The notes under the pieces: generated by a model | Seen by the model: the letters and a program-made list of their open reading frames with translations, nothing else | What the model was told of the DNA's origin: nothing | Databases searched by the model: none | IMG/VR virus record: IMGVR_UViG_3300007513_000062 | Span: 1 to 50,375 of that record | Direction: 5' to 3' (one strand) | Length of the DNA stretch: 50,375 nt | Source of the DNA: a virus | Shown: piece after piece, positions 1 through 50,375 of the stretch | How positions within the stretch are numbered: the first letter of the stretch is position 1 | Layout: each line of letters begins with the position of its first letter | Position numbers and translations under genes: made by a program

Positions 1-144
1 AAGACTGGAAACGATGGCACTGGTGAAACGATCAGCTCCGATGATGCAAGTTCCACCACCCCCGGAGGCCACGGTCTCTGCATGTGTGGGGTTCTGCTCA
101 GCGTTCTGATCGTCAAGCCCGTGGCGACGCCCGTGTTCCCGTAA
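1..144 (+). CDS. Possible 3' end of an upstream gene (partial)
   Basis: The first reading frame is open from the window edge to a TAA at 142-144 and would give about 47 C-terminal residues rich in Gly, Ser and Thr. I do not recognise it. It overlaps the next gene in another frame, and a third frame also opens with ATG at 14 (start MALVKRSAPMM) and stops near 111. Three overlapping short frames make this edge ambiguous, so this call is weak and depends on sequence to the left. Confidence 0.22.
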   Translation, partial: KTGNDGTGETISSDDASSTTPGGHGLCMCGVLLSVLIVKPVATPVFP

Positions 145-485
145 TCCGTAAGGGTGGGGGACGTTTTCGTACTAAGTGCTTTTTGCACGATGATGACGAT
201 GGCACCTTAGCAACTAATTACGCCGAGGGTGCGCCCTTGACTGTTGCTCAGCCCGCCGCTGCAAGCCCTCTTCAGGGGTCTGCTGATCGTCTGTTGCTTT
301 GTCCCGCTGGGGCAAACTTCACTGGCCTGAACGGTACTACTCACACAGCCGCTGATGGCGCTGGTGATAACTGCTGGATTGTCGGATACGTCATTCGTGT
401 AATCACTGACTCTACTGTCTCCGGAACCGGAGAGATTGAGTTTTACTTGTACGACCAACCCCGACTCACCCGGATTGACGGCTAA
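84..485 (+). CDS. Small head protein upstream of the capsid gene (decoration-like candidate)
   Basis: This gene encodes about 133 residues and ends 14 bases before the capsid gene. The C-terminal half is beta-rich (GEIEFYLYDQPRLT) with Gly/Ala/Thr-rich segments, as in small head decoration or stabilisation proteins often coded just before the capsid gene. That role is inferred from position and composition only. The start is uncertain: the GTG at 84 has GGAGG about 15 bases upstream, which is too far for a good site, and other frames are open across 1-144. The body of the frame, from about residue 20 on, is convincing. Confidence 0.6.
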   Translation: MWGSAQRSDRQARGDARVPVIRKGGGRFRTKCFLHDDDDGTLATNYAEGAPLTVAQPAAASPLQGSADRLLLCPAGANFTGLNGTTHTAADGAGDNCWIVGYVIRVITDSTVSGTGEIEFYLYDQPRLTRIDG

Positions 486-499
486 AGGAGGATAAAGAT

Positions 500-1696
500 A
501 TGTCTAGTGTACCATCTGAAGTCCTCAACGAGCTTTTTGTTAGTAAGCTCGATTCTGAGGCCGGAAAAGAAAAGATTGCTGCCCTTGGTGGCGATTACAT
601 CCGTGACCGTTTACGTGAGGAGAGTTTTGCTCGCAAGATCCTCCCCCCGAAGTCGGTTTCTCGCTCTGACCTTCAGGTCAGTGTTAGTCACGATACCCTG
701 GTTAAGATCGTAGAGGTCGAACCCCAGAGCCGTGCCATGTCGTTATCTTTCCGGGGTCAGCCCTCGGTTAAGTACTACACCGGCCCGCGTTTTGAGGTGC
801 CCTTCCACACGGTGGGCTCCGAGCGATACGAGCAGACTGAGCAGGAATTGATGGCATACACGATGCCTATTACGGAGATCATCCGTCGTAACATCGTGAA
901 CGACATCCAAGAGGTTGAGGACACTGTGTTCTTGAACCACATGGAGTCGGCTTGTCAGTCCTTGCAACAGGATGCACAGGGTCTTACGTTTGGCAATACT
1001 TATGCCAATGCTGATTCTTTCACGGCTTTGAACGTGAATAACGGCGTTGCAGAGGTCGGCAAGTGTAAGGGTGTTGACGTTCTTCAAAACGCTAATGGGG
1101 CTTTGGCCGCTGACGCTGCGAACGACGAGGACCTTGCGTTCCCCGTCCAGAAGGATGACTTCATTAAGCTGTTCCAGCTTTTCACGGGCTCGGGTAACCG
1201 GGGTTCGCGTCTTCGCTGCGATCAGTTCCTGATGACTGATACCGATTTTGAGGATCTTAACGCCTGGGTCCATGCGGACATGGGTGAGAAGATTGTCGGT
1301 GAGACTACTGTTGATGGGTACAAGTACTCTACGGTCATTGGCCGTAAGTTCGTCCGTACCTTGAAGACAGATATTCTGCGACCCGGCAGCATTTATGCCT
1401 TCGCTGCTTCCGAGTATCTCGGTGGTTTCTTGCTTCTCAATAAGACGAAGTTCTACGCTGACAAAGAGCGTAACCGAGTTTCGTTTGAGGCGTGGGAAGA
1501 TATCGGCATGTACATCGGTAACGTTGCTGGTGTTCGTAAGTTGGAGTTGTTTGCTGGATCTGTTGATCCGCTGACTGACCCCACTCAGAACCCCAATACG
1601 CGTGCCGCACGCTTGCCGGTTGACGAAGCCGACCTCGGTCAGAAGAACAACCTCGTTGAGGAAGGCCAGACCTTCCCTGCGGTGTCGTCCTTCTAG
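500..1696 (+). CDS. Major capsid protein, HK97-fold type
   Basis: This 398-residue protein is the probable main building block of the icosahedral head. The length, the mixed alpha/beta sequence, the N-terminal helix-rich region (about residues 1-45), the long acidic/polar central domain and the position between a small head protein and neck-type genes match HK97-fold capsid proteins of myoviruses. A strong site (AAAGGAGG) precedes the ATG. I see no clear long N-terminal scaffold, so a separate protease or scaffold may be coded outside the window. A 332-residue open frame on the opposite strand is a shadow of this gene. Confidence 0.8.
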   Translation: MSSVPSEVLNELFVSKLDSEAGKEKIAALGGDYIRDRLREESFARKILPPKSVSRSDLQVSVSHDTLVKIVEVEPQSRAMSLSFRGQPSVKYYTGPRFEVPFHTVGSERYEQTEQELMAYTMPITEIIRRNIVNDIQEVEDTVFLNHMESACQSLQQDAQGLTFGNTYANADSFTALNVNNGVAEVGKCKGVDVLQNANGALAADAANDEDLAFPVQKDDFIKLFQLFTGSGNRGSRLRCDQFLMTDTDFEDLNAWVHADMGEKIVGETTVDGYKYSTVIGRKFVRTLKTDILRPGSIYAFAASEYLGGFLLLNKTKFYADKERNRVSFEAWEDIGMYIGNVAGVRKLELFAGSVDPLTDPTQNPNTRAARLPVDEADLGQKNNLVEEGQTFPAVSSF

Positions 1697-1775
1697 TGTT
1701 GTCCCTTGTGGGGGTGCCCCCTGGCTTCGGCTGGGGGGCACTTCCCACTTACTTTATTTGGAGGTAATAAAAGAC

Positions 1776-2333
1776 ATGCCTTACATCATTAAAGCATTGA
1801 TTGGCGGTCGGAGAGATCCACTGCATAGGCCCAAAAAGGGCGGTAGGCATTTGTCCCCTGCCTCTCGACGCGCATATGGGCGGTTGACAATTGGGAACAG
1901 AACTATCAAGCGCGGAAAGCAGATTTCCGTCAGCGATACTGTTTACGAACAGTTCAAATCTAAAATCGACGCCTTGGCGGAAAGCGGGATCATCGCTTTA
2001 ACCAAGACCGGCCAGACTAAAGGCGAATGGAAGCAGGAACAGCTTCACGCCCCGCCCCCGCCCGCTCCAGAACCGCCCGCACCAGCGCCGGAGGTTAAGG
2101 AAGAGGAAAGCCGTGGGGTAGTCGAAATTGAAATGGCCCCACCCGAGCCGGAGCCAGAAGTGGACGCAGCGCCTGAGCCTACTGAGATTGAGGAGCCCCC
2201 CGCCCCCAAGAAGCGCTCAAGCAGAAAAGCTAAGGCTGAGGAGGCTAAGGCTGAGGAGAAGGCCGAAGAGCCTCCCACGGAACCGGCTAAATCAAAGCGA
2301 AGGGGACGTCGCAAATCTAAGAAGGATGACTAA
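1776..2333 (+). CDS. Virion-associated protein with Pro/Glu/Lys-rich tail
   Basis: The protein has 185 residues. The ATG at 1776 is chosen because GGAGG lies eight bases upstream; an in-frame extension to 1602 would run into the capsid gene. Residues 1-85 look folded (MPYIIKALIGGRRD). From about residue 88 the sequence is low complexity, with Pro-Ala-Glu runs and then Lys/Arg/Glu repeats that suggest a flexible charged tail. It overlaps the next start as TAATG. The function is not recognised; a neck or head accessory role is inferred from position. Confidence 0.7.
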   Translation: MPYIIKALIGGRRDPLHRPKKGGRHLSPASRRAYGRLTIGNRTIKRGKQISVSDTVYEQFKSKIDALAESGIIALTKTGQTKGEWKQEQLHAPPPPAPEPPAPAPEVKEEESRGVVEIEMAPPEPEPEVDAAPEPTEIEEPPAPKKRSSRKAKAEEAKAEEKAEEPPTEPAKSKRRGRRKSKKDD

Positions 2334-2596
2334 TGTTTATTCGAAGCGAGAGAAAGGCTTGGAATATTGCAGGAGTCTATCTGACCCCAGGCTCAACCAT
2401 GCCCATCGACCATGAGACGCTAAAAAAATACCAGCGTCTGGTTGACCGTGGTGATCTGGCCGTATTCGAAAAAGACCCTAACGCGAAGGCGAAAGCGGTA
2501 CTCAAGGCAGAGTCCTCCGAGGACACCCCTAAAGAGAAACCGAAGGCCCGAACAAAGAGAAAGCGAAGCGCTAAGAAGAAGGTAGACGATGCCTAA
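2333..2596 (+). CDS. Small basic-tailed protein in the head-neck module
   Basis: The protein has 87 residues and its start overlaps the preceding stop (TAATG), so translation is probably coupled. The first 45 residues look like a small domain (AWNIAGVYLTPGSTMPID); the rest is a Lys/Arg/Glu-rich tail like that of the gene before it. The shared charged tails suggest two related or partnered proteins. The function is unknown. Confidence 0.65.
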   Translation: MFIRSERKAWNIAGVYLTPGSTMPIDHETLKKYQRLVDRGDLAVFEKDPNAKAKAVLKAESSEDTPKEKPKARTKRKRSAKKKVDDA

Positions 2597-3122
2597 TGAT
2601 CCATTAGTTCCTAGCGGGGATGCACACGGAATAGACGCATCCGCTAAAAAGGGGTTACCAAAAAAGCTGGTAAACCTCATTGCGCTGATTCGCGCAAAGC
2701 TTAGGGACTATCCGGAACTTAATCGTCTCATTGAGGGGAACGAAACCTCCGACCGAGAGATTGCATTCGCTGTAATGGAGGCCATTGATGACTTCAATAC
2801 CTCACCCCCGCTCATTGGCGGCTTCGGGCTGGAGGATTTTCCCTCCACCTCCTTGCTTATTAGGGGCTCTATAATTAACGTGCTTGAGTCCGTTGGTCTC
2901 CTGCAAACACGTAACCAAATGAACTATTCAGACGGCCAAGGCATACAAGTTGGTGTTTCTGACAAAGCTCCCATGCTCATGAACTGGATTAATCTCTATA
3001 CGAACCAGTATGAGCAGAAGAAGTTTCGTCTGAAACAGGCCATCAACCTTGGTGGCGCTCTGAATGGCACGGCAGTACCCTCCGAGTATGTGCTCGTGAA
3101 CGGGTACTTTGATGACCTGTAG
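2589..3122 (+). CDS. Head-tail adaptor-like protein (candidate)
   Basis: This 177-residue mostly helical protein starts inside the end of the previous gene, with AAGG upstream of the ATG. Its features (helical N-terminus, DREIAFAVMEAIDDFNTSPP, then a basic helix near the C-terminus) and its place between capsid and tail genes fit a head-completion or adaptor protein. This is inferred from context, not a family match. Confidence 0.6.
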   Translation: MPNDPLVPSGDAHGIDASAKKGLPKKLVNLIALIRAKLRDYPELNRLIEGNETSDREIAFAVMEAIDDFNTSPPLIGGFGLEDFPSTSLLIRGSIINVLESVGLLQTRNQMNYSDGQGIQVGVSDKAPMLMNWINLYTNQYEQKKFRLKQAINLGGALNGTAVPSEYVLVNGYFDDL

Positions 3123-3133
3123 GAGAAACTGAG

Positions 3134-3508
3134 ATGGCGCAGATTCCAAATAAAAACAAGGTAAGCATCACCATCGCGGGTACTGGTATGGTGCAAGATG
3201 TTCCTATCCCCGACTCTGGTATGTACACCAAATTTGCGATTTCGATTCCAGCCGCCAACGTGGATGCCGTAGGGGTCTTGCAGGGCGACCTTGGGAACGG
3301 GTTTTTAGATATCGTAAATGTTGATACAACCGGCGACGACGCCGTTGTAAGCGTAGGGCTTAGAGCGGGCGCTGTATCGATGGTCACTCTGGCTGCCCCA
3401 TGTGCTGGCGGCGTTCAGCTTGGCGGCATAAACGTGAGCAACAACCAGACGGTTGTAGTCAATGTGATGATGACCGGGTCTCTATACAGTTCGGGGAGGA
3501 ATTCATGA
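3134..3508 (+). CDS. Beta-rich virion protein, unknown
   Basis: The protein has 124 residues, is almost all beta-prone and low in charge (KVSITIAGTGMVQDVPIPDSGMY and similar stretches rich in Val, Gly and Ala). It could be a small surface or decoration protein of the virion. It has a clear AGGAG site and overlaps the next start as ATGA. No family is recognised. Confidence 0.65.
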   Translation: MAQIPNKNKVSITIAGTGMVQDVPIPDSGMYTKFAISIPAANVDAVGVLQGDLGNGFLDIVNVDTTGDDAVVSVGLRAGAVSMVTLAAPCAGGVQLGGINVSNNQTVVVNVMMTGSLYSSGRNS

Positions 3509-3864
3509 GCAACCCCTTTGATATTCTCGCCAGTGTAAATGATACCGATGACAACTACGCGGACAGGGTGGAGTTCTTCCTAAGCTTGAAGGAAAAGGTC
3601 GGCGCGTTAAACGTAAAAGCTGTGGCCAAGGATGAGGTAAAAGCTCTTCTAAAGTCTAAGGGAGTCAGTACCGCAAAGCTTAGAAGCTCTCTTGGCGGGA
3701 AGATGAATAAACCAAAAGACATCCCCGGTTATTCGTCTAAGCTTGGTCCGTCGGGAAAACAGGTAAAAGCGCCACCAGTCGAAAAGTCTAAAGATATAAA
3801 AGCACCTAAGAGCGAGACAAAGAAAAAGCTTGTCGAGGCTCTAAAAAGGATGAGCACGAAGTGA
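3505..3864 (+). CDS. Small Lys-rich protein in the virion module
   Basis: The protein has 119 residues. The ATG at 3505 is chosen because GGGGAGG lies just upstream and it overlaps the previous stop (ATGA). The N-terminal 60 residues look helical (DRVEFFLSLKEKVGAL); the C-terminal half is Lys/Pro/Ser-rich and probably disordered. The next gene starts at GTGA over its stop. The function is unknown. Confidence 0.62.
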   Translation: MSNPFDILASVNDTDDNYADRVEFFLSLKEKVGALNVKAVAKDEVKALLKSKGVSTAKLRSSLGGKMNKPKDIPGYSSKLGPSGKQVKAPPVEKSKDIKAPKSETKKKLVEALKRMSTK

Positions 3865-4757
3865 TAAAAGTTTCGGACATACGGGTACGAAGTTTCGACG
3901 TAGATTATTTAGATATCTACTGGGACATTGAGCCTGCGTTCGAAGACTTGAATAATTACGAGTTTGTCGTAGAAAAGGCCGAGAGTGAATTTGGCCCATA
4001 CGAGCCTTTGACCGGGCCTATTATAGACAAATATCACGTACGGGATATTACCCTCCGTGGGCGGTTTACATATTACACTAAAATATACTATCGTATTCGT
4101 GTCCGTAACCGAGAGACGGGGGATAGCTTGGTGTACCCGGAAACGGGTGGCGCGAAGCTGGCCGCTAAACCGGATTTAGCTGCTCTAGAGATGGCCAGAA
4201 TAAACAACCTGCGACTGAAAGAGTTCTCCGGAAGGAAGCTGTGGATTTTCCCCAAAAGGAAAATGGGCCAGCGTTGCGGTCTCTGTTGGGACCAAACTTC
4301 AGGAAGAAAGACCCGGTCCCAGTGCCCAAATTGTTTCGATACCGCCTGGGTGGGCGGGTACCACGCGCCTGTAGAAGCATACGGTCTTATAGCCACGCCG
4401 AACGAACAGACTATTCATGCGAACTTTGGCAACGTTGAAAATGAGAATACTTCTTTTATGCTGGGTAACTACCCTGAGTTGTTTGAGGGGGATCTTGTAG
4501 TAGAGGCGGAGAATGTGCGTTGGCGCATCGCCGCTTCCGTGTCCAAGGTGAAAAAAGCTAGATCCATGGTACGACAACAGGCTGCTTTGCATAGAATACC
4601 CAAAGGGGATATCGAATACAGAATTCCTCTTAACCTTTCTGAGGATGAAGTCGGAATTTTGACAGCATCACCAGAAAGAAATTACACAAACCCTCAGACA
4701 TTATCTGAGGCTAAATTATCTAACGTGTTAACTGACGTCTTTGGGAACCGGTCTTAG
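3861..4757 (+). CDS. Virion protein with fibronectin-like N-terminus and zinc-ribbon core
   Basis: The protein has 298 residues and starts with GTG overlapping the previous stop. Residues about 1-95 have the strand pattern of a fibronectin type III-like domain (VDYLDIYWDIEP, YYRIRVRN). Residues about 137-158 hold CGLCW and CPNC, a four-cysteine zinc-knuckle arrangement. The C-terminal part is mixed. It sits where neck or tail-completion proteins are usually coded. The combination is consistent with a structural connector, but no family is recognised. Confidence 0.62.
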   Translation: MIKVSDIRVRSFDVDYLDIYWDIEPAFEDLNNYEFVVEKAESEFGPYEPLTGPIIDKYHVRDITLRGRFTYYTKIYYRIRVRNRETGDSLVYPETGGAKLAAKPDLAALEMARINNLRLKEFSGRKLWIFPKRKMGQRCGLCWDQTSGRKTRSQCPNCFDTAWVGGYHAPVEAYGLIATPNEQTIHANFGNVENENTSFMLGNYPELFEGDLVVEAENVRWRIAASVSKVKKARSMVRQQAALHRIPKGDIEYRIPLNLSEDEVGILTASPERNYTNPQTLSEAKLSNVLTDVFGNRS

Positions 4758-4758
4758 A

Positions 4759-5379
4759 ATGCCCTCTTTAGCCAATGAAACCACATTTGTACTCCCAGAA
4801 GATAGGCTAGTAGTAGCTACTCGGGCGTGGCTGGTTTTTTTGCAGGGCCTTTTCAGAAGCCGTCCTGCAGGTTGTCAGATGTGGTCTCCCAATATTGATG
4901 AGACTGAGATTATAATTACAGATCAAAACCCCTCTCACTTAGAGAGCACTAACAATAGACCAATTATTTGCACAGCAAGGGGCCCAGCCACATGGTCAGG
5001 GACATCACTAAGTCAAGCGATGCAGCCAGTGTTTCACTCACCAAGAAAGGTGATGTCAGACATGATGGGGACATCGATGACGCTTAGTGTGGTAGCCAGA
5101 GAGGGCCTAGAAGCCCAGAGTCTGGCGTACTTGATTTTTAGAATGATACCTATCTTTAAGCCGCAGATTATGCGATTGGGAAGAATGCACGCTATTGGTA
5201 ATAATATTACCTTGACCCAGGAAACCCAAATGGGACAGATTGTTCCAGGCTCATCTACACCTGAATGGAAAATGGTCCAGTTAATGATTCCTTTTTACAT
5301 ACAGGATGTAATATCGGCAGATGAGAAGGACTTCTACTCGATGGTGCAAGCTGTTAACCTACATATGGGTTTGGGATAG
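4759..5379 (+). CDS. Tail-completion or terminator-like protein (candidate)
   Basis: The protein has about 206 residues and lies immediately upstream of the tail sheath gene, where myoviruses often place the tail terminator or sheath-completion protein. The ATG at 4759 directly follows the previous stop; a TTG at 4741 is an alternative start. The sequence is mixed alpha/beta with hydrophobic segments (ATRAWLVFLQGLF, SLAYLIFRMIPIF). The function is inferred from position alone. Confidence 0.58.
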   Translation: MPSLANETTFVLPEDRLVVATRAWLVFLQGLFRSRPAGCQMWSPNIDETEIIITDQNPSHLESTNNRPIICTARGPATWSGTSLSQAMQPVFHSPRKVMSDMMGTSMTLSVVAREGLEAQSLAYLIFRMIPIFKPQIMRLGRMHAIGNNITLTQETQMGQIVPGSSTPEWKMVQLMIPFYIQDVISADEKDFYSMVQAVNLHMGLG

Positions 5380-5403
5380 CAAACCGACAGGAGTAATAAA
5401 GAA

Positions 5404-8400
5404 ATGGCAACGCTTACTCGTCCAGGCGTAGAGATCGCACAAGAAATTACTGCGGGTGCGCCTACAATTTTGACCCCAACTTTGGTTCCGTGCCTAGTTG
5501 GTCCTTGTTTTCAAATAGTCTCTCCTCTGACCGAGGATGGTGCTTTAAATACTGGCGCGGTTGTGTCAGTAGCAGCACTTCTCCAGAGTGACCAGCCGCT
5601 GCCCGAATCCCTGAGTTTATCAGGGAGAACGCTGCAGCTTAAGGTCAACAACGGTCAGGTTCAGACCATTAATTTCCCAGTAACTATTAACGGTGAGGCT
5701 ATCGATCATGCTTTAACCGTTAATACGATCAACAAGCAGCTTACGGGCGCTGTTGCGGAAATTATCGGTGATAAACTGAACATCCTAACGAACTCGAAGG
5801 GTTCCAGTCAGAAGCTTGAATTGATTCTGATTGCTGACCCGAATGTTCGTGCTGACACGATTCTCGAACTGGACCACCTCCAAGGGCTGGTTATTTCGGG
5901 ACAGAGTCAGTACTCGAACATTTCCTACACGGTGCCCTACTCCAGTTTCCCGTCGCCAATGGCCTCTGTGGACGAGGTGGTCATTTCGGACGAGAACACG
6001 AAGATGTACCGGTATTTTGGTGGCACTTTGAGAGAGTTCTCTGAGGACAGCGCCATTAATATCAATGCCTATTCGTGGGGACCGATGCAAGTTGCCAACT
6101 GCACCGTTGCCTCTTCGCATGGACCTGCCTATGGGGACTCCAAGTCCTTCATGTTTGGTAAGGTCAAGGCCGGTTCAAAGACCGACACCCTGCAGCACCT
6201 TGGGTCTGATGCATTTATGCACTTTCCCTTGTGTCACGATATTAGTCCTGATGGGGGCGAGTTAGCGGGGGCCACTCAATGGCCTGACCCAAGAGGGAAA
6301 AACCGACTCGTTATCAAGGCAGCGGGAATGAACGGCTACATGAGTAGCGGCAACATGGCGAACATGGGTGTCGCTGCGAGTGTGGGTACGGGCGGAAACG
6401 ACCTTACTCTTACCATCAACCATGCAGCGCAGCCTGTTCCGGGAACCGTAGATTCTGCCGTAGTTGTTTACACTCCAGGCGCTGGTCTCGCGATCACAGT
6501 TTCTGACGACACAACGTTTGCCACTCTTGAGGCGGCAATCGACTCTGCTGATATTCCCGCTAATGAGGTTTCTGTTTCACTTGAGTACGACGTGGATGAC
6601 CCCGCCGTAGCTACCGTGAGAGATTTCAGCAATGGGAGTCCCGCAGGATCTCCGTGGAATAACACGAAACAAGTTGCTGGGCTGGAACTGTCTTGGGGCT
6701 CTGACCCATACGACTTCTCCATCAATGCCCCGCTGACGCAGGGCGTCGGTGCTGGCGGCGTAGCTGACCAGGAAGATCTCTCTAGCGCATATGTTTGTGG
6801 AGCGATCCCTATTGGCGGAGACACTGCCGATGATCTTGGCATCGCTGGGGAGACTATTAAAATCTCTATCGACGGCGGTGTGCCCATTGAGCATACTTTT
6901 GTCGGCGGAGATGGCGTTGTGGCGGCTCTTAATACAGCCCTTACAGGGGTAGGTACCGCGACCACGGTTGGCTACAATCTAGCCAACCCGCTTGGCGAAA
7001 GCTTCCAGCCCCTTCGAATTCAGACTGATTCGGACAATGGGCACGACTCAACTATTGAGATCATTGTCGATAACGCTACGGTCACCCAAAGACTCTTCTC
7101 TGGGTCTATCTCGGCAACCTCTGGGGTTACAGCAATTGCGGCGCAGTCCGTCGCTCTTGATGAGGATCGTGGCGGGTTGCTTACGTCAGTCGCCTACAAC
7201 AATGTTCCTGGCCAAAACGAGTCTGTTTATCAGCAGGCCATTGTCCCCGATACCGTAACCGTTCAGGTGGAGGGCGCTTTGGCTGTTCCGGCCATCTGTG
7301 CGGGAACTGACAACCTCATGGAAGGTGGTCAGGTAGGAACGGCAGCTAACGCTGCTGCGGAACTCCACCTTGACCACGGCACTGGTGACGTACAGGTTGA
7401 CATCAACTTCCCCCTTAACGGTTGGGCTGATCTAACCACCGCCGCTGCTGCCATTCAGGCAGGAATCGTGGGCGCTGGTATCGACGGAATCGTGTGTGCT
7501 TCTGAGCACGCGGGAACGGTCGTTATCTCCCACTACGCTGCCAACCTTGGCGATACGTTGATTCTGAACTCCGCAAACACGGGCGCTGAAATTTCTGCCG
7601 CTCTTGGGAGTTGCTTTGACATTTCGTCTGCTTGCACCGCCGCCACGCTTACCCTGAGAGATTCTGGAGCTAGCCCCGCATTCCGAGTTGAATGTACCGC
7701 TGCTACTGGGCTCGGGAACCAAGTAAATGTCCCCGCTGGTTTAGACGAGTGGGTTATGGGTGGAGCAGAGGCAGCAAACACAGGCCGAGCAGCGACTCGA
7801 ATTGATTACTCCTCTGGAGACATCAATATTGCGTTTGCTGGCGATGACTTTGCTGGCGCTTACGATGCGGCTCATCCCATTTCTGTGAAACTTGGTCCTG
7901 CACCAACGGCCACTGTTACCTATAACCGCTCTTGGGCAAACACTGTCCAAGCGTCTAAGCAGGCTTACACGGGCAAGCTGCACCACGGGAGAAGCCACCG
8001 AACAGAGTTGTCTGACTTTGCTTGGAGTGACGGCGTGATTCTTGGCCGCATCTCTGCTCTCGAAGCCTTCTCTGCCCCCGGAGGTCCCTACCCCGGAGCG
8101 CAAGTAGTCCTTTCCGAGTTTGCGATGGACAACAAGCAGCTACTTAACAAGTGGTACTTTGTTGCTGACGGGGTGGTGGCTGGAGCTACCGATAACCCAC
8201 GCGTAGAGCCAGAAGCCCACGGCAATGACCTTGAGCAGATTTACACCATCAAGCACGCTCTCAATAGAGACTCTGCTGGTGTTGCAATCTCTGGCGGGGC
8301 GGACATCTATGTTGACTACACAGCCCTTCGACGGGATGTAACTGGTTCGGCTGCCGACCCAGGGTTATTAGTCTTTAATAGTATTGCCGAAGTTGAGGCA

Positions 8401-9777
8401 AACATCGGTCCTATCACCCCCGACAACCCGCTTGCATTTGGGATGTACTTGGCGTTCTTGAACACCACTAACATCAACATCGCAGCATTTGGGGTGGATG
8501 AGGTAACAGCCGATGCTCCGCAGGGGACCGTTAAGGCGTACGCAGAAGCTCTCGATTACCTTCAGTTGAAGGAAGTCTACGCGATGGCACCGTTGACCCA
8601 CGACATGGAAGTGTTCAAGGTCTTCAACCAGCACGTAGTTGATATGTCGGCCCCCACGGGTAAAAAAGAGCGAATGACTATCTGCTGCCCAGAGCTTCCC
8701 TCTGAAAAGCCTTCTACCCTAGCGTTCTCGTCAACGGACTTCGAGGCAGTTGATATCGGAGGCGGGAAGTGGGAAATCACAGACGCTAACGGTGGAAACA
8801 TCATGCTGGCTCTAAATGAGTCAACTGTGAAGGATTCCAACGGGCAGGCTCTTAGTGTCAGTGTTGGGGACTCTCTCCTTCCTGACCAAGATGTTTACCT
8901 TGACCGTGCTGGTGACCCGTACAGATATCTTGTTACAGGGCTGCCTGCCGCAGACACGATTCAAATCGAACCGACTAACGACGTGTGGCGTCCAGGTGTT
9001 TATGGCCCCGGGACAGGTGGAAACGATGACGCATATTACAACACCGCAAACCCCGTAGACTGGGCTTCAACCGGAGAAGCAGCAACCATCTTTGTCAGAC
9101 AGGCGGCTACTGATCTAGCTACCACTGGCGGCAAGTTGGCTACCTGCGAAACTCTGGCTGAGATCGCCGGTGGTCCTACAGGGTTCCAGAACAGACGACT
9201 TGTTTTGGTGCTCCCTGATCAGGTTGGAGTCTCTCTCGGCGGTCTCGAAGCTGCCGTTTCCGGCTACTACCTCTGCGGTGCCATCGCAGCCATGATTGGT
9301 CAGCAGAACCCGTCGCAACCGTTTACCAACCTTCCTATGGTTGGCTTTACGCGCCCGATTGGTTCCAACGATCTGTTTAGCGAAAACGCTATGGCAACCG
9401 CTGCTGCCGGTGGCATTTATTGGATTATCCAGGACAACCCTGGTGGGGCTTTGGTGTCAAGACACCAGTTAACTACAGACCTCACTTCCATTAAGACCAG
9501 AGAACTCTCTATTCTTAAGGCTGTGGACTACGTAGCTAAATTGTTAAGAACCCAGGTGCGGCGCTTTATTGGCCGTAACAACATTACTAAGCAACTGCTC
9601 GAAGCTATCTCTCTTGGGATGCAGGGAGCGCTTGCTAGTGTGACTGGCTCTGTTGTGGCTGAGGCAACTCTTGATTCTTTGACTCAAGACGCTGATCAGC
9701 CGGATACTATTAGAGCGGAAGTGACTTTGGTTCCGTTCTATCCCGCAAACTACATTAAGATCACTATTTACGTGTAA
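5404..9777 (+). CDS. Tail sheath protein, unusually large
   Basis: This 1457-residue protein would form the contractile outer sheath of the tail, which shortens to drive the tube into the host. The N-terminus (RPGVEIAQEI, then PTLVPCLVGPCF) and the C-terminus (LLRTQVRRFIGR, DTIRAEVTLVPFYPANYIKI) have the typical sheath pattern, including the final strand that links neighbouring subunits. Sheath proteins are commonly 400-700 residues; here roughly 300-1050 is extra Gly/Ala/Thr/Asp-rich beta material that looks like inserted surface domains. It has a clear GGAG site. The gene is intact, with no stop or frame break. Confidence 0.88.
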   Translation: MATLTRPGVEIAQEITAGAPTILTPTLVPCLVGPCFQIVSPLTEDGALNTGAVVSVAALLQSDQPLPESLSLSGRTLQLKVNNGQVQTINFPVTINGEAIDHALTVNTINKQLTGAVAEIIGDKLNILTNSKGSSQKLELILIADPNVRADTILELDHLQGLVISGQSQYSNISYTVPYSSFPSPMASVDEVVISDENTKMYRYFGGTLREFSEDSAININAYSWGPMQVANCTVASSHGPAYGDSKSFMFGKVKAGSKTDTLQHLGSDAFMHFPLCHDISPDGGELAGATQWPDPRGKNRLVIKAAGMNGYMSSGNMANMGVAASVGTGGNDLTLTINHAAQPVPGTVDSAVVVYTPGAGLAITVSDDTTFATLEAAIDSADIPANEVSVSLEYDVDDPAVATVRDFSNGSPAGSPWNNTKQVAGLELSWGSDPYDFSINAPLTQGVGAGGVADQEDLSSAYVCGAIPIGGDTADDLGIAGETIKISIDGGVPIEHTFVGGDGVVAALNTALTGVGTATTVGYNLANPLGESFQPLRIQTDSDNGHDSTIEIIVDNATVTQRLFSGSISATSGVTAIAAQSVALDEDRGGLLTSVAYNNVPGQNESVYQQAIVPDTVTVQVEGALAVPAICAGTDNLMEGGQVGTAANAAAELHLDHGTGDVQVDINFPLNGWADLTTAAAAIQAGIVGAGIDGIVCASEHAGTVVISHYAANLGDTLILNSANTGAEISAALGSCFDISSACTAATLTLRDSGASPAFRVECTAATGLGNQVNVPAGLDEWVMGGAEAANTGRAATRIDYSSGDINIAFAGDDFAGAYDAAHPISVKLGPAPTATVTYNRSWANTVQASKQAYTGKLHHGRSHRTELSDFAWSDGVILGRISALEAFSAPGGPYPGAQVVLSEFAMDNKQLLNKWYFVADGVVAGATDNPRVEPEAHGNDLEQIYTIKHALNRDSAGVAISGGADIYVDYTALRRDVTGSAADPGLLVFNSIAEVEANIGPITPDNPLAFGMYLAFLNTTNINIAAFGVDEVTADAPQGTVKAYAEALDYLQLKEVYAMAPLTHDMEVFKVFNQHVVDMSAPTGKKERMTICCPELPSEKPSTLAFSSTDFEAVDIGGGKWEITDANGGNIMLALNESTVKDSNGQALSVSVGDSLLPDQDVYLDRAGDPYRYLVTGLPAADTIQIEPTNDVWRPGVYGPGTGGNDDAYYNTANPVDWASTGEAATIFVRQAATDLATTGGKLATCETLAEIAGGPTGFQNRRLVLVLPDQVGVSLGGLEAAVSGYYLCGAIAAMIGQQNPSQPFTNLPMVGFTRPIGSNDLFSENAMATAAAGGIYWIIQDNPGGALVSRHQLTTDLTSIKTRELSILKAVDYVAKLLRTQVRRFIGRNNITKQLLEAISLGMQGALASVTGSVVAEATLDSLTQDADQPDTIRAEVTLVPFYPANYIKITIYV

Positions 9778-9805
9778 TAGACCCCGCGTATAAGGAGAAA
9801 GAAAA

Positions 9806-10114
9806 ATGAGCAAAGCTTTTGGAACGCAGAAAAGACCCGCCGGTAAGGAGTTCCGTGACGGAACTGTTGGAGAAGCCCTTGACGAGGTGTACAAGGACGT
9901 TGACGCCGGGTTCCAGGCCCTGGAACAGGCCGCTGTCCCATCACTCACCGACAACAGTGGTGGCGGTGGTATTGGCAACTCTACTCTCGGCCCTGTAGGC
10001 GACACGAGCGGCGGTGATGAGAGTGGTGCAATCAACGCCAACTTCTCGAAAGTTAACGCCCAAGTGGATGTAATCTTGGTTGCATTGAGAGCCGCTGGAA
10101 TTATCGCGGACTAG
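9806..10114 (+). CDS. Small tail-module protein with Gly-rich centre
   Basis: The protein has 102 residues with an acidic helical N-terminus (GEALDEVYKDVDAGFQALEQ), a central Gly/Ser-rich linker (about residues 50-72) and a C-terminal helix (NAQVDVILVALRAAGII). The helix-linker-helix form fits a short structural peptide of the tail or a chaperone-like piece. It has a strong AAGGAG site and lies between sheath and tube candidates. The function is unknown. Confidence 0.65.
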   Translation: MSKAFGTQKRPAGKEFRDGTVGEALDEVYKDVDAGFQALEQAAVPSLTDNSGGGGIGNSTLGPVGDTSGGDESGAINANFSKVNAQVDVILVALRAAGIIAD

Positions 10115-10146
10115 TCCACACGAAACCACTTGATAAGGAGTAATTC

Positions 10147-10911
10147 ATGCCCGGTTTAGAAAATTGGTCACCATATAAGACCCATGTGCAGGGTGGTCTG
10201 CGAGAGGGCAACTTCCTGAACGGGCAGTTCATCCTCATCTGTGCAGGACCCCCCTTCTTCAGTCAACTCGCTCTTGGCTCTGGCGACTCAGACCTATCGA
10301 ATACCATCGTGTATCCGATTGGCTTGACCCAGAACATTGCGTTGTCCCAGAACAAAGCTATTAGTCGAATCTTTGAGATTGGTTCGGACAGAAGTTACTT
10401 CATCTCGGGCCGAAGTGTGGGGCAATTGTCCCTCGGTCGAGTTGTGTACCACGGTCCATCCTTGCTCCGTTGCTTGTACGCTTACTACGACACCACTAAC
10501 GGTGGCGTGGATGAGTACAAAATTCGGCCACTCATGGAAACGGCGGGTCTAGGCATTAACCCCTTCTCTACAGAAGGTGCCGATAGCGTCAGTGCAGGAC
10601 TTCACTCTGTGAAGATCCCGCCTGGGTACGACAACATGTTCTTGAACTTAGCTTCGGACTTGTTTAGTCAGCCTCTTGGAATCCTGCTGATCTTCAAAGA
10701 CAACGAGGAAAACAACATCGCTACGGTCTATCTCGACCAGTGCTATGTTCCTCAGCACTCTTTGGCTGTTGATGCTCAGGGTCTGTTGATCCAGGAATCT
10801 GTGGGTATTCAGTACGAGAAGATGGTCCCAATCAAGTTGGCTCAACTTAACCTGATTCAGGGAATTCTGGCAGACGACACTGGCGGATTCTCTAGCGAAT
10901 CCCAGGTGTAA
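10147..10911 (+). CDS. Tail tube protein (candidate)
   Basis: This 254-residue protein directly follows the sheath region, where the inner tail tube is normally coded. It is rich in beta-strands with conserved-looking turns (ISRIFEIGSDRSYFISGRS, LSLGRVVYHGPS), consistent with a tube subunit forming the channel for DNA. Assignment rests on position, size and strand pattern. The ribosome site is AAGGAG. Confidence 0.65.
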   Translation: MPGLENWSPYKTHVQGGLREGNFLNGQFILICAGPPFFSQLALGSGDSDLSNTIVYPIGLTQNIALSQNKAISRIFEIGSDRSYFISGRSVGQLSLGRVVYHGPSLLRCLYAYYDTTNGGVDEYKIRPLMETAGLGINPFSTEGADSVSAGLHSVKIPPGYDNMFLNLASDLFSQPLGILLIFKDNEENNIATVYLDQCYVPQHSLAVDAQGLLIQESVGIQYEKMVPIKLAQLNLIQGILADDTGGFSSESQV

Positions 10912-10912
10912 T

Positions 10913-11221
10913 ATGCCCCCTTGGTCAGAACTTGCTGCTGTTCTATTTTTAGCTGGTGTTGTCAGTTACGGCTTCACGGAAATAGTAAAGATTTCATGCC
11001 GAAAATGGGTTGGGACAGCCGTTAATAGCTCTGACCCCGTGTGGTGGCAGGTTCTGTTTCGAATAATCCCCATCGCAGTCGGGACTCTTATAGGTTGGAG
11101 GTTCTACGTAGAGCAACCAATCTGGGGTCTATCGGTCGGCTGTTCAGCGGGTATCTTGGCCGCAATTATTTATAAGAAGGCTAAAGAGATGATAGGTGCG
11201 TTAAGGAGTCCCCAAAAATGA
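10913..11221 (+). CDS. Small membrane protein (holin-like candidate)
   Basis: The protein has 102 residues with two to three membrane segments: about residues 6-24 (LAAVLFLAGVVSYGF), 46-62 (VLFRIIPIAVGTLIGW) and 72-88 (LSVGCSAGILAAIIY), and a short basic C-terminus. Size and topology fit a holin, but it is far from the amidase gene, so this is only a possibility. It starts one base after the previous stop and overlaps the next start as ATGA. Confidence 0.6.
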   Translation: MPPWSELAAVLFLAGVVSYGFTEIVKISCRKWVGTAVNSSDPVWWQVLFRIIPIAVGTLIGWRFYVEQPIWGLSVGCSAGILAAIIYKKAKEMIGALRSPQK

Positions 11222-12300
11222 ATCCTTTAGAAAAACTAGCCACAAAGCAACATCTCATTAGTTTGCTTACCAAGACCGCTGAAGACGGGAAACCAGAAGC
11301 GAAACCCGCCAAGGTTGACATGCCAGCCACGCTGGTTCAAGACCGCCCAAGGGCTAAGTTTGATGTGCCACACGACAAGTACATCAAGCAGATAAAAAAG
11401 AAGCTGAAGCGACAGGCCAGACGGGACAAGGGGAGTGACCAGACCGCTTCGGTACACCGTACCCACCGGAGTGGTCCCGACAAGCCCAAGACAACCACGT
11501 GGACCCCACCCGGTGGCGGCGGTGACAAGGCCAAGGCTACCCATCTTGGGGTGGACCACTACCAAGGCGTTGCGAAGCTTGTACAGGCACGAAGACGAGC
11601 GAAGTTCAAGCCGCTTTACCAGGGACCCGGTGACACCCCGGAGCAAGCGGCAAGAAAAGCAGCCACCCGTAAGAAGCACCAGAAGAGCGATCTTCAGACC
11701 AAGCTTTTTGGGGTCGGTTCTCTGAGGAGGGGGTGGAAGCCCCCGACTGATACCTCCAAATTAACTGGTATGCAGCGAGATTACTTGGCCAGAAACCAAG
11801 GCAACATGAGTAGCGTACTTGATGAGAAGGGCAACTTCTTACCAAAGAAGCCTTCGCAAGCAGTGGCGGCAGCGACGCCAAAGGCTCCGGCTAAGAAGGC
11901 TCCGGCTAAGTCCGCGTATGTTCCCCGACAAAGGCTGGGCCTGTCGTCGCCACTTGCGCGTACACCTGCGGCCAAACCGGCGGCCAAACCGGCGGCAACC
12001 CAAGCTGCAGCAACTCCTAAGACCACAGATCAACAGGGCCGTCCCACACGCACCCCGGACGGGAAGCCGATCCGATACATCGACATCAAGAAGCCGATGG
12101 TAATCAAGGGGTATGCACCACCCAAGTCTTTGGTTGGAGCCAACTACGCTTCGCGCAAGAGATACATTGAGCACATGGGCGGGAAGGCTGGAGACCGTTC
12201 TACGTGGAACAAGGATGTCCGCGCAAAGATGAATGATTGGTGGAAGGGCCACGTTGCCGCCAAGCAAAAAGCTAAAGCAACCGCCCTGGCCCAAAGATAG
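11218..12300 (+). CDS. Basic, repeat-rich protein (DNA-associated or internal head protein candidate)
   Basis: This 360-residue protein is very rich in Lys, Ala, Pro and Arg. It has short repeats such as KAPAKKAPAK and AAKPAAKPAA around residues 220-265, reminiscent of histone H1-like tails. The N-terminus (LEKLATKQHLISLL) is helical. It closes the plus-strand virion block and overlaps the preceding gene as ATGA. It may bind DNA or be packaged in the virion; no family is recognised. Its stop abuts the convergent gene on the other strand with no terminator visible. Confidence 0.62.
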   Translation: MNPLEKLATKQHLISLLTKTAEDGKPEAKPAKVDMPATLVQDRPRAKFDVPHDKYIKQIKKKLKRQARRDKGSDQTASVHRTHRSGPDKPKTTTWTPPGGGGDKAKATHLGVDHYQGVAKLVQARRRAKFKPLYQGPGDTPEQAARKAATRKKHQKSDLQTKLFGVGSLRRGWKPPTDTSKLTGMQRDYLARNQGNMSSVLDEKGNFLPKKPSQAVAAATPKAPAKKAPAKSAYVPRQRLGLSSPLARTPAAKPAAKPAATQAAATPKTTDQQGRPTRTPDGKPIRYIDIKKPMVIKGYAPPKSLVGANYASRKRYIEHMGGKAGDRSTWNKDVRAKMNDWWKGHVAAKQKAKATALAQR

Positions 12301-12738
12301 TTACGGGGAGTTTACGGCGTAGGTGATTCCGACCGTAGTTCCTGTAGCGACCACGAATCCAACAGCAAACCAAAAGATCGGATGCTCGTACCACGACGGT
12401 GTAGCGGCTATCGTGGCGTCCTGGTGTAGCTTGAAGAACTTGTCAGCACGTTCTTGCTCCGCAGAGAGCAGCGACTTGTAGCGAGTTTCTCTGGATGTCC
12501 ACAGGCTCTTTTGGAACTCTAACTCAAGAGTTAGTCTTGGGACGTCTATCTTCAGGCACCGTAGCCCATCAGATGCCGCAGAGGTTGGTAAGAGAACCCC
12601 GGAGCACGGAGACACCACCGCCAAGGGCTCTTTACAGTCAGTTGTTGCTGGCGCTGGTGGAGGCGGGTCTTCTGCGAAGCTAACAGTGGGGGCGAGCGCT
12701 ATAGATAGGCACAACAGTATCGATATAATGCTTTTCAC
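12301..12738 (-). CDS. Exported protein with C-terminal membrane segment (spanin-like candidate)
   Basis: The protein has 145 residues. The GTG at 12738 is chosen because AAGGAAG precedes it; an upstream ATG lacks a site. It has an N-terminal signal peptide (about residues 1-22, SIISILLCLSIALAPTVSFA), a Pro-rich segment, a helical middle with heptad character and a C-terminal hydrophobic segment (FWFAVGFVVATGTTVGITYAV). It overlaps the neighbouring coiled-coil membrane gene. The pair resembles lysis accessory proteins that act on the envelope, but no lipobox is clear, so this is uncertain. Confidence 0.55.
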   Translation of the reverse strand: MKSIISILLCLSIALAPTVSFAEDPPPPAPATTDCKEPLAVVSPCSGVLLPTSAASDGLRCLKIDVPRLTLELEFQKSLWTSRETRYKSLLSAEQERADKFFKLHQDATIAATPSWYEHPIFWFAVGFVVATGTTVGITYAVNSP

Positions 12739-13124
12739 TTGTCTTCCTTTTTCCTGTTGAGAAGGAACTTGCTCCATTCGCTGGCTACGGCTACGGGCCC
12801 CTTCACCTCAGCATCATTAAGCTCATCTTCTTCTTGCTTCAGGGCTTTGATTTTCTCTTCATGCTCTTCTTTTATCTTTTTCTCTTCTCGCCTAGATAGA
12901 TTATTGGCTTCGGAGATTTTTTCCGAGTGTTCTTTTTCTACCTTAGCCACCTCTTTCTGAATATCGAGGAGCTTTTTATTAGTTGATGATCTTTTGAGGA
13001 GCGTGAAAGCTACCGCAATCAGAAAGAAAAAAGCAATAAGTGCCCAGTGGGGTAGCTTTTTTATCGCCTCCCAGGCCTTAGAAAAAAACCCCTTGATACC
13101 TAACCAGATTGGTGCCCATTGCAT
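12735..13124 (-). CDS. Membrane-anchored coiled-coil protein (inner-spanin-like candidate)
   Basis: The protein has 129 residues with one membrane segment at about 28-45 (ALIAFFFLIAVAFTLL) followed by a long charged coiled coil (about 50-108, Lys/Glu-rich). This is the architecture of Rz-like inner-membrane spanins, which help disrupt the outer membrane at lysis in Gram-negative hosts. It has a GGAGGAGG site and overlaps the next gene by four bases. The topology is seen; the lysis role is inferred. Confidence 0.55.
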   Translation of the reverse strand: MQWAPIWLGIKGFFSKAWEAIKKLPHWALIAFFFLIAVAFTLLKRSSTNKKLLDIQKEVAKVEKEHSEKISEANNLSRREEKKIKEEHEEKIKALKQEEDELNDAEVKGPVAVASEWSKFLLNRKKEDK

Positions 13125-13147
13125 AACTCCTCCTCCTACTAATAGTT

Positions 13148-13180
13148 AAAAAAACGCGAACCTCATGGAACGCGCTTTTT
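13148..13180 (-). terminator. Terminator-like hairpin after the DUF1257 gene
   Basis: CGCG repeats at 13155-13158 and 13171-13174 pair, with an inner CC/GG pair, and A/T runs lie on both sides. In minus sense the hairpin is followed by a long T run. It would end the long minus-strand enzyme operon and isolate it from the lysis-like genes. Confidence 0.55.
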
Positions 13181-13188
13181 GTTATATA

Positions 13189-13611
13189 TTACCCTTTGGC
13201 AAGTACAAGTAGCTTTCCGTCTTCTTCTTTAACCTTTGCAACCAAACCCTGCCTCTTTAAAGCCTTTTGTGCCTTGAGAGCAGAGTACCACTGGTTTACT
13301 GATTGTGAGAAGCTGGACTTTGCTGACGTTTTAGAGACCAGGGCATTCCGGTCATCCATATCATCTACGCAAATTCCATAGGTACCATCCTCGCCCTTGG
13401 CAAAACCAAGGCCAGAGTAGCCACCATGGAAGCCCTGTTTTACGAGTATCTCTACCTGGGACTTGTGTGATTTATAGTACCCCTGGAGGGTTAACGTCTT
13501 GCCTTCTTCGGCTACTTCGATCATGTCCTCTGGGACACCGAGTCGCTTTAGGGCAGCAAGCACAGTTTTCTTGTCCTTCATGCAGGACTTGCAAGTTACT
13601 AGGTGTGACAC
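13189..13611 (-). CDS. DUF1257 (Ycf35-like) protein
   Basis: The protein has 140 residues and starts with GTG preceded by AAAGGAG. It shows the DUF1257 pattern: MSHLVT start, a helix (LAALKRLGV), a strand-rich middle (LQGYYKSHKSQVEILVK), GTYGICVDD, then a helical QSVNQWYSALKAQK segment and a basic C-terminal strand. Family members are known as Ycf35 in plastids and cyanobacteria and tend to occur beside Ycf46-type AAA ATPases and DUF2997 proteins, as here. The biochemical role is not established. It is the last gene of the operon. Confidence 0.75.
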   Translation of the reverse strand: MSHLVTCKSCMKDKKTVLAALKRLGVPEDMIEVAEEGKTLTLQGYYKSHKSQVEILVKQGFHGGYSGLGFAKGEDGTYGICVDDMDDRNALVSKTSAKSSFSQSVNQWYSALKAQKALKRQGLVAKVKEEDGKLLVLAKG

Positions 13612-13613
13612 GC

Positions 13614-14192
13614 CTACTCCTTTAATGCTCTCAAAAGTCCGTGTCTGACATCCTTATCTGGAAACCCAGATATGGTTGCTAAATCACCGTCTAGGTGAAC
13701 TTCAACACTCGGGATATCAGACAGATCTTCTTCTGAGATCCGGTTTGTGATGAATATTAATTCTTGGTTTAGAGACCCACGGAGGGGCTCATTACAATGC
13801 TGTTCTTTTACGTATGGACCAGCGACAACTAGATCAAAGAAGTGGACGCCCTCTTGGGCCCAAAAAGCTTTCTCCTCTAGCTGCTCTCGGGTTAGTCCCG
13901 TGAACATAATCACTGACATGTTTGGGTGTAGATCCCGTATTCTATTTAGGATGGCGCAGACTGGGCCCCACTGCTCTGTGGGCTCGCCGCCGCTTATGGT
14001 CACCCCATCTGGGTTCCCTGCGACTAGCTGCTCGTATACTGAAAACCACGTGTCTACGGAACCGCCGTCAGCGCTCCACGTATGTGAATTAAAGCACCCC
14101 GGACACCCAATAGTACACCCCTGGACATGGAGAACATTCCTACGCCCAGGTCCGTTAACATAACTGTTCTTTGTTATCTTAGAGATCCGCAT
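13614..14192 (-). CDS. Radical-SAM activating-enzyme-like protein (NrdG-like, 4Fe-4S)
   Basis: The protein has 192 residues. CTIGCPGC at residues 26-33 is the CxxxCxxC cluster-binding motif of radical-SAM enzymes, and ISGGEP at 66-71 is the SAM-contacting motif. The small size matches the NrdG type that makes glycyl radicals. No anaerobic reductase (NrdD) is seen, and the reductase in the window is a B12-type enzyme needing no activase. The placement between DUF2997- and DUF1257-type genes suggests a job tied to the AAA/DUF1257 module instead. It has a strong GGAGGG site. Confidence 0.75.
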   Translation of the reverse strand: MRISKITKNSYVNGPGRRNVLHVQGCTIGCPGCFNSHTWSADGGSVDTWFSVYEQLVAGNPDGVTISGGEPTEQWGPVCAILNRIRDLHPNMSVIMFTGLTREQLEEKAFWAQEGVHFFDLVVAGPYVKEQHCNEPLRGSLNQELIFITNRISEEDLSDIPSVEVHLDGDLATISGFPDKDVRHGLLRALKE

Positions 14193-14193
14193 T

Positions 14194-14466
14194 CTAGCCC
14201 TCCCCGATGTCAGACCACAGCAACCAAGGGGCTATGATTGGCCCATCGTCAGGGTGCCCCCCTCCGTCACTATCTGTAGCCCAAACGTCGATAGAGATGC
14301 CCTCATCATTTACGAGAAGCCCTATATCGGCTGCTGTTTCACCATCAGGGCTTGTGACACGAATCCATACACGATTATCTGCGTGCTCTTTACCGAGAGT
14401 GTATTCAAACACACTGTCCTTCGTTAAGGCGGGAACGTCTGGACATCCTGACGGGAGGTCCTTCAT
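14194..14466 (-). CDS. Small acidic protein, unknown
   Basis: The protein has 90 residues and is acidic with beta character (WIRVTSPDGETAADIGLLV, GISIDVWATDSDGG). It starts inside the stop of the DUF2997 gene (ATGA) and ends two bases before the radical-SAM start, so it is firmly within the operon. I do not recognise a family. Confidence 0.6.
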   Translation of the reverse strand: MKDLPSGCPDVPALTKDSVFEYTLGKEHADNRVWIRVTSPDGETAADIGLLVNDEGISIDVWATDSDGGGHPDDGPIIAPWLLWSDIGEG

Positions 14467-14645
14467 GTCTTTAGACTTTCGGAGTCAGTTTCGTAGAACT
14501 CCGGCTTGATTTCTTCTTTCACAACTTCTCCGCCAAGAGCCTTGATGACAGCATCGGTATACTGCTTACAGCCGCTACCTTTCATGCCATTCACCTCAGT
14601 CTCAACGGTCCCATCCTCATGGATGGTCACCTTCACTTCCACCAT
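14463..14645 (-). CDS. DUF2997-like small protein
   Basis: The protein has 60 residues. The ATG at 14645 is chosen because GGAGGT lies six bases upstream; a longer frame to 14681 has no site. The pattern, a two-strand opening (VEVKVTIHEDGTVETEV), then GMKGSGCKQYTDAVIKALGGEV, is that of DUF2997 proteins, which occur with Ycf46-type AAA ATPases and DUF1257 proteins. The Cys in KGSGC is a conserved feature of the family as I recall it. It overlaps the end of the RecA-like gene by 29 bases. Confidence 0.7.
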   Translation of the reverse strand: MVEVKVTIHEDGTVETEVNGMKGSGCKQYTDAVIKALGGEVVKEEIKPEFYETDSESLKT

Positions 14646-15489
14646 CGTAGTACCTCCAATATTTGTTAAAGTTTTCTTCAATTTGGCCTGCTGCCTCTAA
14701 GTACCCAGGCCCTAGGGATATCCCATCAGGGTCCTTAAGGTACGCGCCAGCTTGTTCTAAAATATTATTCGATAATAGAACCCGCATTAGCTCAAAACCT
14801 CTCACGAAGCCCCGCTGGTTAAACAAGAACCCACAAGCACTGCTGTTTGGGGGGCAGACCATAGATCTGTATATATTGAACCTAACCCGGAGGTAGGCCA
14901 GTGATCCGTACTCATTCCTTGTCTGCTCTCGCTCTGTTCGTATGCGAACAGAACATAGTCTATTTATAGTGCCTTCCAGGGCAGAGCATGGTTTCGGAAC
15001 CAGGGCCCTAACGGGAATTCTGAGTTGGTTTACTACCATGACAAGAGCCTCTCTTTTGAGAGCCTCTTCCCTAAGAAAGCTAAGTCCGTGGTAAGCGGCC
15101 TTCCTTTCGGCGTATGGAACTCGGTCTTCCACCCCCAGCGACTGATCGCACAGGGGCTCGGTTGACGACAAGGAGTCGATAACCACAACTTTCGCGCCAC
15201 CTTTAAGCAGCGAGTAGGTAGATTCTATCGAGGCTTCCATACTATTCGGGATAACCGCTACCAGATCTTTAGGACCAGCGGCCTGTATGTACGCGGGGCT
15301 AGGGAATGCTTCTGTGTGTACAAGAGCGGTAGGGAGGCCCCCAACGGAGGCCTCCCGCATCACACTAAAACAAAGCGTAGATTTTCCGCTAGCGTCTTCC
15401 CCGATCACTTCGCAAATCCCGCTCGGGAGTCCACCCAAAAGAGCTTCGTCTAATTGGTAGACACCTGTGCGATGCCGCTCATATATCAA
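14617..15489 (-). CDS. RecA-like ATPase
   Basis: The protein has 290 residues and starts with TTG overlapping the stop of the AAA gene (TTGA). Walker A is GEDASGKST at residues 30-38, Walker B is VVVIDSLSS near 98-107, followed by MVVNQLR, the usual RecA-type strand. It covers the RecA core but is shorter than bacterial RecA and lacks the C-terminal domain. It could act in phage recombination (UvsX-like) or as a dedicated ATPase of this operon; its position among partition, AAA and DUF genes leaves both open. Confidence 0.72.
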   Translation of the reverse strand: MIYERHRTGVYQLDEALLGGLPSGICEVIGEDASGKSTLCFSVMREASVGGLPTALVHTEAFPSPAYIQAAGPKDLVAVIPNSMEASIESTYSLLKGGAKVVVIDSLSSTEPLCDQSLGVEDRVPYAERKAAYHGLSFLREEALKREALVMVVNQLRIPVRALVPKPCSALEGTINRLCSVRIRTEREQTRNEYGSLAYLRVRFNIYRSMVCPPNSSACGFLFNQRGFVRGFELMRVLLSNNILEQAGAYLKDPDGISLGPGYLEAAGQIEENFNKYWRYYDGGSEGDHP

Positions 15490-17084
15490 CTATCGTTCCC
15501 TGTCTTTTTAAGCGAGTCCCACCCGTCAGCCTTTTTCGAGCCAGTGACTCTGGAGGATCTGCGTGGTTTTTGCTTTTTGACTTTTGGGGAATCAGACGTG
15601 TTCGCCATGAGGGCTCGACCATTAGCCCACTTTCGTAGGGACTCAATCTTTGTCCCCATGGTTGTTGATAGCGGTACAGTGTTTTCTGCTGCGAAAAGCA
15701 TGTCGTCGTTTTCGAGGTCCCGCTCTTCAGCGAAAGCTCGGTACATGCCATCAACAACAATCTGCTCAATCTCTGCGCCAGTGAAACTATCCGAAGAGCT
15801 AGCGAGCTTTTTAACATCGTACCTATCGGGATCTCTCCCAAGTCTAGAAATGTGGATACGGAACACCTCTTCACGATCAACCGCGCTCGGTAGATCAACG
15901 AAAAACAATTCGTCAAATCGTCCCTTGCGGAGCATCTCTGGAGGAAGTGCCGACACGTCATTGGCAGTTGCTACCACGAATACCTGAGAGGTTTTCTCAG
16001 ACATCCACGACAGGAAACTTCCAAATACACGAGCGGATGTCCCGCTATCATGAGAACCAGAAGCTGAGCCGAAGCCCTTTTCAATCTCATCAATCCACAG
16101 AACGCAAGGCGAAATAGCCTCTGCTGTCTTGATTGCTTTCCTGAAATTAGCTTCCGACTGTCCAACGTATTGCCCAAAAAGAGCGCCCACATCCATCCTA
16201 AGTACTGGCATTTTCCACGCAGAACCGATGCACTTGGCAGTCAAAGACTTACCTGTGCCTGGGATTCCAACGATTAGAACACCCTTTGGGTGGGGTAAAC
16301 CGAACTCTCGTGCTTCCTGGGTAAACGCCCGACCTCTTTGATCAAGCCAAACCTTTAGAGCATTGAGCCCGCCTACGTCTTTCATTGCACGATCAACTTC
16401 GTGGTACTGGAGAACTCCAGACTTTCTGATGATGTGTTTCTTCTCGTCTAAGACAACCTTGGCGTCGATGCCCTCACATTTTGCCAAAGACTTGGAAAAC
16501 ACATTCTCAACCTCTGTGAGCGTAAGCCCAAGAGCGGCGGAGCATCCTTCTTTAAGCATCTCGGCCTTGTCTTCGTCAGACCGGGAACCACCGAAGAAGT
16601 CCTCAAGAATGTGCTTGTTCCATTTTGCTAGTTCAGCTTTGCTGGGAAGATCAAAATCAACTACGGACATAATCTTCTCAAGTCTAGGCGGAACTTTTAG
16701 CTCGCTGTCAATTATTACCACGGTGATGCCGGGGTTCATTGTATTGGCCAGATCCCTCAGCTTTCGCTGCACTGGATAACACGGACCCTCATTCAGCCAG
16801 TAACCGAAATCCTTAAGAAGGAACACGGCTGATTGTTCATGGTCCCCGATCTTTTCGAGGATGTCCATTGGGGTTTCGATGTCCGGGAAATGTTCATTCC
16901 CGCAGTAGGCCCCTTCCGTAAAGCTCCACGTCCATAGGGAGGCGTTTGCTTCGGAAGCTGCGTTTTTACGTTCAATGACTTCCGCCAAAGCCTGCGCAAC
17001 CCGATGCTCTTCGTGACTAACCACGTAGACCACCGGGTGCGCCGCTCTGACTAGAACGTCGAGTTCTTCGACGCTACGGTTCAC
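15486..17084 (-). CDS. AAA+ ATPase, Ycf46 type
   Basis: The protein has 532 residues. It starts with GTG overlapping the ParB stop. Residues 1-225 form an N-terminal domain with a degenerate nucleotide-binding look; residues 230-480 are a complete AAA+ module with Walker A GIPGTGKS (273-280), Walker B VLWIDEIE (328-335), sensor-1 VATAND (371-376) and arginine residues in LRKGRFDE (385-392). The run LPHPKGVLIVGIPGTGKS and the following LRMDVGALFG are typical of Ycf46-like proteins. A protein-remodelling role is likely; the target is unknown. The C-terminus is a basic tail. Confidence 0.83.
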   Translation of the reverse strand: MNRSVEELDVLVRAAHPVVYVVSHEEHRVAQALAEVIERKNAASEANASLWTWSFTEGAYCGNEHFPDIETPMDILEKIGDHEQSAVFLLKDFGYWLNEGPCYPVQRKLRDLANTMNPGITVVIIDSELKVPPRLEKIMSVVDFDLPSKAELAKWNKHILEDFFGGSRSDEDKAEMLKEGCSAALGLTLTEVENVFSKSLAKCEGIDAKVVLDEKKHIIRKSGVLQYHEVDRAMKDVGGLNALKVWLDQRGRAFTQEAREFGLPHPKGVLIVGIPGTGKSLTAKCIGSAWKMPVLRMDVGALFGQYVGQSEANFRKAIKTAEAISPCVLWIDEIEKGFGSASGSHDSGTSARVFGSFLSWMSEKTSQVFVVATANDVSALPPEMLRKGRFDELFFVDLPSAVDREEVFRIHISRLGRDPDRYDVKKLASSSDSFTGAEIEQIVVDGMYRAFAEERDLENDDMLFAAENTVPLSTTMGTKIESLRKWANGRALMANTSDSPKVKKQKPRRSSRVTGSKKADGWDSLKKTGNDS

Positions 17085-17977
17085 TATTCACCCATCCTGA
17101 TCCGTCTCTTCTTCTTGACGGCGGGCTTCTTAGTTTCCCTCTTGACCTCAACCTCATCCACGTTGTCGATGATGTGAAGAAGGTCTTCTGTGTCGATTTC
17201 ACAGAAGTACCAACGAACGACTCGGTCTACCGCTTCACGGTATTCCTTATCGAGGTCGGCGTCCTCATTCGCGAGGAACGTTCGAAGTTCCTCCATCTCC
17301 TTCTTGGACCTGTAGGTCTTGGCACGTTTGCGCTGGTTGGCCTTAGGAACCTCGTCCTTGCCCATCCCCAGGATAGCCTCAAGAGCTTCGTCCTGGGCCT
17401 TCTCGTTTGGCGTCCCATCATCCTTGATGATCTTAGCCAAGCGCTTAGCCTGCGTCATAGTAATACGACTGTGACGAAGCGCCTCGAAGGCAACGGTGCT
17501 CAGACCCTTGTAAGTAGCGCACAATACAGAGACCTGGGGCTGCGAGATGTTAAGCATGCTAGCCACAGATTGCTGATTTCCAACACGGTCGTTTAGCCGG
17601 TAAACGGCCTCACACTTATCCGCGAAGTTCAGCGTCTCTCTCTGAAGGTTTTCGGCAATATTAAGCGCTAATGCGTCATCGAGGCTTCCCTCATGAACAC
17701 CGCACGAAATAGTATCGAAGAATCCTTCATCTTCTTCACCACGAGAGTCTCTCTCGTCCAGGATGGCCTGGAGCCTACGGTAACCAGCAATCAGTAAGAT
17801 ACGCTCGTTACCCTTATCGTCGGTAAGGACATGGACGATGGGAGGGTTCAGAAGTCCATCGGAAATGATGGATGCTCTGAGGTCCCTGGTATCACCGATA
17901 TCTGACCGGCTGTTCTTGAATCCGAGAGTATTCCTCTCAATTTTTCCAATCTCAAAGGATTTTTGCGCAAGTTGCAT
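17084..17977 (-). CDS. ParB-like partition/regulatory protein (PRTRC ParB-like)
   Basis: The protein has 297 residues. The ATG at 17977 is chosen because TAGGAGG precedes it. It has the ParB N-terminal domain with LLIAGYRRLQAIL (the GxRR nucleotide/DNA-clamp motif) and NIAENLQRETLNFADK, then a helix-turn-helix (NQQSVASMLNISQPQVSVL) and a charged C-terminus. ParB proteins bind palindromic sites and can slide as CTP-dependent clamps. Six near-palindromes lie upstream in two clusters and are its probable targets. No ParA or ParM partner is seen in the window. With the ThiF, JAB, E2 and Ubl genes upstream it completes a PRTRC-like set. Confidence 0.8.
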   Translation of the reverse strand: MQLAQKSFEIGKIERNTLGFKNSRSDIGDTRDLRASIISDGLLNPPIVHVLTDDKGNERILLIAGYRRLQAILDERDSRGEEDEGFFDTISCGVHEGSLDDALALNIAENLQRETLNFADKCEAVYRLNDRVGNQQSVASMLNISQPQVSVLCATYKGLSTVAFEALRHSRITMTQAKRLAKIIKDDGTPNEKAQDEALEAILGMGKDEVPKANQRKRAKTYRSKKEMEELRTFLANEDADLDKEYREAVDRVVRWYFCEIDTEDLLHIIDNVDEVEVKRETKKPAVKKKRRIRMGE

Positions 17978-18060
17978 TAGTTTCCTCCTATCTGCGTTGA
18001 TAAGCGCACACACACGGTGAAAGTTTCTGGGTTGTAGTAGTCGGGAATAACCAACCCATA

Positions 18061-18066
18061 CTTATA
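18061..18066 (-). promoter_or_regulatory. Candidate -10 element before the ParB gene
   Basis: In minus sense a TATAAG hexamer lies about 85 bases upstream of the ParB start, just downstream of the first palindrome cluster (18087-18203). I do not see a clear -35 element. Proteins bound at the palindromes would lie next to this promoter. Confidence 0.35.
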
Positions 18067-18086
18067 TCCACTATTATTACCAGTAA

Positions 18087-18203
18087 ATGACAAACTAGTG
18101 TTTGTCGGTGACAGACTTAAATTTGTCACTGTTTCTCCAGTTAAACCCAGGACTTACAGTAAATCCTGGTTGTTGAAAGATGTGACAAACAATAACTTGT
18201 CAC
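18087..18203. repeat. Three 22-bp near-palindromes (candidate ParB sites, left cluster)
   Basis: Sites at 18087-18108, 18108-18129 and 18182-18203 share the form GTGACAA-N8-TTGTCAC with the same spacing. The third has perfect 7-bp arms; the first two each carry changes in the arms. The first two adjoin head to tail. They lie between the ParB start and the stop of the coiled-coil gene. Same-register copies in the next intergenic gap show they are a family. They could be centromere (parS-like) sites or operators. Confidence 0.75.
18147..18169. repeat. Separate inverted repeat CCAGGA/TCCTGG
   Basis: A hairpin with arms CCAGGA and TCCTGG plus inner TT/AA pairs lies between the second and third GTGACAA palindromes. 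It has no T run and a different sequence, so it is not another copy. It may be a second operator or a transcript structure. Confidence 0.4.
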
Positions 18204-18209
18204 CCGTAC

Positions 18210-19286
18210 TTAGTTCTTCTTCCTCGGCGCTATGTTTCTTTTTCGCCTTTGGTTTACATTCTCCTTCGCGACAGAGCCGCTAGAACTCGTATACGGCTTT
18301 AAGGCCGCTGGGTCGCCTTCTACGTGTATCGTATTAGGCTTCAAAATAATTCTCACTCCAGCTAGGTCTATTACCAGATCGTCACCGTACCCAGAACACT
18401 TTGTCAAGGACGGGAACCACTGCTTAAGCTGCCCGATTTCGTGCTGAAGAGTTCCTATATGGGCAGGCTTGTTTGTGGGGGACTCCTGCTTTGAGTCCAC
18501 CCTGTACCGATGAATCGCTTCTCTTTCGAATCTCTTAAAATTGATACCTGATAGCCTGTTCAGCGTTGCTGCTGTTCTTTCGGCCTCAGAGTTTGCTCTC
18601 ACTGAGTCGGTTTTTCTTCCAACTTCTTTTTCTAGAGCTACTACCAATTTTACTAGGTCTGCGTTCCTTCTTTTGATGTCGTGTGTTTGCTCTCTGAACC
18701 AAGCAAATTCTTTCAGGACATCATCAAGCTTTTCCTGTGTATCCAACGTATGGTCCGTTGTTCCACTACATTTTTCTTCTCTTATAGAGTGTATTTTAGC
18801 AATTAAGTCTTCTGACTCCAAGACTAGGTTTTCCTGAGCAGAAAGTAGCTTTCCGAGGTCTACTTCGTCTTTTTCAATTACACCACCTAGTAACTCTACC
18901 CTAGACAAAAATACACTAAAGTCCGGTTTATTGAGAGAAAAGTGCTGAAGACATGATCTAGGCTTCAGAACTAAAATCTGAGGAATAGATCTTCCAATGT
19001 ATGGTTTCATGCTTTTGTAAGAGGCTAATCCAAGAACAAGTGCCGCTGTTTCAGAGTCCATGACTCTACAGGGCATTGAAACCTGGACATGACCATCTTC
19101 AAGAAACTTCCACAGGTATATATGGCCTTTTTCTACAGGCGTTAAATCATCGTCGTAGAAGGCTGTTTCTTCTGGGTCAGCGGGGTCACAAAAAAGGTTC
19201 TGAGAGTATTCAGTCGTACGTTTTGTGACGAGACCTTTGATAAGTATTGGGGGGTTTGCCCTATCATTCACAAACCGTAATTCCAT
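18210..19286 (-). CDS. Coiled-coil protein flanked by ParB-type palindromes, unknown
   Basis: The protein has 358 residues with a clear AAAGGAG site. The N-terminal 130 residues look globular. About 140-240 is a Glu/Lys/Leu/Ser-rich coiled coil. The C-terminal part has strands (LVIDLAGVRIILKPNTIHVEG) and ends in a strongly basic tail (RRKRNIAPRKKN) that could bind DNA. Palindrome clusters lie on both sides, and one overlaps its predicted transcription start. It may be a partition partner, an adaptor or a target of the conjugation system. No family is recognised. Confidence 0.68.
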   Translation of the reverse strand: MELRFVNDRANPPILIKGLVTKRTTEYSQNLFCDPADPEETAFYDDDLTPVEKGHIYLWKFLEDGHVQVSMPCRVMDSETAALVLGLASYKSMKPYIGRSIPQILVLKPRSCLQHFSLNKPDFSVFLSRVELLGGVIEKDEVDLGKLLSAQENLVLESEDLIAKIHSIREEKCSGTTDHTLDTQEKLDDVLKEFAWFREQTHDIKRRNADLVKLVVALEKEVGRKTDSVRANSEAERTAATLNRLSGINFKRFEREAIHRYRVDSKQESPTNKPAHIGTLQHEIGQLKQWFPSLTKCSGYGDDLVIDLAGVRIILKPNTIHVEGDPAALKPYTSSSGSVAKENVNQRRKRNIAPRKKN

Positions 19287-19322
19287 GTTTTCTCCTTTTG
19301 TGCAGCAAAGATCTATGAGGCG

Positions 19323-19438
19323 GTGACAAGTTACTTGTTGTCAGTCTGCTTATACCAAAAAGTGGCTGTAAGTAGCCGTACTAATTAGGTTTTGGGTGAC
19401 AACTTATACTTTGTCATCGACAAGATCAAACTTGTCAC
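19323..19438. repeat. Three 22-bp near-palindromes (candidate ParB sites, right cluster)
   Basis: Sites at 19323-19344, 19396-19417 and 19417-19438 have the same GTGACAA-N8-TTGTCAC form as the left cluster, with one to a few changes each; the last two share one base and are tandem. The first sits on the expected transcription start of the TATAAG promoter at 19349-19354, which is a repressor-like position. The other two lie upstream of it. Confidence 0.75.
19349..19361 (-). promoter_or_regulatory. Extended -10 promoter candidate for the coiled-coil gene
   Basis: In minus sense the sequence TTTTTGGTATAAG ends in TGGTATAAG, an extended -10 element. A nearly identical 13-base motif precedes two plus-strand genes elsewhere in the window. 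The start would fall near 19342, inside a GTGACAA palindrome, about 55 bases before the coding start. Confidence 0.5.
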
Positions 19439-19473
19439 ATGCTGTGTATATTAACCATAAATAAAAAGGTATG

Positions 19474-19532
19474 CCTACCGGGAGGACGGTAGCCACCGTA
19501 CATTGGTGACTACCGCCCCTCTCCCGGATAGG
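19474..19532 (-). terminator. Long hairpin after the 247-residue gene
   Basis: Nested pairing: CCTA and CCGGGAG (474-484) with CTCCCGG and TAGG (521-532), and an inner CGGTAG-CACC arm with GGTG-CTACCG. In minus sense it is followed about ten bases later by a short T run, so it could end or weaken transcription between the conjugation genes and the coiled-coil/ParB part. It could also be an RNA structure of its own. Confidence 0.5.
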
Positions 19533-19547
19533 ACTAGAAGTAGATGA

Positions 19548-20291
19548 CTACTTCTGAGCGGCTGCTCTACGGCCCTGGCGGGCTCTACGTACTTTCTTGA
19601 ACCGAAGCCCATCATCCTTCATAAGGATAACGTGAGCCTCCGTGAGGGCTGAGGTCAGGGCGACCTCTTCGCTCTCAGCGTCCCACTCGCCCTTGACGGC
19701 CTTTGCATAGGTCGGCTGGACGAACTTGGAGATGGCCTTGGGAACGTCTACGTCGAACTTGAGGCCACGGGAAGCAGCCAAATTCACAACGAAGGCCTTG
19801 ATGCCCAGCAGGGCATACAGGACACGATCCTCTTTAACCATTTCCCCCTCGGACACCGAGAGGCCGGTATCACGTTCAAGAGTGGACTTAAGCTCACCCC
19901 ATCGGTCGAGACCCTGGAGCATAAGAGCAGAAGCGATGGCGGAACGAATGAACTTGTTCCTACCTTCAGCCGAAGCTTCCCTCGTGGGCTTCTCCGTACC
20001 TCTCCCCCAACCACCCTGAACAATGAAGTTCATGGCAGCCGTTCCCCGGAAGAAACCATTGGTCTCCAGGGTGAGAGCGAACTTGCATCGCTTTCCGCCA
20101 GCGGCCACGGGGGTGCCGACGTAAATGATGGAGCCATCGGCTCGGATCTGCTTCATGAGGTCCACTGTGACCTTGCCACCTGAGTGGGACTCATGCTCGA
20201 CTGACATCACGTCAGGCGCTCGTTGTGGGTCTACTAGACCTCCCATGGGAAGACCTGTGGACCAGGACCTGTTAGTATCAATACCGCTCAT
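19548..20291 (-). CDS. Unknown protein at the end of the ubiquitin-like gene set
   Basis: The protein has 247 residues. The ATG at 20291 is chosen because GGAGG lies five bases upstream. It has a beta-rich N-terminal half with Gly-rich turns (VTVDLMKQIRADGSIIYVG, CKFALTLETNGFFRG), a helical C-terminal half and a very basic end (RRARQGRRAAAQK). It follows the E1-like gene after about 40 bases. I see no enzyme motif. It could be a substrate, a nucleic-acid-binding protein or a scaffold of the system; it does not match the PRTRC protein E or F patterns I can recall. Confidence 0.65.
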   Translation of the reverse strand: MSGIDTNRSWSTGLPMGGLVDPQRAPDVMSVEHESHSGGKVTVDLMKQIRADGSIIYVGTPVAAGGKRCKFALTLETNGFFRGTAAMNFIVQGGWGRGTEKPTREASAEGRNKFIRSAIASALMLQGLDRWGELKSTLERDTGLSVSEGEMVKEDRVLYALLGIKAFVVNLAASRGLKFDVDVPKAISKFVQPTYAKAVKGEWDAESEEVALTSALTEAHVILMKDDGLRFKKVRRARQGRRAAAQK

Positions 20292-20330
20292 AATAGCCTC
20301 CTTCACATATGTGATGTTTTTACGGTTTGC

Positions 20331-21005
20331 CTAGTTGGCGACGGTGGTGCACCGATTCAGGAAAATATTAGCGAAGTCAATCTCCGCTGAATTAAACCTG
20401 ATCGGCTCACCTATAATGCTCTTCGCAAGCAAAGAGCAGATTATTGAAGACAGGCCGTACGCACAGAACACCGTGGCCTTTTCAGTACACGGAAGCGCTA
20501 CCGCTTCATCATCGCTGAACAAACTTCCTTCGTACTTTTCGATTGTCTCTCGATTTGACTTGTCTACGAAAAAGACCTGTCCAAATCGTGCGGCCATCCG
20601 GCCATCGATAAAATATCGGGAAGTTGTGCTCATGAGGAAAGACTCGAAAATTGCCTTCCGGGAAGCCATGTTATCTACAGCAGAGATCACATATGTTTCT
20701 CGGAATTGGTGGCCATCTTCGACCCGTTTGTCCTCAGCGATAATTTCAGCGCCAGTGCCTTCTGTAAGACGATTAGCTAGTGCTTCAACTTTCTTATACC
20801 CGATTTCGGGTATGAAATAGCCTTGGTTGCTGAGGTTGTGAACCTCAACAGTATCATCATCAAAGATGTGTAGATTTCTAACACCCATCTTTGTCATAGC
20901 CTCTGCGGTGTGAGAGCCAATAGCCCCCACTCCGACAACAGCCACAGTTGTATTTTTGACAAGCTCATCAGGAATAATTCCAGATTGTCTCGTTGTATCA
21001 ATCAT
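20331..21005 (-). CDS. E1/ThiF-like activating enzyme
   Basis: The protein has 224 residues (227 if the ATG at 21014 is used; the ATG at 21005 has AGGATGG in front and overlaps the JAB stop). In 227-residue numbering: GVGAIG at 28-33 is the nucleotide-binding loop; DDDTVEVHNLSNQ at 52-64, with K75, is the ATP-site pattern of E1 proteins; AVDNMASR at 112-119 is the conserved DN-x-x-x-R motif; Cys176 in LPCTEKATVFC is the likely catalytic cysteine. It would adenylate the Gly-Gly end of the ubiquitin-like protein and pass it to the E2-like protein. It is a minimal E1 without extra domains, as in ThiF of PRTRC cassettes. Confidence 0.86.
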   Translation of the reverse strand: MIDTTRQSGIIPDELVKNTTVAVVGVGAIGSHTAEAMTKMGVRNLHIFDDDTVEVHNLSNQGYFIPEIGYKKVEALANRLTEGTGAEIIAEDKRVEDGHQFRETYVISAVDNMASRKAIFESFLMSTTSRYFIDGRMAARFGQVFFVDKSNRETIEKYEGSLFSDDEAVALPCTEKATVFCAYGLSSIICSLLAKSIIGEPIRFNSAEIDFANIFLNRCTTVAN

Positions 21006-21984
21006 TGGTGCCATCCTTTTTTACTTCTTCCTCTTCTTCCTCTTCGCCGTCATCGGAGAACACGAGAAGGTTGTCTACCTCTTCGTCCTTTTCCTCTTCA
21101 TGGACAAAGCCGTGGACAAGCTCAAGTTCCTGTACGACCTCGTCTTCCGAGAGTTCCTTGGCATAGAACTGCGCGAACAGTTCCATAGCATCGTTGGCAC
21201 CGATTTCATTTTCGTCGTAAGCCTTCTGAAGGACTTCAAGGCCTTCCGGAAAATCCAAGGGCTCGATCACCTCTTCCACAGAAGACGTGTCAGCTTCGTA
21301 TGCTCCATGAACCCCACTAGACCACGCTTCATCATCCCAACCGGCGATGTTAGATCCACTGACTCGGGTGTAGCCACCATAGTGACCGTGACCGTTCCAG
21401 TACGACCGCGTAGAGGGTGCCTTTGTAACGCTTAGACGTTCAGCCTTCTGAACCACGTGATTCACGTGCTCTTCAACCATCTCCTTGGCCCATCCGTCAG
21501 GAAGGACGCTGATTTGGTCAACTGAGTGAGGACACTCCATAAAGGAGTAACGAATCGGGTCGAATAGATCTACCCGAAGGTTCATTTCACCTTTCTTATT
21601 TGTGATCACGGAAATGAGAGCAGGCTCACAAGCAAAAGCTTCAATCTGCTTTTCATCAATAGGGGACTGTCCCGTTCCCATGTCTACATGGCTATGCCAC
21701 CACACGTTGTGGTTGTGTCCATTTACGCCACGCTCGCTAAGCATTCTCGTCATTTCGTGAATGGACTCGGCGGGGATAGTCGTGGTTATACCGGTACAAT
21801 CTTGGTTGTAGACGAAGTACTCAAGGACGTAATAGTCCTCAGTTACTCCGGCAGCTTCCTTTTCCGCCTCTGTGGCCGTAATGCCCATGGCGCTAATTTC
21901 TATCTTGCACTCAGCAGTGAGTGCCCACATCTGTTGCCATGCTTTCTGAGAAAACCTGACCGTTGGCTTACTGGTTACCTTCAT
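20998..21984 (-). CDS. JAMM/JAB-domain metalloprotease (isopeptidase-like)
   Basis: The protein has 328 residues with a GGAGT site. WWHSHVDMGTGQSPID at residues 95-110 is an exact HxHx7SxxD zinc motif (H97, H99, S107, D110), with Glu29 as the likely catalytic acid. JAMM proteases cut isopeptide bonds after Gly-Gly and can trim modifier precursors; here either removing the last residue of the modifier or deconjugating it is plausible. Residues after about 170 form a separate region ending in an acidic tail (EEEEEEE). The start overlaps the E2 gene by 17 bases and its stop overlaps the E1 start, so all three are translationally coupled. Confidence 0.88.
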   Translation of the reverse strand: MKVTSKPTVRFSQKAWQQMWALTAECKIEISAMGITATEAEKEAAGVTEDYYVLEYFVYNQDCTGITTTIPAESIHEMTRMLSERGVNGHNHNVWWHSHVDMGTGQSPIDEKQIEAFACEPALISVITNKKGEMNLRVDLFDPIRYSFMECPHSVDQISVLPDGWAKEMVEEHVNHVVQKAERLSVTKAPSTRSYWNGHGHYGGYTRVSGSNIAGWDDEAWSSGVHGAYEADTSSVEEVIEPLDFPEGLEVLQKAYDENEIGANDAMELFAQFYAKELSEDEVVQELELVHGFVHEEEKDEEVDNLLVFSDDGEEEEEEEVKKDGTND

Positions 21985-23050
21985 TTACAACTCCTAGTGT
22001 TTTGAGGTTCGTCACCGCTACTTCTGCGGGCTTAATAAAATCGACAAATTCCCCCAAAATACACTGACCCTTTTCTTGTGAAGGGTTCGAGTTTCGGTGG
22101 TATCTCATACATTCGGAAAAACTTAATCCGCATGTGTTTGTGGTTTCTTTGTTTTCGCACTCGGCGCATCCGTCGATGTACAAAGACTTTCCACACGAAC
22201 ATTTCTTGTGCTCCCAACGGTTGTTTACACCGAACAAGGAGAGCCTCGCGAAAGGGTCTGTGTGGTTATATGAGATCAGGTACTCAGTCACTGTGTAGAC
22301 AACGTTAGCCACGTCTTGGTTTTTCATATGACCCAAGAGCATCCGCTGCACGTTCCCAAGACAGGGTTCCCCATTGTCCCTTATGTGTGGGTGGGTATAC
22401 TCGGAGTAACGGCAGTTGCCCCCAACGGGCTTAAACGAACCGGTAACCTGAGCAACACCCCTGTAGTAGTTGTATCTGATTATTACACTGAACTTACCGA
22501 AGGAGTGTGGCAGGTAACCCCCAACACCATCCTTCATTCGGATGTTGTTCGTTACCCACGAAACTGTTGCTTCCTTGGTAACTGGATCGTCTGCGTATGT
22601 AATGGGTGATCGCTTATCAATGAACTGCTCAACAGACCGAAGCATAAACGCTCTGTTTACAAACGCCCCATCTGAGTAGATTTCAGAGAAGTTACCAAGA
22701 AAGCCGCCGTGCGTAGAAAGCTCCGTCTGGATGTCTCTCATCTTGTCTTTAATGACAGAGGCCTCGTTTGACCTACGCAAAAACTTTTCCCTAGCATCAA
22801 GCGTCTTCGCACTAGCCTTTTGCCAGTCGTCACGCTTTTTCATTTCTCTAGATCGCTGCGTCTCGTATATTCTTTGCCTGCTTGCTATCTTTGCTTCTAC
22901 GGCAGTGCTTTTCTTAGACAGTCCCTCAAGCGTTGCTGAAAGCTTAGATACTTCTTTTTGTGCTGAGGAGGCGGCCTCTTCGATTATGGTATTTAATACG
23001 GAGCCAACTGAGGCTTCGTCGTCGTTTAGCTTGAATGAGTAGGTTCCCAT
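21968..23050 (-). CDS. E2-like ubiquitin-conjugating enzyme with coiled coil and Cys-rich tail
   Basis: The protein has 360 residues. The ATG at 23050 is chosen because GGAGG lies four bases upstream. Residues 15-115 are coiled coil. Residues about 165-270 match the E2 core: strands (FGKFSVIIRYN, AQVTGSF), then THPHIRDNGEPCLGN at 219-233, close to the HPNI-x-x-x-G-x-x-CL signature of true E2 enzymes, with Cys230 as the likely thioester residue, then two helices. Residues 284-330 hold Cys at 284, 286, 295, 298, 307, 314 and 330, a probable zinc-binding module that could guide substrate choice. It lies in the place of PRTRC protein B. Confidence 0.8.
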   Translation of the reverse strand: MGTYSFKLNDDEASVGSVLNTIIEEAASSAQKEVSKLSATLEGLSKKSTAVEAKIASRQRIYETQRSREMKKRDDWQKASAKTLDAREKFLRRSNEASVIKDKMRDIQTELSTHGGFLGNFSEIYSDGAFVNRAFMLRSVEQFIDKRSPITYADDPVTKEATVSWVTNNIRMKDGVGGYLPHSFGKFSVIIRYNYYRGVAQVTGSFKPVGGNCRYSEYTHPHIRDNGEPCLGNVQRMLLGHMKNQDVANVVYTVTEYLISYNHTDPFARLSLFGVNNRWEHKKCSCGKSLYIDGCAECENKETTNTCGLSFSECMRYHRNSNPSQEKGQCILGEFVDFIKPAEVAVTNLKTLGVVNEGNQ

Positions 23051-23072
23051 GACACCTCCAAATGTTGGGCAC

Positions 23073-23106
23073 AAAAAAAGAGGGAGTGAGCAAAGCCCAC
23101 TCCCCC
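23073..23106 (-). terminator. Terminator between the ubiquitin-like gene and its enzymes
   Basis: GGGAGTG (23082-23088) pairs with CACTCCC (23098-23104); in minus sense this strong stem is followed by seven T residues. It sits in the gap between the ubiquitin-like gene and the E2-like gene. Partial read-through would give much modifier and little enzyme. Confidence 0.75.
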
Positions 23107-23128
23107 TTCTCTGTATTAAGCTGTAATA

Positions 23129-23581
23129 CTAGATTCCGCCTGCGACCTTTTGCGCAATGAAAATCTCATGCTCGCCAGGGCCCACTGCCTGAGTCAAATC
23201 GGTAATCTCTACCGTCTGACCCGGGCCGACTCGGCGCTTAAAGGTAACGTCTTGCGTTGACCAATTTAGGGAATGCATCAAGTCCGCCACAGTCGTGTGT
23301 GCGGGAACCTCTACGCAACGATCACTCTTTCCGCTTCTAATGAGAGACACAACGCAAAAGTCTGTGTCACCAGTAGCCTTAGCGGAAACACTGGCAGCCG
23401 CCGATGCGGCCTCTGCCGCTTCGAAAGCACCGGTCTTATCCGTTACCATCTTCTGAAGAGCGGAAAGTTTATCCATTGCTGGCTGAGAGAAATTCTCCGC
23501 CAGTTCCTTGTACTGCGCGTCTCGCTGCTGGGTTACCTCTTCGAGGTCAGTCTTGAGTCGAGCTAGGTTATCATTTGCCAT
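23129..23581 (-). CDS. Ubiquitin-like modifier protein with C-terminal Gly-Gly-Ile
   Basis: The protein has 150 residues with a GGAG site seven bases before the ATG. Residues 1-70 are a helical, partly coiled-coil and Ala-rich lead. Residues about 74-150 have the beta-grasp order: strand (FCVVSLIRSG), strand (DRCVEVPAHTT), helix (VADLMHSLN), strand (VTFKRRVG) and final strand (HEIFIAQKVAGGI). The end is Gly-Gly plus one Ile, so trimming of one residue by the JAMM protease would expose the active Gly-Gly. No Lys-48-like chain site can be deduced. It corresponds to PRTRC protein C by position and fold but carries an extra N-terminal region. Confidence 0.78.
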   Translation of the reverse strand: MANDNLARLKTDLEEVTQQRDAQYKELAENFSQPAMDKLSALQKMVTDKTGAFEAAEAASAAASVSAKATGDTDFCVVSLIRSGKSDRCVEVPAHTTVADLMHSLNWSTQDVTFKRRVGPGQTVEITDLTQAVGPGEHEIFIAQKVAGGI

Positions 23582-23936
23582 CTGGCGTCTCCTTCTCCCA
23601 CGAAAATTGTGGGAATGTGTCTGTTATAGCTTTTGTAATGTCTTCCAGCGTATCGCCGCACCACCATATGACAGAGCTATCCCCGGAGTTGACGCGTGTA
23701 GCGCCCTTCCCAGAAAGGTTAGCTTCGGGACCTTTCGTCCTGTCTGTGGTTGATGCAGAGGCTGTATATTCGAGCCGGTCTAAGGAATCTCCTGGTATCT
23801 TTGGCGCAGGGCCGAAGTACAAGGACACAGACCAATTCCCGAACGATGTAGTTTTGACAGTCTTCTGTTTCCCTAAGGCGTCGATTATACTTTGCGGCCC
23901 TGGGTGATCGGGGATAAAATCATCATCCGATTTCAT
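23571..23936 (-). CDS. Small protein at the head of the conjugation operon, unknown
   Basis: The protein has 121 residues with GGAG five bases before the ATG; its end overlaps the ubiquitin-like gene start. It looks like a compact alpha/beta domain (NWSVSLYFGPAP, LEYTASAS, SVIWWCGDTLEDITKAITDT). It may be co-translated with the modifier. No family is recognised; candidate roles include a regulator, adaptor or substrate. Confidence 0.6.
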   Translation of the reverse strand: MKSDDDFIPDHPGPQSIIDALGKQKTVKTTSFGNWSVSLYFGPAPKIPGDSLDRLEYTASASTTDRTKGPEANLSGKGATRVNSGDSSVIWWCGDTLEDITKAITDTFPQFSWEKETPDGK

Positions 23937-23989
23937 TTACTCTCCACGTTTTCCCGACTACTGAGAATGTGGAGCTTCCACACCGTGTG

Positions 23990-24613
23990 TCAGATAGGAA
24001 GCGGTCTTCGTTTGTGTTCCCTTTTGAGGAATCGTAGTGCTCGCAGCACGGCTCTTTGGTATCTAGCGGGCCTGCTGCATTTACGGATACACTTGTCGAA
24101 GAACTCTTTGTCTTCGATAGCTCCGCATCTATTTTTTTCAATACATTGGTCTCTACGGACTTTCCATCCTTGACCTCCGTTGTAGCAAGCGTAAGCGTTC
24201 TTCCCCCGGCACTGCTTGTAGCCCTTGCGAAACAAAAGAAGTATGCGGACACCAGCCTTTACATTGACCGGGGTCCATAGCATTTCTTTTTCGCAATTCA
24301 CTACGCCAAATTCACGCTTTAGCCTCTTCCTATGGATTCTACAGTTTACTTGGAGCACTCCGTAGTCTCCTGTGTGGCTAACTGCGCGTGGGGTTAGATT
24401 TGATTCAACAATTCCGATGGCAATGATCTCCATTGGATCTACGCCTTCGGGTATGTATTTCACCATCTCTTTAATCACTAACCGCTGCCGCTCAGACAAT
24501 TGTCTGGGAGGCTTCCTGCCAGCGCCGCTGTATGTTTGAGCAATAGCTAGGCTACAGGAAATAAGCATCGTGGTGATAATAATAGAAGCGATAAGGTATA
24601 CTTTATGTCTCAT
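23990..24613 (-). CDS. Lytic transglycosylase, SLT type, exported
   Basis: The protein has 207 residues. The ATG at 24613 is chosen because GGAG lies seven bases upstream. The signal peptide has LISC (a lipobox) and, a few residues later, an AIA-Q signal-peptidase I site. IVESNLTPRAVSHTGDYGVLQVN holds the catalytic Glu and the GxxGxxQ-like motif of SLT enzymes, followed by the ACYNGG motif. It would cleave peptidoglycan glycan strands, during lysis or DNA entry. Six Cys in the C-terminal part suggest disulfides. A 109-residue frame overlapping its end in another frame is probably a shadow. Confidence 0.82.
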   Translation of the reverse strand: MRHKVYLIASIIITTMLISCSLAIAQTYSGAGRKPPRQLSERQRLVIKEMVKYIPEGVDPMEIIAIGIVESNLTPRAVSHTGDYGVLQVNCRIHRKRLKREFGVVNCEKEMLWTPVNVKAGVRILLLFRKGYKQCRGKNAYACYNGGQGWKVRRDQCIEKNRCGAIEDKEFFDKCIRKCSRPARYQRAVLRALRFLKREHKRRPLPI

Positions 24614-24647
24614 CTCAAATCTCCGCATTTTTATATATTAGCGCTCC

Positions 24648-24695
24648 GTACAAGTCAGGAGGCGGGCATTTAACCACCAGTCTCCCAACTTGTAC
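24648..24695. repeat. Long imperfect hairpin
   Basis: GTACAAGT (24648-24655) pairs perfectly with ACTTGTAC (24688-24695), with further inner GGAG/CTCC and GG/CC pairing. It lies just upstream of the transglycosylase gene and could be a leader structure or part of a small RNA. Confidence 0.5.
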
Positions 24696-24963
24696 AGAGA
24701 ACTAGCCTTGCTTCAGCAAAAGGCGAGCCCTAGCCATTCTACGAGTGCCCCTCGGGGATCTAAGAATATGCACCAACTACGAGTCCGGCGGTTGAAAGAA
24801 AAAATCGTCCGTTTCCGGTCCTTAGTTTCTACTATACGCTGTGTCATAGTTTGGTTCCGTCTTTCCGGGCCGTCACCTGTGATAGCTCTACCACGACCTA
24901 TAGGCAGGGGCTTTGCAACGTCACAGAACCGTCGCCGTCATATGATATTACGCCCCACCTGCT

Positions 24964-24977
24964 CATGGTGCACCATG
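24964..24977. promoter_or_regulatory. Perfect 14-bp palindrome
   Basis: CATGGTGCACCATG is fully self-complementary and lies in the non-coding stretch between the metalloprotease-like gene and the transglycosylase gene. It could be an operator for a dimeric repressor. No second copy was noticed in the window. Confidence 0.4.
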
Positions 24978-25063
24978 TCAGTTCGATTCGTAATAACCAT
25001 AGGATAGCAATTTTATTATACCCAACTAACTCACGTGTTTGCATGAGGATATTATTGGGCAAT

Positions 25064-25363
25064 TCACTTTGATTTGCTTTGATTTTCAAGGATGGAGTCA
25101 ACAATTTGATGCAGGAGAACACCAAAGACCTGAATGCTTTGGTGATCCATTTCGGCTTCTGAGAAAAAATTCAAAGCCTCTATGACCTCGTGCCAGAAGG
25201 TCTCCCAGTATAGTGTGTCACTGAGTGACTCATCAATAGTTATAGTCAACTCTGTTGGGTCAAACATGCCGTAGGCTTCAGCATGCTCCAGTAGGTTTTT
25301 TCGCCTAGTGACTCGTAAGGTGTGACCACCAACTCGTATCTTTTTCGGTAATTTAATTTTCAC
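25064..25363 (-). CDS. Small metalloprotease-like protein
   Basis: The protein has 99 residues. ETFWHEVIEALNFF carries an HE-x-x-E motif like those in short phage zincin proteins; a DESLSDTLYWE segment precedes it and a histidine-bearing helix follows. The third canonical ligand is uncertain, so activity is not assured. Such proteins are common in phages with unknown targets. Confidence 0.6.
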   Translation of the reverse strand: MKIKLPKKIRVGGHTLRVTRRKNLLEHAEAYGMFDPTELTITIDESLSDTLYWETFWHEVIEALNFFSEAEMDHQSIQVFGVLLHQIVDSILENQSKSK

Positions 25364-25406
25364 AGAGAGACCTCCACAAGTTTTTTATTACTGATGAGGC
25401 GCTCGG

Positions 25407-25526
25407 CTAATCACCGAAAAAATACGAATCTATGGTTTTTCTACCCTCGGTTTTACTGACCACCGTATGCGCAGCAAGCGCCATAGACAGTGCGGCCAGA
25501 ACGAGTAACCACCTTATTTTCCTCAC
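25407..25526 (-). CDS. Small signal-peptide or membrane protein, 39 residues
   Basis: A GTG start at 25526 gives MRKIRWLLVLAALSMALA, a textbook signal or membrane segment, then about 20 polar residues to a TAG. It fills the gap between two genes on the same strand. The ribosome site (AGGTAGGG) is moderate. It may be a small secreted or membrane peptide. The function is unknown. Confidence 0.5.
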   Translation of the reverse strand: MRKIRWLLVLAALSMALAAHTVVSKTEGRKTIDSYFFGD

Positions 25527-25543
25527 TAAACACCCTACCTAAA

Positions 25544-25837
25544 CTATTCTAGCTCACGAATCCCGTTTTGCGTCTTTGCATAACAATTCGCGAACTCCAC
25601 AAGTTTAGCGTCTTTAGCTTCTCGGTAGTAGCCGTTGTCCAAAGTGCACAAATGCTTGTGTATTATGCGGGCTGCATTAAAAAGCTCAATACTTCTGGGG
25701 TCATACGTCCTAGGGAATACGCCCATATTAACGAGATTTTCGAAAAAGGCCCGCATGACCTCTGAATCATGGGTAGATAGCTCCGATAAATGTGGGTAGC
25801 ACTCGAAGTCTCTATCCAGGAACTCTAGGTCACTCAC
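25544..25837 (-). CDS. Small protein, unknown
   Basis: The protein has 97 residues and starts with GTG overlapping the previous stop. It is helical and acidic (HDSEVMRAFFENLVNMGVF, ELFNAARIIHKHL). No motif is recognised. The tight overlap supports expression with the Api92-like gene. Confidence 0.6.
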   Translation of the reverse strand: MSDLEFLDRDFECYPHLSELSTHDSEVMRAFFENLVNMGVFPRTYDPRSIELFNAARIIHKHLCTLDNGYYREAKDAKLVEFANCYAKTQNGIRELE

Positions 25838-26528
25838 CGTTTTCCTCCATCATCTGCTCTGCATACTCCGCACAGAAATCGAACAGGGGATCTCCCTTTG
25901 AGTCTTGCTGATCAGGCTCACCTTCAAGCTTACTGACGGTGTTGCCATCTTTTATTTTGAGGTATCCGGCAAACCACATGCCTAGCTCGTAATACTCCAT
26001 TAGAAACGTGAGCTTAGGGTAATCTAGGGACACGCGCTCCATCCACTCAAGGGGCGGGCCCCAGGCGGTATCGAAGCATACATCGTAGTCCTTATCCCCA
26101 TCCTTGAACTCACCGGGACGGGTGTCCTTGTGAGGGACGTCCCACTTGGTTCCCCAGTTGGCGATAGACCAGTTGTACCAATCCATAAATCCGTGGGTGT
26201 CCACGTTGTATTTGTACTTGTCAGCAAGCTCTTTTGAGAAATTCTTATCTTTTTCAGTCAGATAGCTGATTAGTTTCTCTTTTACGTCTGGGTCATTTTT
26301 ATCAATACCCGACTCCACAACATGGTCCCAGCCCCACACGTACTCCGGTATTTCTCCGTAATAAACGTGGTAGCAAAGGTTTGTAGAGCCGTGGGTTAGG
26401 TCGAGAGACTCAGGTCTCGGGAACACGCTAGAAAGAAGCCCGTCCCCTTCCCTGACCTTGGATACAAAAAGGGCCAACTCTTTGGCTGGCCCGTTTACGT
26501 TCAATGAATTTTCACACCAATTAGGCAT
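25830..26528 (-). CDS. Api92-like protein with ferredoxin-like fold domain
   Basis: The protein has 232 residues with a GGAGGG site. It begins MPNWCENSLNVNGP, the hallmark of Api92-like (DUF1281) phage proteins, and has the usual WYNWSIANWGTKWDV and ending segments of that family. The function of the family is not known; it is found in many phages and plasmids. Confidence 0.78.
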   Translation of the reverse strand: MPNWCENSLNVNGPAKELALFVSKVREGDGLLSSVFPRPESLDLTHGSTNLCYHVYYGEIPEYVWGWDHVVESGIDKNDPDVKEKLISYLTEKDKNFSKELADKYKYNVDTHGFMDWYNWSIANWGTKWDVPHKDTRPGEFKDGDKDYDVCFDTAWGPPLEWMERVSLDYPKLTFLMEYYELGMWFAGYLKIKDGNTVSKLEGEPDQQDSKGDPLFDFCAEYAEQMMEENGE

Positions 26529-26545
26529 ACACCCTCCTCTTGGTT

Positions 26546-26797
26546 TCAGTCTGTGTCGTTGTAATCATCGCCCTCCCAACAAGCCATCTGCATATTGTAG
26601 AGGTCGAAAGACTTTACAGGCATAGAGTGCCCAAGCTTTCTCTTCTCTACTTCAGCGGCGATTAATCGTGTTCGGCGGACCTCCTCCAAAAGAGCGGTGG
26701 CCTGCGCCACACTCATTGTGAAGGAGTCTATATCTTTCTGCTGTGCCCGAACTTCTTCGAGCATGGCAGTTATTTCAGGGTTACTTAGGTAGCTCAC
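26546..26797 (-). CDS. Small helical protein, unknown
   Basis: The protein has 83 residues and starts with GTG overlapping the stop of the gene before it. It is mostly helical with a heptad-like EVRAQQKDIDSFTMSV region. No family is recognised. Confidence 0.55.
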   Translation of the reverse strand: MSYLSNPEITAMLEEVRAQQKDIDSFTMSVAQATALLEEVRRTRLIAAEVEKRKLGHSMPVKSFDLYNMQMACWEGDDYNDTD

Positions 26798-26996
26798 AAA
26801 ATTTTACACTCCAGAGGACACGTTGTTCTCCATCGTCTAGAGAGAAAACTCGGATGCCGTTGTTATCTACGCTTACAGATAATTCTCGACCAGCGGATTC
26901 TGATCTATGCGGGAGGATGTCAACACGCTTACTATCGTGTGCCTCCCCACTTTCACCAAGGTAGACTGTAAGGGGCCTAGCTTCGGTTGTGGACAT
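26781..26996 (-). CDS. Small beta-rich protein, unknown
   Basis: The protein has 71 residues with a GGAG site seven bases before the ATG and overlaps the next gene by 17 bases. The strand pattern (LTVYLGESGEAH, LSVSVDNNGIRVFSLDD) suggests a small beta domain. The function is unknown. Confidence 0.55.
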   Translation of the reverse strand: MSTTEARPLTVYLGESGEAHDSKRVDILPHRSESAGRELSVSVDNNGIRVFSLDDGEQRVLWSVKFCELPK

Positions 26997-27012
26997 AGGA
27001 TTGCTCCAGCAA

Positions 27013-27618
27013 TTAGTTATGTAAGTCTACTGCGACAAGCCACTGTGATCCGGGGTTTTCCTCGCACCTATTGTCGATCCCCGTTCGCCAGCAACTATGC
27101 TCAACCCCATCAAGGAGGGGGCTGTCAAAAGTGTAACTTCCCATGGCGAGCTTGCACATTTTCATCATGTAGTAAGCTGCCATTGACTCGTCGTGTACGT
27201 TTTCTAGCTCCCTTGGGACACGCTCCCATTCTAGGAGCCTTCCGAATGCAGCGCCAAAGTTTCGGTTGGATTCGGTAACACGCTTAGCGTACTCAGCCTT
27301 ATCCTGTACTGCAAAGCCAAAGGGGCCGATATCAGCTACTTCGGAGGACGTGATTTCTTTACCGAGGCATTTATTTCTACACTCGACATACTCACTGTCC
27401 ATCCTTTCGTAAGCACCTTCGATGGTCTTCTCCCATAGCTCTGGGTCATCTTCGTATTTAAGTACATTTTTTCCGCCAAGGATTCCGTCCCATCGTCCGC
27501 CGATAGCGTACCAATCCCAGCATTGCCCGTCGCCGTATGGCTCAAGGGCACCCTCTGCGGCCATAATGGCCTCTTCTTCTGTTTCCGCCTCTACGGCGAT
27601 AAAGTGTACGGTGTGCAT
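27013..27618 (-). CDS. Phage accessory protein with WYAIGGRWDG motif
   Basis: The protein has 201 residues. The ATG at 27618 is chosen because GGAGG is six bases upstream; a longer frame has no site. It starts with a ferredoxin-like strand-helix (HTVHFIAVEAETEEEAIMAAEGAL), followed by CWDWYAIGGRWDG, a motif common in phage proteins of unknown function. A nucleic-acid-linked role is only a guess. Confidence 0.62.
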   Translation of the reverse strand: MHTVHFIAVEAETEEEAIMAAEGALEPYGDGQCWDWYAIGGRWDGILGGKNVLKYEDDPELWEKTIEGAYERMDSEYVECRNKCLGKEITSSEVADIGPFGFAVQDKAEYAKRVTESNRNFGAAFGRLLEWERVPRELENVHDESMAAYYMMKMCKLAMGSYTFDSPLLDGVEHSCWRTGIDNRCEENPGSQWLVAVDLHN

Positions 27619-27637
27619 AAGCATCCTCCTTATGATT

Positions 27638-27928
27638 CTAGCCGTCGTCATGTTCTTTCAGTGTAGTAGGGTCTGAATATTCGTTAACTATAACATCAAC
27701 CTCGTTTTGGGTCTCTATCCAAAGACGAGCGCCGCAACCAAGAGGCTTAAATGGTCGGTAAACCACCCTAGCTGCCTCCTTGCCATCCTGTCCGTATATC
27801 ACAGCCTCATGACCGTAGTCATTACTCTTGTACGTTTTGGCTGTTATTACAGGCTCTGGCCCACTGGCGCGTCTGGTTTTGATGTTTCGCCGGATGGCGT
27901 TTTGGTTAACGTGTATAATAGTTTTCAT
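27638..27928 (-). CDS. Small protein, unknown
   Basis: The protein has 96 residues with a GGAGG site. It is basic at the N-terminus with several strands (HEAVIYGQDGKEAARVVYRP, ARLWIETQNEVDVIV), typical of small phage accessory proteins. It is divergent from the ADP-ribosyltransferase-like gene; the 66-base gap between them holds both start regions. Confidence 0.6.
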   Translation of the reverse strand: MKTIIHVNQNAIRRNIKTRRASGPEPVITAKTYKSNDYGHEAVIYGQDGKEAARVVYRPFKPLGCGARLWIETQNEVDVIVNEYSDPTTLKEHDDG

Positions 27929-27994
27929 CTCATTCCATCCTCCTGAGAAGTCGGATATACTTAGCTCGGATCTACTTAGCTCCGGGGTACCATA

Positions 27995-28801
27995 ATGTCT
28001 GAATTACTCAATATCTATCTAAGCGGGGGCCATCGCGTCAAGGAAGCCGCTCTTAAGACGAAAGTAGCAAGGGTAGCCACTGCGGTAAAAATGTACCGAA
28101 GGGCTATGCAAGCACTGGCGTCAGGTAAGAACCTCTATCATGGAACTAAGCCGCAACACGTTAAATCCATTGCCACCTCAGGGAAGTTAAACCCCGCCCC
28201 AGGCACACACGGTCACGGCGTTTACTTCTGGAAAAAGCAACCCAGGTCCACATATATGCGCTGGCCTGAGTATCCGGGGCTTTGGACCCGGAAATCAGGG
28301 GTCAAGCTTGGCCCAACCCCTCATGACCCACGCCCTGTTGGAACGTATAGGAACCCAGGCCTCGTCTCAGATAGACCTTTTATGGAGATATCTTCTGACG
28401 CGGTTAAGCTGGCCCCTGGTAAGCAGACCACCATTAGCGCTACCCCAAAAGGCCTAAGAGATGCCAGAGAAGGCATCAAAGCGAATAGATTTAGGCAAAT
28501 GGATACTCGGATATTCCATAGGGCGGAAGCCGACAGGCAGATGCGTGCGATGGACAAGCTGCATGGCACGGATAGTTTCACTCAGCCCACCAAGCAGGAG
28601 CTTGTCAGAATCCTCCGAGGGAAAACTCCGACACCAAAAGTCGGCATGACAAGAAAGACGCCAACGACACCGTATGAACTGAATCAGTTTTATGGCAGCT
28701 ACGATAAGAATGTAGGAAAAAACCCCTGGATGAAGGAAAACTTCACTGCCGCCATGAAGCGACAAAGTAAGCCAAAGGTGTCTCCCTACGATTACTTTTA
28801 G
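27995..28801 (+). CDS. ADP-ribosyltransferase-like protein
   Basis: The protein has 268 residues and is the only plus-strand gene in a long minus-strand block. LYHGTKPQHVKSIATSGKL at about 48-66 followed by GHGVYFW is the NAD-binding pattern of KptA/PARP-type ADP-ribosyltransferases; a third motif near FMEISSDAVKL may supply the last element. The first 45 residues are a helical lead, similar in style to the head-associated protein at 11218, so a virion-packaged effector is possible. Its stop overlaps the stop of a macro-domain gene on the other strand. The ribosome site is weak. Confidence 0.55.
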   Translation: MSELLNIYLSGGHRVKEAALKTKVARVATAVKMYRRAMQALASGKNLYHGTKPQHVKSIATSGKLNPAPGTHGHGVYFWKKQPRSTYMRWPEYPGLWTRKSGVKLGPTPHDPRPVGTYRNPGLVSDRPFMEISSDAVKLAPGKQTTISATPKGLRDAREGIKANRFRQMDTRIFHRAEADRQMRAMDKLHGTDSFTQPTKQELVRILRGKTPTPKVGMTRKTPTTPYELNQFYGSYDKNVGKNPWMKENFTAAMKRQSKPKVSPYDYF

Positions 28802-29310
28802 ACCTTGATGATACCCTGTAGGGTTTCAAATTTCTTAGGGTCTCTTTCTGCTATCGTGATGACCGAGGCACCCCCCTCTGCACGGTCTATTTCTCCGAGC
28901 ATGGCGTACACTGCGTCTACGTAGCTCACTCGGTACCCACCGGTTAACACCGGGCAAGCGAGTGTGTAACCAAACTCTGGGCCCATGCCTGCCTCACTCA
29001 GCATACGGCTGAGCGCAGAGACCATGTAACCTTTGGAGTTCGTTCCTGGCGTGTGCCCTAAAAACCCTAAGCAGCAAATGTGGCTAAAGTGGGTTTCGTC
29101 AAAACACTCAAGACTACTCCAGTAACAATCCCCATTAAAAGGGTAATACGGTGGTGGGGAGTACATTTCGTGCATGTGCTCCACTCCCACCTGCTTCATT
29201 AGTTGTCTGGCGATATTGCCCTCCAGACCCGGCGCACTGCCGTCTACTGGAAGAACCAGGGTGTCAGCTTTGACATCCAGGATATCGCCTTGGTGCAGAT
29301 CAATAAACAT
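28798..29310 (-). CDS. Macro-domain protein (ADP-ribose binding or hydrolysing)
   Basis: The protein has 170 residues. The ATG at 29310 is chosen because GGAGG lies upstream. FIDLHQGDILDVKADTLVLP and DGSAPGLEGNIARQLM match the first two macro-domain motifs; a later CPVLTGGYR resembles the phosphate loop. Macro domains bind or remove ADP-ribose, so this could reverse the modification made by the convergent transferase-like gene, as in toxin-antitoxin pairs such as DarTG. The GNIA region replaces the usual acidic GG-V-D, so catalytic activity is unsure. Confidence 0.62.
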   Translation of the reverse strand: MFIDLHQGDILDVKADTLVLPVDGSAPGLEGNIARQLMKQVGVEHMHEMYSPPPYYPFNGDCYWSSLECFDETHFSHICCLGFLGHTPGTNSKGYMVSALSRMLSEAGMGPEFGYTLACPVLTGGYRVSYVDAVYAMLGEIDRAEGGASVITIAERDPKKFETLQGIIKV

Positions 29311-29358
29311 CTGAGTACCTCCTCGAATAATTGGTAATAGTTTTATAATTTTATAATA

Positions 29359-29435
<77 letters not shown>

Positions 29436-29451
29436 TCTCAGGGGGACTCAC

Positions 29452-29925
29452 TTAAGAAGATATTTGAGCTTTTGTATCCGGAGCGGAAAGGTCCAAAAAC
29501 TTAATCTCGCCACTCAAGATCTTAGGCGTCCAGCTTCCGTTCAGCTTTTCACTGAAGAAACTTAGTGACATCTTCTTCCCGCCCTCCTCAAGAATAGAGA
29601 AGGCTCTCAGCAGAGAACTGTCGTTAGAGATGATCATCACATCTTCTTGTTTCGACATTGCTGCCCATACACCAAGCTCCACTGAGAAGTTTGGCTTTGT
29701 ATTAAAGTCATAGATGTGCAGGGTTACACCGAGACCCTCCAGCCGCTTCAGAAACTTTGTCTGGGACTGGTTCTTTGGGTCGGCAATCGAAAACGCATGG
29801 ATCTCCACAACGTCATCACCTGTTGCCTGACTTTTTATCCACGTGATTAGATTCTCGTAGTTCACCGTGATGTTTATTTCGCGTATAGCAAAATAGAGCG
29901 AACTGAGGTCTACGCAAACTAGCAT
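29452..29925 (-). CDS. NYN-domain (PIN-like) RNase-like protein
   Basis: The protein has 157 residues with a GGAG site. It has the NYN/LabA layout: an opening acidic strand (MLVCVDLSSLYFAI), a middle helix and strand, ELGVWAAMSKQEDVMIISNDSSL with the second acidic pair, and a final strand. Such domains often cut RNA. It lies directly next to the tRNA-Arg gene, so tRNA or mRNA processing or defence is possible. Confidence 0.65.
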   Translation of the reverse strand: MLVCVDLSSLYFAIREINITVNYENLITWIKSQATGDDVVEIHAFSIADPKNQSQTKFLKRLEGLGVTLHIYDFNTKPNFSVELGVWAAMSKQEDVMIISNDSSLLRAFSILEEGGKKMSLSFFSEKLNGSWTPKILSGEIKFLDLSAPDTKAQISS

Positions 29926-29935
29926 GGCTCTCTCC

Positions 29936-30178
29936 TTATACCGATACGGCCCACGACGTATCTTCCTTGGAGAGGTCTACCGAGTAAGAATGGCTAGGTT
30001 CAAACAAGGTCTCAATCTCTTCAATAGTCATGGGCGTTTTAATCTTTGACTCATCTGTAAGGTGGATTATTGATCCAGGATCTCCTGACTCAACCCACAG
30101 AACATTGGTAATATTAACAAGAGCCGTAGTTTCTGTGGAACCCTCACTGGTCATGAACACAGGCAGGCGCTTAATCAT
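29936..30178 (-). CDS. Small protein, unknown
   Basis: The protein has 80 residues with a GGAGGGG site. It is beta-rich (TTALVNITNVLWVESGDPGS), with no motif recognised. It lies in the run of small accessory genes around the tRNAs. Confidence 0.55.
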   Translation of the reverse strand: MIKRLPVFMTSEGSTETTALVNITNVLWVESGDPGSIIHLTDESKIKTPMTIEEIETLFEPSHSYSVDLSKEDTSWAVSV

Positions 30179-30181
30179 AGA

Positions 30182-30823
30182 CTACCCCTCCCTCTTGTCT
30201 AACCACGCAAACACGGACTTTGCAGCAGCGTCGTACTGAAAGCCCCGCCCCATTTTTGAATCGTATTCCAGCCCCAAATCATTAGCAAGGGCGATTATTA
30301 CGTTCAAACCGTACACGGCTTCCATCTCTTCCACAATTTGACCGTCTCGAAAGATGGTTCCCTTGGGGCACCATGCGGAGACCTCGTGGATGTCTTTACA
30401 CATCAACTGAGCCACAAGTTCTTCGGCCCAGCCCTCCTCATCAATGTCCCCGGCAAGCATCCCGTGATCGGACTCATCAATGAGGCCCTTGATGCCCTCA
30501 GCGATTGCCTCGATGGCCCTGTAGCTAGAAGTTCTCTTGCTTACGTGGGTTTCTTTGAGGTGGTCTACAACCTCTTCAGGGAGACCGGCCTCTAAATACG
30601 CAGACGGCTCAAACAGAGTATGTCCGTCTCCGAGTTTTACAGTATTACGAATAGTTTCTGCGGACAGATTTTCTGCCCATCCTGGTGAAAGTGTCATACG
30701 ACCCTCCTGTTGGTTTATTTCCTTGTAATAATAGTCTGCTGGTGATTTCCAGCAGTACGGACAATGCGGTACATCTTTTTCGTATGATAGCGCACAGTTA
30801 AGGCACTGTATCACGGTGATCAT
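30182..30823 (-). CDS. Zinc-ribbon plus acidic domain protein
   Basis: The protein has up to 213 residues. The first part holds CLNC and CPYC, a zinc ribbon; the rest is an acidic helical domain. A strong GGAGGG site precedes the internal ATG at 30697 (MTLSPGWAENL), so a shorter 171-residue product may be the main one, or both are made. The longer start overlaps the preceding gene by 26 bases. The function is unknown. Confidence 0.58.
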   Translation of the reverse strand: MITVIQCLNCALSYEKDVPHCPYCWKSPADYYYKEINQQEGRMTLSPGWAENLSAETIRNTVKLGDGHTLFEPSAYLEAGLPEEVVDHLKETHVSKRTSSYRAIEAIAEGIKGLIDESDHGMLAGDIDEEGWAEELVAQLMCKDIHEVSAWCPKGTIFRDGQIVEEMEAVYGLNVIIALANDLGLEYDSKMGRGFQYDAAAKSVFAWLDKREG

Positions 30824-30944
30824 CTTTGGCTACCACATGCCGTGAACATTTAGGGCAGGCCCTAATTGGGGTGCCACGTTTAAGCTTGGTCCTATACAGA
30901 GAACCGCATCCTGGACATTTTATCGATACTACTTTTTTAGCCAT
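30798..30944 (-). CDS. Small zinc-ribbon protein, 48 residues
   Basis: A short frame from ATG at 30944 to TAA at 30798-30800 with CPGCG and CPKCS spaced as in a zinc ribbon, many Lys/Arg residues and a GGAG site close to the ATG. It overlaps the next gene's long start. It may bind RNA, DNA or a protein partner. Confidence 0.6.
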   Translation of the reverse strand: MAKKVVSIKCPGCGSLYRTKLKRGTPIRACPKCSRHVVAKDDHRDTVP

Positions 30945-31019
30945 ACGGCTCCGATTTCCTCCGGTTCTAGGTCAGATAAAGTGAGGCATCTGTTTAGCTA
31001 ATCGTCCTACGCCACAAAG

Positions 31020-31170
31020 CTACCATCGGCGGGCGGTGCTCCCCCATGCCTCCCTGCGGGTCTGAGAGTGCCAGCAGTGGCTACTAAGGCCGGGGTCGGG
31101 CTCCGGCGATAAACCAACCCAGTGGGAGCGCAGGGGAATTGTAGCGCTCGCTTCCGACACGGGGCTTTTT
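31020..31170. ncRNA. Candidate structured RNA with possible pseudoknot
   Basis: This gap has no gene but many mutually consistent helices: 31087-31105 forms a 7-bp stem (GCCGGGG with CTCCGGC), 31067-31084 a second stem, 31128-31146 a third (AGCGC with GCGCT), GCTCCC (31039-31044) pairs with GGGAGC (31124-31129) and CCCTGC (31052-31057) with GCAGGG (31130-31135). The last two pairings interleave, giving a pseudoknot or two alternative states. It lies between the zinc-ribbon gene and tRNA-Lys. It does not match a tmRNA, RNase P, cobalamin or TPP element that I can recognise. The strand is not settled. Confidence 0.45.
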
Positions 31171-31207
31171 GCTGACAGGCTCTCATATTTTCTCCTCAGA
31201 GACTTAT

Positions 31208-31223
31208 TAATAATACGTTATTA
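31208..31223. promoter_or_regulatory. AT-rich inverted repeat
   Basis: Arms TAATAA and TTATTA with four bases between lie upstream of the structured stretch in minus sense. It may be a promoter or operator element for transcripts running leftward. Confidence 0.3.
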
Positions 31224-31283
31224 CAAGCCAGTGTAAAATACCCCGAATGGACTCTGTTGGCAAAGGCCCCCAAAGTAAAAAAG

Positions 31284-31359
31284 TGGTGGGCCGCCTGGGA
31301 CTTGAACCCAGAACCTGCGGATTAAAAGTCCGATGCTCTACCTGTTGAGCTAACGGCCC
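31284..31359 (-). tRNA. tRNA-Lys (anticodon TTT)
   Basis: A cloverleaf in minus sense: acceptor GGGCCGT with GCGGCCC, anticodon loop CTTTTAA (anticodon TTT), T arm GGTTCAAGTCC and encoded CCA. It reads AAA and AAG codons. Confidence 0.92.
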
Positions 31360-31375
31360 TGAAAATAGAGTGTAT

Positions 31376-31461
31376 TGGTGGGGCTGGAGGGACTCGAACC
31401 CTCAATCCCATAGGGCGTCAGATTTTAAGTCTGATGCGTATACCAGTTCCGCCACAACCCC
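31376..31461 (-). tRNA. tRNA-Leu (anticodon TAA)
   Basis: A class II tRNA with long variable arm. Acceptor GGGGTTG with CAGCCCC, anticodon loop CTTAAAA (anticodon TAA), T arm GGTTCGAGTCC and encoded CCA. It reads TTA codons. It lies 16 bases from the tRNA-Lys gene. Confidence 0.92.
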
Positions 31462-31510
31462 TAGAAGAGGACAGGTACCCCCGGCAGTCTTGCTACCGGG
31501 GGAACCCGTC

Positions 31511-31873
31511 CTAATTCATGAAATCTTTATCAGGCTTCGGCATGTTGGCCAGCATTTGCTCAGCTAGATCGTCTTTTGTCATTTTTCTACATTCAGCTAT
31601 TCCGCTGTCAACAATTACGTCTTTGAGCATTTCAAGTTTTTGGTGGTGCTCTTCCAGAGCAGCACACATGCTTGAAAGAAGAGCGGCTATTGCGGGGTGC
31701 TCTTCCTCAAACTTCGCTGCGGACTTCAGGTGTTCAGTTAGTCCCTCAAGGGCGGGCAGGAACTCTTTAACACCCTCATCATCATCAGACTTTTCTCTAA
31801 TAAAATCAGTGAACTGTTCAATAATTTTTATGAACTGGTTCCCTGCCTCTTTGCTTTCATTTTCTCTGCTCAT
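31511..31873 (-). CDS. Helical acidic protein, unknown
   Basis: The protein has 120 residues with a GGAGG site and is almost entirely helical and acidic (QFIKIIEQFTDFIREKSDDDEG, ALEEHHQKLEMLKDVIVDSG). It lies between tRNA-Leu and tRNA-Ile genes. No family is recognised. Confidence 0.6.
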   Translation of the reverse strand: MSRENESKEAGNQFIKIIEQFTDFIREKSDDDEGVKEFLPALEGLTEHLKSAAKFEEEHPAIAALLSSMCAALEEHHQKLEMLKDVIVDSGIAECRKMTKDDLAEQMLANMPKPDKDFMN

Positions 31874-31898
31874 GCATCCTCCTTCTAGATGTCGTTTT

Positions 31899-31994
31899 TG
31901 GTACGCCCGGTGGGACTCGAACCCACAACCTCGCGCTTATCAGGCGCTAATACGGGGTATAAGTCCGCTGCTCTAACCATTGAGCTACGGGCGC
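31899..31994 (-). tRNA. Unusual tRNA-Ile with two anticodon-like hairpins
   Basis: The 96-base gene has perfect acceptor (GCGCCCG with CGGGCGT), D arm, T arm (GTGGG-TTCGAGT-CCCAC) and encoded CCA. Between D arm and T arm are two hairpins instead of one: the first has loop CTTATAC (anticodon TAT) on a weak stem, the second has stem GCGC and loop CTGATAA (anticodon GAT) followed by a normal variable loop. Without about 20 bases (31949-31968) it would be an ordinary tRNA-Ile(GAT). It could be a tRNA with an insertion, a class II-like form reading ATA, or a non-functional variant. Confidence 0.75.
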
Positions 31995-32001
31995 TCAGCA
32001 C

Positions 32002-32157
32002 TTAAAGAAACCGTATTAGCTGTATAATTATAGAGATAAGGATACAGAAGAAGAAGAATGGAGCCCTCGTTTTGAGATGCCCTCTCCAATCGTACTCTCG
32101 CATAGCCCTCCGGAAAGATAAGCCACGTTGTTGTGACTCATTTTGCTTATACCTCAT
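32002..32157 (-). CDS. Small membrane protein, 51 residues
   Basis: ATG at 32157, TAA at 32002-32004. The N-terminal 32 residues are polar and basic and the C-terminal 18 form a membrane segment (FFFFCILISIIIQLIRFL). It fills the gap between tRNA-Ile and the next gene. The ribosome site is weak (GGGTG). The function is unknown. Confidence 0.5.
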   Translation of the reverse strand: MRYKQNESQQRGLSFRRAMREYDWRGHLKTRAPFFFFCILISIIIQLIRFL

Positions 32158-32175
32158 AACAACACCCTATTGCGC

Positions 32176-32520
32176 CTAGTCTTCGTCGTCTGAGATGATC
32201 GGCAATCGCTTTGAGCATAGAGTTGCATATTCTTTGTACAGGTGCTTTCTCGCGTCCTCAGACCTATCACCTTCGAATATAAGCTCTAACGCCATAGAGG
32301 ACAACATGTGGGAGTAGCATCCACAGTTTTCAGAGCACGGGAAGTTATCTTTTTCTAGGCTTTCCCGGCACTGCTCGTCAAATTTTCCCCGATACCGGGT
32401 GGCCATGTTGATACTTGAGATAGCAATAATCAGATCTTGAACACAATTCTCATTCACCTCAAGAGTCTCTATTTCCTGCTCAACAACCTTCCTGGTTGGG
32501 AAGGGTATCACTTTGGCCAT
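32176..32520 (-). CDS. Cys-containing protein, unknown
   Basis: The protein has 114 residues from the ATG at 32520, chosen because GAGGAAA precedes it and MAKVIPFPTRKVV is a common phage start; longer frames reach 32667 without a better site. It is helical with CSENCGC near the centre. No family is recognised. Confidence 0.55.
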   Translation of the reverse strand: MAKVIPFPTRKVVEQEIETLEVNENCVQDLIIAISSINMATRYRGKFDEQCRESLEKDNFPCSENCGCYSHMLSSMALELIFEGDRSEDARKHLYKEYATLCSKRLPIISDDED

Positions 32521-32780
32521 AGTTTCCTCTGGTGGTTTTTTGTCTTCTGACATTACGCCAACCCTCTCGGTTATCAGTCCGAAGGTACCCCTCGGAGATT
32601 GCTCTATTTTAACCCTGTATGGGGGCAGGGTAACAGGTCTTACATTACGGCCTAATAATGCAACCATCTATGTATATTTCATAACGCGACCATCTGCGCA
32701 TTACCTAGGTATTACCGGACCTTACGTCGGCGTGTATATCAACAAGGAAAGACTTAGAACACACAGTAGTTTCAGGGGCT

Positions 32781-32793
32781 TTGTTGGTATAAG
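32781..32793 (+). promoter_or_regulatory. Extended -10 promoter candidate
   Basis: TTGTTGGTATAAG, identical over 13 bases to the motif before the gene at 35554 and nearly identical to one on the minus strand at 19349-19361. TGGTATAAG is an extended -10 element, 48 bases before the next start codon. Confidence 0.55.
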
Positions 32794-32799
32794 CAAAAC

Positions 32800-32819
32800 G
32801 TAGGCAACTATCTGCCTAC
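32800..32819 (+). repeat. Leader hairpin GTAGGCA/TGCCTAC
   Basis: A perfect 7-bp stem with a 6-base loop lies between the promoter motif and the ribosome site of the next gene, so it would form at the 5' end of the transcript. It has no T run; it may stabilise the mRNA or bind a regulator. Confidence 0.5.
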
Positions 32820-32840
32820 TCACAACCAAAAGGAGCGATG

Positions 32841-33392
32841 ATGAATGTAGACTTTGAGGTGGTTAAAAACACCGTGTTCGGAAAGTTCTTGGGCTCGGCG
32901 TTCCAAGAAACACTTAGGCAGTTGCTGGCCGAGAAGGGTGATCCTTCTACGCTTAATACTGGCTCGCTAGATATTGATGTAACGTTGAATGGTAAGAGCC
33001 TAGACCTACAGCGGGTGTTCAGTTCCTTTGAGAAGGAGATCAGCACTCAAGCGGTTGCGACACCGCCAGCGCGTCTAACGGCAGAGGTTCGCTCACAGGA
33101 TGAGATAGTTGTAACCAGGGCATGGCTTGAGGAACTTTCAGCCCAACTTGAATCGATCTGCGACGAGACACACTCAGTAGACTCTTCCGTGTATGACTGC
33201 TTTCATGAGGCAGCCTGCGCAGCAGCAAACGTTGTCGGTGAGGTCGCTCAGGAGCAAGCCAGAGAGGCAGCAGGTGAACACAGCATGGGTGATGAAGCAA
33301 ATTATGAAGTGAGGGACAGAGTAGGAGAAGCTCAGTCGAGCGTTAATGGCGTGTTGAGTGCACTGAACTCAAGGCAACAGGCCACAGGGTAA
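32841..33392 (+). CDS. Unknown acidic protein with own promoter and terminator
   Basis: The protein has 183 residues; the second of two tandem ATGs fits the GGAG spacing better. It is acidic and mostly helical, with a Ser/Ala/Glu-rich C-terminal half containing Cys and His (SICDETHSVDSSVYDCFHEA). It stands alone as a single-gene unit with a promoter motif, a leader hairpin and a strong terminator, which suggests high and separately timed expression. Confidence 0.65.
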   Translation: MNVDFEVVKNTVFGKFLGSAFQETLRQLLAEKGDPSTLNTGSLDIDVTLNGKSLDLQRVFSSFEKEISTQAVATPPARLTAEVRSQDEIVVTRAWLEELSAQLESICDETHSVDSSVYDCFHEAACAAANVVGEVAQEQAREAAGEHSMGDEANYEVRDRVGEAQSSVNGVLSALNSRQQATG

Positions 33393-33397
33393 AAAAA

Positions 33398-33427
33398 TTG
33401 TGGGGGGCACGTAGCCCCCCACTTTTT
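33398..33427. terminator. Bidirectional terminator
   Basis: A GC-rich stem (GTGGGGGGC with GCCCCCCAC, loop ACGTA) with an A run on the left and a T run on the right. It separates the plus-strand gene from the convergent reductase gene. Confidence 0.88.
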
Positions 33428-33431
33428 ATCC

Positions 33432-35411
33432 CTAAATCACACACGTGTCACCGTCACAGAATTTCTCTGTTACTTCATGACGAGACGCACTGAAGTCGAT
33501 AGCCGTTGTCTTGGCTTTCATCTCCTCGTACTGATCTTTTGTGATTTCGATATAGGGCGCTTGGGTGTACCCATGGTCACCATCCATAAGAGGCAGGAGT
33601 GAGACTGATTTTAAGCGGGTCTCATAGATCTCAAGACACGTTTTGATGTCCCGGGACTCAGCAGTCTTAAAGGTGACAGTGATACTGACTTGGTTATCGG
33701 CCCAGTGCTTTTGCATATCACCGGCGTTAGCGAACTGCTCCCATATGGTTACGTCAGACTTACCCTTTTGGTAGTGCTCTTCTTTAACCGGGAAGCTGAT
33801 ACATGACGTGTCCGATGCGTAAGCATCGTTCTCAACAAGGTATCCAGCTTTCGCCGCAGCATTTACAAGCGGCGACGTGTTCGCCACTCGAATATTTCTT
33901 ATGTAATACTCGCTGTGCGGATAATGGATTCCGGGACTAGCACCACACAGCAGACTTACAGTTCCACTGGGTTTGACGCTAGTAACCTTGATTGACCTTG
34001 GGATACACAGCCACTCGCTGTATGTCCTATCCAGATCTCTTATAAACTCGTAACCGTTGTCGCACCACTCCAGGAACTCGCGCCGACCGTGCCTATTCAT
34101 GGCTTGGACGATTCCGCTCATTGAGCAGCCGATACGCCTGTTTCGCATCATGACCGCGTTTGTTCTTGGGTCATGAGTTGGGAGAAGCGTGACGGTTTTT
34201 GCGTAGAGGTACGCAAATTTCAGAGTACGTTGGTAGTCCTCAAAGGATTCATGGTGTGCGGGGAAGGTCTCAACCAGACAACAAAGCTCGAATGACTCAA
34301 GTGTTTGCTCGGAGCATGGGTTGCTTCCCATAGCTCTTACGTCATAGTTGTTTTTCTTCCCATCCATTCTGCGGTAATGTTGCATATTGGATAACCAGAT
34401 AACTCCCGGCTCACCATTAACAGCAATTGATTCCGCAATCCCAGAGTAGTCCATACCTACGGTACCGAAGACCGAGTTATTGGATGCCCACCGCCTATCA
34501 CGAAGAGCCTCTTCGTCTTGCTTGAGCGTAACGAATTCTTCGTCTTCAGGGTTTCCGAACATAATCTCAGCGGTTCTTCTGATCCCCCCACTGACGACAC
34601 ACTTGCCGATAAAGTTGAATATATCAACGATGACCGTGCTTGTGATCTTGTAAGGCTCACCATCCTTGGGGATGAGAAGCTCCGTGAGGTTTTCCACCAA
34701 ATCTATGAGAGGCTGAGGCCCGGAGGCCACACCACCGAACCCGCTGATAGCGGCACCCCTGGGACGGACTTTAGAGTAGTCGATGTTTTTGGGGTAGTAG
34801 CCCCGACCGACAAAACTATTAAGGACAACCTTAACGAGTTCCACCCAGCCCTCTCGGCTGTCATCAACAACGTAGGGGTCATCTGTAAAGCGGGGCACCT
34901 GGACCTTAATTTTCCCAGCACCCTTACAGTCACCTCCAACACCGACACCGAGCATGCTCATGTCCATCAGGAAGGTGAACGGGGCGGCGAAGTCTACTTC
35001 TATCTCTTCCGTGCTAACGAACGCACAGTTGTTAAGCGCGGCAGAGCCTTTATTGAAAACCATGTCTGTTCCCATGACCCACAGGCCACGTCCTGGCGGA
35101 AGCCACTTGAATTCCCACATTCGCTCAAACATTTCTTGAGCACTCTTCTGGGCCTTTGGCTCATTCCAAGGAAGACGTAGAGATCGACAATGTAATTTTT
35201 GGACGTTATACACGCCCTCAACCACTCTTTTGCAGGTTTGCCAGAATTCCTCTGTGCCCCCCTGTTCAAGCGGTCTTGCATATGTTCTTTTATATGTGAA
35301 ATAACCTAGAGCACCCCATTCTGGTTGCTGCTCCATGTATTTCTCAATAAAAGCAGAACTGAGAGTGAAGATTCTCACCTTCCGTTCTTCGGTTGGCTGA
35401 TTAAATACCAT
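33432..35411 (-). CDS. nrdJ: Class II (adenosylcobalamin-dependent) ribonucleotide reductase
   Basis: The protein has 659 residues, the usual length of the monomeric RTPR type. It reduces ribonucleotides to deoxyribonucleotides for phage DNA synthesis using B12 radical chemistry. Features: LNNCAFV with the first redox Cys; SNPCSEQ with the radical Cys and catalytic Glu; VSGGIRRTAE; KPSGTVSLL, typical of these enzymes; and a C-terminal CDGDTC pair for re-reduction. No separate radical subunit is needed. Host-derived B12 is implied. A GGAGG site lies before the ATG, and a divergent gene starts about 140 bases upstream. Confidence 0.92.
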   Translation of the reverse strand: MVFNQPTEERKVRIFTLSSAFIEKYMEQQPEWGALGYFTYKRTYARPLEQGGTEEFWQTCKRVVEGVYNVQKLHCRSLRLPWNEPKAQKSAQEMFERMWEFKWLPPGRGLWVMGTDMVFNKGSAALNNCAFVSTEEIEVDFAAPFTFLMDMSMLGVGVGGDCKGAGKIKVQVPRFTDDPYVVDDSREGWVELVKVVLNSFVGRGYYPKNIDYSKVRPRGAAISGFGGVASGPQPLIDLVENLTELLIPKDGEPYKITSTVIVDIFNFIGKCVVSGGIRRTAEIMFGNPEDEEFVTLKQDEEALRDRRWASNNSVFGTVGMDYSGIAESIAVNGEPGVIWLSNMQHYRRMDGKKNNYDVRAMGSNPCSEQTLESFELCCLVETFPAHHESFEDYQRTLKFAYLYAKTVTLLPTHDPRTNAVMMRNRRIGCSMSGIVQAMNRHGRREFLEWCDNGYEFIRDLDRTYSEWLCIPRSIKVTSVKPSGTVSLLCGASPGIHYPHSEYYIRNIRVANTSPLVNAAAKAGYLVENDAYASDTSCISFPVKEEHYQKGKSDVTIWEQFANAGDMQKHWADNQVSITVTFKTAESRDIKTCLEIYETRLKSVSLLPLMDGDHGYTQAPYIEITKDQYEEMKAKTTAIDFSASRHEVTEKFCDGDTCVI

Positions 35412-35505
35412 TAAGCTCCTCCTTAAATTCTTGGCGTTTTTCGGTATGTTGGTCGAGAAATATATCTATGTTGATGTCGTTATTACATGCGCAGTATTCC
35501 CCGCC

Positions 35506-35518
35506 TTGTTGGTATAAG
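35506..35518 (+). promoter_or_regulatory. Extended -10 promoter candidate
   Basis: TTGTTGGTATAAG, an exact 13-base repeat of the motif at 32781. The gene start is 36 bases downstream with an AGGAGG site between. Confidence 0.55.
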
Positions 35519-35553
35519 TACTCTGGAACACCCAACCAATAGGAGGATAGCAC

Positions 35554-36201
35554 ATGTACCCCAAGGAAAGAATTCTAAGAGAGTTTGTACGTAACGACAA
35601 CGGTGTACTTAGTAAAACTTATATAGACATCCTTTGCAATTTCTATGGACCCGCCTTAGCAAGGCTTAGTTTTATCCATAGTCTTGAGCATTTTGTCAAT
35701 CACGAACAGTTGCACAAGCGGGCTATGTGCAAAATGTACAGCTTGGTCCCGTACACGCTGCTTCATTGCTCGGAGGACAGTAGCCAGCCTTATCGAGTTG
35801 GCGCGGACATCGGTGCCTTTCTTGGCGCGTATTACGCTGCCTCTACAAACGTGCAGCGTCTTTTAGCTGGCCCGCAGTCCCACGCCCAAGACGGGAGAAC
35901 TTTGTGGGCTGAGGCTGGATTACTCCGGGGACTTGGTCCATATGGTAGAGGGGAACATCCAACCATTTTCCACGAATTTCGTTCCGCTCAAAACAAACTG
36001 GGGGAGGATATGGTCAGGGAATCCAGAAGGGAAGATCCAGATCAATCCCTGCAAATTCGCCTGCAGGACATCCGCAGAGCATATAACAGCAAGGTCTACG
36101 ACACACTGTCCACAGAGGGCTATACTAACGACGAATCGCTAATATCTGCGATTAGTGCAGATGAGTTATTTGCGTGTGATAATTGGAGAGCATGGACTTA
36201 G
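35554..36201 (+). CDS. Unknown protein, 215 residues
   Basis: A strong AGGAGG site and a promoter motif precede it. It is mostly helical with several Cys and aromatic residues (IDILCNFYGPALARLSFIHSL, ADIGAFLGAYYAAS) and a polar C-terminal region. No family is recognised. It may be co-transcribed with the downstream phosphoesterase past an 11-bp hairpin. Confidence 0.6.
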   Translation: MYPKERILREFVRNDNGVLSKTYIDILCNFYGPALARLSFIHSLEHFVNHEQLHKRAMCKMYSLVPYTLLHCSEDSSQPYRVGADIGAFLGAYYAASTNVQRLLAGPQSHAQDGRTLWAEAGLLRGLGPYGRGEHPTIFHEFRSAQNKLGEDMVRESRREDPDQSLQIRLQDIRRAYNSKVYDTLSTEGYTNDESLISAISADELFACDNWRAWT

Positions 36202-36226
36202 AGAAGCTGAATATAAACTAGAGACG

Positions 36227-36259
36227 CCTCTCCCCGCTGGCTGTACCGGCGGGGGGAGG
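36227..36259 (+). repeat. Strong hairpin between two plus-strand genes
   Basis: CCTCTCCCCGC (36227-36237) pairs along all 11 positions (one G-U) with GCGGGGGGAGG (36249-36259). It has no T run, so it is more likely an mRNA stabiliser or attenuator than a simple terminator. Confidence 0.55.
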
Positions 36260-36297
36260 TTACCTCGGAACCCACCCTTATTAGCAACCACCGGATT

Positions 36298-37851
36298 ATG
36301 CCTGCGCCTCCCGGTTGGTTCTCTGCGGAAAATCGCAGTTTGTGTGTTCTGGACGATGCGGAGGCGCATTTGAGCACAGAAATACCAGAGTCGTGGACCG
36401 CACTAGAGGCGGAATACGGTGACAGGCTGCTAGGGCAGCTACAGAACCGAGAATGGCGCTCAGTACACAGCCGGTACGGCGAGCGCTTCAACATGGACTA
36501 CGACGAGATAGTCGCTTGGGGCAAGTGGGTTAGAGGGCTAAGGGCTGCCCCCAAAAAAGAGGAACAACCGGCTGACGAAGATGGTGCTGATAACACATCT
36601 TACATTAGCGATACTCGTTACTGGTATGACTCTGAGAGGGACGTTTACGTCACCTTTATCCCAGGGGTTCCTCAACCTTTAGAGGTTCCAGGGGAAGTTC
36701 ACAGAGACATGCTGAAGGCCTACTCAAACTTTGACGGGAATCCATCTACCATCAACGAGATCTGTCGTGAGTTCAAGATGCCACGCCCGTGGTTCGAGAA
36801 GTACAAACGGATACACGGGTGGACCAAGGATCATGAGCCATTTACTCCAGATGAGATGATGGAGCGAGATGAGGGGGAGCTTGTGGATGAAGCCCTCCAG
36901 CTTCGAAGAGCCACGTTCTACCGCAAGTTTGAGCAGGAGAAGTGGAAAGAGGTACAGGCTGAGGCTAAGAAGTGGCGTGAGTTTGAGTCTCATGTATTTA
37001 GGAAAATCGTGGAGGTCATCGGGGGGCGGACACCACCCAAGCCTGTCCAAGTTAAGATCAAACCGGCTCGGGCACCCTATGCCGCCGTTGTTGGCTTGTC
37101 TGACTTCCATTGGGGCAAGTACTCTGATGGCGAGAACTGGGAGTTCTACGACAGGAAGATAGCTAGAAAACGGCTGTTCTCCTGCACAGAGGACGTCTTG
37201 TCCAGACTGATTCAATTTGGGACACCCGATAAGTTTATCGTCCCAATAGGAAGTGACTTCCTAAATATAGACAACGATCAGAAGACAACGACCAGGGGCA
37301 CTCCGCAGGACTCAGACGGAAATTTCTATGACATCATAGAAACCGCGTGTGTTCTCATGGAAGAGTGGATCGAAACACTGCGCCAGATTGCGCCCGTTGA
37401 GCTTGTGCTCATGAGTGGCAATCATGACCGCGCCATGGGTTACGTTTTACTGCTGTACCTGGGGGCGTTCTATAAAAACGCAGCAGACGTAACCGTAGTT
37501 AAAAACAAACAACCGAGACAGTACGTAGCTTACGGCAAGAACCTAATTGGTTTGGTTCATGGTGACACCGTATCAAAAACCAAAGATTTAGCCGGTCATA
37601 TGGCCAGGGAAGCAGCAAAGGAATGGGCCAAGTGTCCTTACCGTACGATCTATACAGGTCATTTGCATTATGAAAAAACGGAGACCGATGTAGCATATGG
37701 AGTAACGCGCCGCCAACTTCCTTCCCTGTCTGGCCCCGACAGGTGGCACGCACGATCCGGCTATGTTGGGGCCCCTAAAAGCCTCCCCTTGTATCTTCAT
37801 GATAAAGAACGCGGCCTAGTTGCTGTTATCCACGGCCCACCATTTGAGTAA
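36298..37851 (+). CDS. Calcineurin-like metallophosphoesterase
   Basis: The protein has 517 residues. The C-terminal half (from about 260) holds all the motifs of the superfamily: SDFHWGK, GSDFLN, SGNHDRAM, VHGDTVS and TGHLHYE. These bind two metal ions and cut phosphoesters; in phages such proteins may be nucleases. The N-terminal 250 residues contain a helix-turn-helix-like segment (TINEICREFKMPRPWFEKYKR) and a charged helix. The ATG at 36298 has a weak site; an earlier non-ATG start is possible. Confidence 0.78.
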   Translation: MPAPPGWFSAENRSLCVLDDAEAHLSTEIPESWTALEAEYGDRLLGQLQNREWRSVHSRYGERFNMDYDEIVAWGKWVRGLRAAPKKEEQPADEDGADNTSYISDTRYWYDSERDVYVTFIPGVPQPLEVPGEVHRDMLKAYSNFDGNPSTINEICREFKMPRPWFEKYKRIHGWTKDHEPFTPDEMMERDEGELVDEALQLRRATFYRKFEQEKWKEVQAEAKKWREFESHVFRKIVEVIGGRTPPKPVQVKIKPARAPYAAVVGLSDFHWGKYSDGENWEFYDRKIARKRLFSCTEDVLSRLIQFGTPDKFIVPIGSDFLNIDNDQKTTTRGTPQDSDGNFYDIIETACVLMEEWIETLRQIAPVELVLMSGNHDRAMGYVLLLYLGAFYKNAADVTVVKNKQPRQYVAYGKNLIGLVHGDTVSKTKDLAGHMAREAAKEWAKCPYRTIYTGHLHYEKTETDVAYGVTRRQLPSLSGPDRWHARSGYVGAPKSLPLYLHDKERGLVAVIHGPPFE

Positions 37852-37888
37852 AAAATGGGCGGGGGGTTATTTCCCCCGCCCATGTTTA
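37850..37888. terminator. Bidirectional terminator
   Basis: ATGGGCGGGGG pairs with CCCCCGCCCAT, with an A run before and a T-rich run after. It lies between the convergent phosphoesterase and ADP-ribosyltransferase-like genes. Confidence 0.88.
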
Positions 37889-38989
37889 TTCACCCCAAAT
37901 ACCGAAGAGGTCGTCAGTCCACTTCCCTCTAAGGAGGTTGTACTTTATTTTTAGCTGCTCATCGCTGTCTTTTGGGTACATATCCTTGATGTCCCTCATG
38001 ACTGCCCCGAGCCGCTCGTCTGTCTCATCGGTGGCCAACGGGAGAGCACCGTCTACCACAGAGCGGATGATCGACTCTTTGTCTTTCAAGGGTGGGGTCA
38101 TGTCGCCTGTCCCGAAGTGAAAAGGGTCGATAATCTCAATACCCGATCTGTTTGGGATGACCTCTTTGTTCCACGCCTCCAGACGTTCATTCTCCTGCCG
38201 AAAGAACTCCAACTGCCCCTTGAGGCCTTCCTCAGCCTCTTTGGTTAGATCGTTCTTCTCTCTAAGCAAGGTTTCTAATGCTTCTTGGCGACTCCCGTTG
38301 TCGGGACCACGACCGTACATGAATAGTCTAGCAGGATCGACATCTGTGTATCCCATAAACCATCGCGTCAACTCTGAGTACTTTTCGCTGCAGATGCCCC
38401 AATTTTGTATTGAGATAATCGGGTCTATGGCGGTAAGCGTCATTGTTGGATTAGACTTTGGGTCGTAGATGGACACCCGTGAGATTGCTCTCGGGTGAAC
38501 CCCTCCGAGGAGGCTGCACGATCCCAACCTATCTAACGATGCCTCCCACATGTGTTGCCACTTTAGGATGTTGTTTCTGAAGAACTCTGTCTTTTCGACG
38601 TAGTCCCCATCCCACGGGAAGTTCTTGAACTGCTCTTCCGTGCCACCCTCTTTGACATGCTCTATCGTCATTCCTCTAGCAGCTTGTTCTAAGAAGTCCT
38701 CATCAGGAAGAAGCTTGAGCCTGCCGTCCCCGATGCCTCCGGCGATGTTTCGGCTTATGTCGTTGGCCAACCTTTGGACATCAACCTCAACGATTCCCCA
38801 CTTCTCTCCCTCTTCTACTGCGCTGAAAGCGAAGTAAGGGGCGTACCCGCGAGTTAGGTATATTCTACTGTCATCAGAGGCTACGGTATGTTCCCAGTTT
38901 CCTTCTGATCCTGTTTTGTTTCTCGGCAATAGACCTTCTTTAATGGCTCGTCTAGCGACGGCCTCAGTCGTTCCGTGGTACAGCTTCAT
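37886..38989 (-). CDS. ADP-ribosyltransferase-like protein (second copy type)
   Basis: The protein has 367 residues. The ATG at 38989 is chosen because GGAG lies six bases upstream. KLYHGTTEAVARRAIKEGL near the N-terminus, then SRIYLTRGYAPYFAFSAVE and LLPDEDFLEQ, fit an ADP-ribosyltransferase fold with His, Tyr and Glu positions. The C-terminal 200 residues are a separate, charged, partly coiled-coil region. The target may be a host protein or nucleic acid. It is not closely similar to the gene at 27995 beyond the LYHGT core. Confidence 0.6.
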   Translation of the reverse strand: MKLYHGTTEAVARRAIKEGLLPRNKTGSEGNWEHTVASDDSRIYLTRGYAPYFAFSAVEEGEKWGIVEVDVQRLANDISRNIAGGIGDGRLKLLPDEDFLEQAARGMTIEHVKEGGTEEQFKNFPWDGDYVEKTEFFRNNILKWQHMWEASLDRLGSCSLLGGVHPRAISRVSIYDPKSNPTMTLTAIDPIISIQNWGICSEKYSELTRWFMGYTDVDPARLFMYGRGPDNGSRQEALETLLREKNDLTKEAEEGLKGQLEFFRQENERLEAWNKEVIPNRSGIEIIDPFHFGTGDMTPPLKDKESIIRSVVDGALPLATDETDERLGAVMRDIKDMYPKDSDEQLKIKYNLLRGKWTDDLFGIWGE

Positions 38990-39242
38990 TACACACTCCA
39001 TTTTTGATAAAGTAAGCGGCCATACGGCCATAGTGTCCTTGTAGTTCCCAACACGTCCCGTTGTTTATTAGGCGCTGAAAAAACACAATGGTCTCTTCAT
39101 CGGTCATGTTTCCGGACTCGTAGTCCATGAACATCGCAACCTCAATCGCGCTATTTTTCTTAGGCGCTCCGTCCCCGGTAATACTCTTAGTATTATTAGA
39201 ACTGATGGAAACTTCTTCTGGACAATTTTGTTCTTTCGTCAT
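38964..39242 (-). CDS. Small phage protein with LQGHYGRMA motif
   Basis: The protein has 92 residues with a GGAGT site, overlapping the transferase-like gene by 26 bases. VFFQRLINNGTCWELQGHYGRMAAYFI is a stretch seen in many short phage proteins; their role is unknown. The first 30 residues are polar and probably disordered. Confidence 0.7.
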   Translation of the reverse strand: MTKEQNCPEEVSISSNNTKSITGDGAPKKNSAIEVAMFMDYESGNMTDEETIVFFQRLINNGTCWELQGHYGRMAAYFIKNGVCNEAVPRND

Positions 39243-39318
39243 TGATTACTCCTTTGGTGGGTTAAATTGGTCGGTCTCGTGCGAGATCTCTCAAGAGGTT
39301 CGTAGGTACGAGGGCATG

Positions 39319-39501
39319 TCCTACCGAACAGTAGACATATTTAGAATAAACAGGGCCAAGTGCGCTCAAGAAGAACTCACTGGCCCTGCTTGGCGAATGC
39401 TATTGGACAAGGCTGGTGACCTTGAAGACTTTTGGGCCCAAGTTGTCCAGCACTTAATAGTAATAGCGAACGCTTCCAACATGAAGCCCGCTAACGCTTG
39501 A
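39319..39501 (+). CDS. Possible small plus-strand protein
   Basis: About 60 residues from an ATG at 39319, reading MSYRTVDIFRINRAKCAQEE then a helical end. It lies in a gap of the minus-strand genes where no minus frame is open, and the frame stays protein-like for some 20 codons further upstream without a clear start. The ribosome site is weak. It overlaps the convergent gene's stop by 11 bases. Confidence 0.4.
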   Translation, partial: SYRTVDIFRINRAKCAQEELTGPAWRMLLDKAGDLEDFWAQVVQHLIVIANASNMKPANA

Positions 39502-39820
39502 GAATGTCCTCAACCTCGCCCCTTGAGTTAACCGCCGTTAACGTGAAGGCGGTCAGTTCTTCAGGGATCACCTTGGCCGGTTCGTAGCCAAAGTAATACC
39601 GTGGGCTGTGTTGGAACATAAGGGAGCCTTGTGTACCCGTAGCCTTCTCGGTTACGGCCACAAACGGGGCAAGGAAACCGTCAACAACGAACCTCTCTTG
39701 AAGCTCTTGGGTGGTCCACACCTCGCCGTACTCCTCCTCTAAAGCCCCCCGATCCCTCGGGGAGCCATTTATCTTCTCTACAAGATCACGTCTTGTCTGT
39801 AGGTCTTTTTCCAGTTCCAT
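39491..39820 (-). CDS. Small protein, unknown
   Basis: The protein has 109 residues. The ATG at 39820 is chosen because AAGGAAGG precedes it; the longer frame has no site. It has a helical N-terminus and a strand-rich C-terminal half (PFVAVTEKATGTQGSLMFQH). It overlaps the end of the next gene upstream. The function is unknown. Confidence 0.58.
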   Translation of the reverse strand: MELEKDLQTRRDLVEKINGSPRDRGALEEEYGEVWTTQELQERFVVDGFLAPFVAVTEKATGTQGSLMFQHSPRYYFGYEPAKVIPEELTAFTLTAVNSRGEVEDILKR

Positions 39821-40514
39821 GCCTTCCTTCTCCTTTTCTTCCCTTACAGCAGATCTCCCCATCATCATCAACGTACCAACCACGCTCAGCCCACACAGGG
39901 CCAATCAGGGGGAGGTCGTCACATTTGTGGTGCTCCTGCCAGGGACGTTGCTTTGCCCCGTTCTTGAGGCGCTCCCAGTTCTTACCGAAATTTTCTTCAC
40001 CATGAGCCATAACCTCTTTCCACTTTTCTGAGTAGTCGGTTACCGGCATCTGTAGCTGGCGCACCGGCCAGCCGACGCAGCTAGGGTCCATTACGTACAT
40101 GTGATACTGGTTTGCGGTGTCAAGAAGCTCTGCCTGGGGAGGGTACATTTGCATTCCCCAACAAGCCGTTCCACAAAGTTCTGATTTGATTCTGTAGAAA
40201 TCTCTCCAGTCCTGCCACGGCTCCCTCGTATTAAGCTTTAATGAAAGCTCCACAATTTGTGGCCAGTTCTGTAGCCCAAGCTCTTCAACCATTTGTTTAT
40301 GGGTAACCCCCTCCGGCAAACCCTTGCCTTGGCGGGTATGATCCCTTGGTGGGTAGTCGTAGACGAGCACTTGACACTTATCGTTAACCCAAACCTCTGT
40401 GGTTCGGACCATAGCGTCAATGGGCTCCGGCCAGTCAGTCCCCATCTGCTTACCGGGCCACAGTGGCTCCCAGTAATCGTCCGGCATTTGGACGTGTTTA
40501 TGTTTCTTCGTCAT
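39786..40514 (-). CDS. DUF7694-like phage protein
   Basis: The protein has 242 residues. The central stretch (DWRDFYRIKSELCGTACWG, QYHMYVMDP) matches a phage domain of unknown function that I recall as DUF7694. The C-terminus is basic with CC and Gly-rich residues. The start lies inside the end of the small membrane gene at 40498. Confidence 0.62.
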   Translation of the reverse strand: MTKKHKHVQMPDDYWEPLWPGKQMGTDWPEPIDAMVRTTEVWVNDKCQVLVYDYPPRDHTRQGKGLPEGVTHKQMVEELGLQNWPQIVELSLKLNTREPWQDWRDFYRIKSELCGTACWGMQMYPPQAELLDTANQYHMYVMDPSCVGWPVRQLQMPVTDYSEKWKEVMAHGEENFGKNWERLKNGAKQRPWQEHHKCDDLPLIGPVWAERGWYVDDDGEICCKGRKGEGRHGTGKRPTDKT

Positions 40515-40599
40515 CGTCGGTATCCTCGTACTTGATATTGAAGTAAATAAAAGCCACTCCGGCGGCTATAATCAGCACGGAGATAAATAGGTCACCCAT
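40498..40599 (-). CDS. Small membrane protein, 33 residues
   Basis: ATG at 40599 with a strong GGAGG site five bases upstream, then one membrane segment (LFISVLIIAAGVAFIYF) and an acidic tail ending in TAA at 40498-40500. It overlaps the next gene start by 17 bases, so translation is coupled. The function is unknown. Confidence 0.68.
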   Translation of the reverse strand: MGDLFISVLIIAAGVAFIYFNIKYEDTDDDEET

Positions 40600-40651
40600 C
40601 AAGGCCTCCCGGCAGGACAAAGCCTGCACAGGAGACCCTATGGGGATTTCT

Positions 40652-42199
40652 TTATAAATCAACTGTTGCGTTGTCTTGCGGCGCTTCTAGCTCCGCAAGG
40701 TGCTCTGCAGCAAGGAAGTCGATTAGATCTCGAAGCTCTGAAATTGAATAGGGCTTCTTTTTCGTTCCACGACTATGGATGTACTTATGACATTCATAGC
40801 AAACTGGAATGAGATCATTTACATGGTCAACCGTGTGCTCCTCACCATTCTTTGTATGGATCGGATTAACGTGGTGAACTTGGATGTATCTTTCGACAAG
40901 AGCCCCTAACTTGTGGTCTTTCCCGGGCGCATAGTCACACACCTGACAAACACAACCGTAGTGCTCCAAGCAAGCTGCTCGGGCCTTTGGACAGCGCTCA
41001 TACTTGGTGAGCTTTACATCCTTAGCCTTGCCCTCCTTGAATATATATTTTCGGAGGAGCTTATGCTTCTGCTCACATTCTAGAGTAAACCCGTATTCAT
41101 GCGCCCCCTCGTAAGCGGGCTCAGCATCGGGATTACAAATTACAGGCTCTATCCAACGTGTAACCATGACCCTCAACGGCTTTCCGTTGAAGGTTGAGTT
41201 TTCCCATAACTCGTACGGAATCCACTCTCCTGATTGCTCGTGGCCATCGGGGAACTTTTTAGCGCCAGTCCAGTAACGATGGTCGTGACCACGTCTCCAT
41301 CTGCGCTTCTTTTCCCACGAGAACCCGGGGCCGCTAGTAACACTTCTTTCTTCGCGTTCACCAAGATAAGTAATGTTTCTACCGCTAACCCTTCCGAGCA
41401 TTGTTTTGTAGTGTCGAGCTTTCTTGCTTTTTGGTTTCTTGCAGTTCTTCAGCTTAGTCCGCCACTTACGTCTTTCGTTCTGAGCCTTTTCATCCTTCCT
41501 AAGGCTAGGGGACTCAGTTTGTAAGTACATAAGCATTGCAGCAAAGACCCTGTATATATGCATAAAGGTCTCGCCGTTCTGTATGTTCTTACTGGTCTCA
41601 AGATCAACGCCGGGGGACGATGCGTTGCGCTCAGGGTTCCCGCACACGAAGGAGACATAGTCACCAACACAGTCGTGATCCCTGAAGCAATTGACGAGAT
41701 TCAGCTTAAAGAAATACTTGGAGCCAAACTCGCCGTCCTTCCCTTCGGCATGGATAAAGAACAAAAGCGTATCTACGTCTGGGTCTGTATTATCACGTAA
41801 TACGTAGAATCCAGATATGGGGTAGTAGCATTCGTCATACAGGCTCCACAGCTTCCAACCGCTCTTTCGGAGGTTGGTGTAGAAGCATGGGAAAGGCATC
41901 TTTCGTAGCTCTTCTAGCCCTACTCTACTTACGTCTGTAGCGTCTAACTTTTCCTGCATGATTCTGGGCATACAGAAAATCTGCTGGCCCCACTTTTTAT
42001 AGTCAAGCATGCAGTGGACTTCGTTCTTGAAGACCTCGTCAAACTTTCCTTGTACAAATTCGGTCGCAAGCCAGTCAGCAATAGCGTCATTGCTCATGCC
42101 TGCTTCACTTATATGGGTTGCTACTTCGAGCGCCCGATTAACATCGGGCTGCCACTTTTGTAGCCAGTCGAAATGGGGCTCTGGGTATGAAGGGTCCAT
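40652..42199 (-). CDS. HNH-nuclease-domain protein with AcrVA2-like N-terminal region
   Basis: The protein has 515 residues; the ATG overlaps the previous stop (TAATG). The C-terminal 110 residues carry an HNH nuclease module: CVCQVCDY, QVHHVNPIH, DHVNDLIPVCYECHK. The N-terminal 370 residues show the pattern (LEELRKMPFPCFYTNL, GFYVLRDN, VFAAMLMYLQT, a basic WRRGHDH segment) that I associate with AcrVA2-type anti-CRISPR relatives. That link is from memory and uncertain. A role in DNA cleavage or host interference is inferred. Confidence 0.62.
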   Translation of the reverse strand: MDPSYPEPHFDWLQKWQPDVNRALEVATHISEAGMSNDAIADWLATEFVQGKFDEVFKNEVHCMLDYKKWGQQIFCMPRIMQEKLDATDVSRVGLEELRKMPFPCFYTNLRKSGWKLWSLYDECYYPISGFYVLRDNTDPDVDTLLFFIHAEGKDGEFGSKYFFKLNLVNCFRDHDCVGDYVSFVCGNPERNASSPGVDLETSKNIQNGETFMHIYRVFAAMLMYLQTESPSLRKDEKAQNERRKWRTKLKNCKKPKSKKARHYKTMLGRVSGRNITYLGEREERSVTSGPGFSWEKKRRWRRGHDHRYWTGAKKFPDGHEQSGEWIPYELWENSTFNGKPLRVMVTRWIEPVICNPDAEPAYEGAHEYGFTLECEQKHKLLRKYIFKEGKAKDVKLTKYERCPKARAACLEHYGCVCQVCDYAPGKDHKLGALVERYIQVHHVNPIHTKNGEEHTVDHVNDLIPVCYECHKYIHSRGTKKKPYSISELRDLIDFLAAEHLAELEAPQDNATVDL

Positions 42200-42534
42200 T
42201 ATTCTGAAGCCCACCCAAAGAACAGGTAGATCCGCTGATCTTCAGCGAGCTTCTGTTTCTTTTCATATCCCCTGGAGGTATCAGTTATGTCGATACAGCC
42301 AGCGGGCCCCCATTTATCATCGACCCTCGGGTCACCGTTATCCACCAATTGGTTGGCGAATTCGTAAGCATCCTTACCTTTTGGCAAGGTTATTAGATTA
42401 AATTTGTCCTTCTCAGCAATTGATCCGGTATAGCCTTCGTGCCCATGAGCGTAACTCGCTTCCTGGACGGCGCACCTAAAAGCCTTTTCAGGCTCCACCC
42501 CAATAGCTTCAGTGAAGAACACCGCTGCTCCCAT
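42199..42534 (-). CDS. Widespread small phage protein, unknown
   Basis: The protein has 111 residues. The ATG at 42534 is chosen because GGAGG lies four bases upstream. The pattern MGAAVFFTEAIGV, AFRCAVQEASYAHGHEGYTG and SIAEKDKF is one I recognise from many phage and plasmid proteins without known function. It overlaps the HNH gene start. Confidence 0.68.
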   Translation of the reverse strand: MGAAVFFTEAIGVEPEKAFRCAVQEASYAHGHEGYTGSIAEKDKFNLITLPKGKDAYEFANQLVDNGDPRVDDKWGPAGCIDITDTSRGYEKKQKLAEDQRIYLFFGWASE

Positions 42535-42542
42535 GATACCTC

Positions 42543-42689
42543 CTATTTTCTGTGTCTCAGTCTCAGCATTCGTCTTAGAGAGCGCCACCACCGTTTAATG
42601 AGTCGGCCAAGCGCTTTGAATTTATCTCCCAACCAGAGAATGGTTTGAGCCAGTTCTTGGGCAGATTGTTTATCGTGGATGATTGGCAT
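42543..42689 (-). CDS. Small basic protein, 48 residues
   Basis: ATG at 42689 after GGAGG, TAG at 42543-42545. The C-terminal half is very basic with Trp and Leu (LIKRWWRSLRRMLRLRHRK), suggesting RNA, DNA or membrane binding. It lies between two genes with matching direction. The function is unknown. Confidence 0.6.
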   Translation of the reverse strand: MPIIHDKQSAQELAQTILWLGDKFKALGRLIKRWWRSLRRMLRLRHRK

Positions 42690-42991
42690 TATGCGACCTC
42701 CTTCTTTTTTCTATAACGCTCTCTCGCGTTCTTGTTAGAGCACGTCCTGGAGCAGTACTTAGACCGCTCCCTGGAAGGGCTTTCACAAGAACGCCAAGCG
42801 CATAGGTCTTGTTTTATTACCGCATCATACCTTACCTCAATTACTTGAGCAGGCCTATCAGCGAGTGGAGGTCTTTTCGAGCACCTATTATACCAGCACT
42901 CCTTTGCCGCAGCAGGGAGCCGAGCGCCTGGGCAGTGTCTACCACATACCCAGGTATCAAAAGTTACCCATCTGGCTTCTTGTCGTCGCAT
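42689..42991 (-). CDS. Small zinc-finger-like protein
   Basis: The protein has about 100 residues from the ATG at 42991. It has many Cys (CGRHC, CWYNRC, then CAWRSC and YCSRTC) and ends in a basic helix NARERYRKKK, as in short phage zinc-finger proteins. It probably binds nucleic acid. Confidence 0.6.
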   Translation of the reverse strand: MRRQEARWVTFDTWVCGRHCPGARLPAAAKECWYNRCSKRPPLADRPAQVIEVRYDAVIKQDLCAWRSCESPSRERSKYCSRTCSNKNARERYRKKKEVA

Positions 42992-43434
42992 GGTTTCCAA
43001 TCCTTAAGGGGCACAACTTCTCGTTGAACCGAAGCTATCTCATTGAGGCAGTCTTCGAACTTCTTCTCTATTGTTATGAATTCTCGCACCCTCTCTAAAT
43101 ATCTAGAGAGCACTTCTCCATTTGAGTTCACGGGAACGATATATCCAAAATCGTTGTCCGTGTTTAATTCGTATACTTCGTTGTCCCACCCGATGACTAT
43201 ACCCGCAGTGTACTCATCTCCGTGGCCTTGTAGGGCTTTGAATCTGACCCCTGCGTTTGCAGCCGCGCATAGAGCATCGTTGAGGCCGTAGTTTGCTTCG
43301 TAAAACGTATAGACTATTCCCCCGGAGGGGGTGCGATCCTCATCCTCACCGTCATGGAGCAGGTCGCTGTGTTCGGGGATCTTGTCTATATCGTCTGGAT
43401 GAAACGTAACTTGGAGCCAGCATCGGTCACCCAT
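42964..43434 (-). CDS. Phage accessory protein, unknown
   Basis: The protein has 156 residues from the ATG at 43434; a GTG at 43491 would add 19 residues and abuts the upstream gene. CWLQVTFHPDDIDKIPEH at the start and GIVYTFYEANYG later look like a compact alpha/beta domain. It overlaps the zinc-finger gene. No family is recognised. Confidence 0.57.
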   Translation of the reverse strand: MGDRCWLQVTFHPDDIDKIPEHSDLLHDGEDEDRTPSGGIVYTFYEANYGLNDALCAAANAGVRFKALQGHGDEYTAGIVIGWDNEVYELNTDNDFGYIVPVNSNGEVLSRYLERVREFITIEKKFEDCLNEIASVQREVVPLKDWKPCDDKKPDG

Positions 43435-43494
43435 AATGCTTCTGCTCACAATCTGAAGAGGATACGCCCACCAACTGGGATGTACTGGCACGCA

Positions 43495-43731
43495 TTACTC
43501 AGCGACCATCATCATAGGTGAGGCAAACGGGCATGCTGGGCAGCCGAGGTACGTTCCTTTTCCCTTGCCGCCTTTAAGGAGCGGCTGTTCTAGGCTAAGC
43601 GATATTTCCATAAGTTGCTTACAGCCACAGTTCGGGCAGCCTTCTTTGGCTACTTTCTCTGGGGCCGGTTTAGCAACAGGGGTACTTGTTGGTTTCCCAT
43701 CAGGGAGACCGTAGTCCCTATTAAAGTCCAT
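43495..43731 (-). CDS. Small zinc-ribbon protein
   Basis: The protein has 78 residues with a GGAGG site. CPNCGC and CPAC lie about 30 residues apart, forming a probable zinc ribbon after a disordered Pro-rich start. The partner is unknown. Confidence 0.65.
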   Translation of the reverse strand: MDFNRDYGLPDGKPTSTPVAKPAPEKVAKEGCPNCGCKQLMEISLSLEQPLLKGGKGKGTYLGCPACPFASPMMMVAE

Positions 43732-43740
43732 TGTTTCCTC

Positions 43741-44022
43741 CTAGCTGTTTGTGGACAGGACAGGGAATGTCCAGTCCTCGTGGTCGTTGGAACCAGTGGT
43801 CACGCCCCCAAACAGGGCACCACCGTTGTTTCCTTCATCGTCTTGAGAAGGGAAGACGTATGACCCGTCTTCGAACTCAATGACAAGAGGCCTATGGTAC
43901 CAGTCCATCGATTCAGCCTCTTCGCTTGTTAGGTATCGAACAGCGGATACACGCTTACCGTGTAACCGTTCATGTGCGTAGTTGGTCCAGTAAGAATCTT
44001 GCTCTTCTCTTGGTATTGTCAT
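43741..44022 (-). CDS. Small phage protein with MDWYHRPLVIEFEDG pattern
   Basis: The protein has 93 residues. The segment VSAVRYLTSEEAESMDWYHR followed by PLVIEFEDGSYVFP is common in small phage proteins. The rest is acidic and Gly-rich. The ATG overlaps the preceding stop. The function is unknown. Confidence 0.65.
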   Translation of the reverse strand: MTIPREEQDSYWTNYAHERLHGKRVSAVRYLTSEEAESMDWYHRPLVIEFEDGSYVFPSQDDEGNNGGALFGGVTTGSNDHEDWTFPVLSTNS

Positions 44023-44423
44023 TTCTTCCCTCCAAATTGTTTATCTACTTTCCTAAGCCAGTCCCAATCAATGGCGCTACAGATCTCGTTGTCACTAAGC
44101 TCGTGACCTTCCTCTGTGGCGGCATCTAGGACCATAACGACGGCTCCGACCGCCTCTTTTTCTAGGTGGTCGATATACTCGCCCATATCCGACTTGGCAT
44201 CATCCACCCCCACGGCGTAGGCCTCGTGGATGACGTACTCAAGCATCCTATGGATGCCCTCAATGGGCTCACCCGAAGCGGTTACCTCGTTGTGCAATGT
44301 CTCTTCGAAGTCCTCTAGGTAGGGGTACTTCTCGTAGATTTTGTCGTACAGCGCCGCCAGGGGGGTGTCCCCTGTCACGTAGTCAGGCGGGTCTTGGTCG
44401 TTTGGTGATTTAGTCATCATCAA
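44019..44423 (-). CDS. Acidic helical protein, unknown
   Basis: The protein has 134 residues, acidic and helical (YEKYPYLEDFEETLHNEV, EYIDHLEKEAVGAVVMVLD). It overlaps its neighbours on both sides. No motif is recognised. Confidence 0.58.
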   Translation of the reverse strand: MMMTKSPNDQDPPDYVTGDTPLAALYDKIYEKYPYLEDFEETLHNEVTASGEPIEGIHRMLEYVIHEAYAVGVDDAKSDMGEYIDHLEKEAVGAVVMVLDAATEEGHELSDNEICSAIDWDWLRKVDKQFGGKK

Positions 44424-44607
44424 ACCCCACTACTTTGTAGCCCTTGTCTTCTATAAACTCGATGGCTTCTTGCTCTATAGCGTCACCAACCATGTTTGCG
44501 TCGTAGTCTTTACTTGTCCCGTCCGGGTGGTTGTCTACCCACCCAAGAGACTCCGCGAACTCCAGGGTCTCCCCGAAGCATTCATAGTTATATATTTTCT
44601 CTGTCAT
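44410..44607 (-). CDS. Small acidic protein, unknown
   Basis: The protein has 65 residues. The ATG at 44607 is chosen because GGATGAG precedes it. It has a beta-alpha look (KIYNYECFGETLEFAESLG) with an acidic end. It overlaps the start of the next gene and the end of the previous one. Confidence 0.55.
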   Translation of the reverse strand: MTEKIYNYECFGETLEFAESLGWVDNHPDGTSKDYDANMVGDAIEQEAIEFIEDKGYKVVGFDDD

Positions 44608-44813
44608 ACACTCATCCTTTCGTTCGTTACTTCTGACTGATACCAGCGGAGTTCCGCCCGGTTTATCCATTGGCTCTTGCATTCCGCGCATGAGCAACGT
44701 TCATATGCCTCCGTCATGGGAGGCTCTTCGTCATTGCCTAGCCCTTCGCTTTCGATATTATCGCTAGCGCAGACCGGGCATCTCTTAGGGATTACGGTGT
44801 CCTCAAAACTCAC
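44604..44813 (-). CDS. Small zinc-ribbon protein
   Basis: The protein has 69 residues, starting with GTG inside the stop region of the preceding gene. CPVC and CSCAEC are spaced as in a zinc ribbon. It is another of several small Cys-rich proteins in this block. Confidence 0.6.
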   Translation of the reverse strand: MSFEDTVIPKRCPVCASDNIESEGLGNDEEPPMTEAYERCSCAECKSQWINRAELRWYQSEVTNERMSV

Positions 44814-45225
44814 AGGGTGTACTCATCGGGTCACCGAGGTCATTCAGGGTCTCACTCACCCAAGTAAGTAGGTCGCAGTGTTCAATTTTATTGGGTGTGA
44901 CCACCGCTGCGAGGCCCACCACGTACCTGTACTTTTCCGCGCCTGACTCCATGAACGTGATGGACCAGCCATCAGCAATATGCGGCTGAATCTCTTCGTA
45001 GATATCTAGGTCGAAACACTCATCGTAATCCTCATCCCATTTACAGTTCGGGATGCTCCCACAGTCACTGTTAGTCCCAAAAAGGAACCCATAGAGTTTA
45101 CCGTGCTCCTCTGTTTCGCGGGTGATGACCTCTGCTTCAGAGACCTGCTCAGCCCACCGGAGGAACACCGCCTCGTCTTTAACTTTCACGTAACTCGTTC
45201 GAGCCGTTGCGTAATAATTTGCCAT
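44803..45225 (-). CDS. Phage accessory protein, unknown
   Basis: The protein has 140 residues. The ATG at 45225 is chosen because GGAGG is five bases upstream. It has a mixed fold with an acidic centre (DEDYDECFDLDIYEEI) and a C-terminal HCDLLTWVSETLNDLGD. No family is recognised. Confidence 0.58.
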   Translation of the reverse strand: MANYYATARTSYVKVKDEAVFLRWAEQVSEAEVITRETEEHGKLYGFLFGTNSDCGSIPNCKWDEDYDECFDLDIYEEIQPHIADGWSITFMESGAEKYRYVVGLAAVVTPNKIEHCDLLTWVSETLNDLGDPMSTPCEF

Positions 45226-45234
45226 ACGGCACCT

Positions 45235-45275
45235 CCTCAAAAGAAGGTGCCCGGTATTACACCCCGGACACCTGT
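45235..45275 (-). terminator. Terminator after the first of two paralogous genes
   Basis: In minus sense AGGTG-CCGG pairs with CCGG-CACCT across one unpaired base on each side, followed by TTCTTTT. It lies 3' of the gene at 45282-45764. Confidence 0.65.
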
Positions 45276-45281
45276 TAGTAG

Positions 45282-45764
45282 TTATTTTTCTTCTTCTGTG
45301 CGCGTTACAATCTTTTTGCGCACCATAGCCCAGGAAGCGTCAGCCGCGTGGGCGTTTGCCTGTGGGTACGGACACGATTCCCCCGAATAGACGGGGGAGG
45401 TCTCTTTAGGAACAAACTCGAAGGTCGCCTTCACGGCCTTCCCATCGGTAGACCAATCGTTGTACCAGATCTGGGCATCAACCCACACCACCAGCGGCAC
45501 CATATCCTCAAATTTTGGGTTGCCTATGTCACCGCGTGCGTACTCCCCAATTTCATGGTTCGGGAAGCGCTCCTGCGCCTCCGCTTTACTATGAAACACC
45601 TCATGGTCACTGTACCCGTCAAAACGCTCTACGTGGTCGTCCCACTCTTCTTCGGTCATTATGGGCTGGTAATACGTGCCGAACACGTCGTGTAGCCCTG
45701 ACTCTTTGTAGTACGCTTTTCTTGCAAGGTAGTCTTTTTGCTTTTCACCTACATTACGTCTCAT
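45282..45764 (-). CDS. Small accessory protein, paralogue of the next gene
   Basis: The protein has 160 residues. It shares a pattern with its neighbour at 45764: YYQP, then an HSKxEAxxxFP segment, GDIGNPKFEDMVPLVVWV. This repeated arrangement means the two genes arose by duplication. The C-terminus is Lys-rich. The function is unknown. The start overlaps the previous stop. Confidence 0.6.
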   Translation of the reverse strand: MRRNVGEKQKDYLARKAYYKESGLHDVFGTYYQPIMTEEEWDDHVERFDGYSDHEVFHSKAEAQERFPNHEIGEYARGDIGNPKFEDMVPLVVWVDAQIWYNDWSTDGKAVKATFEFVPKETSPVYSGESCPYPQANAHAADASWAMVRKKIVTRTEEEK

Positions 45765-46126
45765 TACTTTTGCCCCACAACCTTTACTGGTTGACCCCGT
45801 CGGTCCATCACAGTGAAGAATGAATGGGCGGCAGCAACGCTATCGAGTAGGAAAGTCCGCAGGTCCCAATCTCTACGTTCCGGCCTGTCTCTAGCGGGCA
45901 CCCACACCACAACGGGTGTGTGGTCCACAAACCTAGGACCCTCAATGTCCCCACCAGAGAACGTCTTAATCTCACAGTCGGGAAAGGAGTCCCGGCAAGC
46001 CTCCTTACTGTGATAGACATCGAAAGATGTTAGTTGACCCTCGGGGAGTTCCCCATCCACTAACGCTGGTTGGTAGTACTCTCCGTATACCTCATATAGT
46101 TTTGATGTGTTGTCTGTGTATGACAC
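45764..46126 (-). CDS. Small accessory protein, paralogue of the previous gene
   Basis: The protein has 120 residues with YYQP, VYHSKEACRDSFPDCEI, GDIEGPRFVDHTPVVVWV. It matches the gene at 45282 in the same order of motifs. It lies head to tail with that gene, with a one-base stop/start overlap. The function is unknown. Confidence 0.6.
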   Translation of the reverse strand: MSYTDNTSKLYEVYGEYYQPALVDGELPEGQLTSFDVYHSKEACRDSFPDCEIKTFSGGDIEGPRFVDHTPVVVWVPARDRPERRDWDLRTFLLDSVAAAHSFFTVMDRRGQPVKVVGQK

Positions 46127-46173
46127 TTCATTTTCATTCCTTCGGTACGCTGGGGCCGCACCCTTTAGGTCCC

Positions 46174-46193
46174 CGGGGCGTTTTCCCGCCCCG
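46174..46193 (-). repeat. GC-rich hairpin
   Basis: CGGGGCG pairs with CGCCCCG around a short T-rich loop, between two small genes. It lacks a T run in either direction and may only pause transcription. Confidence 0.4.
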
Positions 46194-46203
46194 TGCCTAG
46201 CAC

Positions 46204-46386
46204 CTAGAGTTCATCTCCATCGCTAAGAGCTTCTTCATCTAAAGCCCGTTGCTCTATGTAGTCCCTAAAGGGCATACATTTGTGCCCCGGCTTCTCAGCG
46301 TAGGCTACGTAGTCCATTAGGATGGCCATGATCGAATGCTCGTTCCATCCCATGCGATCTCTATATTCGTTAATTAGTTCTTCCAT
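46204..46386 (-). CDS. Small phage protein, unknown
   Basis: The protein has 60 residues, with the common form ELINEYRDRMGWNEHSIMAI followed by an acidic end. Short helical proteins like this are frequent in phages without known role. It has a GGAGG site. Confidence 0.6.
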   Translation of the reverse strand: MEELINEYRDRMGWNEHSIMAILMDYVAYAEKPGHKCMPFRDYIEQRALDEEALSDGDEL

Positions 46387-46395
46387 TAATCCTCC

Positions 46396-46653
46396 CTACC
46401 AGTCCCACGTTGGAAGTAGTTCTGGGTCTTCGTTACAGTCCCTGTCGAATAGGAGCAGGGTACATTCAGCTTCGTATGCCAGCGTCAGGGCTGGCGTGAT
46501 CCACTCTGGGACACCATCTCCGGGTTCTGAAACCCACACCACAACACCGTATTCAAACGGTACAGCGCGGAGACCTCCGAAGTCCGGGTCCTGGTTTGGC
46601 ATGTGCGCCGTTGAGAGCGCCAGTACCTTTTCAACGTATGAGTGCATTTGCAT
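46396..46653 (-). CDS. Small protein, weakly like the 45-46 kb paralogues
   Basis: The protein has 85 residues. FGGLRAVPFEYGVVVWVSEP resembles the GDI-x-x-P-x-F-x-D-x-x-P-x-VVWV segment of the two paralogues at 45.3-46.1 kb, but the similarity is short. It abuts the next gene. The function is unknown. Confidence 0.55.
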   Translation of the reverse strand: MQMHSYVEKVLALSTAHMPNQDPDFGGLRAVPFEYGVVVWVSEPGDGVPEWITPALTLAYEAECTLLLFDRDCNEDPELLPTWDW

Positions 46654-46943
46654 TAGTAGTCCTCAGGCAGAAGAATTGTCGTCACTGAGCGATCCCATTC
46701 AGTGATGACCCAGAACTTAGTTCCGTTTTCCGCGTGGTAGACTGACAGCAGCCGCTCGCCGTTCTTTAGAGCGGCATCGTTAGACTTGCTGTCCTCATCG
46801 CAGCAGTCGCCCCAGTCGCCCATTCGGTGCCGCCCTAGTGCGCTCTGTGCTTCTTTAGTGTGCGCGTCACCGAGGGTGTTCGCGAAATTTGCGGTTGTCA
46901 CAATCTGCCCAAGCTTGAACAGTTGCCGTTGGATGTCTTCCAC
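46653..46943 (-). CDS. Widespread plasmid/phage protein, unknown
   Basis: The protein has 96 residues. The stretch GRHRMGDWGDCCDEDSKSND followed by LLSVYHAENGTKFWVITEWDRSVTTILLPEDY is a pattern I recognise from many plasmid-borne and phage proteins of unknown function. The match is strong through the C-terminal half. Confidence 0.72.
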   Translation of the reverse strand: MEDIQRQLFKLGQIVTTANFANTLGDAHTKEAQSALGRHRMGDWGDCCDEDSKSNDAALKNGERLLSVYHAENGTKFWVITEWDRSVTTILLPEDY

Positions 46944-46962
46944 GGGTTACTCCTTTGGTAAA

Positions 46963-46992
46963 AAAGAAGCGGGGGAAAATGATTTCCCCCGC
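46963..46992 (-). terminator. Terminator after the 259-residue gene
   Basis: In minus sense GCGGGGGAAA pairs with TTTCCCCCGC and a T-rich run follows. It ends the gene at 47019-47795. Confidence 0.8.
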
Positions 46993-47018
46993 CCCGGTTT
47001 GTTTAATGATTTACTCAG

Positions 47019-47795
47019 CTAGTACCAAGCATGCATTCCGTGCCCAGCCTTGCCCCAAAACTCACACCAAGACCCCGCGTCTTCAACGATTTTGATCTGA
47101 TCTTCTATGGAATCTTCGTAAGGGTCCTCAGGTTTCGCATCTAGTAGTTCTCCGTTCTTTGTTGCAATCTCTTTAAATGTTCTTGCAGCTTCCTTTAGCC
47201 TTTCTCCGTAGGAGGCAAGTGCTTTTGGGTCGTGGTTGTCGTAAGCCTCATTTCTGAGATCATCATCCAACCACTCGATGTAATTTAAGCACTTTCCACG
47301 GAAAGACTCAGGTCCAGCAGCGATGCCTGTGACCGAACCAAAACCCTCTTTGTTCTTAGCTAGCTCGGATACACGCATTCCTGTGCAATGCTCTAGATAA
47401 TCTTCCTCAGTTGGAAACCTGGACAGGAACTTTTTACGGTCGTCTCGTTCCGGGAGACCGCTTATTTCCTTGTAATAATCTCTAACATGCTTGTCTGCCT
47501 CCGGAGATTCCCCAACCATTGGGGCTCCGAGGGTTTCGAGAGGACTAACCACGCACGCAGAGCGCACGAATTCCCACTCTTTGATCTTCTCACCTAACTC
47601 CTTGGCTACGTCTGTCTCCGAAAATTCCTCGGAGAGCGGGTTTGGGAAGAACGAGGGACTCTCCCTGCCATCCAGGAAACTCGCCCAAGCTTCATCATGT
47701 TCATTGCGAAGACGCTTAATATGCGCGTCCGCAAACAATAGGTTTTCTTTCTTGTCCGGGATCTCTTTGTCTCGGACACACCAATCTAATCCCAT
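47019..47795 (-). CDS. MGLDW-type phage accessory protein
   Basis: The protein has 259 residues. The ATG at 47795 is chosen because AGGAGG lies eight bases upstream. MGLDWCVRDK is a start seen in several phage proteins of unknown role; the rest has Trp/Cys-containing helices and acidic loops. It is transcribed first in the block, away from the divergent promoter region at 47.85 kb. Confidence 0.6.
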   Translation of the reverse strand: MGLDWCVRDKEIPDKKENLLFADAHIKRLRNEHDEAWASFLDGRESPSFFPNPLSEEFSETDVAKELGEKIKEWEFVRSACVVSPLETLGAPMVGESPEADKHVRDYYKEISGLPERDDRKKFLSRFPTEEDYLEHCTGMRVSELAKNKEGFGSVTGIAAGPESFRGKCLNYIEWLDDDLRNEAYDNHDPKALASYGERLKEAARTFKEIATKNGELLDAKPEDPYEDSIEDQIKIVEDAGSWCEFWGKAGHGMHAWY

Positions 47796-47843
47796 GGTAC
47801 ACACCTCCTTTTGGTTGTTTATAAAGTAGCCCCTTCAGGCCTC

Positions 47844-47905
47844 CAGTATACTTATACTGAAATACGTATTATGTTTGCTGTAATGAGCGTAATGATGTAT
47901 ACATC
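47844..47905. promoter_or_regulatory. Two palindromes in a divergent intergenic region
   Basis: CAGTATA and TATACTG arms flank two bases at 47844-47859, and GATGTATACATC at 47894-47905 is perfectly self-complementary. They lie between the divergent genes at 47795 and 47942, so they may be operators controlling both. The two sequences share TATAC but are not copies. Confidence 0.45.
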
Positions 47906-47941
47906 GTACTGGTCTAGTCGTCCACGGCGGTTGAGCTAACT

Positions 47942-48487
47942 ATGGAAAAATTTTCAAAAACTGAGCTATCTACATGGTCGGGGGGAAAGTTTGACTTCAC
48001 CAACCCCGATCCGGAGTCGGTGCACATAAGCGACATAGCCCACGCGCTTTCCTTGCAATGCAGGTTCAATGGCCACATAAATGAGTTCTATTCAGTGGCC
48101 GAACACTCAGTATTAGTGGCTGATATGCTTTTCGAAAAGCACGCCGACCCAAAACTGGCACTCACTGGGTTGCTTCACGATGCCGCAGAGGCGTACATCG
48201 GGGACGTTGTGTCACCCCTAAAGCACCTCTTGCCTGAATTTTTATTGTATGAAGCTGAGGTAGAAAAGTGTATATCTGTGAAGTTTGGTATACCATACCC
48301 CCTGCCAGATGAGGTAAAGGGAGCAGACAAAGCGGCGCTTAATCTTGAATTCACCTTGTTGGCCCCCTTCACGAAGAACGACCCCTACACACCAAGGAAG
48401 CCCGTAGACGCGGAGGCCAGATTCCTTAAAAGGTATTATGAACTTGTTGAGATTATTTCTGGAGATAGCGATGATCAAAACATCTGA
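47942..48487 (+). CDS. HD-domain phosphohydrolase
   Basis: The protein has 181 residues. YSVAEHSVLVADML and LTGLLHDAAEAYIGDVVSPLK give the H...HD...D metal-binding set of HD hydrolases, with a later Asp in KGADKAALNLEF. It is similar in form to phage YfbR-like nucleotidases that act on deoxynucleotides. It fits nucleotide salvage with the reductase. The ribosome site is weak. Confidence 0.82.
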   Translation: MEKFSKTELSTWSGGKFDFTNPDPESVHISDIAHALSLQCRFNGHINEFYSVAEHSVLVADMLFEKHADPKLALTGLLHDAAEAYIGDVVSPLKHLLPEFLLYEAEVEKCISVKFGIPYPLPDEVKGADKAALNLEFTLLAPFTKNDPYTPRKPVDAEARFLKRYYELVEIISGDSDDQNI

Positions 48488-48725
48488 ACAGAGAGGCCTA
48501 TGGGAGTTTGTCGGGAAAATTGTGGCAAACAAGATAGACAGGGAGAATGAAATAGGCCCATTTGAGATACTAGATAGCGATGCAGAAATACCGAGGCATA
48601 TGGATTGCGCTAATTATGATCAGTGTCTGAGCTTTGCTGCTGATAGGAGGTGGTCTTCTTTTAGCTGCAGTGGCTGTCGAAAAACTAAACACGGACGTTT
48701 TGTTGCGGAGGCGAGAAACTTATGA
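48471..48725 (+). CDS. Small Cys-containing protein
   Basis: The protein has 84 residues. The ATG at 48471 is chosen because GGAG precedes it. It starts inside the HD gene and its stop overlaps the amidase start. The C-terminal part holds CANYDQC and CSGC, possibly zinc-binding. The function is unknown. Confidence 0.58.
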   Translation: MIKTSEQRGLWEFVGKIVANKIDRENEIGPFEILDSDAEIPRHMDCANYDQCLSFAADRRWSSFSCSGCRKTKHGRFVAEARNL

Positions 48726-49588
48726 GTACCCCCGAGGAGTATAATGCTAAATCTATGGAGAAGTACGGGTGGGATAGGTCGTGTCTAGACCTAGACCCCG
48801 GAGCCCCCATGGAAGAGGTCACTAGGGCCGTAATTGCTTTCCAAGAGGAACACGACCTTGACCCTGATGGCCTTGTTGGGCCCATGACATGGAGGAGGCT
48901 CCAGTCGGCAAATGAATTACGCCTACACGAGAAGTACCCAGACGCTAAGGGGTTTGTACTCGTTAACGGCGAACCAGTTCCTGTGGACTTCCCAGCCAAG
49001 ATGTGCGCCCCCTCCTCGGCGTTCTCGTTGATTGGGTTAGGAGGCCACTCCACGCGCCCCGCTGACCGTAAGCCCACTCAGGTTGTATGGCATTGGGATG
49101 TGTGTCTGAGTGCCGCCTCTTGCCACAGGGTATTGAAGCGAAGGAAGTTATCTACTCACGGTGCAATCGATAATGATGGCACCTTCATTCAGTTTCTAGA
49201 CTTCGCCCTTCACGTTGGTTGGCACGCTGGTGACAGGCTGGTCAACAAGCGTTCTATAGGCATTGACTTATCCAATGCCGTGTATACAAAGTTCAATATT
49301 TATTACAAGCGTGGGTGGGGCCCCCGTCCCGTGATCAAGGCAACAGTTCATGGACGGGAGCACACCCTGCTTGGTTATTATGAAGCACAGCTAGCAACGG
49401 CTGGAAGGGTAGCTGCTTTGGTCAACAACCTATTTGATATCCCACTTCAGTCCCCAGATAGCACCACTGTAATAAAAAATCCAGAGGACTATGAGGGCCA
49501 TATCGCGCACTATCACATAACAAAACGCAAGTGGGATGTCGCAGGATTCCCATTTAATGACGTTTTGGAGGGAAAGTACAATGAGTAA
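48722..49588 (+). CDS. N-acetylmuramoyl-L-alanine amidase (endolysin) with peptidoglycan-binding domain
   Basis: The protein has 288 residues. Residues about 20-60 form a PG-binding module (EVTRAVIAFQEEHDLDPDGLVGPMTWRRL). Residues about 115-270 are an Amidase_2-type zinc hydrolase: VVWHWDVCLSAASCHRVL with a first metal His, STHGAIDNDGTFIQF, and a later HIAHYHIT with further His residues. It cuts the peptide from the glycan and releases progeny. It has no signal peptide, so a holin or export system would be needed. Confidence 0.85.
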   Translation: MSTPEEYNAKSMEKYGWDRSCLDLDPGAPMEEVTRAVIAFQEEHDLDPDGLVGPMTWRRLQSANELRLHEKYPDAKGFVLVNGEPVPVDFPAKMCAPSSAFSLIGLGGHSTRPADRKPTQVVWHWDVCLSAASCHRVLKRRKLSTHGAIDNDGTFIQFLDFALHVGWHAGDRLVNKRSIGIDLSNAVYTKFNIYYKRGWGPRPVIKATVHGREHTLLGYYEAQLATAGRVAALVNNLFDIPLQSPDSTTVIKNPEDYEGHIAHYHITKRKWDVAGFPFNDVLEGKYNE

Positions 49589-50312
49589 TAAGAAGAAACA
49601 ACCAGACCTTAGCAAGCTTAAGCAGCGGATAAAAAGCCCTGAAGATGAGCCTGGGGAGAAGGCCGCCCCACCCGTGCCGGAGGGCCCTTCTATTAAGCCG
49701 GACACTATGCGGCAAATCGCCAGTTATGCGCGTGATGTAGAGAAAGCTCGCGCAGAGGAGGCGATTGAGGAGCAGGAAGTTGCAAGGGTTGAACTGACGG
49801 ATGTCAATGAAGAAGCTGCCATCAACTATACCGAGGACAACACTTTCTATCGGCAGACTCCCTCAGATAACCCAAACGTAAGAAAGGCCATTGAGGACCA
49901 TTGTTCAGAAATGGATTTCGCGGATTTGATTATTACCGGAAGGGTGTCACAAGAGGTTCCGATTCTTCCCGGGAAGCTTGAATGTGAATACCAGTCTCTT
50001 CTTGCGAGTGAGAATTTTTGGATTGAGCGGGAGGCAGAGAAGCAGGGAACGAGTGATTGGGCCCTGAGAAGCTGGATGGGCTACGCCCGTTTAGCGCTGT
50101 CGCTTGTGGCAATTAACGGCAAGTCGATTGGGAGTCTCGGCAGCGCACCCAAGAAGGGGGAGATTGACAGAGCCGCGTTCGAAGACAAATTTCAGAAGAT
50201 CATGAATATGGGCGAGAAGCCTATTGAGTATCTTCTCGTTAACCTTAGCTGGTTTAATGACAGGGTTGATCGTCTCTCCGAGAGCGACTTCGAACAACTA
50301 AAAAATGGATAG
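49581..50312 (+). CDS. Tail assembly chaperone-like protein
   Basis: The protein has 243 residues. The ATG at 49581 is chosen because GGAGG is seven bases upstream. The N-terminal 90 residues are polar. MDFADLIITGRVSQEVPILPG and YQSLLASENFWIERE look like proteins that chaperone the tape measure during tail assembly. It stops just after a run of six A residues, and the -1 frame stays open to the window edge, as in the frameshifted chaperone pairs of many tailed phages. Confidence 0.55.
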   Translation: MSNKKKQPDLSKLKQRIKSPEDEPGEKAAPPVPEGPSIKPDTMRQIASYARDVEKARAEEAIEEQEVARVELTDVNEEAAINYTEDNTFYRQTPSDNPNVRKAIEDHCSEMDFADLIITGRVSQEVPILPGKLECEYQSLLASENFWIEREAEKQGTSDWALRSWMGYARLALSLVAINGKSIGSLGSAPKKGEIDRAAFEDKFQKIMNMGEKPIEYLLVNLSWFNDRVDRLSESDFEQLKNG

Positions 50313-50375
50313 AGTCTCCTCTGGGCTGGGCGCGGGCCAATTTGTTTTACGACCTTTTGGAAGCTCCACCCGTAC
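50300..50375 (+). CDS. Possible -1 frameshift extension of the chaperone (partial)
   Basis: Codons CTA AAA AAT at 50298-50306 contain A-AAA-AAT, a -1 slippery site. Shifting there reads KKWIESPLGWARANLFYDLL and on to the window edge with no stop, a much more protein-like sequence than the alternative ATG frame at 50305. This would give a chaperone-GT type fusion. It is inferred from the sequence and incomplete. Confidence 0.5.

Follow-up and report, generated by a model that had tools for sequence, protein, structure and literature searches.

The window, that is, the whole stretch of 50,375 nucleotides that was analysed, carries on its minus strand a four-gene cassette (20331-23581) in the order modifier, E2-like protein, JAMM protease and E1/ThiF enzyme. 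Judging from these sequences, this large tailed phage possesses a full ubiquitin-style set, comprising a tag, an activating enzyme, a conjugating enzyme and a trimming protease. The cassette and its surroundings contain the following features:

15486-17084, same strand as the cassette: AAA+ ATPase
17084-18013: ParB-like gene
19548..20306, minus strand: gene of 252 aa directly 3' of the E1 gene, conserved in four phages
20331..21014, minus strand: E1/ThiF-like activating enzyme of 227 aa (PF00899, UBA5 profile match, conserved adenylation residues)
20487..20489, minus strand: Cys176 of the E1, candidate thioester cysteine
20998..21984, minus strand: JAMM/MPN+ metalloprotease of 328 aa (Rpn11/PSMD14 profile match, Prok-JAB, invariant residues)
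21655..21696, minus strand: JAMM zinc motif HSHVDMGTGQSPID, H97xH99x7S107xxD110 (from sequence and conservation)
21968..23050, minus strand: E2-like protein of 360 aa from ATG 23050 (coiled coil, E2 core, Cys-rich C-terminus)
22361..22393, minus strand: E2 active-site stretch HPHIRDNGEPC, His228 to Cys238 in TTG numbering (from sequence and conservation)
23073..23104, minus strand: intrinsic-terminator-like hairpin and T-run between modifier and E2 genes
23129..23581, minus strand: ubiquitin-like modifier of 150 aa (AF2 model, structure matches, VAGG conservation)
23132..23140, minus strand: codons Gly148-Gly149-Ile150, with the predicted JAMM processing point after Gly149 (from sequence and alignment)
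23571..23936, minus strand: small upstream gene of 121 aa that overlaps the modifier start by 11 nt

All the motifs that the earlier note had named for the four proteins are present in the window sequence. It has three of the four genes overlapping at stop and start; the E2/JAMM and JAMM/E1 pairs share 17 nt each, and the modifier and E2 genes do not overlap and have the hairpin between them. Its designation of the phage as a myovirus is backed by one tail-sheath match (phrog_279, 2.4e-7). Taken individually, the E2, JAMM and modifier proteins gave no significant match in single-protein family searches, and thus, relatives were needed to confirm all three.

The modifier consists of an N-terminal helical hairpin (residues 1-66), a beta-grasp domain (about 74-145) and a C-terminal VAGG followed by Ile, so that the protein ends in KVAGGI. 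The hairpin is one of the extra domains claimed previously, and these are indeed there, the E2-like protein having in turn an N-terminal coiled coil and a C-terminal Cys-rich region. The AF2 model of the modifier (pLDDT 77.9; element order beta-beta-alpha-beta-beta-beta) predicts a beta-grasp fold, and it matches MoaD with a Z of 9.0 (2.6 A over 70) and ubiquitin with a Z of 8.4 (1.9 A over 70), with model residue 149 at the position of ubiquitin 76. The ubiquitin of the archaeon Caldiarchaeum subterraneum (6fno_D) is also a match to this model, and comparing the modifier profile with the PDB rendered chance matches only. The VIA-align listing covers part of the beta-grasp and E2 families, and absence from it excludes none of them.

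In the modifiers of the four clade-A phages VAGG is invariant and is followed by the tails I, I, NAC and F; by sequence, Gly-Gly is thus the invariant part and the tail is disposable. Clade-B modifiers have a C-terminal [D/E]G or AG and then a tail, and those of the crAss clade an invariant glycine (58/58) followed by 1-206 residues. The phage L017 encodes a tandem two-copy modifier (KVKGG|QK...KVKGG|K) that resembles polyubiquitin. The Xanthomonas phage PhiXhv-12, in whose genome no JAMM turned up, encodes a modifier with SGG already at its end. Between the three clades, the modifier families have no convincing match by hhalign (A-B 8%, A-C 1%, B-C 24%).

The E2-like protein carries the active-site motif HPHIRDNGEPCLGN / THPHIRDNGEPCLGN. 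Its start is most likely the ATG at 23050, which has the SD sequence GGAGG upstream; counted from there the catalytic cysteine is Cys230, as first numbered, and counted from the TTG at 23074 it is C238. H228, P229, C238 and G240 (TTG numbering) are invariant across 9 phages, and the His-Cys signature is found in 60/62 crAss-clade proteins. The top PDB match of the E2 profile is a RING2-UbcH5c fusion (E 0.0015), with HPH..C aligned on HPN..C. The four best Foldseek matches of the model are Ubc9, Ubc9, Cdc34 and Cap2, none with E < 1e-3. The order of elements agrees with UBC and most top matches are E2s, pointing weakly to an E2 fold around Cys230, in a model whose confidence (pLDDT 67.8) and similarity (VIA Z 5.7 at 4.7 A) are low; the Cys-rich C-terminal region (pLDDT 31-41) is effectively without a model. 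Between clades, E2 profiles match at 97.4% (A vs B) and 93.4% (B vs C).

The JAMM profile matches Rpn11/PSMD14 (best E 1e-6) and the archaeal Rpn11 homologue 6fjv from Caldiarchaeum subterraneum, and Prok-JAB was found in 7/9 members. E29, H97, H99, S107 and D110 are invariant, completing E..HxHx7SxxD. The motif is intact in 81/86 relatives, and what looked like a loss in the other five comes from insertions that split these genes exactly at HxH, with a group I intron there in 3, which is typical of insertion into essential codons.

The E1 enzyme contains GVGAIG, DNMASR and PCTEK and matches the ThiF family of Pfam (PF00899) at 8.8e-22; the best match of its profile is UBA5 (E 3e-17). The adenylation residues are conserved in 82 phage rows, 81 of which have the cysteine at position 176, and its dN/dS is 0.06.

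Single-sequence scans for relatives of E2 and JAMM found none, and two-sequence profiles of these proteins retrieved just the relative already known; the search that opened up the family was a ten-row E1 profile, which yielded 243 phage E1 relatives in IMG/VR. Three relatives, the 148-180 kb phages L001, L015 and L016, have the whole cassette with every catalytic residue intact. With respect to L001, identity is 87-89% for the modifier and E1 and 50-55% for E2 and JAMM, every catalytic residue being retained; the beta-grasp is 92% identical, and the fastest diverging parts are the E2 coiled coil (37%) and the JAMM tail (53%). Among the 90 loci examined, the JAMM gene is found in 86, the E2-like gene in 82, the modifier in 77 and all four together in 76. 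The catalytic residues, the mutation of which in relatives would argue against a working pathway, are conserved there. The cassette is therefore not peculiar to a single myovirus, as had first appeared, and is widespread in tailed phages, including the cultivated phages crAss001, DAC17 and Flavobacterium phage Fpv3; judging by these relatives, it is a conserved family rather than a product of chance.

Carriers include crAss-like phages of the human gut, where the genes are annotated as 'hypothetical' or 'thiamine biosynthesis'. The crAss001 genes gp76-gp79 and their equivalents have the same modifier-E2-JAMM-E1 order and the same catalytic residues as the window phage and differ from it in a modifier with SG and a long tail (against GG plus 1-3 residues) and in an E2 with YxHSH..C. 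They are annotated as 'thiamine biosynthesis protein', 'metalloprotease domain' or hypothetical, and we found no published recognition of gp76-gp79 as a conjugation system in the literature searched. Nor did that literature, outside which lie key Bil papers and preprints, contain an account of a phage ubiquitin-like cassette.

An alternative is that the E1 makes a C-terminal thiocarboxylate on the modifier, whose sulfur would pass to a nucleotide, a tRNA or a cofactor, with JAMM regenerating or maturing the carrier. Such sulfur carriers are known in the ThiS/ThiF, MoaD/MoeB and CysO/Mec+ families, and phages thiolate nucleic acids. The resemblance of the E1 to ThiF and of the modifier to MoaD/ThiS would suit this role, as would the thiolation of nucleic acids by phages in general. 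However, sulfur-carrier systems work without an E2, and nearly all relatives have an E2-like protein with the conserved His and Cys. In addition, no rhodanese, thiazole synthase or molybdopterin gene was annotated among the neighbours in the phage records inspected, whereas the known ThiF of a Staphylococcus plasmid adjoins genes of these kinds, and tandem modifiers fit a tag better. We consider a sulfur carrier improbable.

The earlier note had compared the locus with PRTRC cassettes, i.e., operon type 6d (Iyer, Burroughs and Aravind 2006; PMC1779556). These also have separate Ub-like, E2-like, JAB protease and E1 genes and belong to mobile elements; capture of such a cassette, tied to ParB-based partition, would be in line with the similar general gene mix and with the matches of the PRTRC ThiF model to the E1 (1.6e-17) and of the PRTRC ParB model to the ParB-like gene (2.5e-7). 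However, the modifier, E2, ThiF and ParB tests specific to PRTRC all fail. Compared with two plasmid cassettes and NCBIfam, the scores lie far under the cut-offs (63.7 vs 144.75 bits for ThiF, 29.6 vs 278.6 bits for ParB), PRTRC A, B and C remain without a match (all < 1% by hhalign; PRTRC-B 0.4%, PRTRC-C modifier 0.1%), and none was found for PRTRC proteins E and F in the ten proteins around the cassette. The 6d E2 has no classical His before the Cys and one after it (PMC1779556); PRTRC-B likewise has its His after the Cys and lacks the HPx..C order, whereas the window E2 has HPH before the Cys. PRTRC-C modifiers end tail-less in G(A/T)KG and that of the window in AGGI, with a tail after GG, and in the E1 tree the phage enzymes form a group separate from PRTRC ThiF. 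PRTRC cassettes, moreover, include the E, F and ParB genes and reside on plasmids and islands, not in phages. The ParB-like gene of the window lies outside the span delimited in the earlier note and is restricted to the four closest phages and does not accompany the cassette elsewhere, for which reason it was rejected as a component of the system. A PRTRC origin is thus very hard to sustain.

Sequence, profiles and models show the four parts with their catalytic residues, the conservation of these parts together, and the invariant glycine followed by a variable tail. On this basis we propose a phage-encoded ubiquitin-like conjugation cascade, in which the modifier is matured, activated and conjugated to proteins during infection (probability about 0.78). 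We infer the individual reaction steps, the formation of conjugates, the attenuation and the targets as follows. The JAMM protease would trim the modifier precursor after VAGG, and the E1 would adenylate the exposed glycine with ATP and then load it on Cys176. The modifier would be handed on to the E2 cysteine (C238), and the E2, with its coiled coil and Cys-rich C-terminus or else an E3 as guide, would move it to lysines of target proteins, from which the JAMM protease may also take it off. The hairpin between the modifier and enzyme genes is a predicted attenuator that would hold the modifier in excess over the enzymes; a terminator-like hairpin is present in all four clade-A phages, with different stems (fold z-scores -4.15, -1.94, -5.71 and -4.28), and a consensus scan did not list that at 23073..23104. 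The targets might be replication-phase phage or host proteins, a guess that we hold doubtful and make because the crAss-like cassettes sit among primase, uracil-DNA glycosylase, resolvase and exonuclease genes. With somewhat less than even confidence, the proposal extends to a self-contained system of tailed phages, crAss-like phages included, with a modifier made as a precursor (sometimes tandem), JAMM maturation, an E1, and an E2 whose own RING-like zinc region would act as ligase; the system would serve to reprogram proteins of the phage or the host at an early stage of infection.

A compact, operon-like set of this kind is known from Caldiarchaeum subterraneum, where ubiquitin, E1, E2, RING and Rpn11 genes occur together (PMC5654768) and the modifier precursor is processed by the Rpn11-like JAMM; that set is cellular and its RING protein separate, whereas the phage set is viral and its Cys-rich region fused to the E2. 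E1, E2 and JAMM proteins also serve bacterial anti-phage defence in CBASS type II Cap2/Cap3 (Cap2, PMC10097602; review PMC12355090). The predicted E1, E2 and JAMM chemistry of the phage set is likewise of bacterial type, and Cap2 is the fourth Foldseek match mentioned above. However, CBASS type II is a host defence with fused E2-E1 that conjugates its CD-NTase and has no separate modifier, whereas the phage has four unfused genes, one of them for a modifier of its own; no nucleotidyltransferase match appeared among the proteins scanned. Bil/ISG15-like systems are host defence genes with a BilA-D set and a fused double modifier; in the PADLOC search the phage proteins gave no more than generic E1 matches.

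The cassette might be directed at such defences, tagging or stripping host defence proteins (e.g., CBASS type II or Bil-type), or its JAMM might mainly deconjugate a host ubiquitin-like defence. Besides the defensive use of E1/E2/JAMM systems by bacteria, the fast divergence of the E2 coiled coil and the JAMM tail, as target-facing parts might show, agrees with this. On the other hand, a cassette that only deconjugated would have no use for a modifier, E1 and E2 of its own, and the conserved site among crAss-like replication genes is unlike a typical anti-defence island. Counter-defence, which we regard as possible though rather unlikely, competes with the conjugation cascade over the target and not over the chemistry.

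In bacteria, ubiquitin-like conjugation is known chiefly from the host side, where much of it acts against phages. If the proposed cascade is true, the roles would be turned round, with a virus supplying both the pathway and its modifier; phage infection would gain a further level of protein control, and the 'thiamine biosynthesis protein' labels in many gut-phage genomes would need correction. A phage branch of E1, E2, JAMM and modifier with classical HPx..C sites also bears on the origin of the eukaryotic ubiquitin machinery. Since the cassette is found in cultivated phages, it can be tested experimentally now. A Gly-Gly-remnant search, as once suggested, would miss the conjugates because trypsin should leave VAGG (window phage; 284.15 Da) or mostly SG (crAss clade; 144.05 Da) on lysines, remnants outside the design of standard Gly-Gly enrichment.

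As for the flanking genes, the AAA+ ATPase, once considered as an unfoldase partner, lies on the cassette strand, 2-11 kb downstream, in four phages each of clades A and B; it is also found in many cassette-free phages (mycobacteriophages and others), and we keep that role only as an idea. The 252-aa gene downstream of the E1 is a candidate substrate or cofactor; the post-E1 gene was rejected as a substrate common to all, since those of the window and of crAss phages are unrelated (hhalign 0.1%). The 121-aa upstream gene, with no family match in family searches, is conserved and syntenic in L001, L015 and L016.

The modifier, E2, JAMM and E1 genes are present in a single minus-strand run, as the earlier note had described, and this order is confirmed in the window and in three related phages (L001, L015 and L016), which together form clade A. 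The window genes are:

23571-23936, minus strand: 121 aa gene, first of the run
23129-23581, minus strand: modifier, 150 aa
21968-23050, minus strand: E2-like protein
20998-21984, minus strand: JAMM
20331-21014, minus strand: E1
19548-20306, minus strand: 252 aa gene, last of the run

In the window, the 121 aa gene overlaps the modifier gene by 11 nt, and E2/JAMM and JAMM/E1 share 17 nt each. A strong hairpin followed by a T-run separates the modifier from E2; it is absent from the consensus scan list for the window. A terminator-like hairpin with a differing stem sequence is found at this position in all four clade-A phages, suggesting that the modifier is made in excess over the enzymes. Another long, GC-rich hairpin (19478-19527, minus strand) lies just past the 252 aa gene, with a T-run about 10 nt later.

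The complete cassette is carried by L001 (148 kb), L015 (180 kb) and L016 (156 kb), and given the size of these close relatives (148-180 kb), the window, an IMG/VR virus record of 50,375 bases, is probably a fragment. Identity between L001 and the window is 87% for the modifier, 89% for E1, 50% for E2 and 55% for JAMM. The dN/dS of E1 is 0.06; dS was saturated for the other three genes, and no value is given for them. In the alignments, the clade-A E2s retain HPH..C and the JAMMs retain Glu29, both His, Ser and Asp. The modifier ends in VAGG plus a tail (I, I, NAC and F) in 4/4 phages and, since VAGG is constant and the tail varies, it looks like a precursor that loses its tail by cleavage.

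The modifier was modeled from eight sequences (pLDDT 77.9) as a helical hairpin followed by strand-strand-helix-strand-strand-strand. The model is matched by MoaD (Z 9.0), SUMO and ubiquitin (Z 8.4, 1.9 A), and it places Gly149, the second Gly of VAGG, at ubiquitin Gly76. The beta-grasp fold, whose absence would have spoken against the earlier proposal, is thus found in the model. The E2 model (nine sequences, pLDDT 67.8) is built of a helix, strands, an active-site loop and two more helices. In Foldseek the four best matches are all E2s (two Ubc9 hits, Cdc34 and Cap2; E 0.005-0.024), and the VIA list of this model holds mostly E2s (Z about 5-5.7). These structural matches are weak alone, but the HPH..C motif aligns in sequence to HPN..C of UbcH5c, and on the two combined we accept an E2 fold around the Cys as likely. 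The best matches of JAMM and E1 are Rpn11 (1e-6) and UBA5 (3e-17), respectively.

A profile of ten phage E1s matched 243 IMG/VR loci, 80 of which were kept, and only two sequences, both on MAG contigs, in 84,980 cellular genomes, where the scan was less sensitive because one pattern was used instead of two. The 90 loci examined include one huge phage, Flavobacterium phage Fpv3, a Xanthomonas phage and seven crAss-like or related records. A JAMM gene turned up in 86 of the 90, an E2-like protein in 82, the modifier in 77 and all four genes in 76, counts that reflect co-occurrence and not natural frequency, since the loci were picked by E1 similarity and some are copies of one virus. Missing genes are mostly due to contig ends or divergent members.

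The family divides into three clades, with L017 and L030 as further outliers. Clade B (L019, L020, L033, L051, L054, L073 and L088) has small, ThiS-like modifiers in which a short tail follows a terminal [D/E]G or AG, and E2s trailed by long Cys-rich arrays. Clade C comprises crAss-like and Flavobacterium phages; a single Gly, mostly inside K(I/V)(K/R)SG, is invariant in 58/58 modifiers, followed by tails of 1 to 206 aa, and the E2s show YxHSH..CxG. Pairwise profile-profile links, not calibrated against a database, reach 97.4% (A-B), 93.4% (B-C) and 53% (A-C) for E2, and 98.4% (A-B) and 80.7% (A-C) for JAMM. The modifiers of the three clades showed no convincing profile link to one another, a common outcome with domains this small.

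Active sites are not mutated across these wide relatives: E1 Cys176 is present in 81/82 phage rows, with the adenylation residues kept almost throughout, the E2 Cys in 60/62 clade-C proteins, and the whole JAMM motif in 81/86. The remaining five JAMM genes (L067, L050, L041, L044 and L046), lying between the E2 and E1 genes, are each broken up by an insertion right at the HxH codons, where Rfam detects a group I intron in three of them. Group I introns usually lie in those codons of important genes that are under the strongest constraint, so these splits would argue for function rather than against it. L050 also has an ORF with a LAGLIDADG-like stretch (GYFDGDGCISF).

Two variants were found. 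The L017 modifier (L017:8925-9338), ahead of the E2 and JAMM genes, is a tandem of two copies, each ending PKVKGG (KVKGG/QKL...KVKGG/K), and by its sequence is a putative polyubiquitin-like precursor in a virus. In Xanthomonas phage PhiXhv-12 (L008:2718-7470), the candidate modifier already ends in SGG and is followed by an 892 aa E2-like protein (HPHM..CLG) with a very Cys-rich C-terminus and then by E1; a JAMM was looked for in this genome and not found.

We consider it probable, at nearly four in five, that the cassette operates like known ubiquitin-like conjugation systems. JAMM would trim the modifier precursor, E1 would adenylate and then load the modifier, E2 would take it over and transfer it to a lysine, and JAMM could also remove it from targets. 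The least conserved part of E2 is its coiled coil (37% to L001, versus 92% for the beta-grasp of the modifier), which fits a target-facing region, and the Cys-rich E2 C-terminus could be a candidate built-in E3. The crAss-like phages carry the cassette between the genes for primase and for uracil-DNA glycosylase, resolvase and exonuclease, a position that points to a role in the replication phase; the rival proposal is a counter-defence target. No earlier description of such a phage system was found in the open literature searched, which leaves out preprints and many subscription papers.

The proposed likeness to PRTRC did not hold. In the two plasmid cassettes compared, the HPN of PRTRC-B follows the Cys of GQICIG, the order that Iyer et al. 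(PMC1779556) describe for type 6d, and PRTRC-C ends in GAKG or GTKG, unlike the phage proteins. Profile comparisons of the phage proteins with PRTRC A, B and C each gave less than 1%, and neither the ThiF nor the ParB of the window scores anywhere near its PRTRC cut-off. In the midpoint-rooted E1 tree, with eight outgroup rows, PRTRC sits on a branch of its own (97/86), separate from the group of 81 phage rows (95/86). PRTRC membership was therefore rejected, and the cassette belongs to neither PRTRC nor CBASS. The ParB-like gene drops out of the cassette's gene mix as well, since across 18 records plus the window it was seen in clade A only, in all four of its phages.

Other genes were also noted. 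A Cdc48/PAN-like AAA+ ATPase (15486-17084, minus strand; phrog_8638, 1e-139) is found in clade-B phages too, downstream of their cassettes, yet is common in cassette-free phages; a stretch of a Streptococcus satellite phage is 42% identical to it. Radical-SAM-like gene pieces lie downstream of two clade-B cassettes (L073:8191-8973 and L088:7999-8763). The window also encodes four tRNAs (29359-31994, minus strand; Arg-TCT, Lys-TTT, Leu-TAA and Ile-TAT) and an unusually long sheath-like protein of 1457 aa (5404-9777, plus strand), whose C-terminal 200 residues match phage tail sheath.
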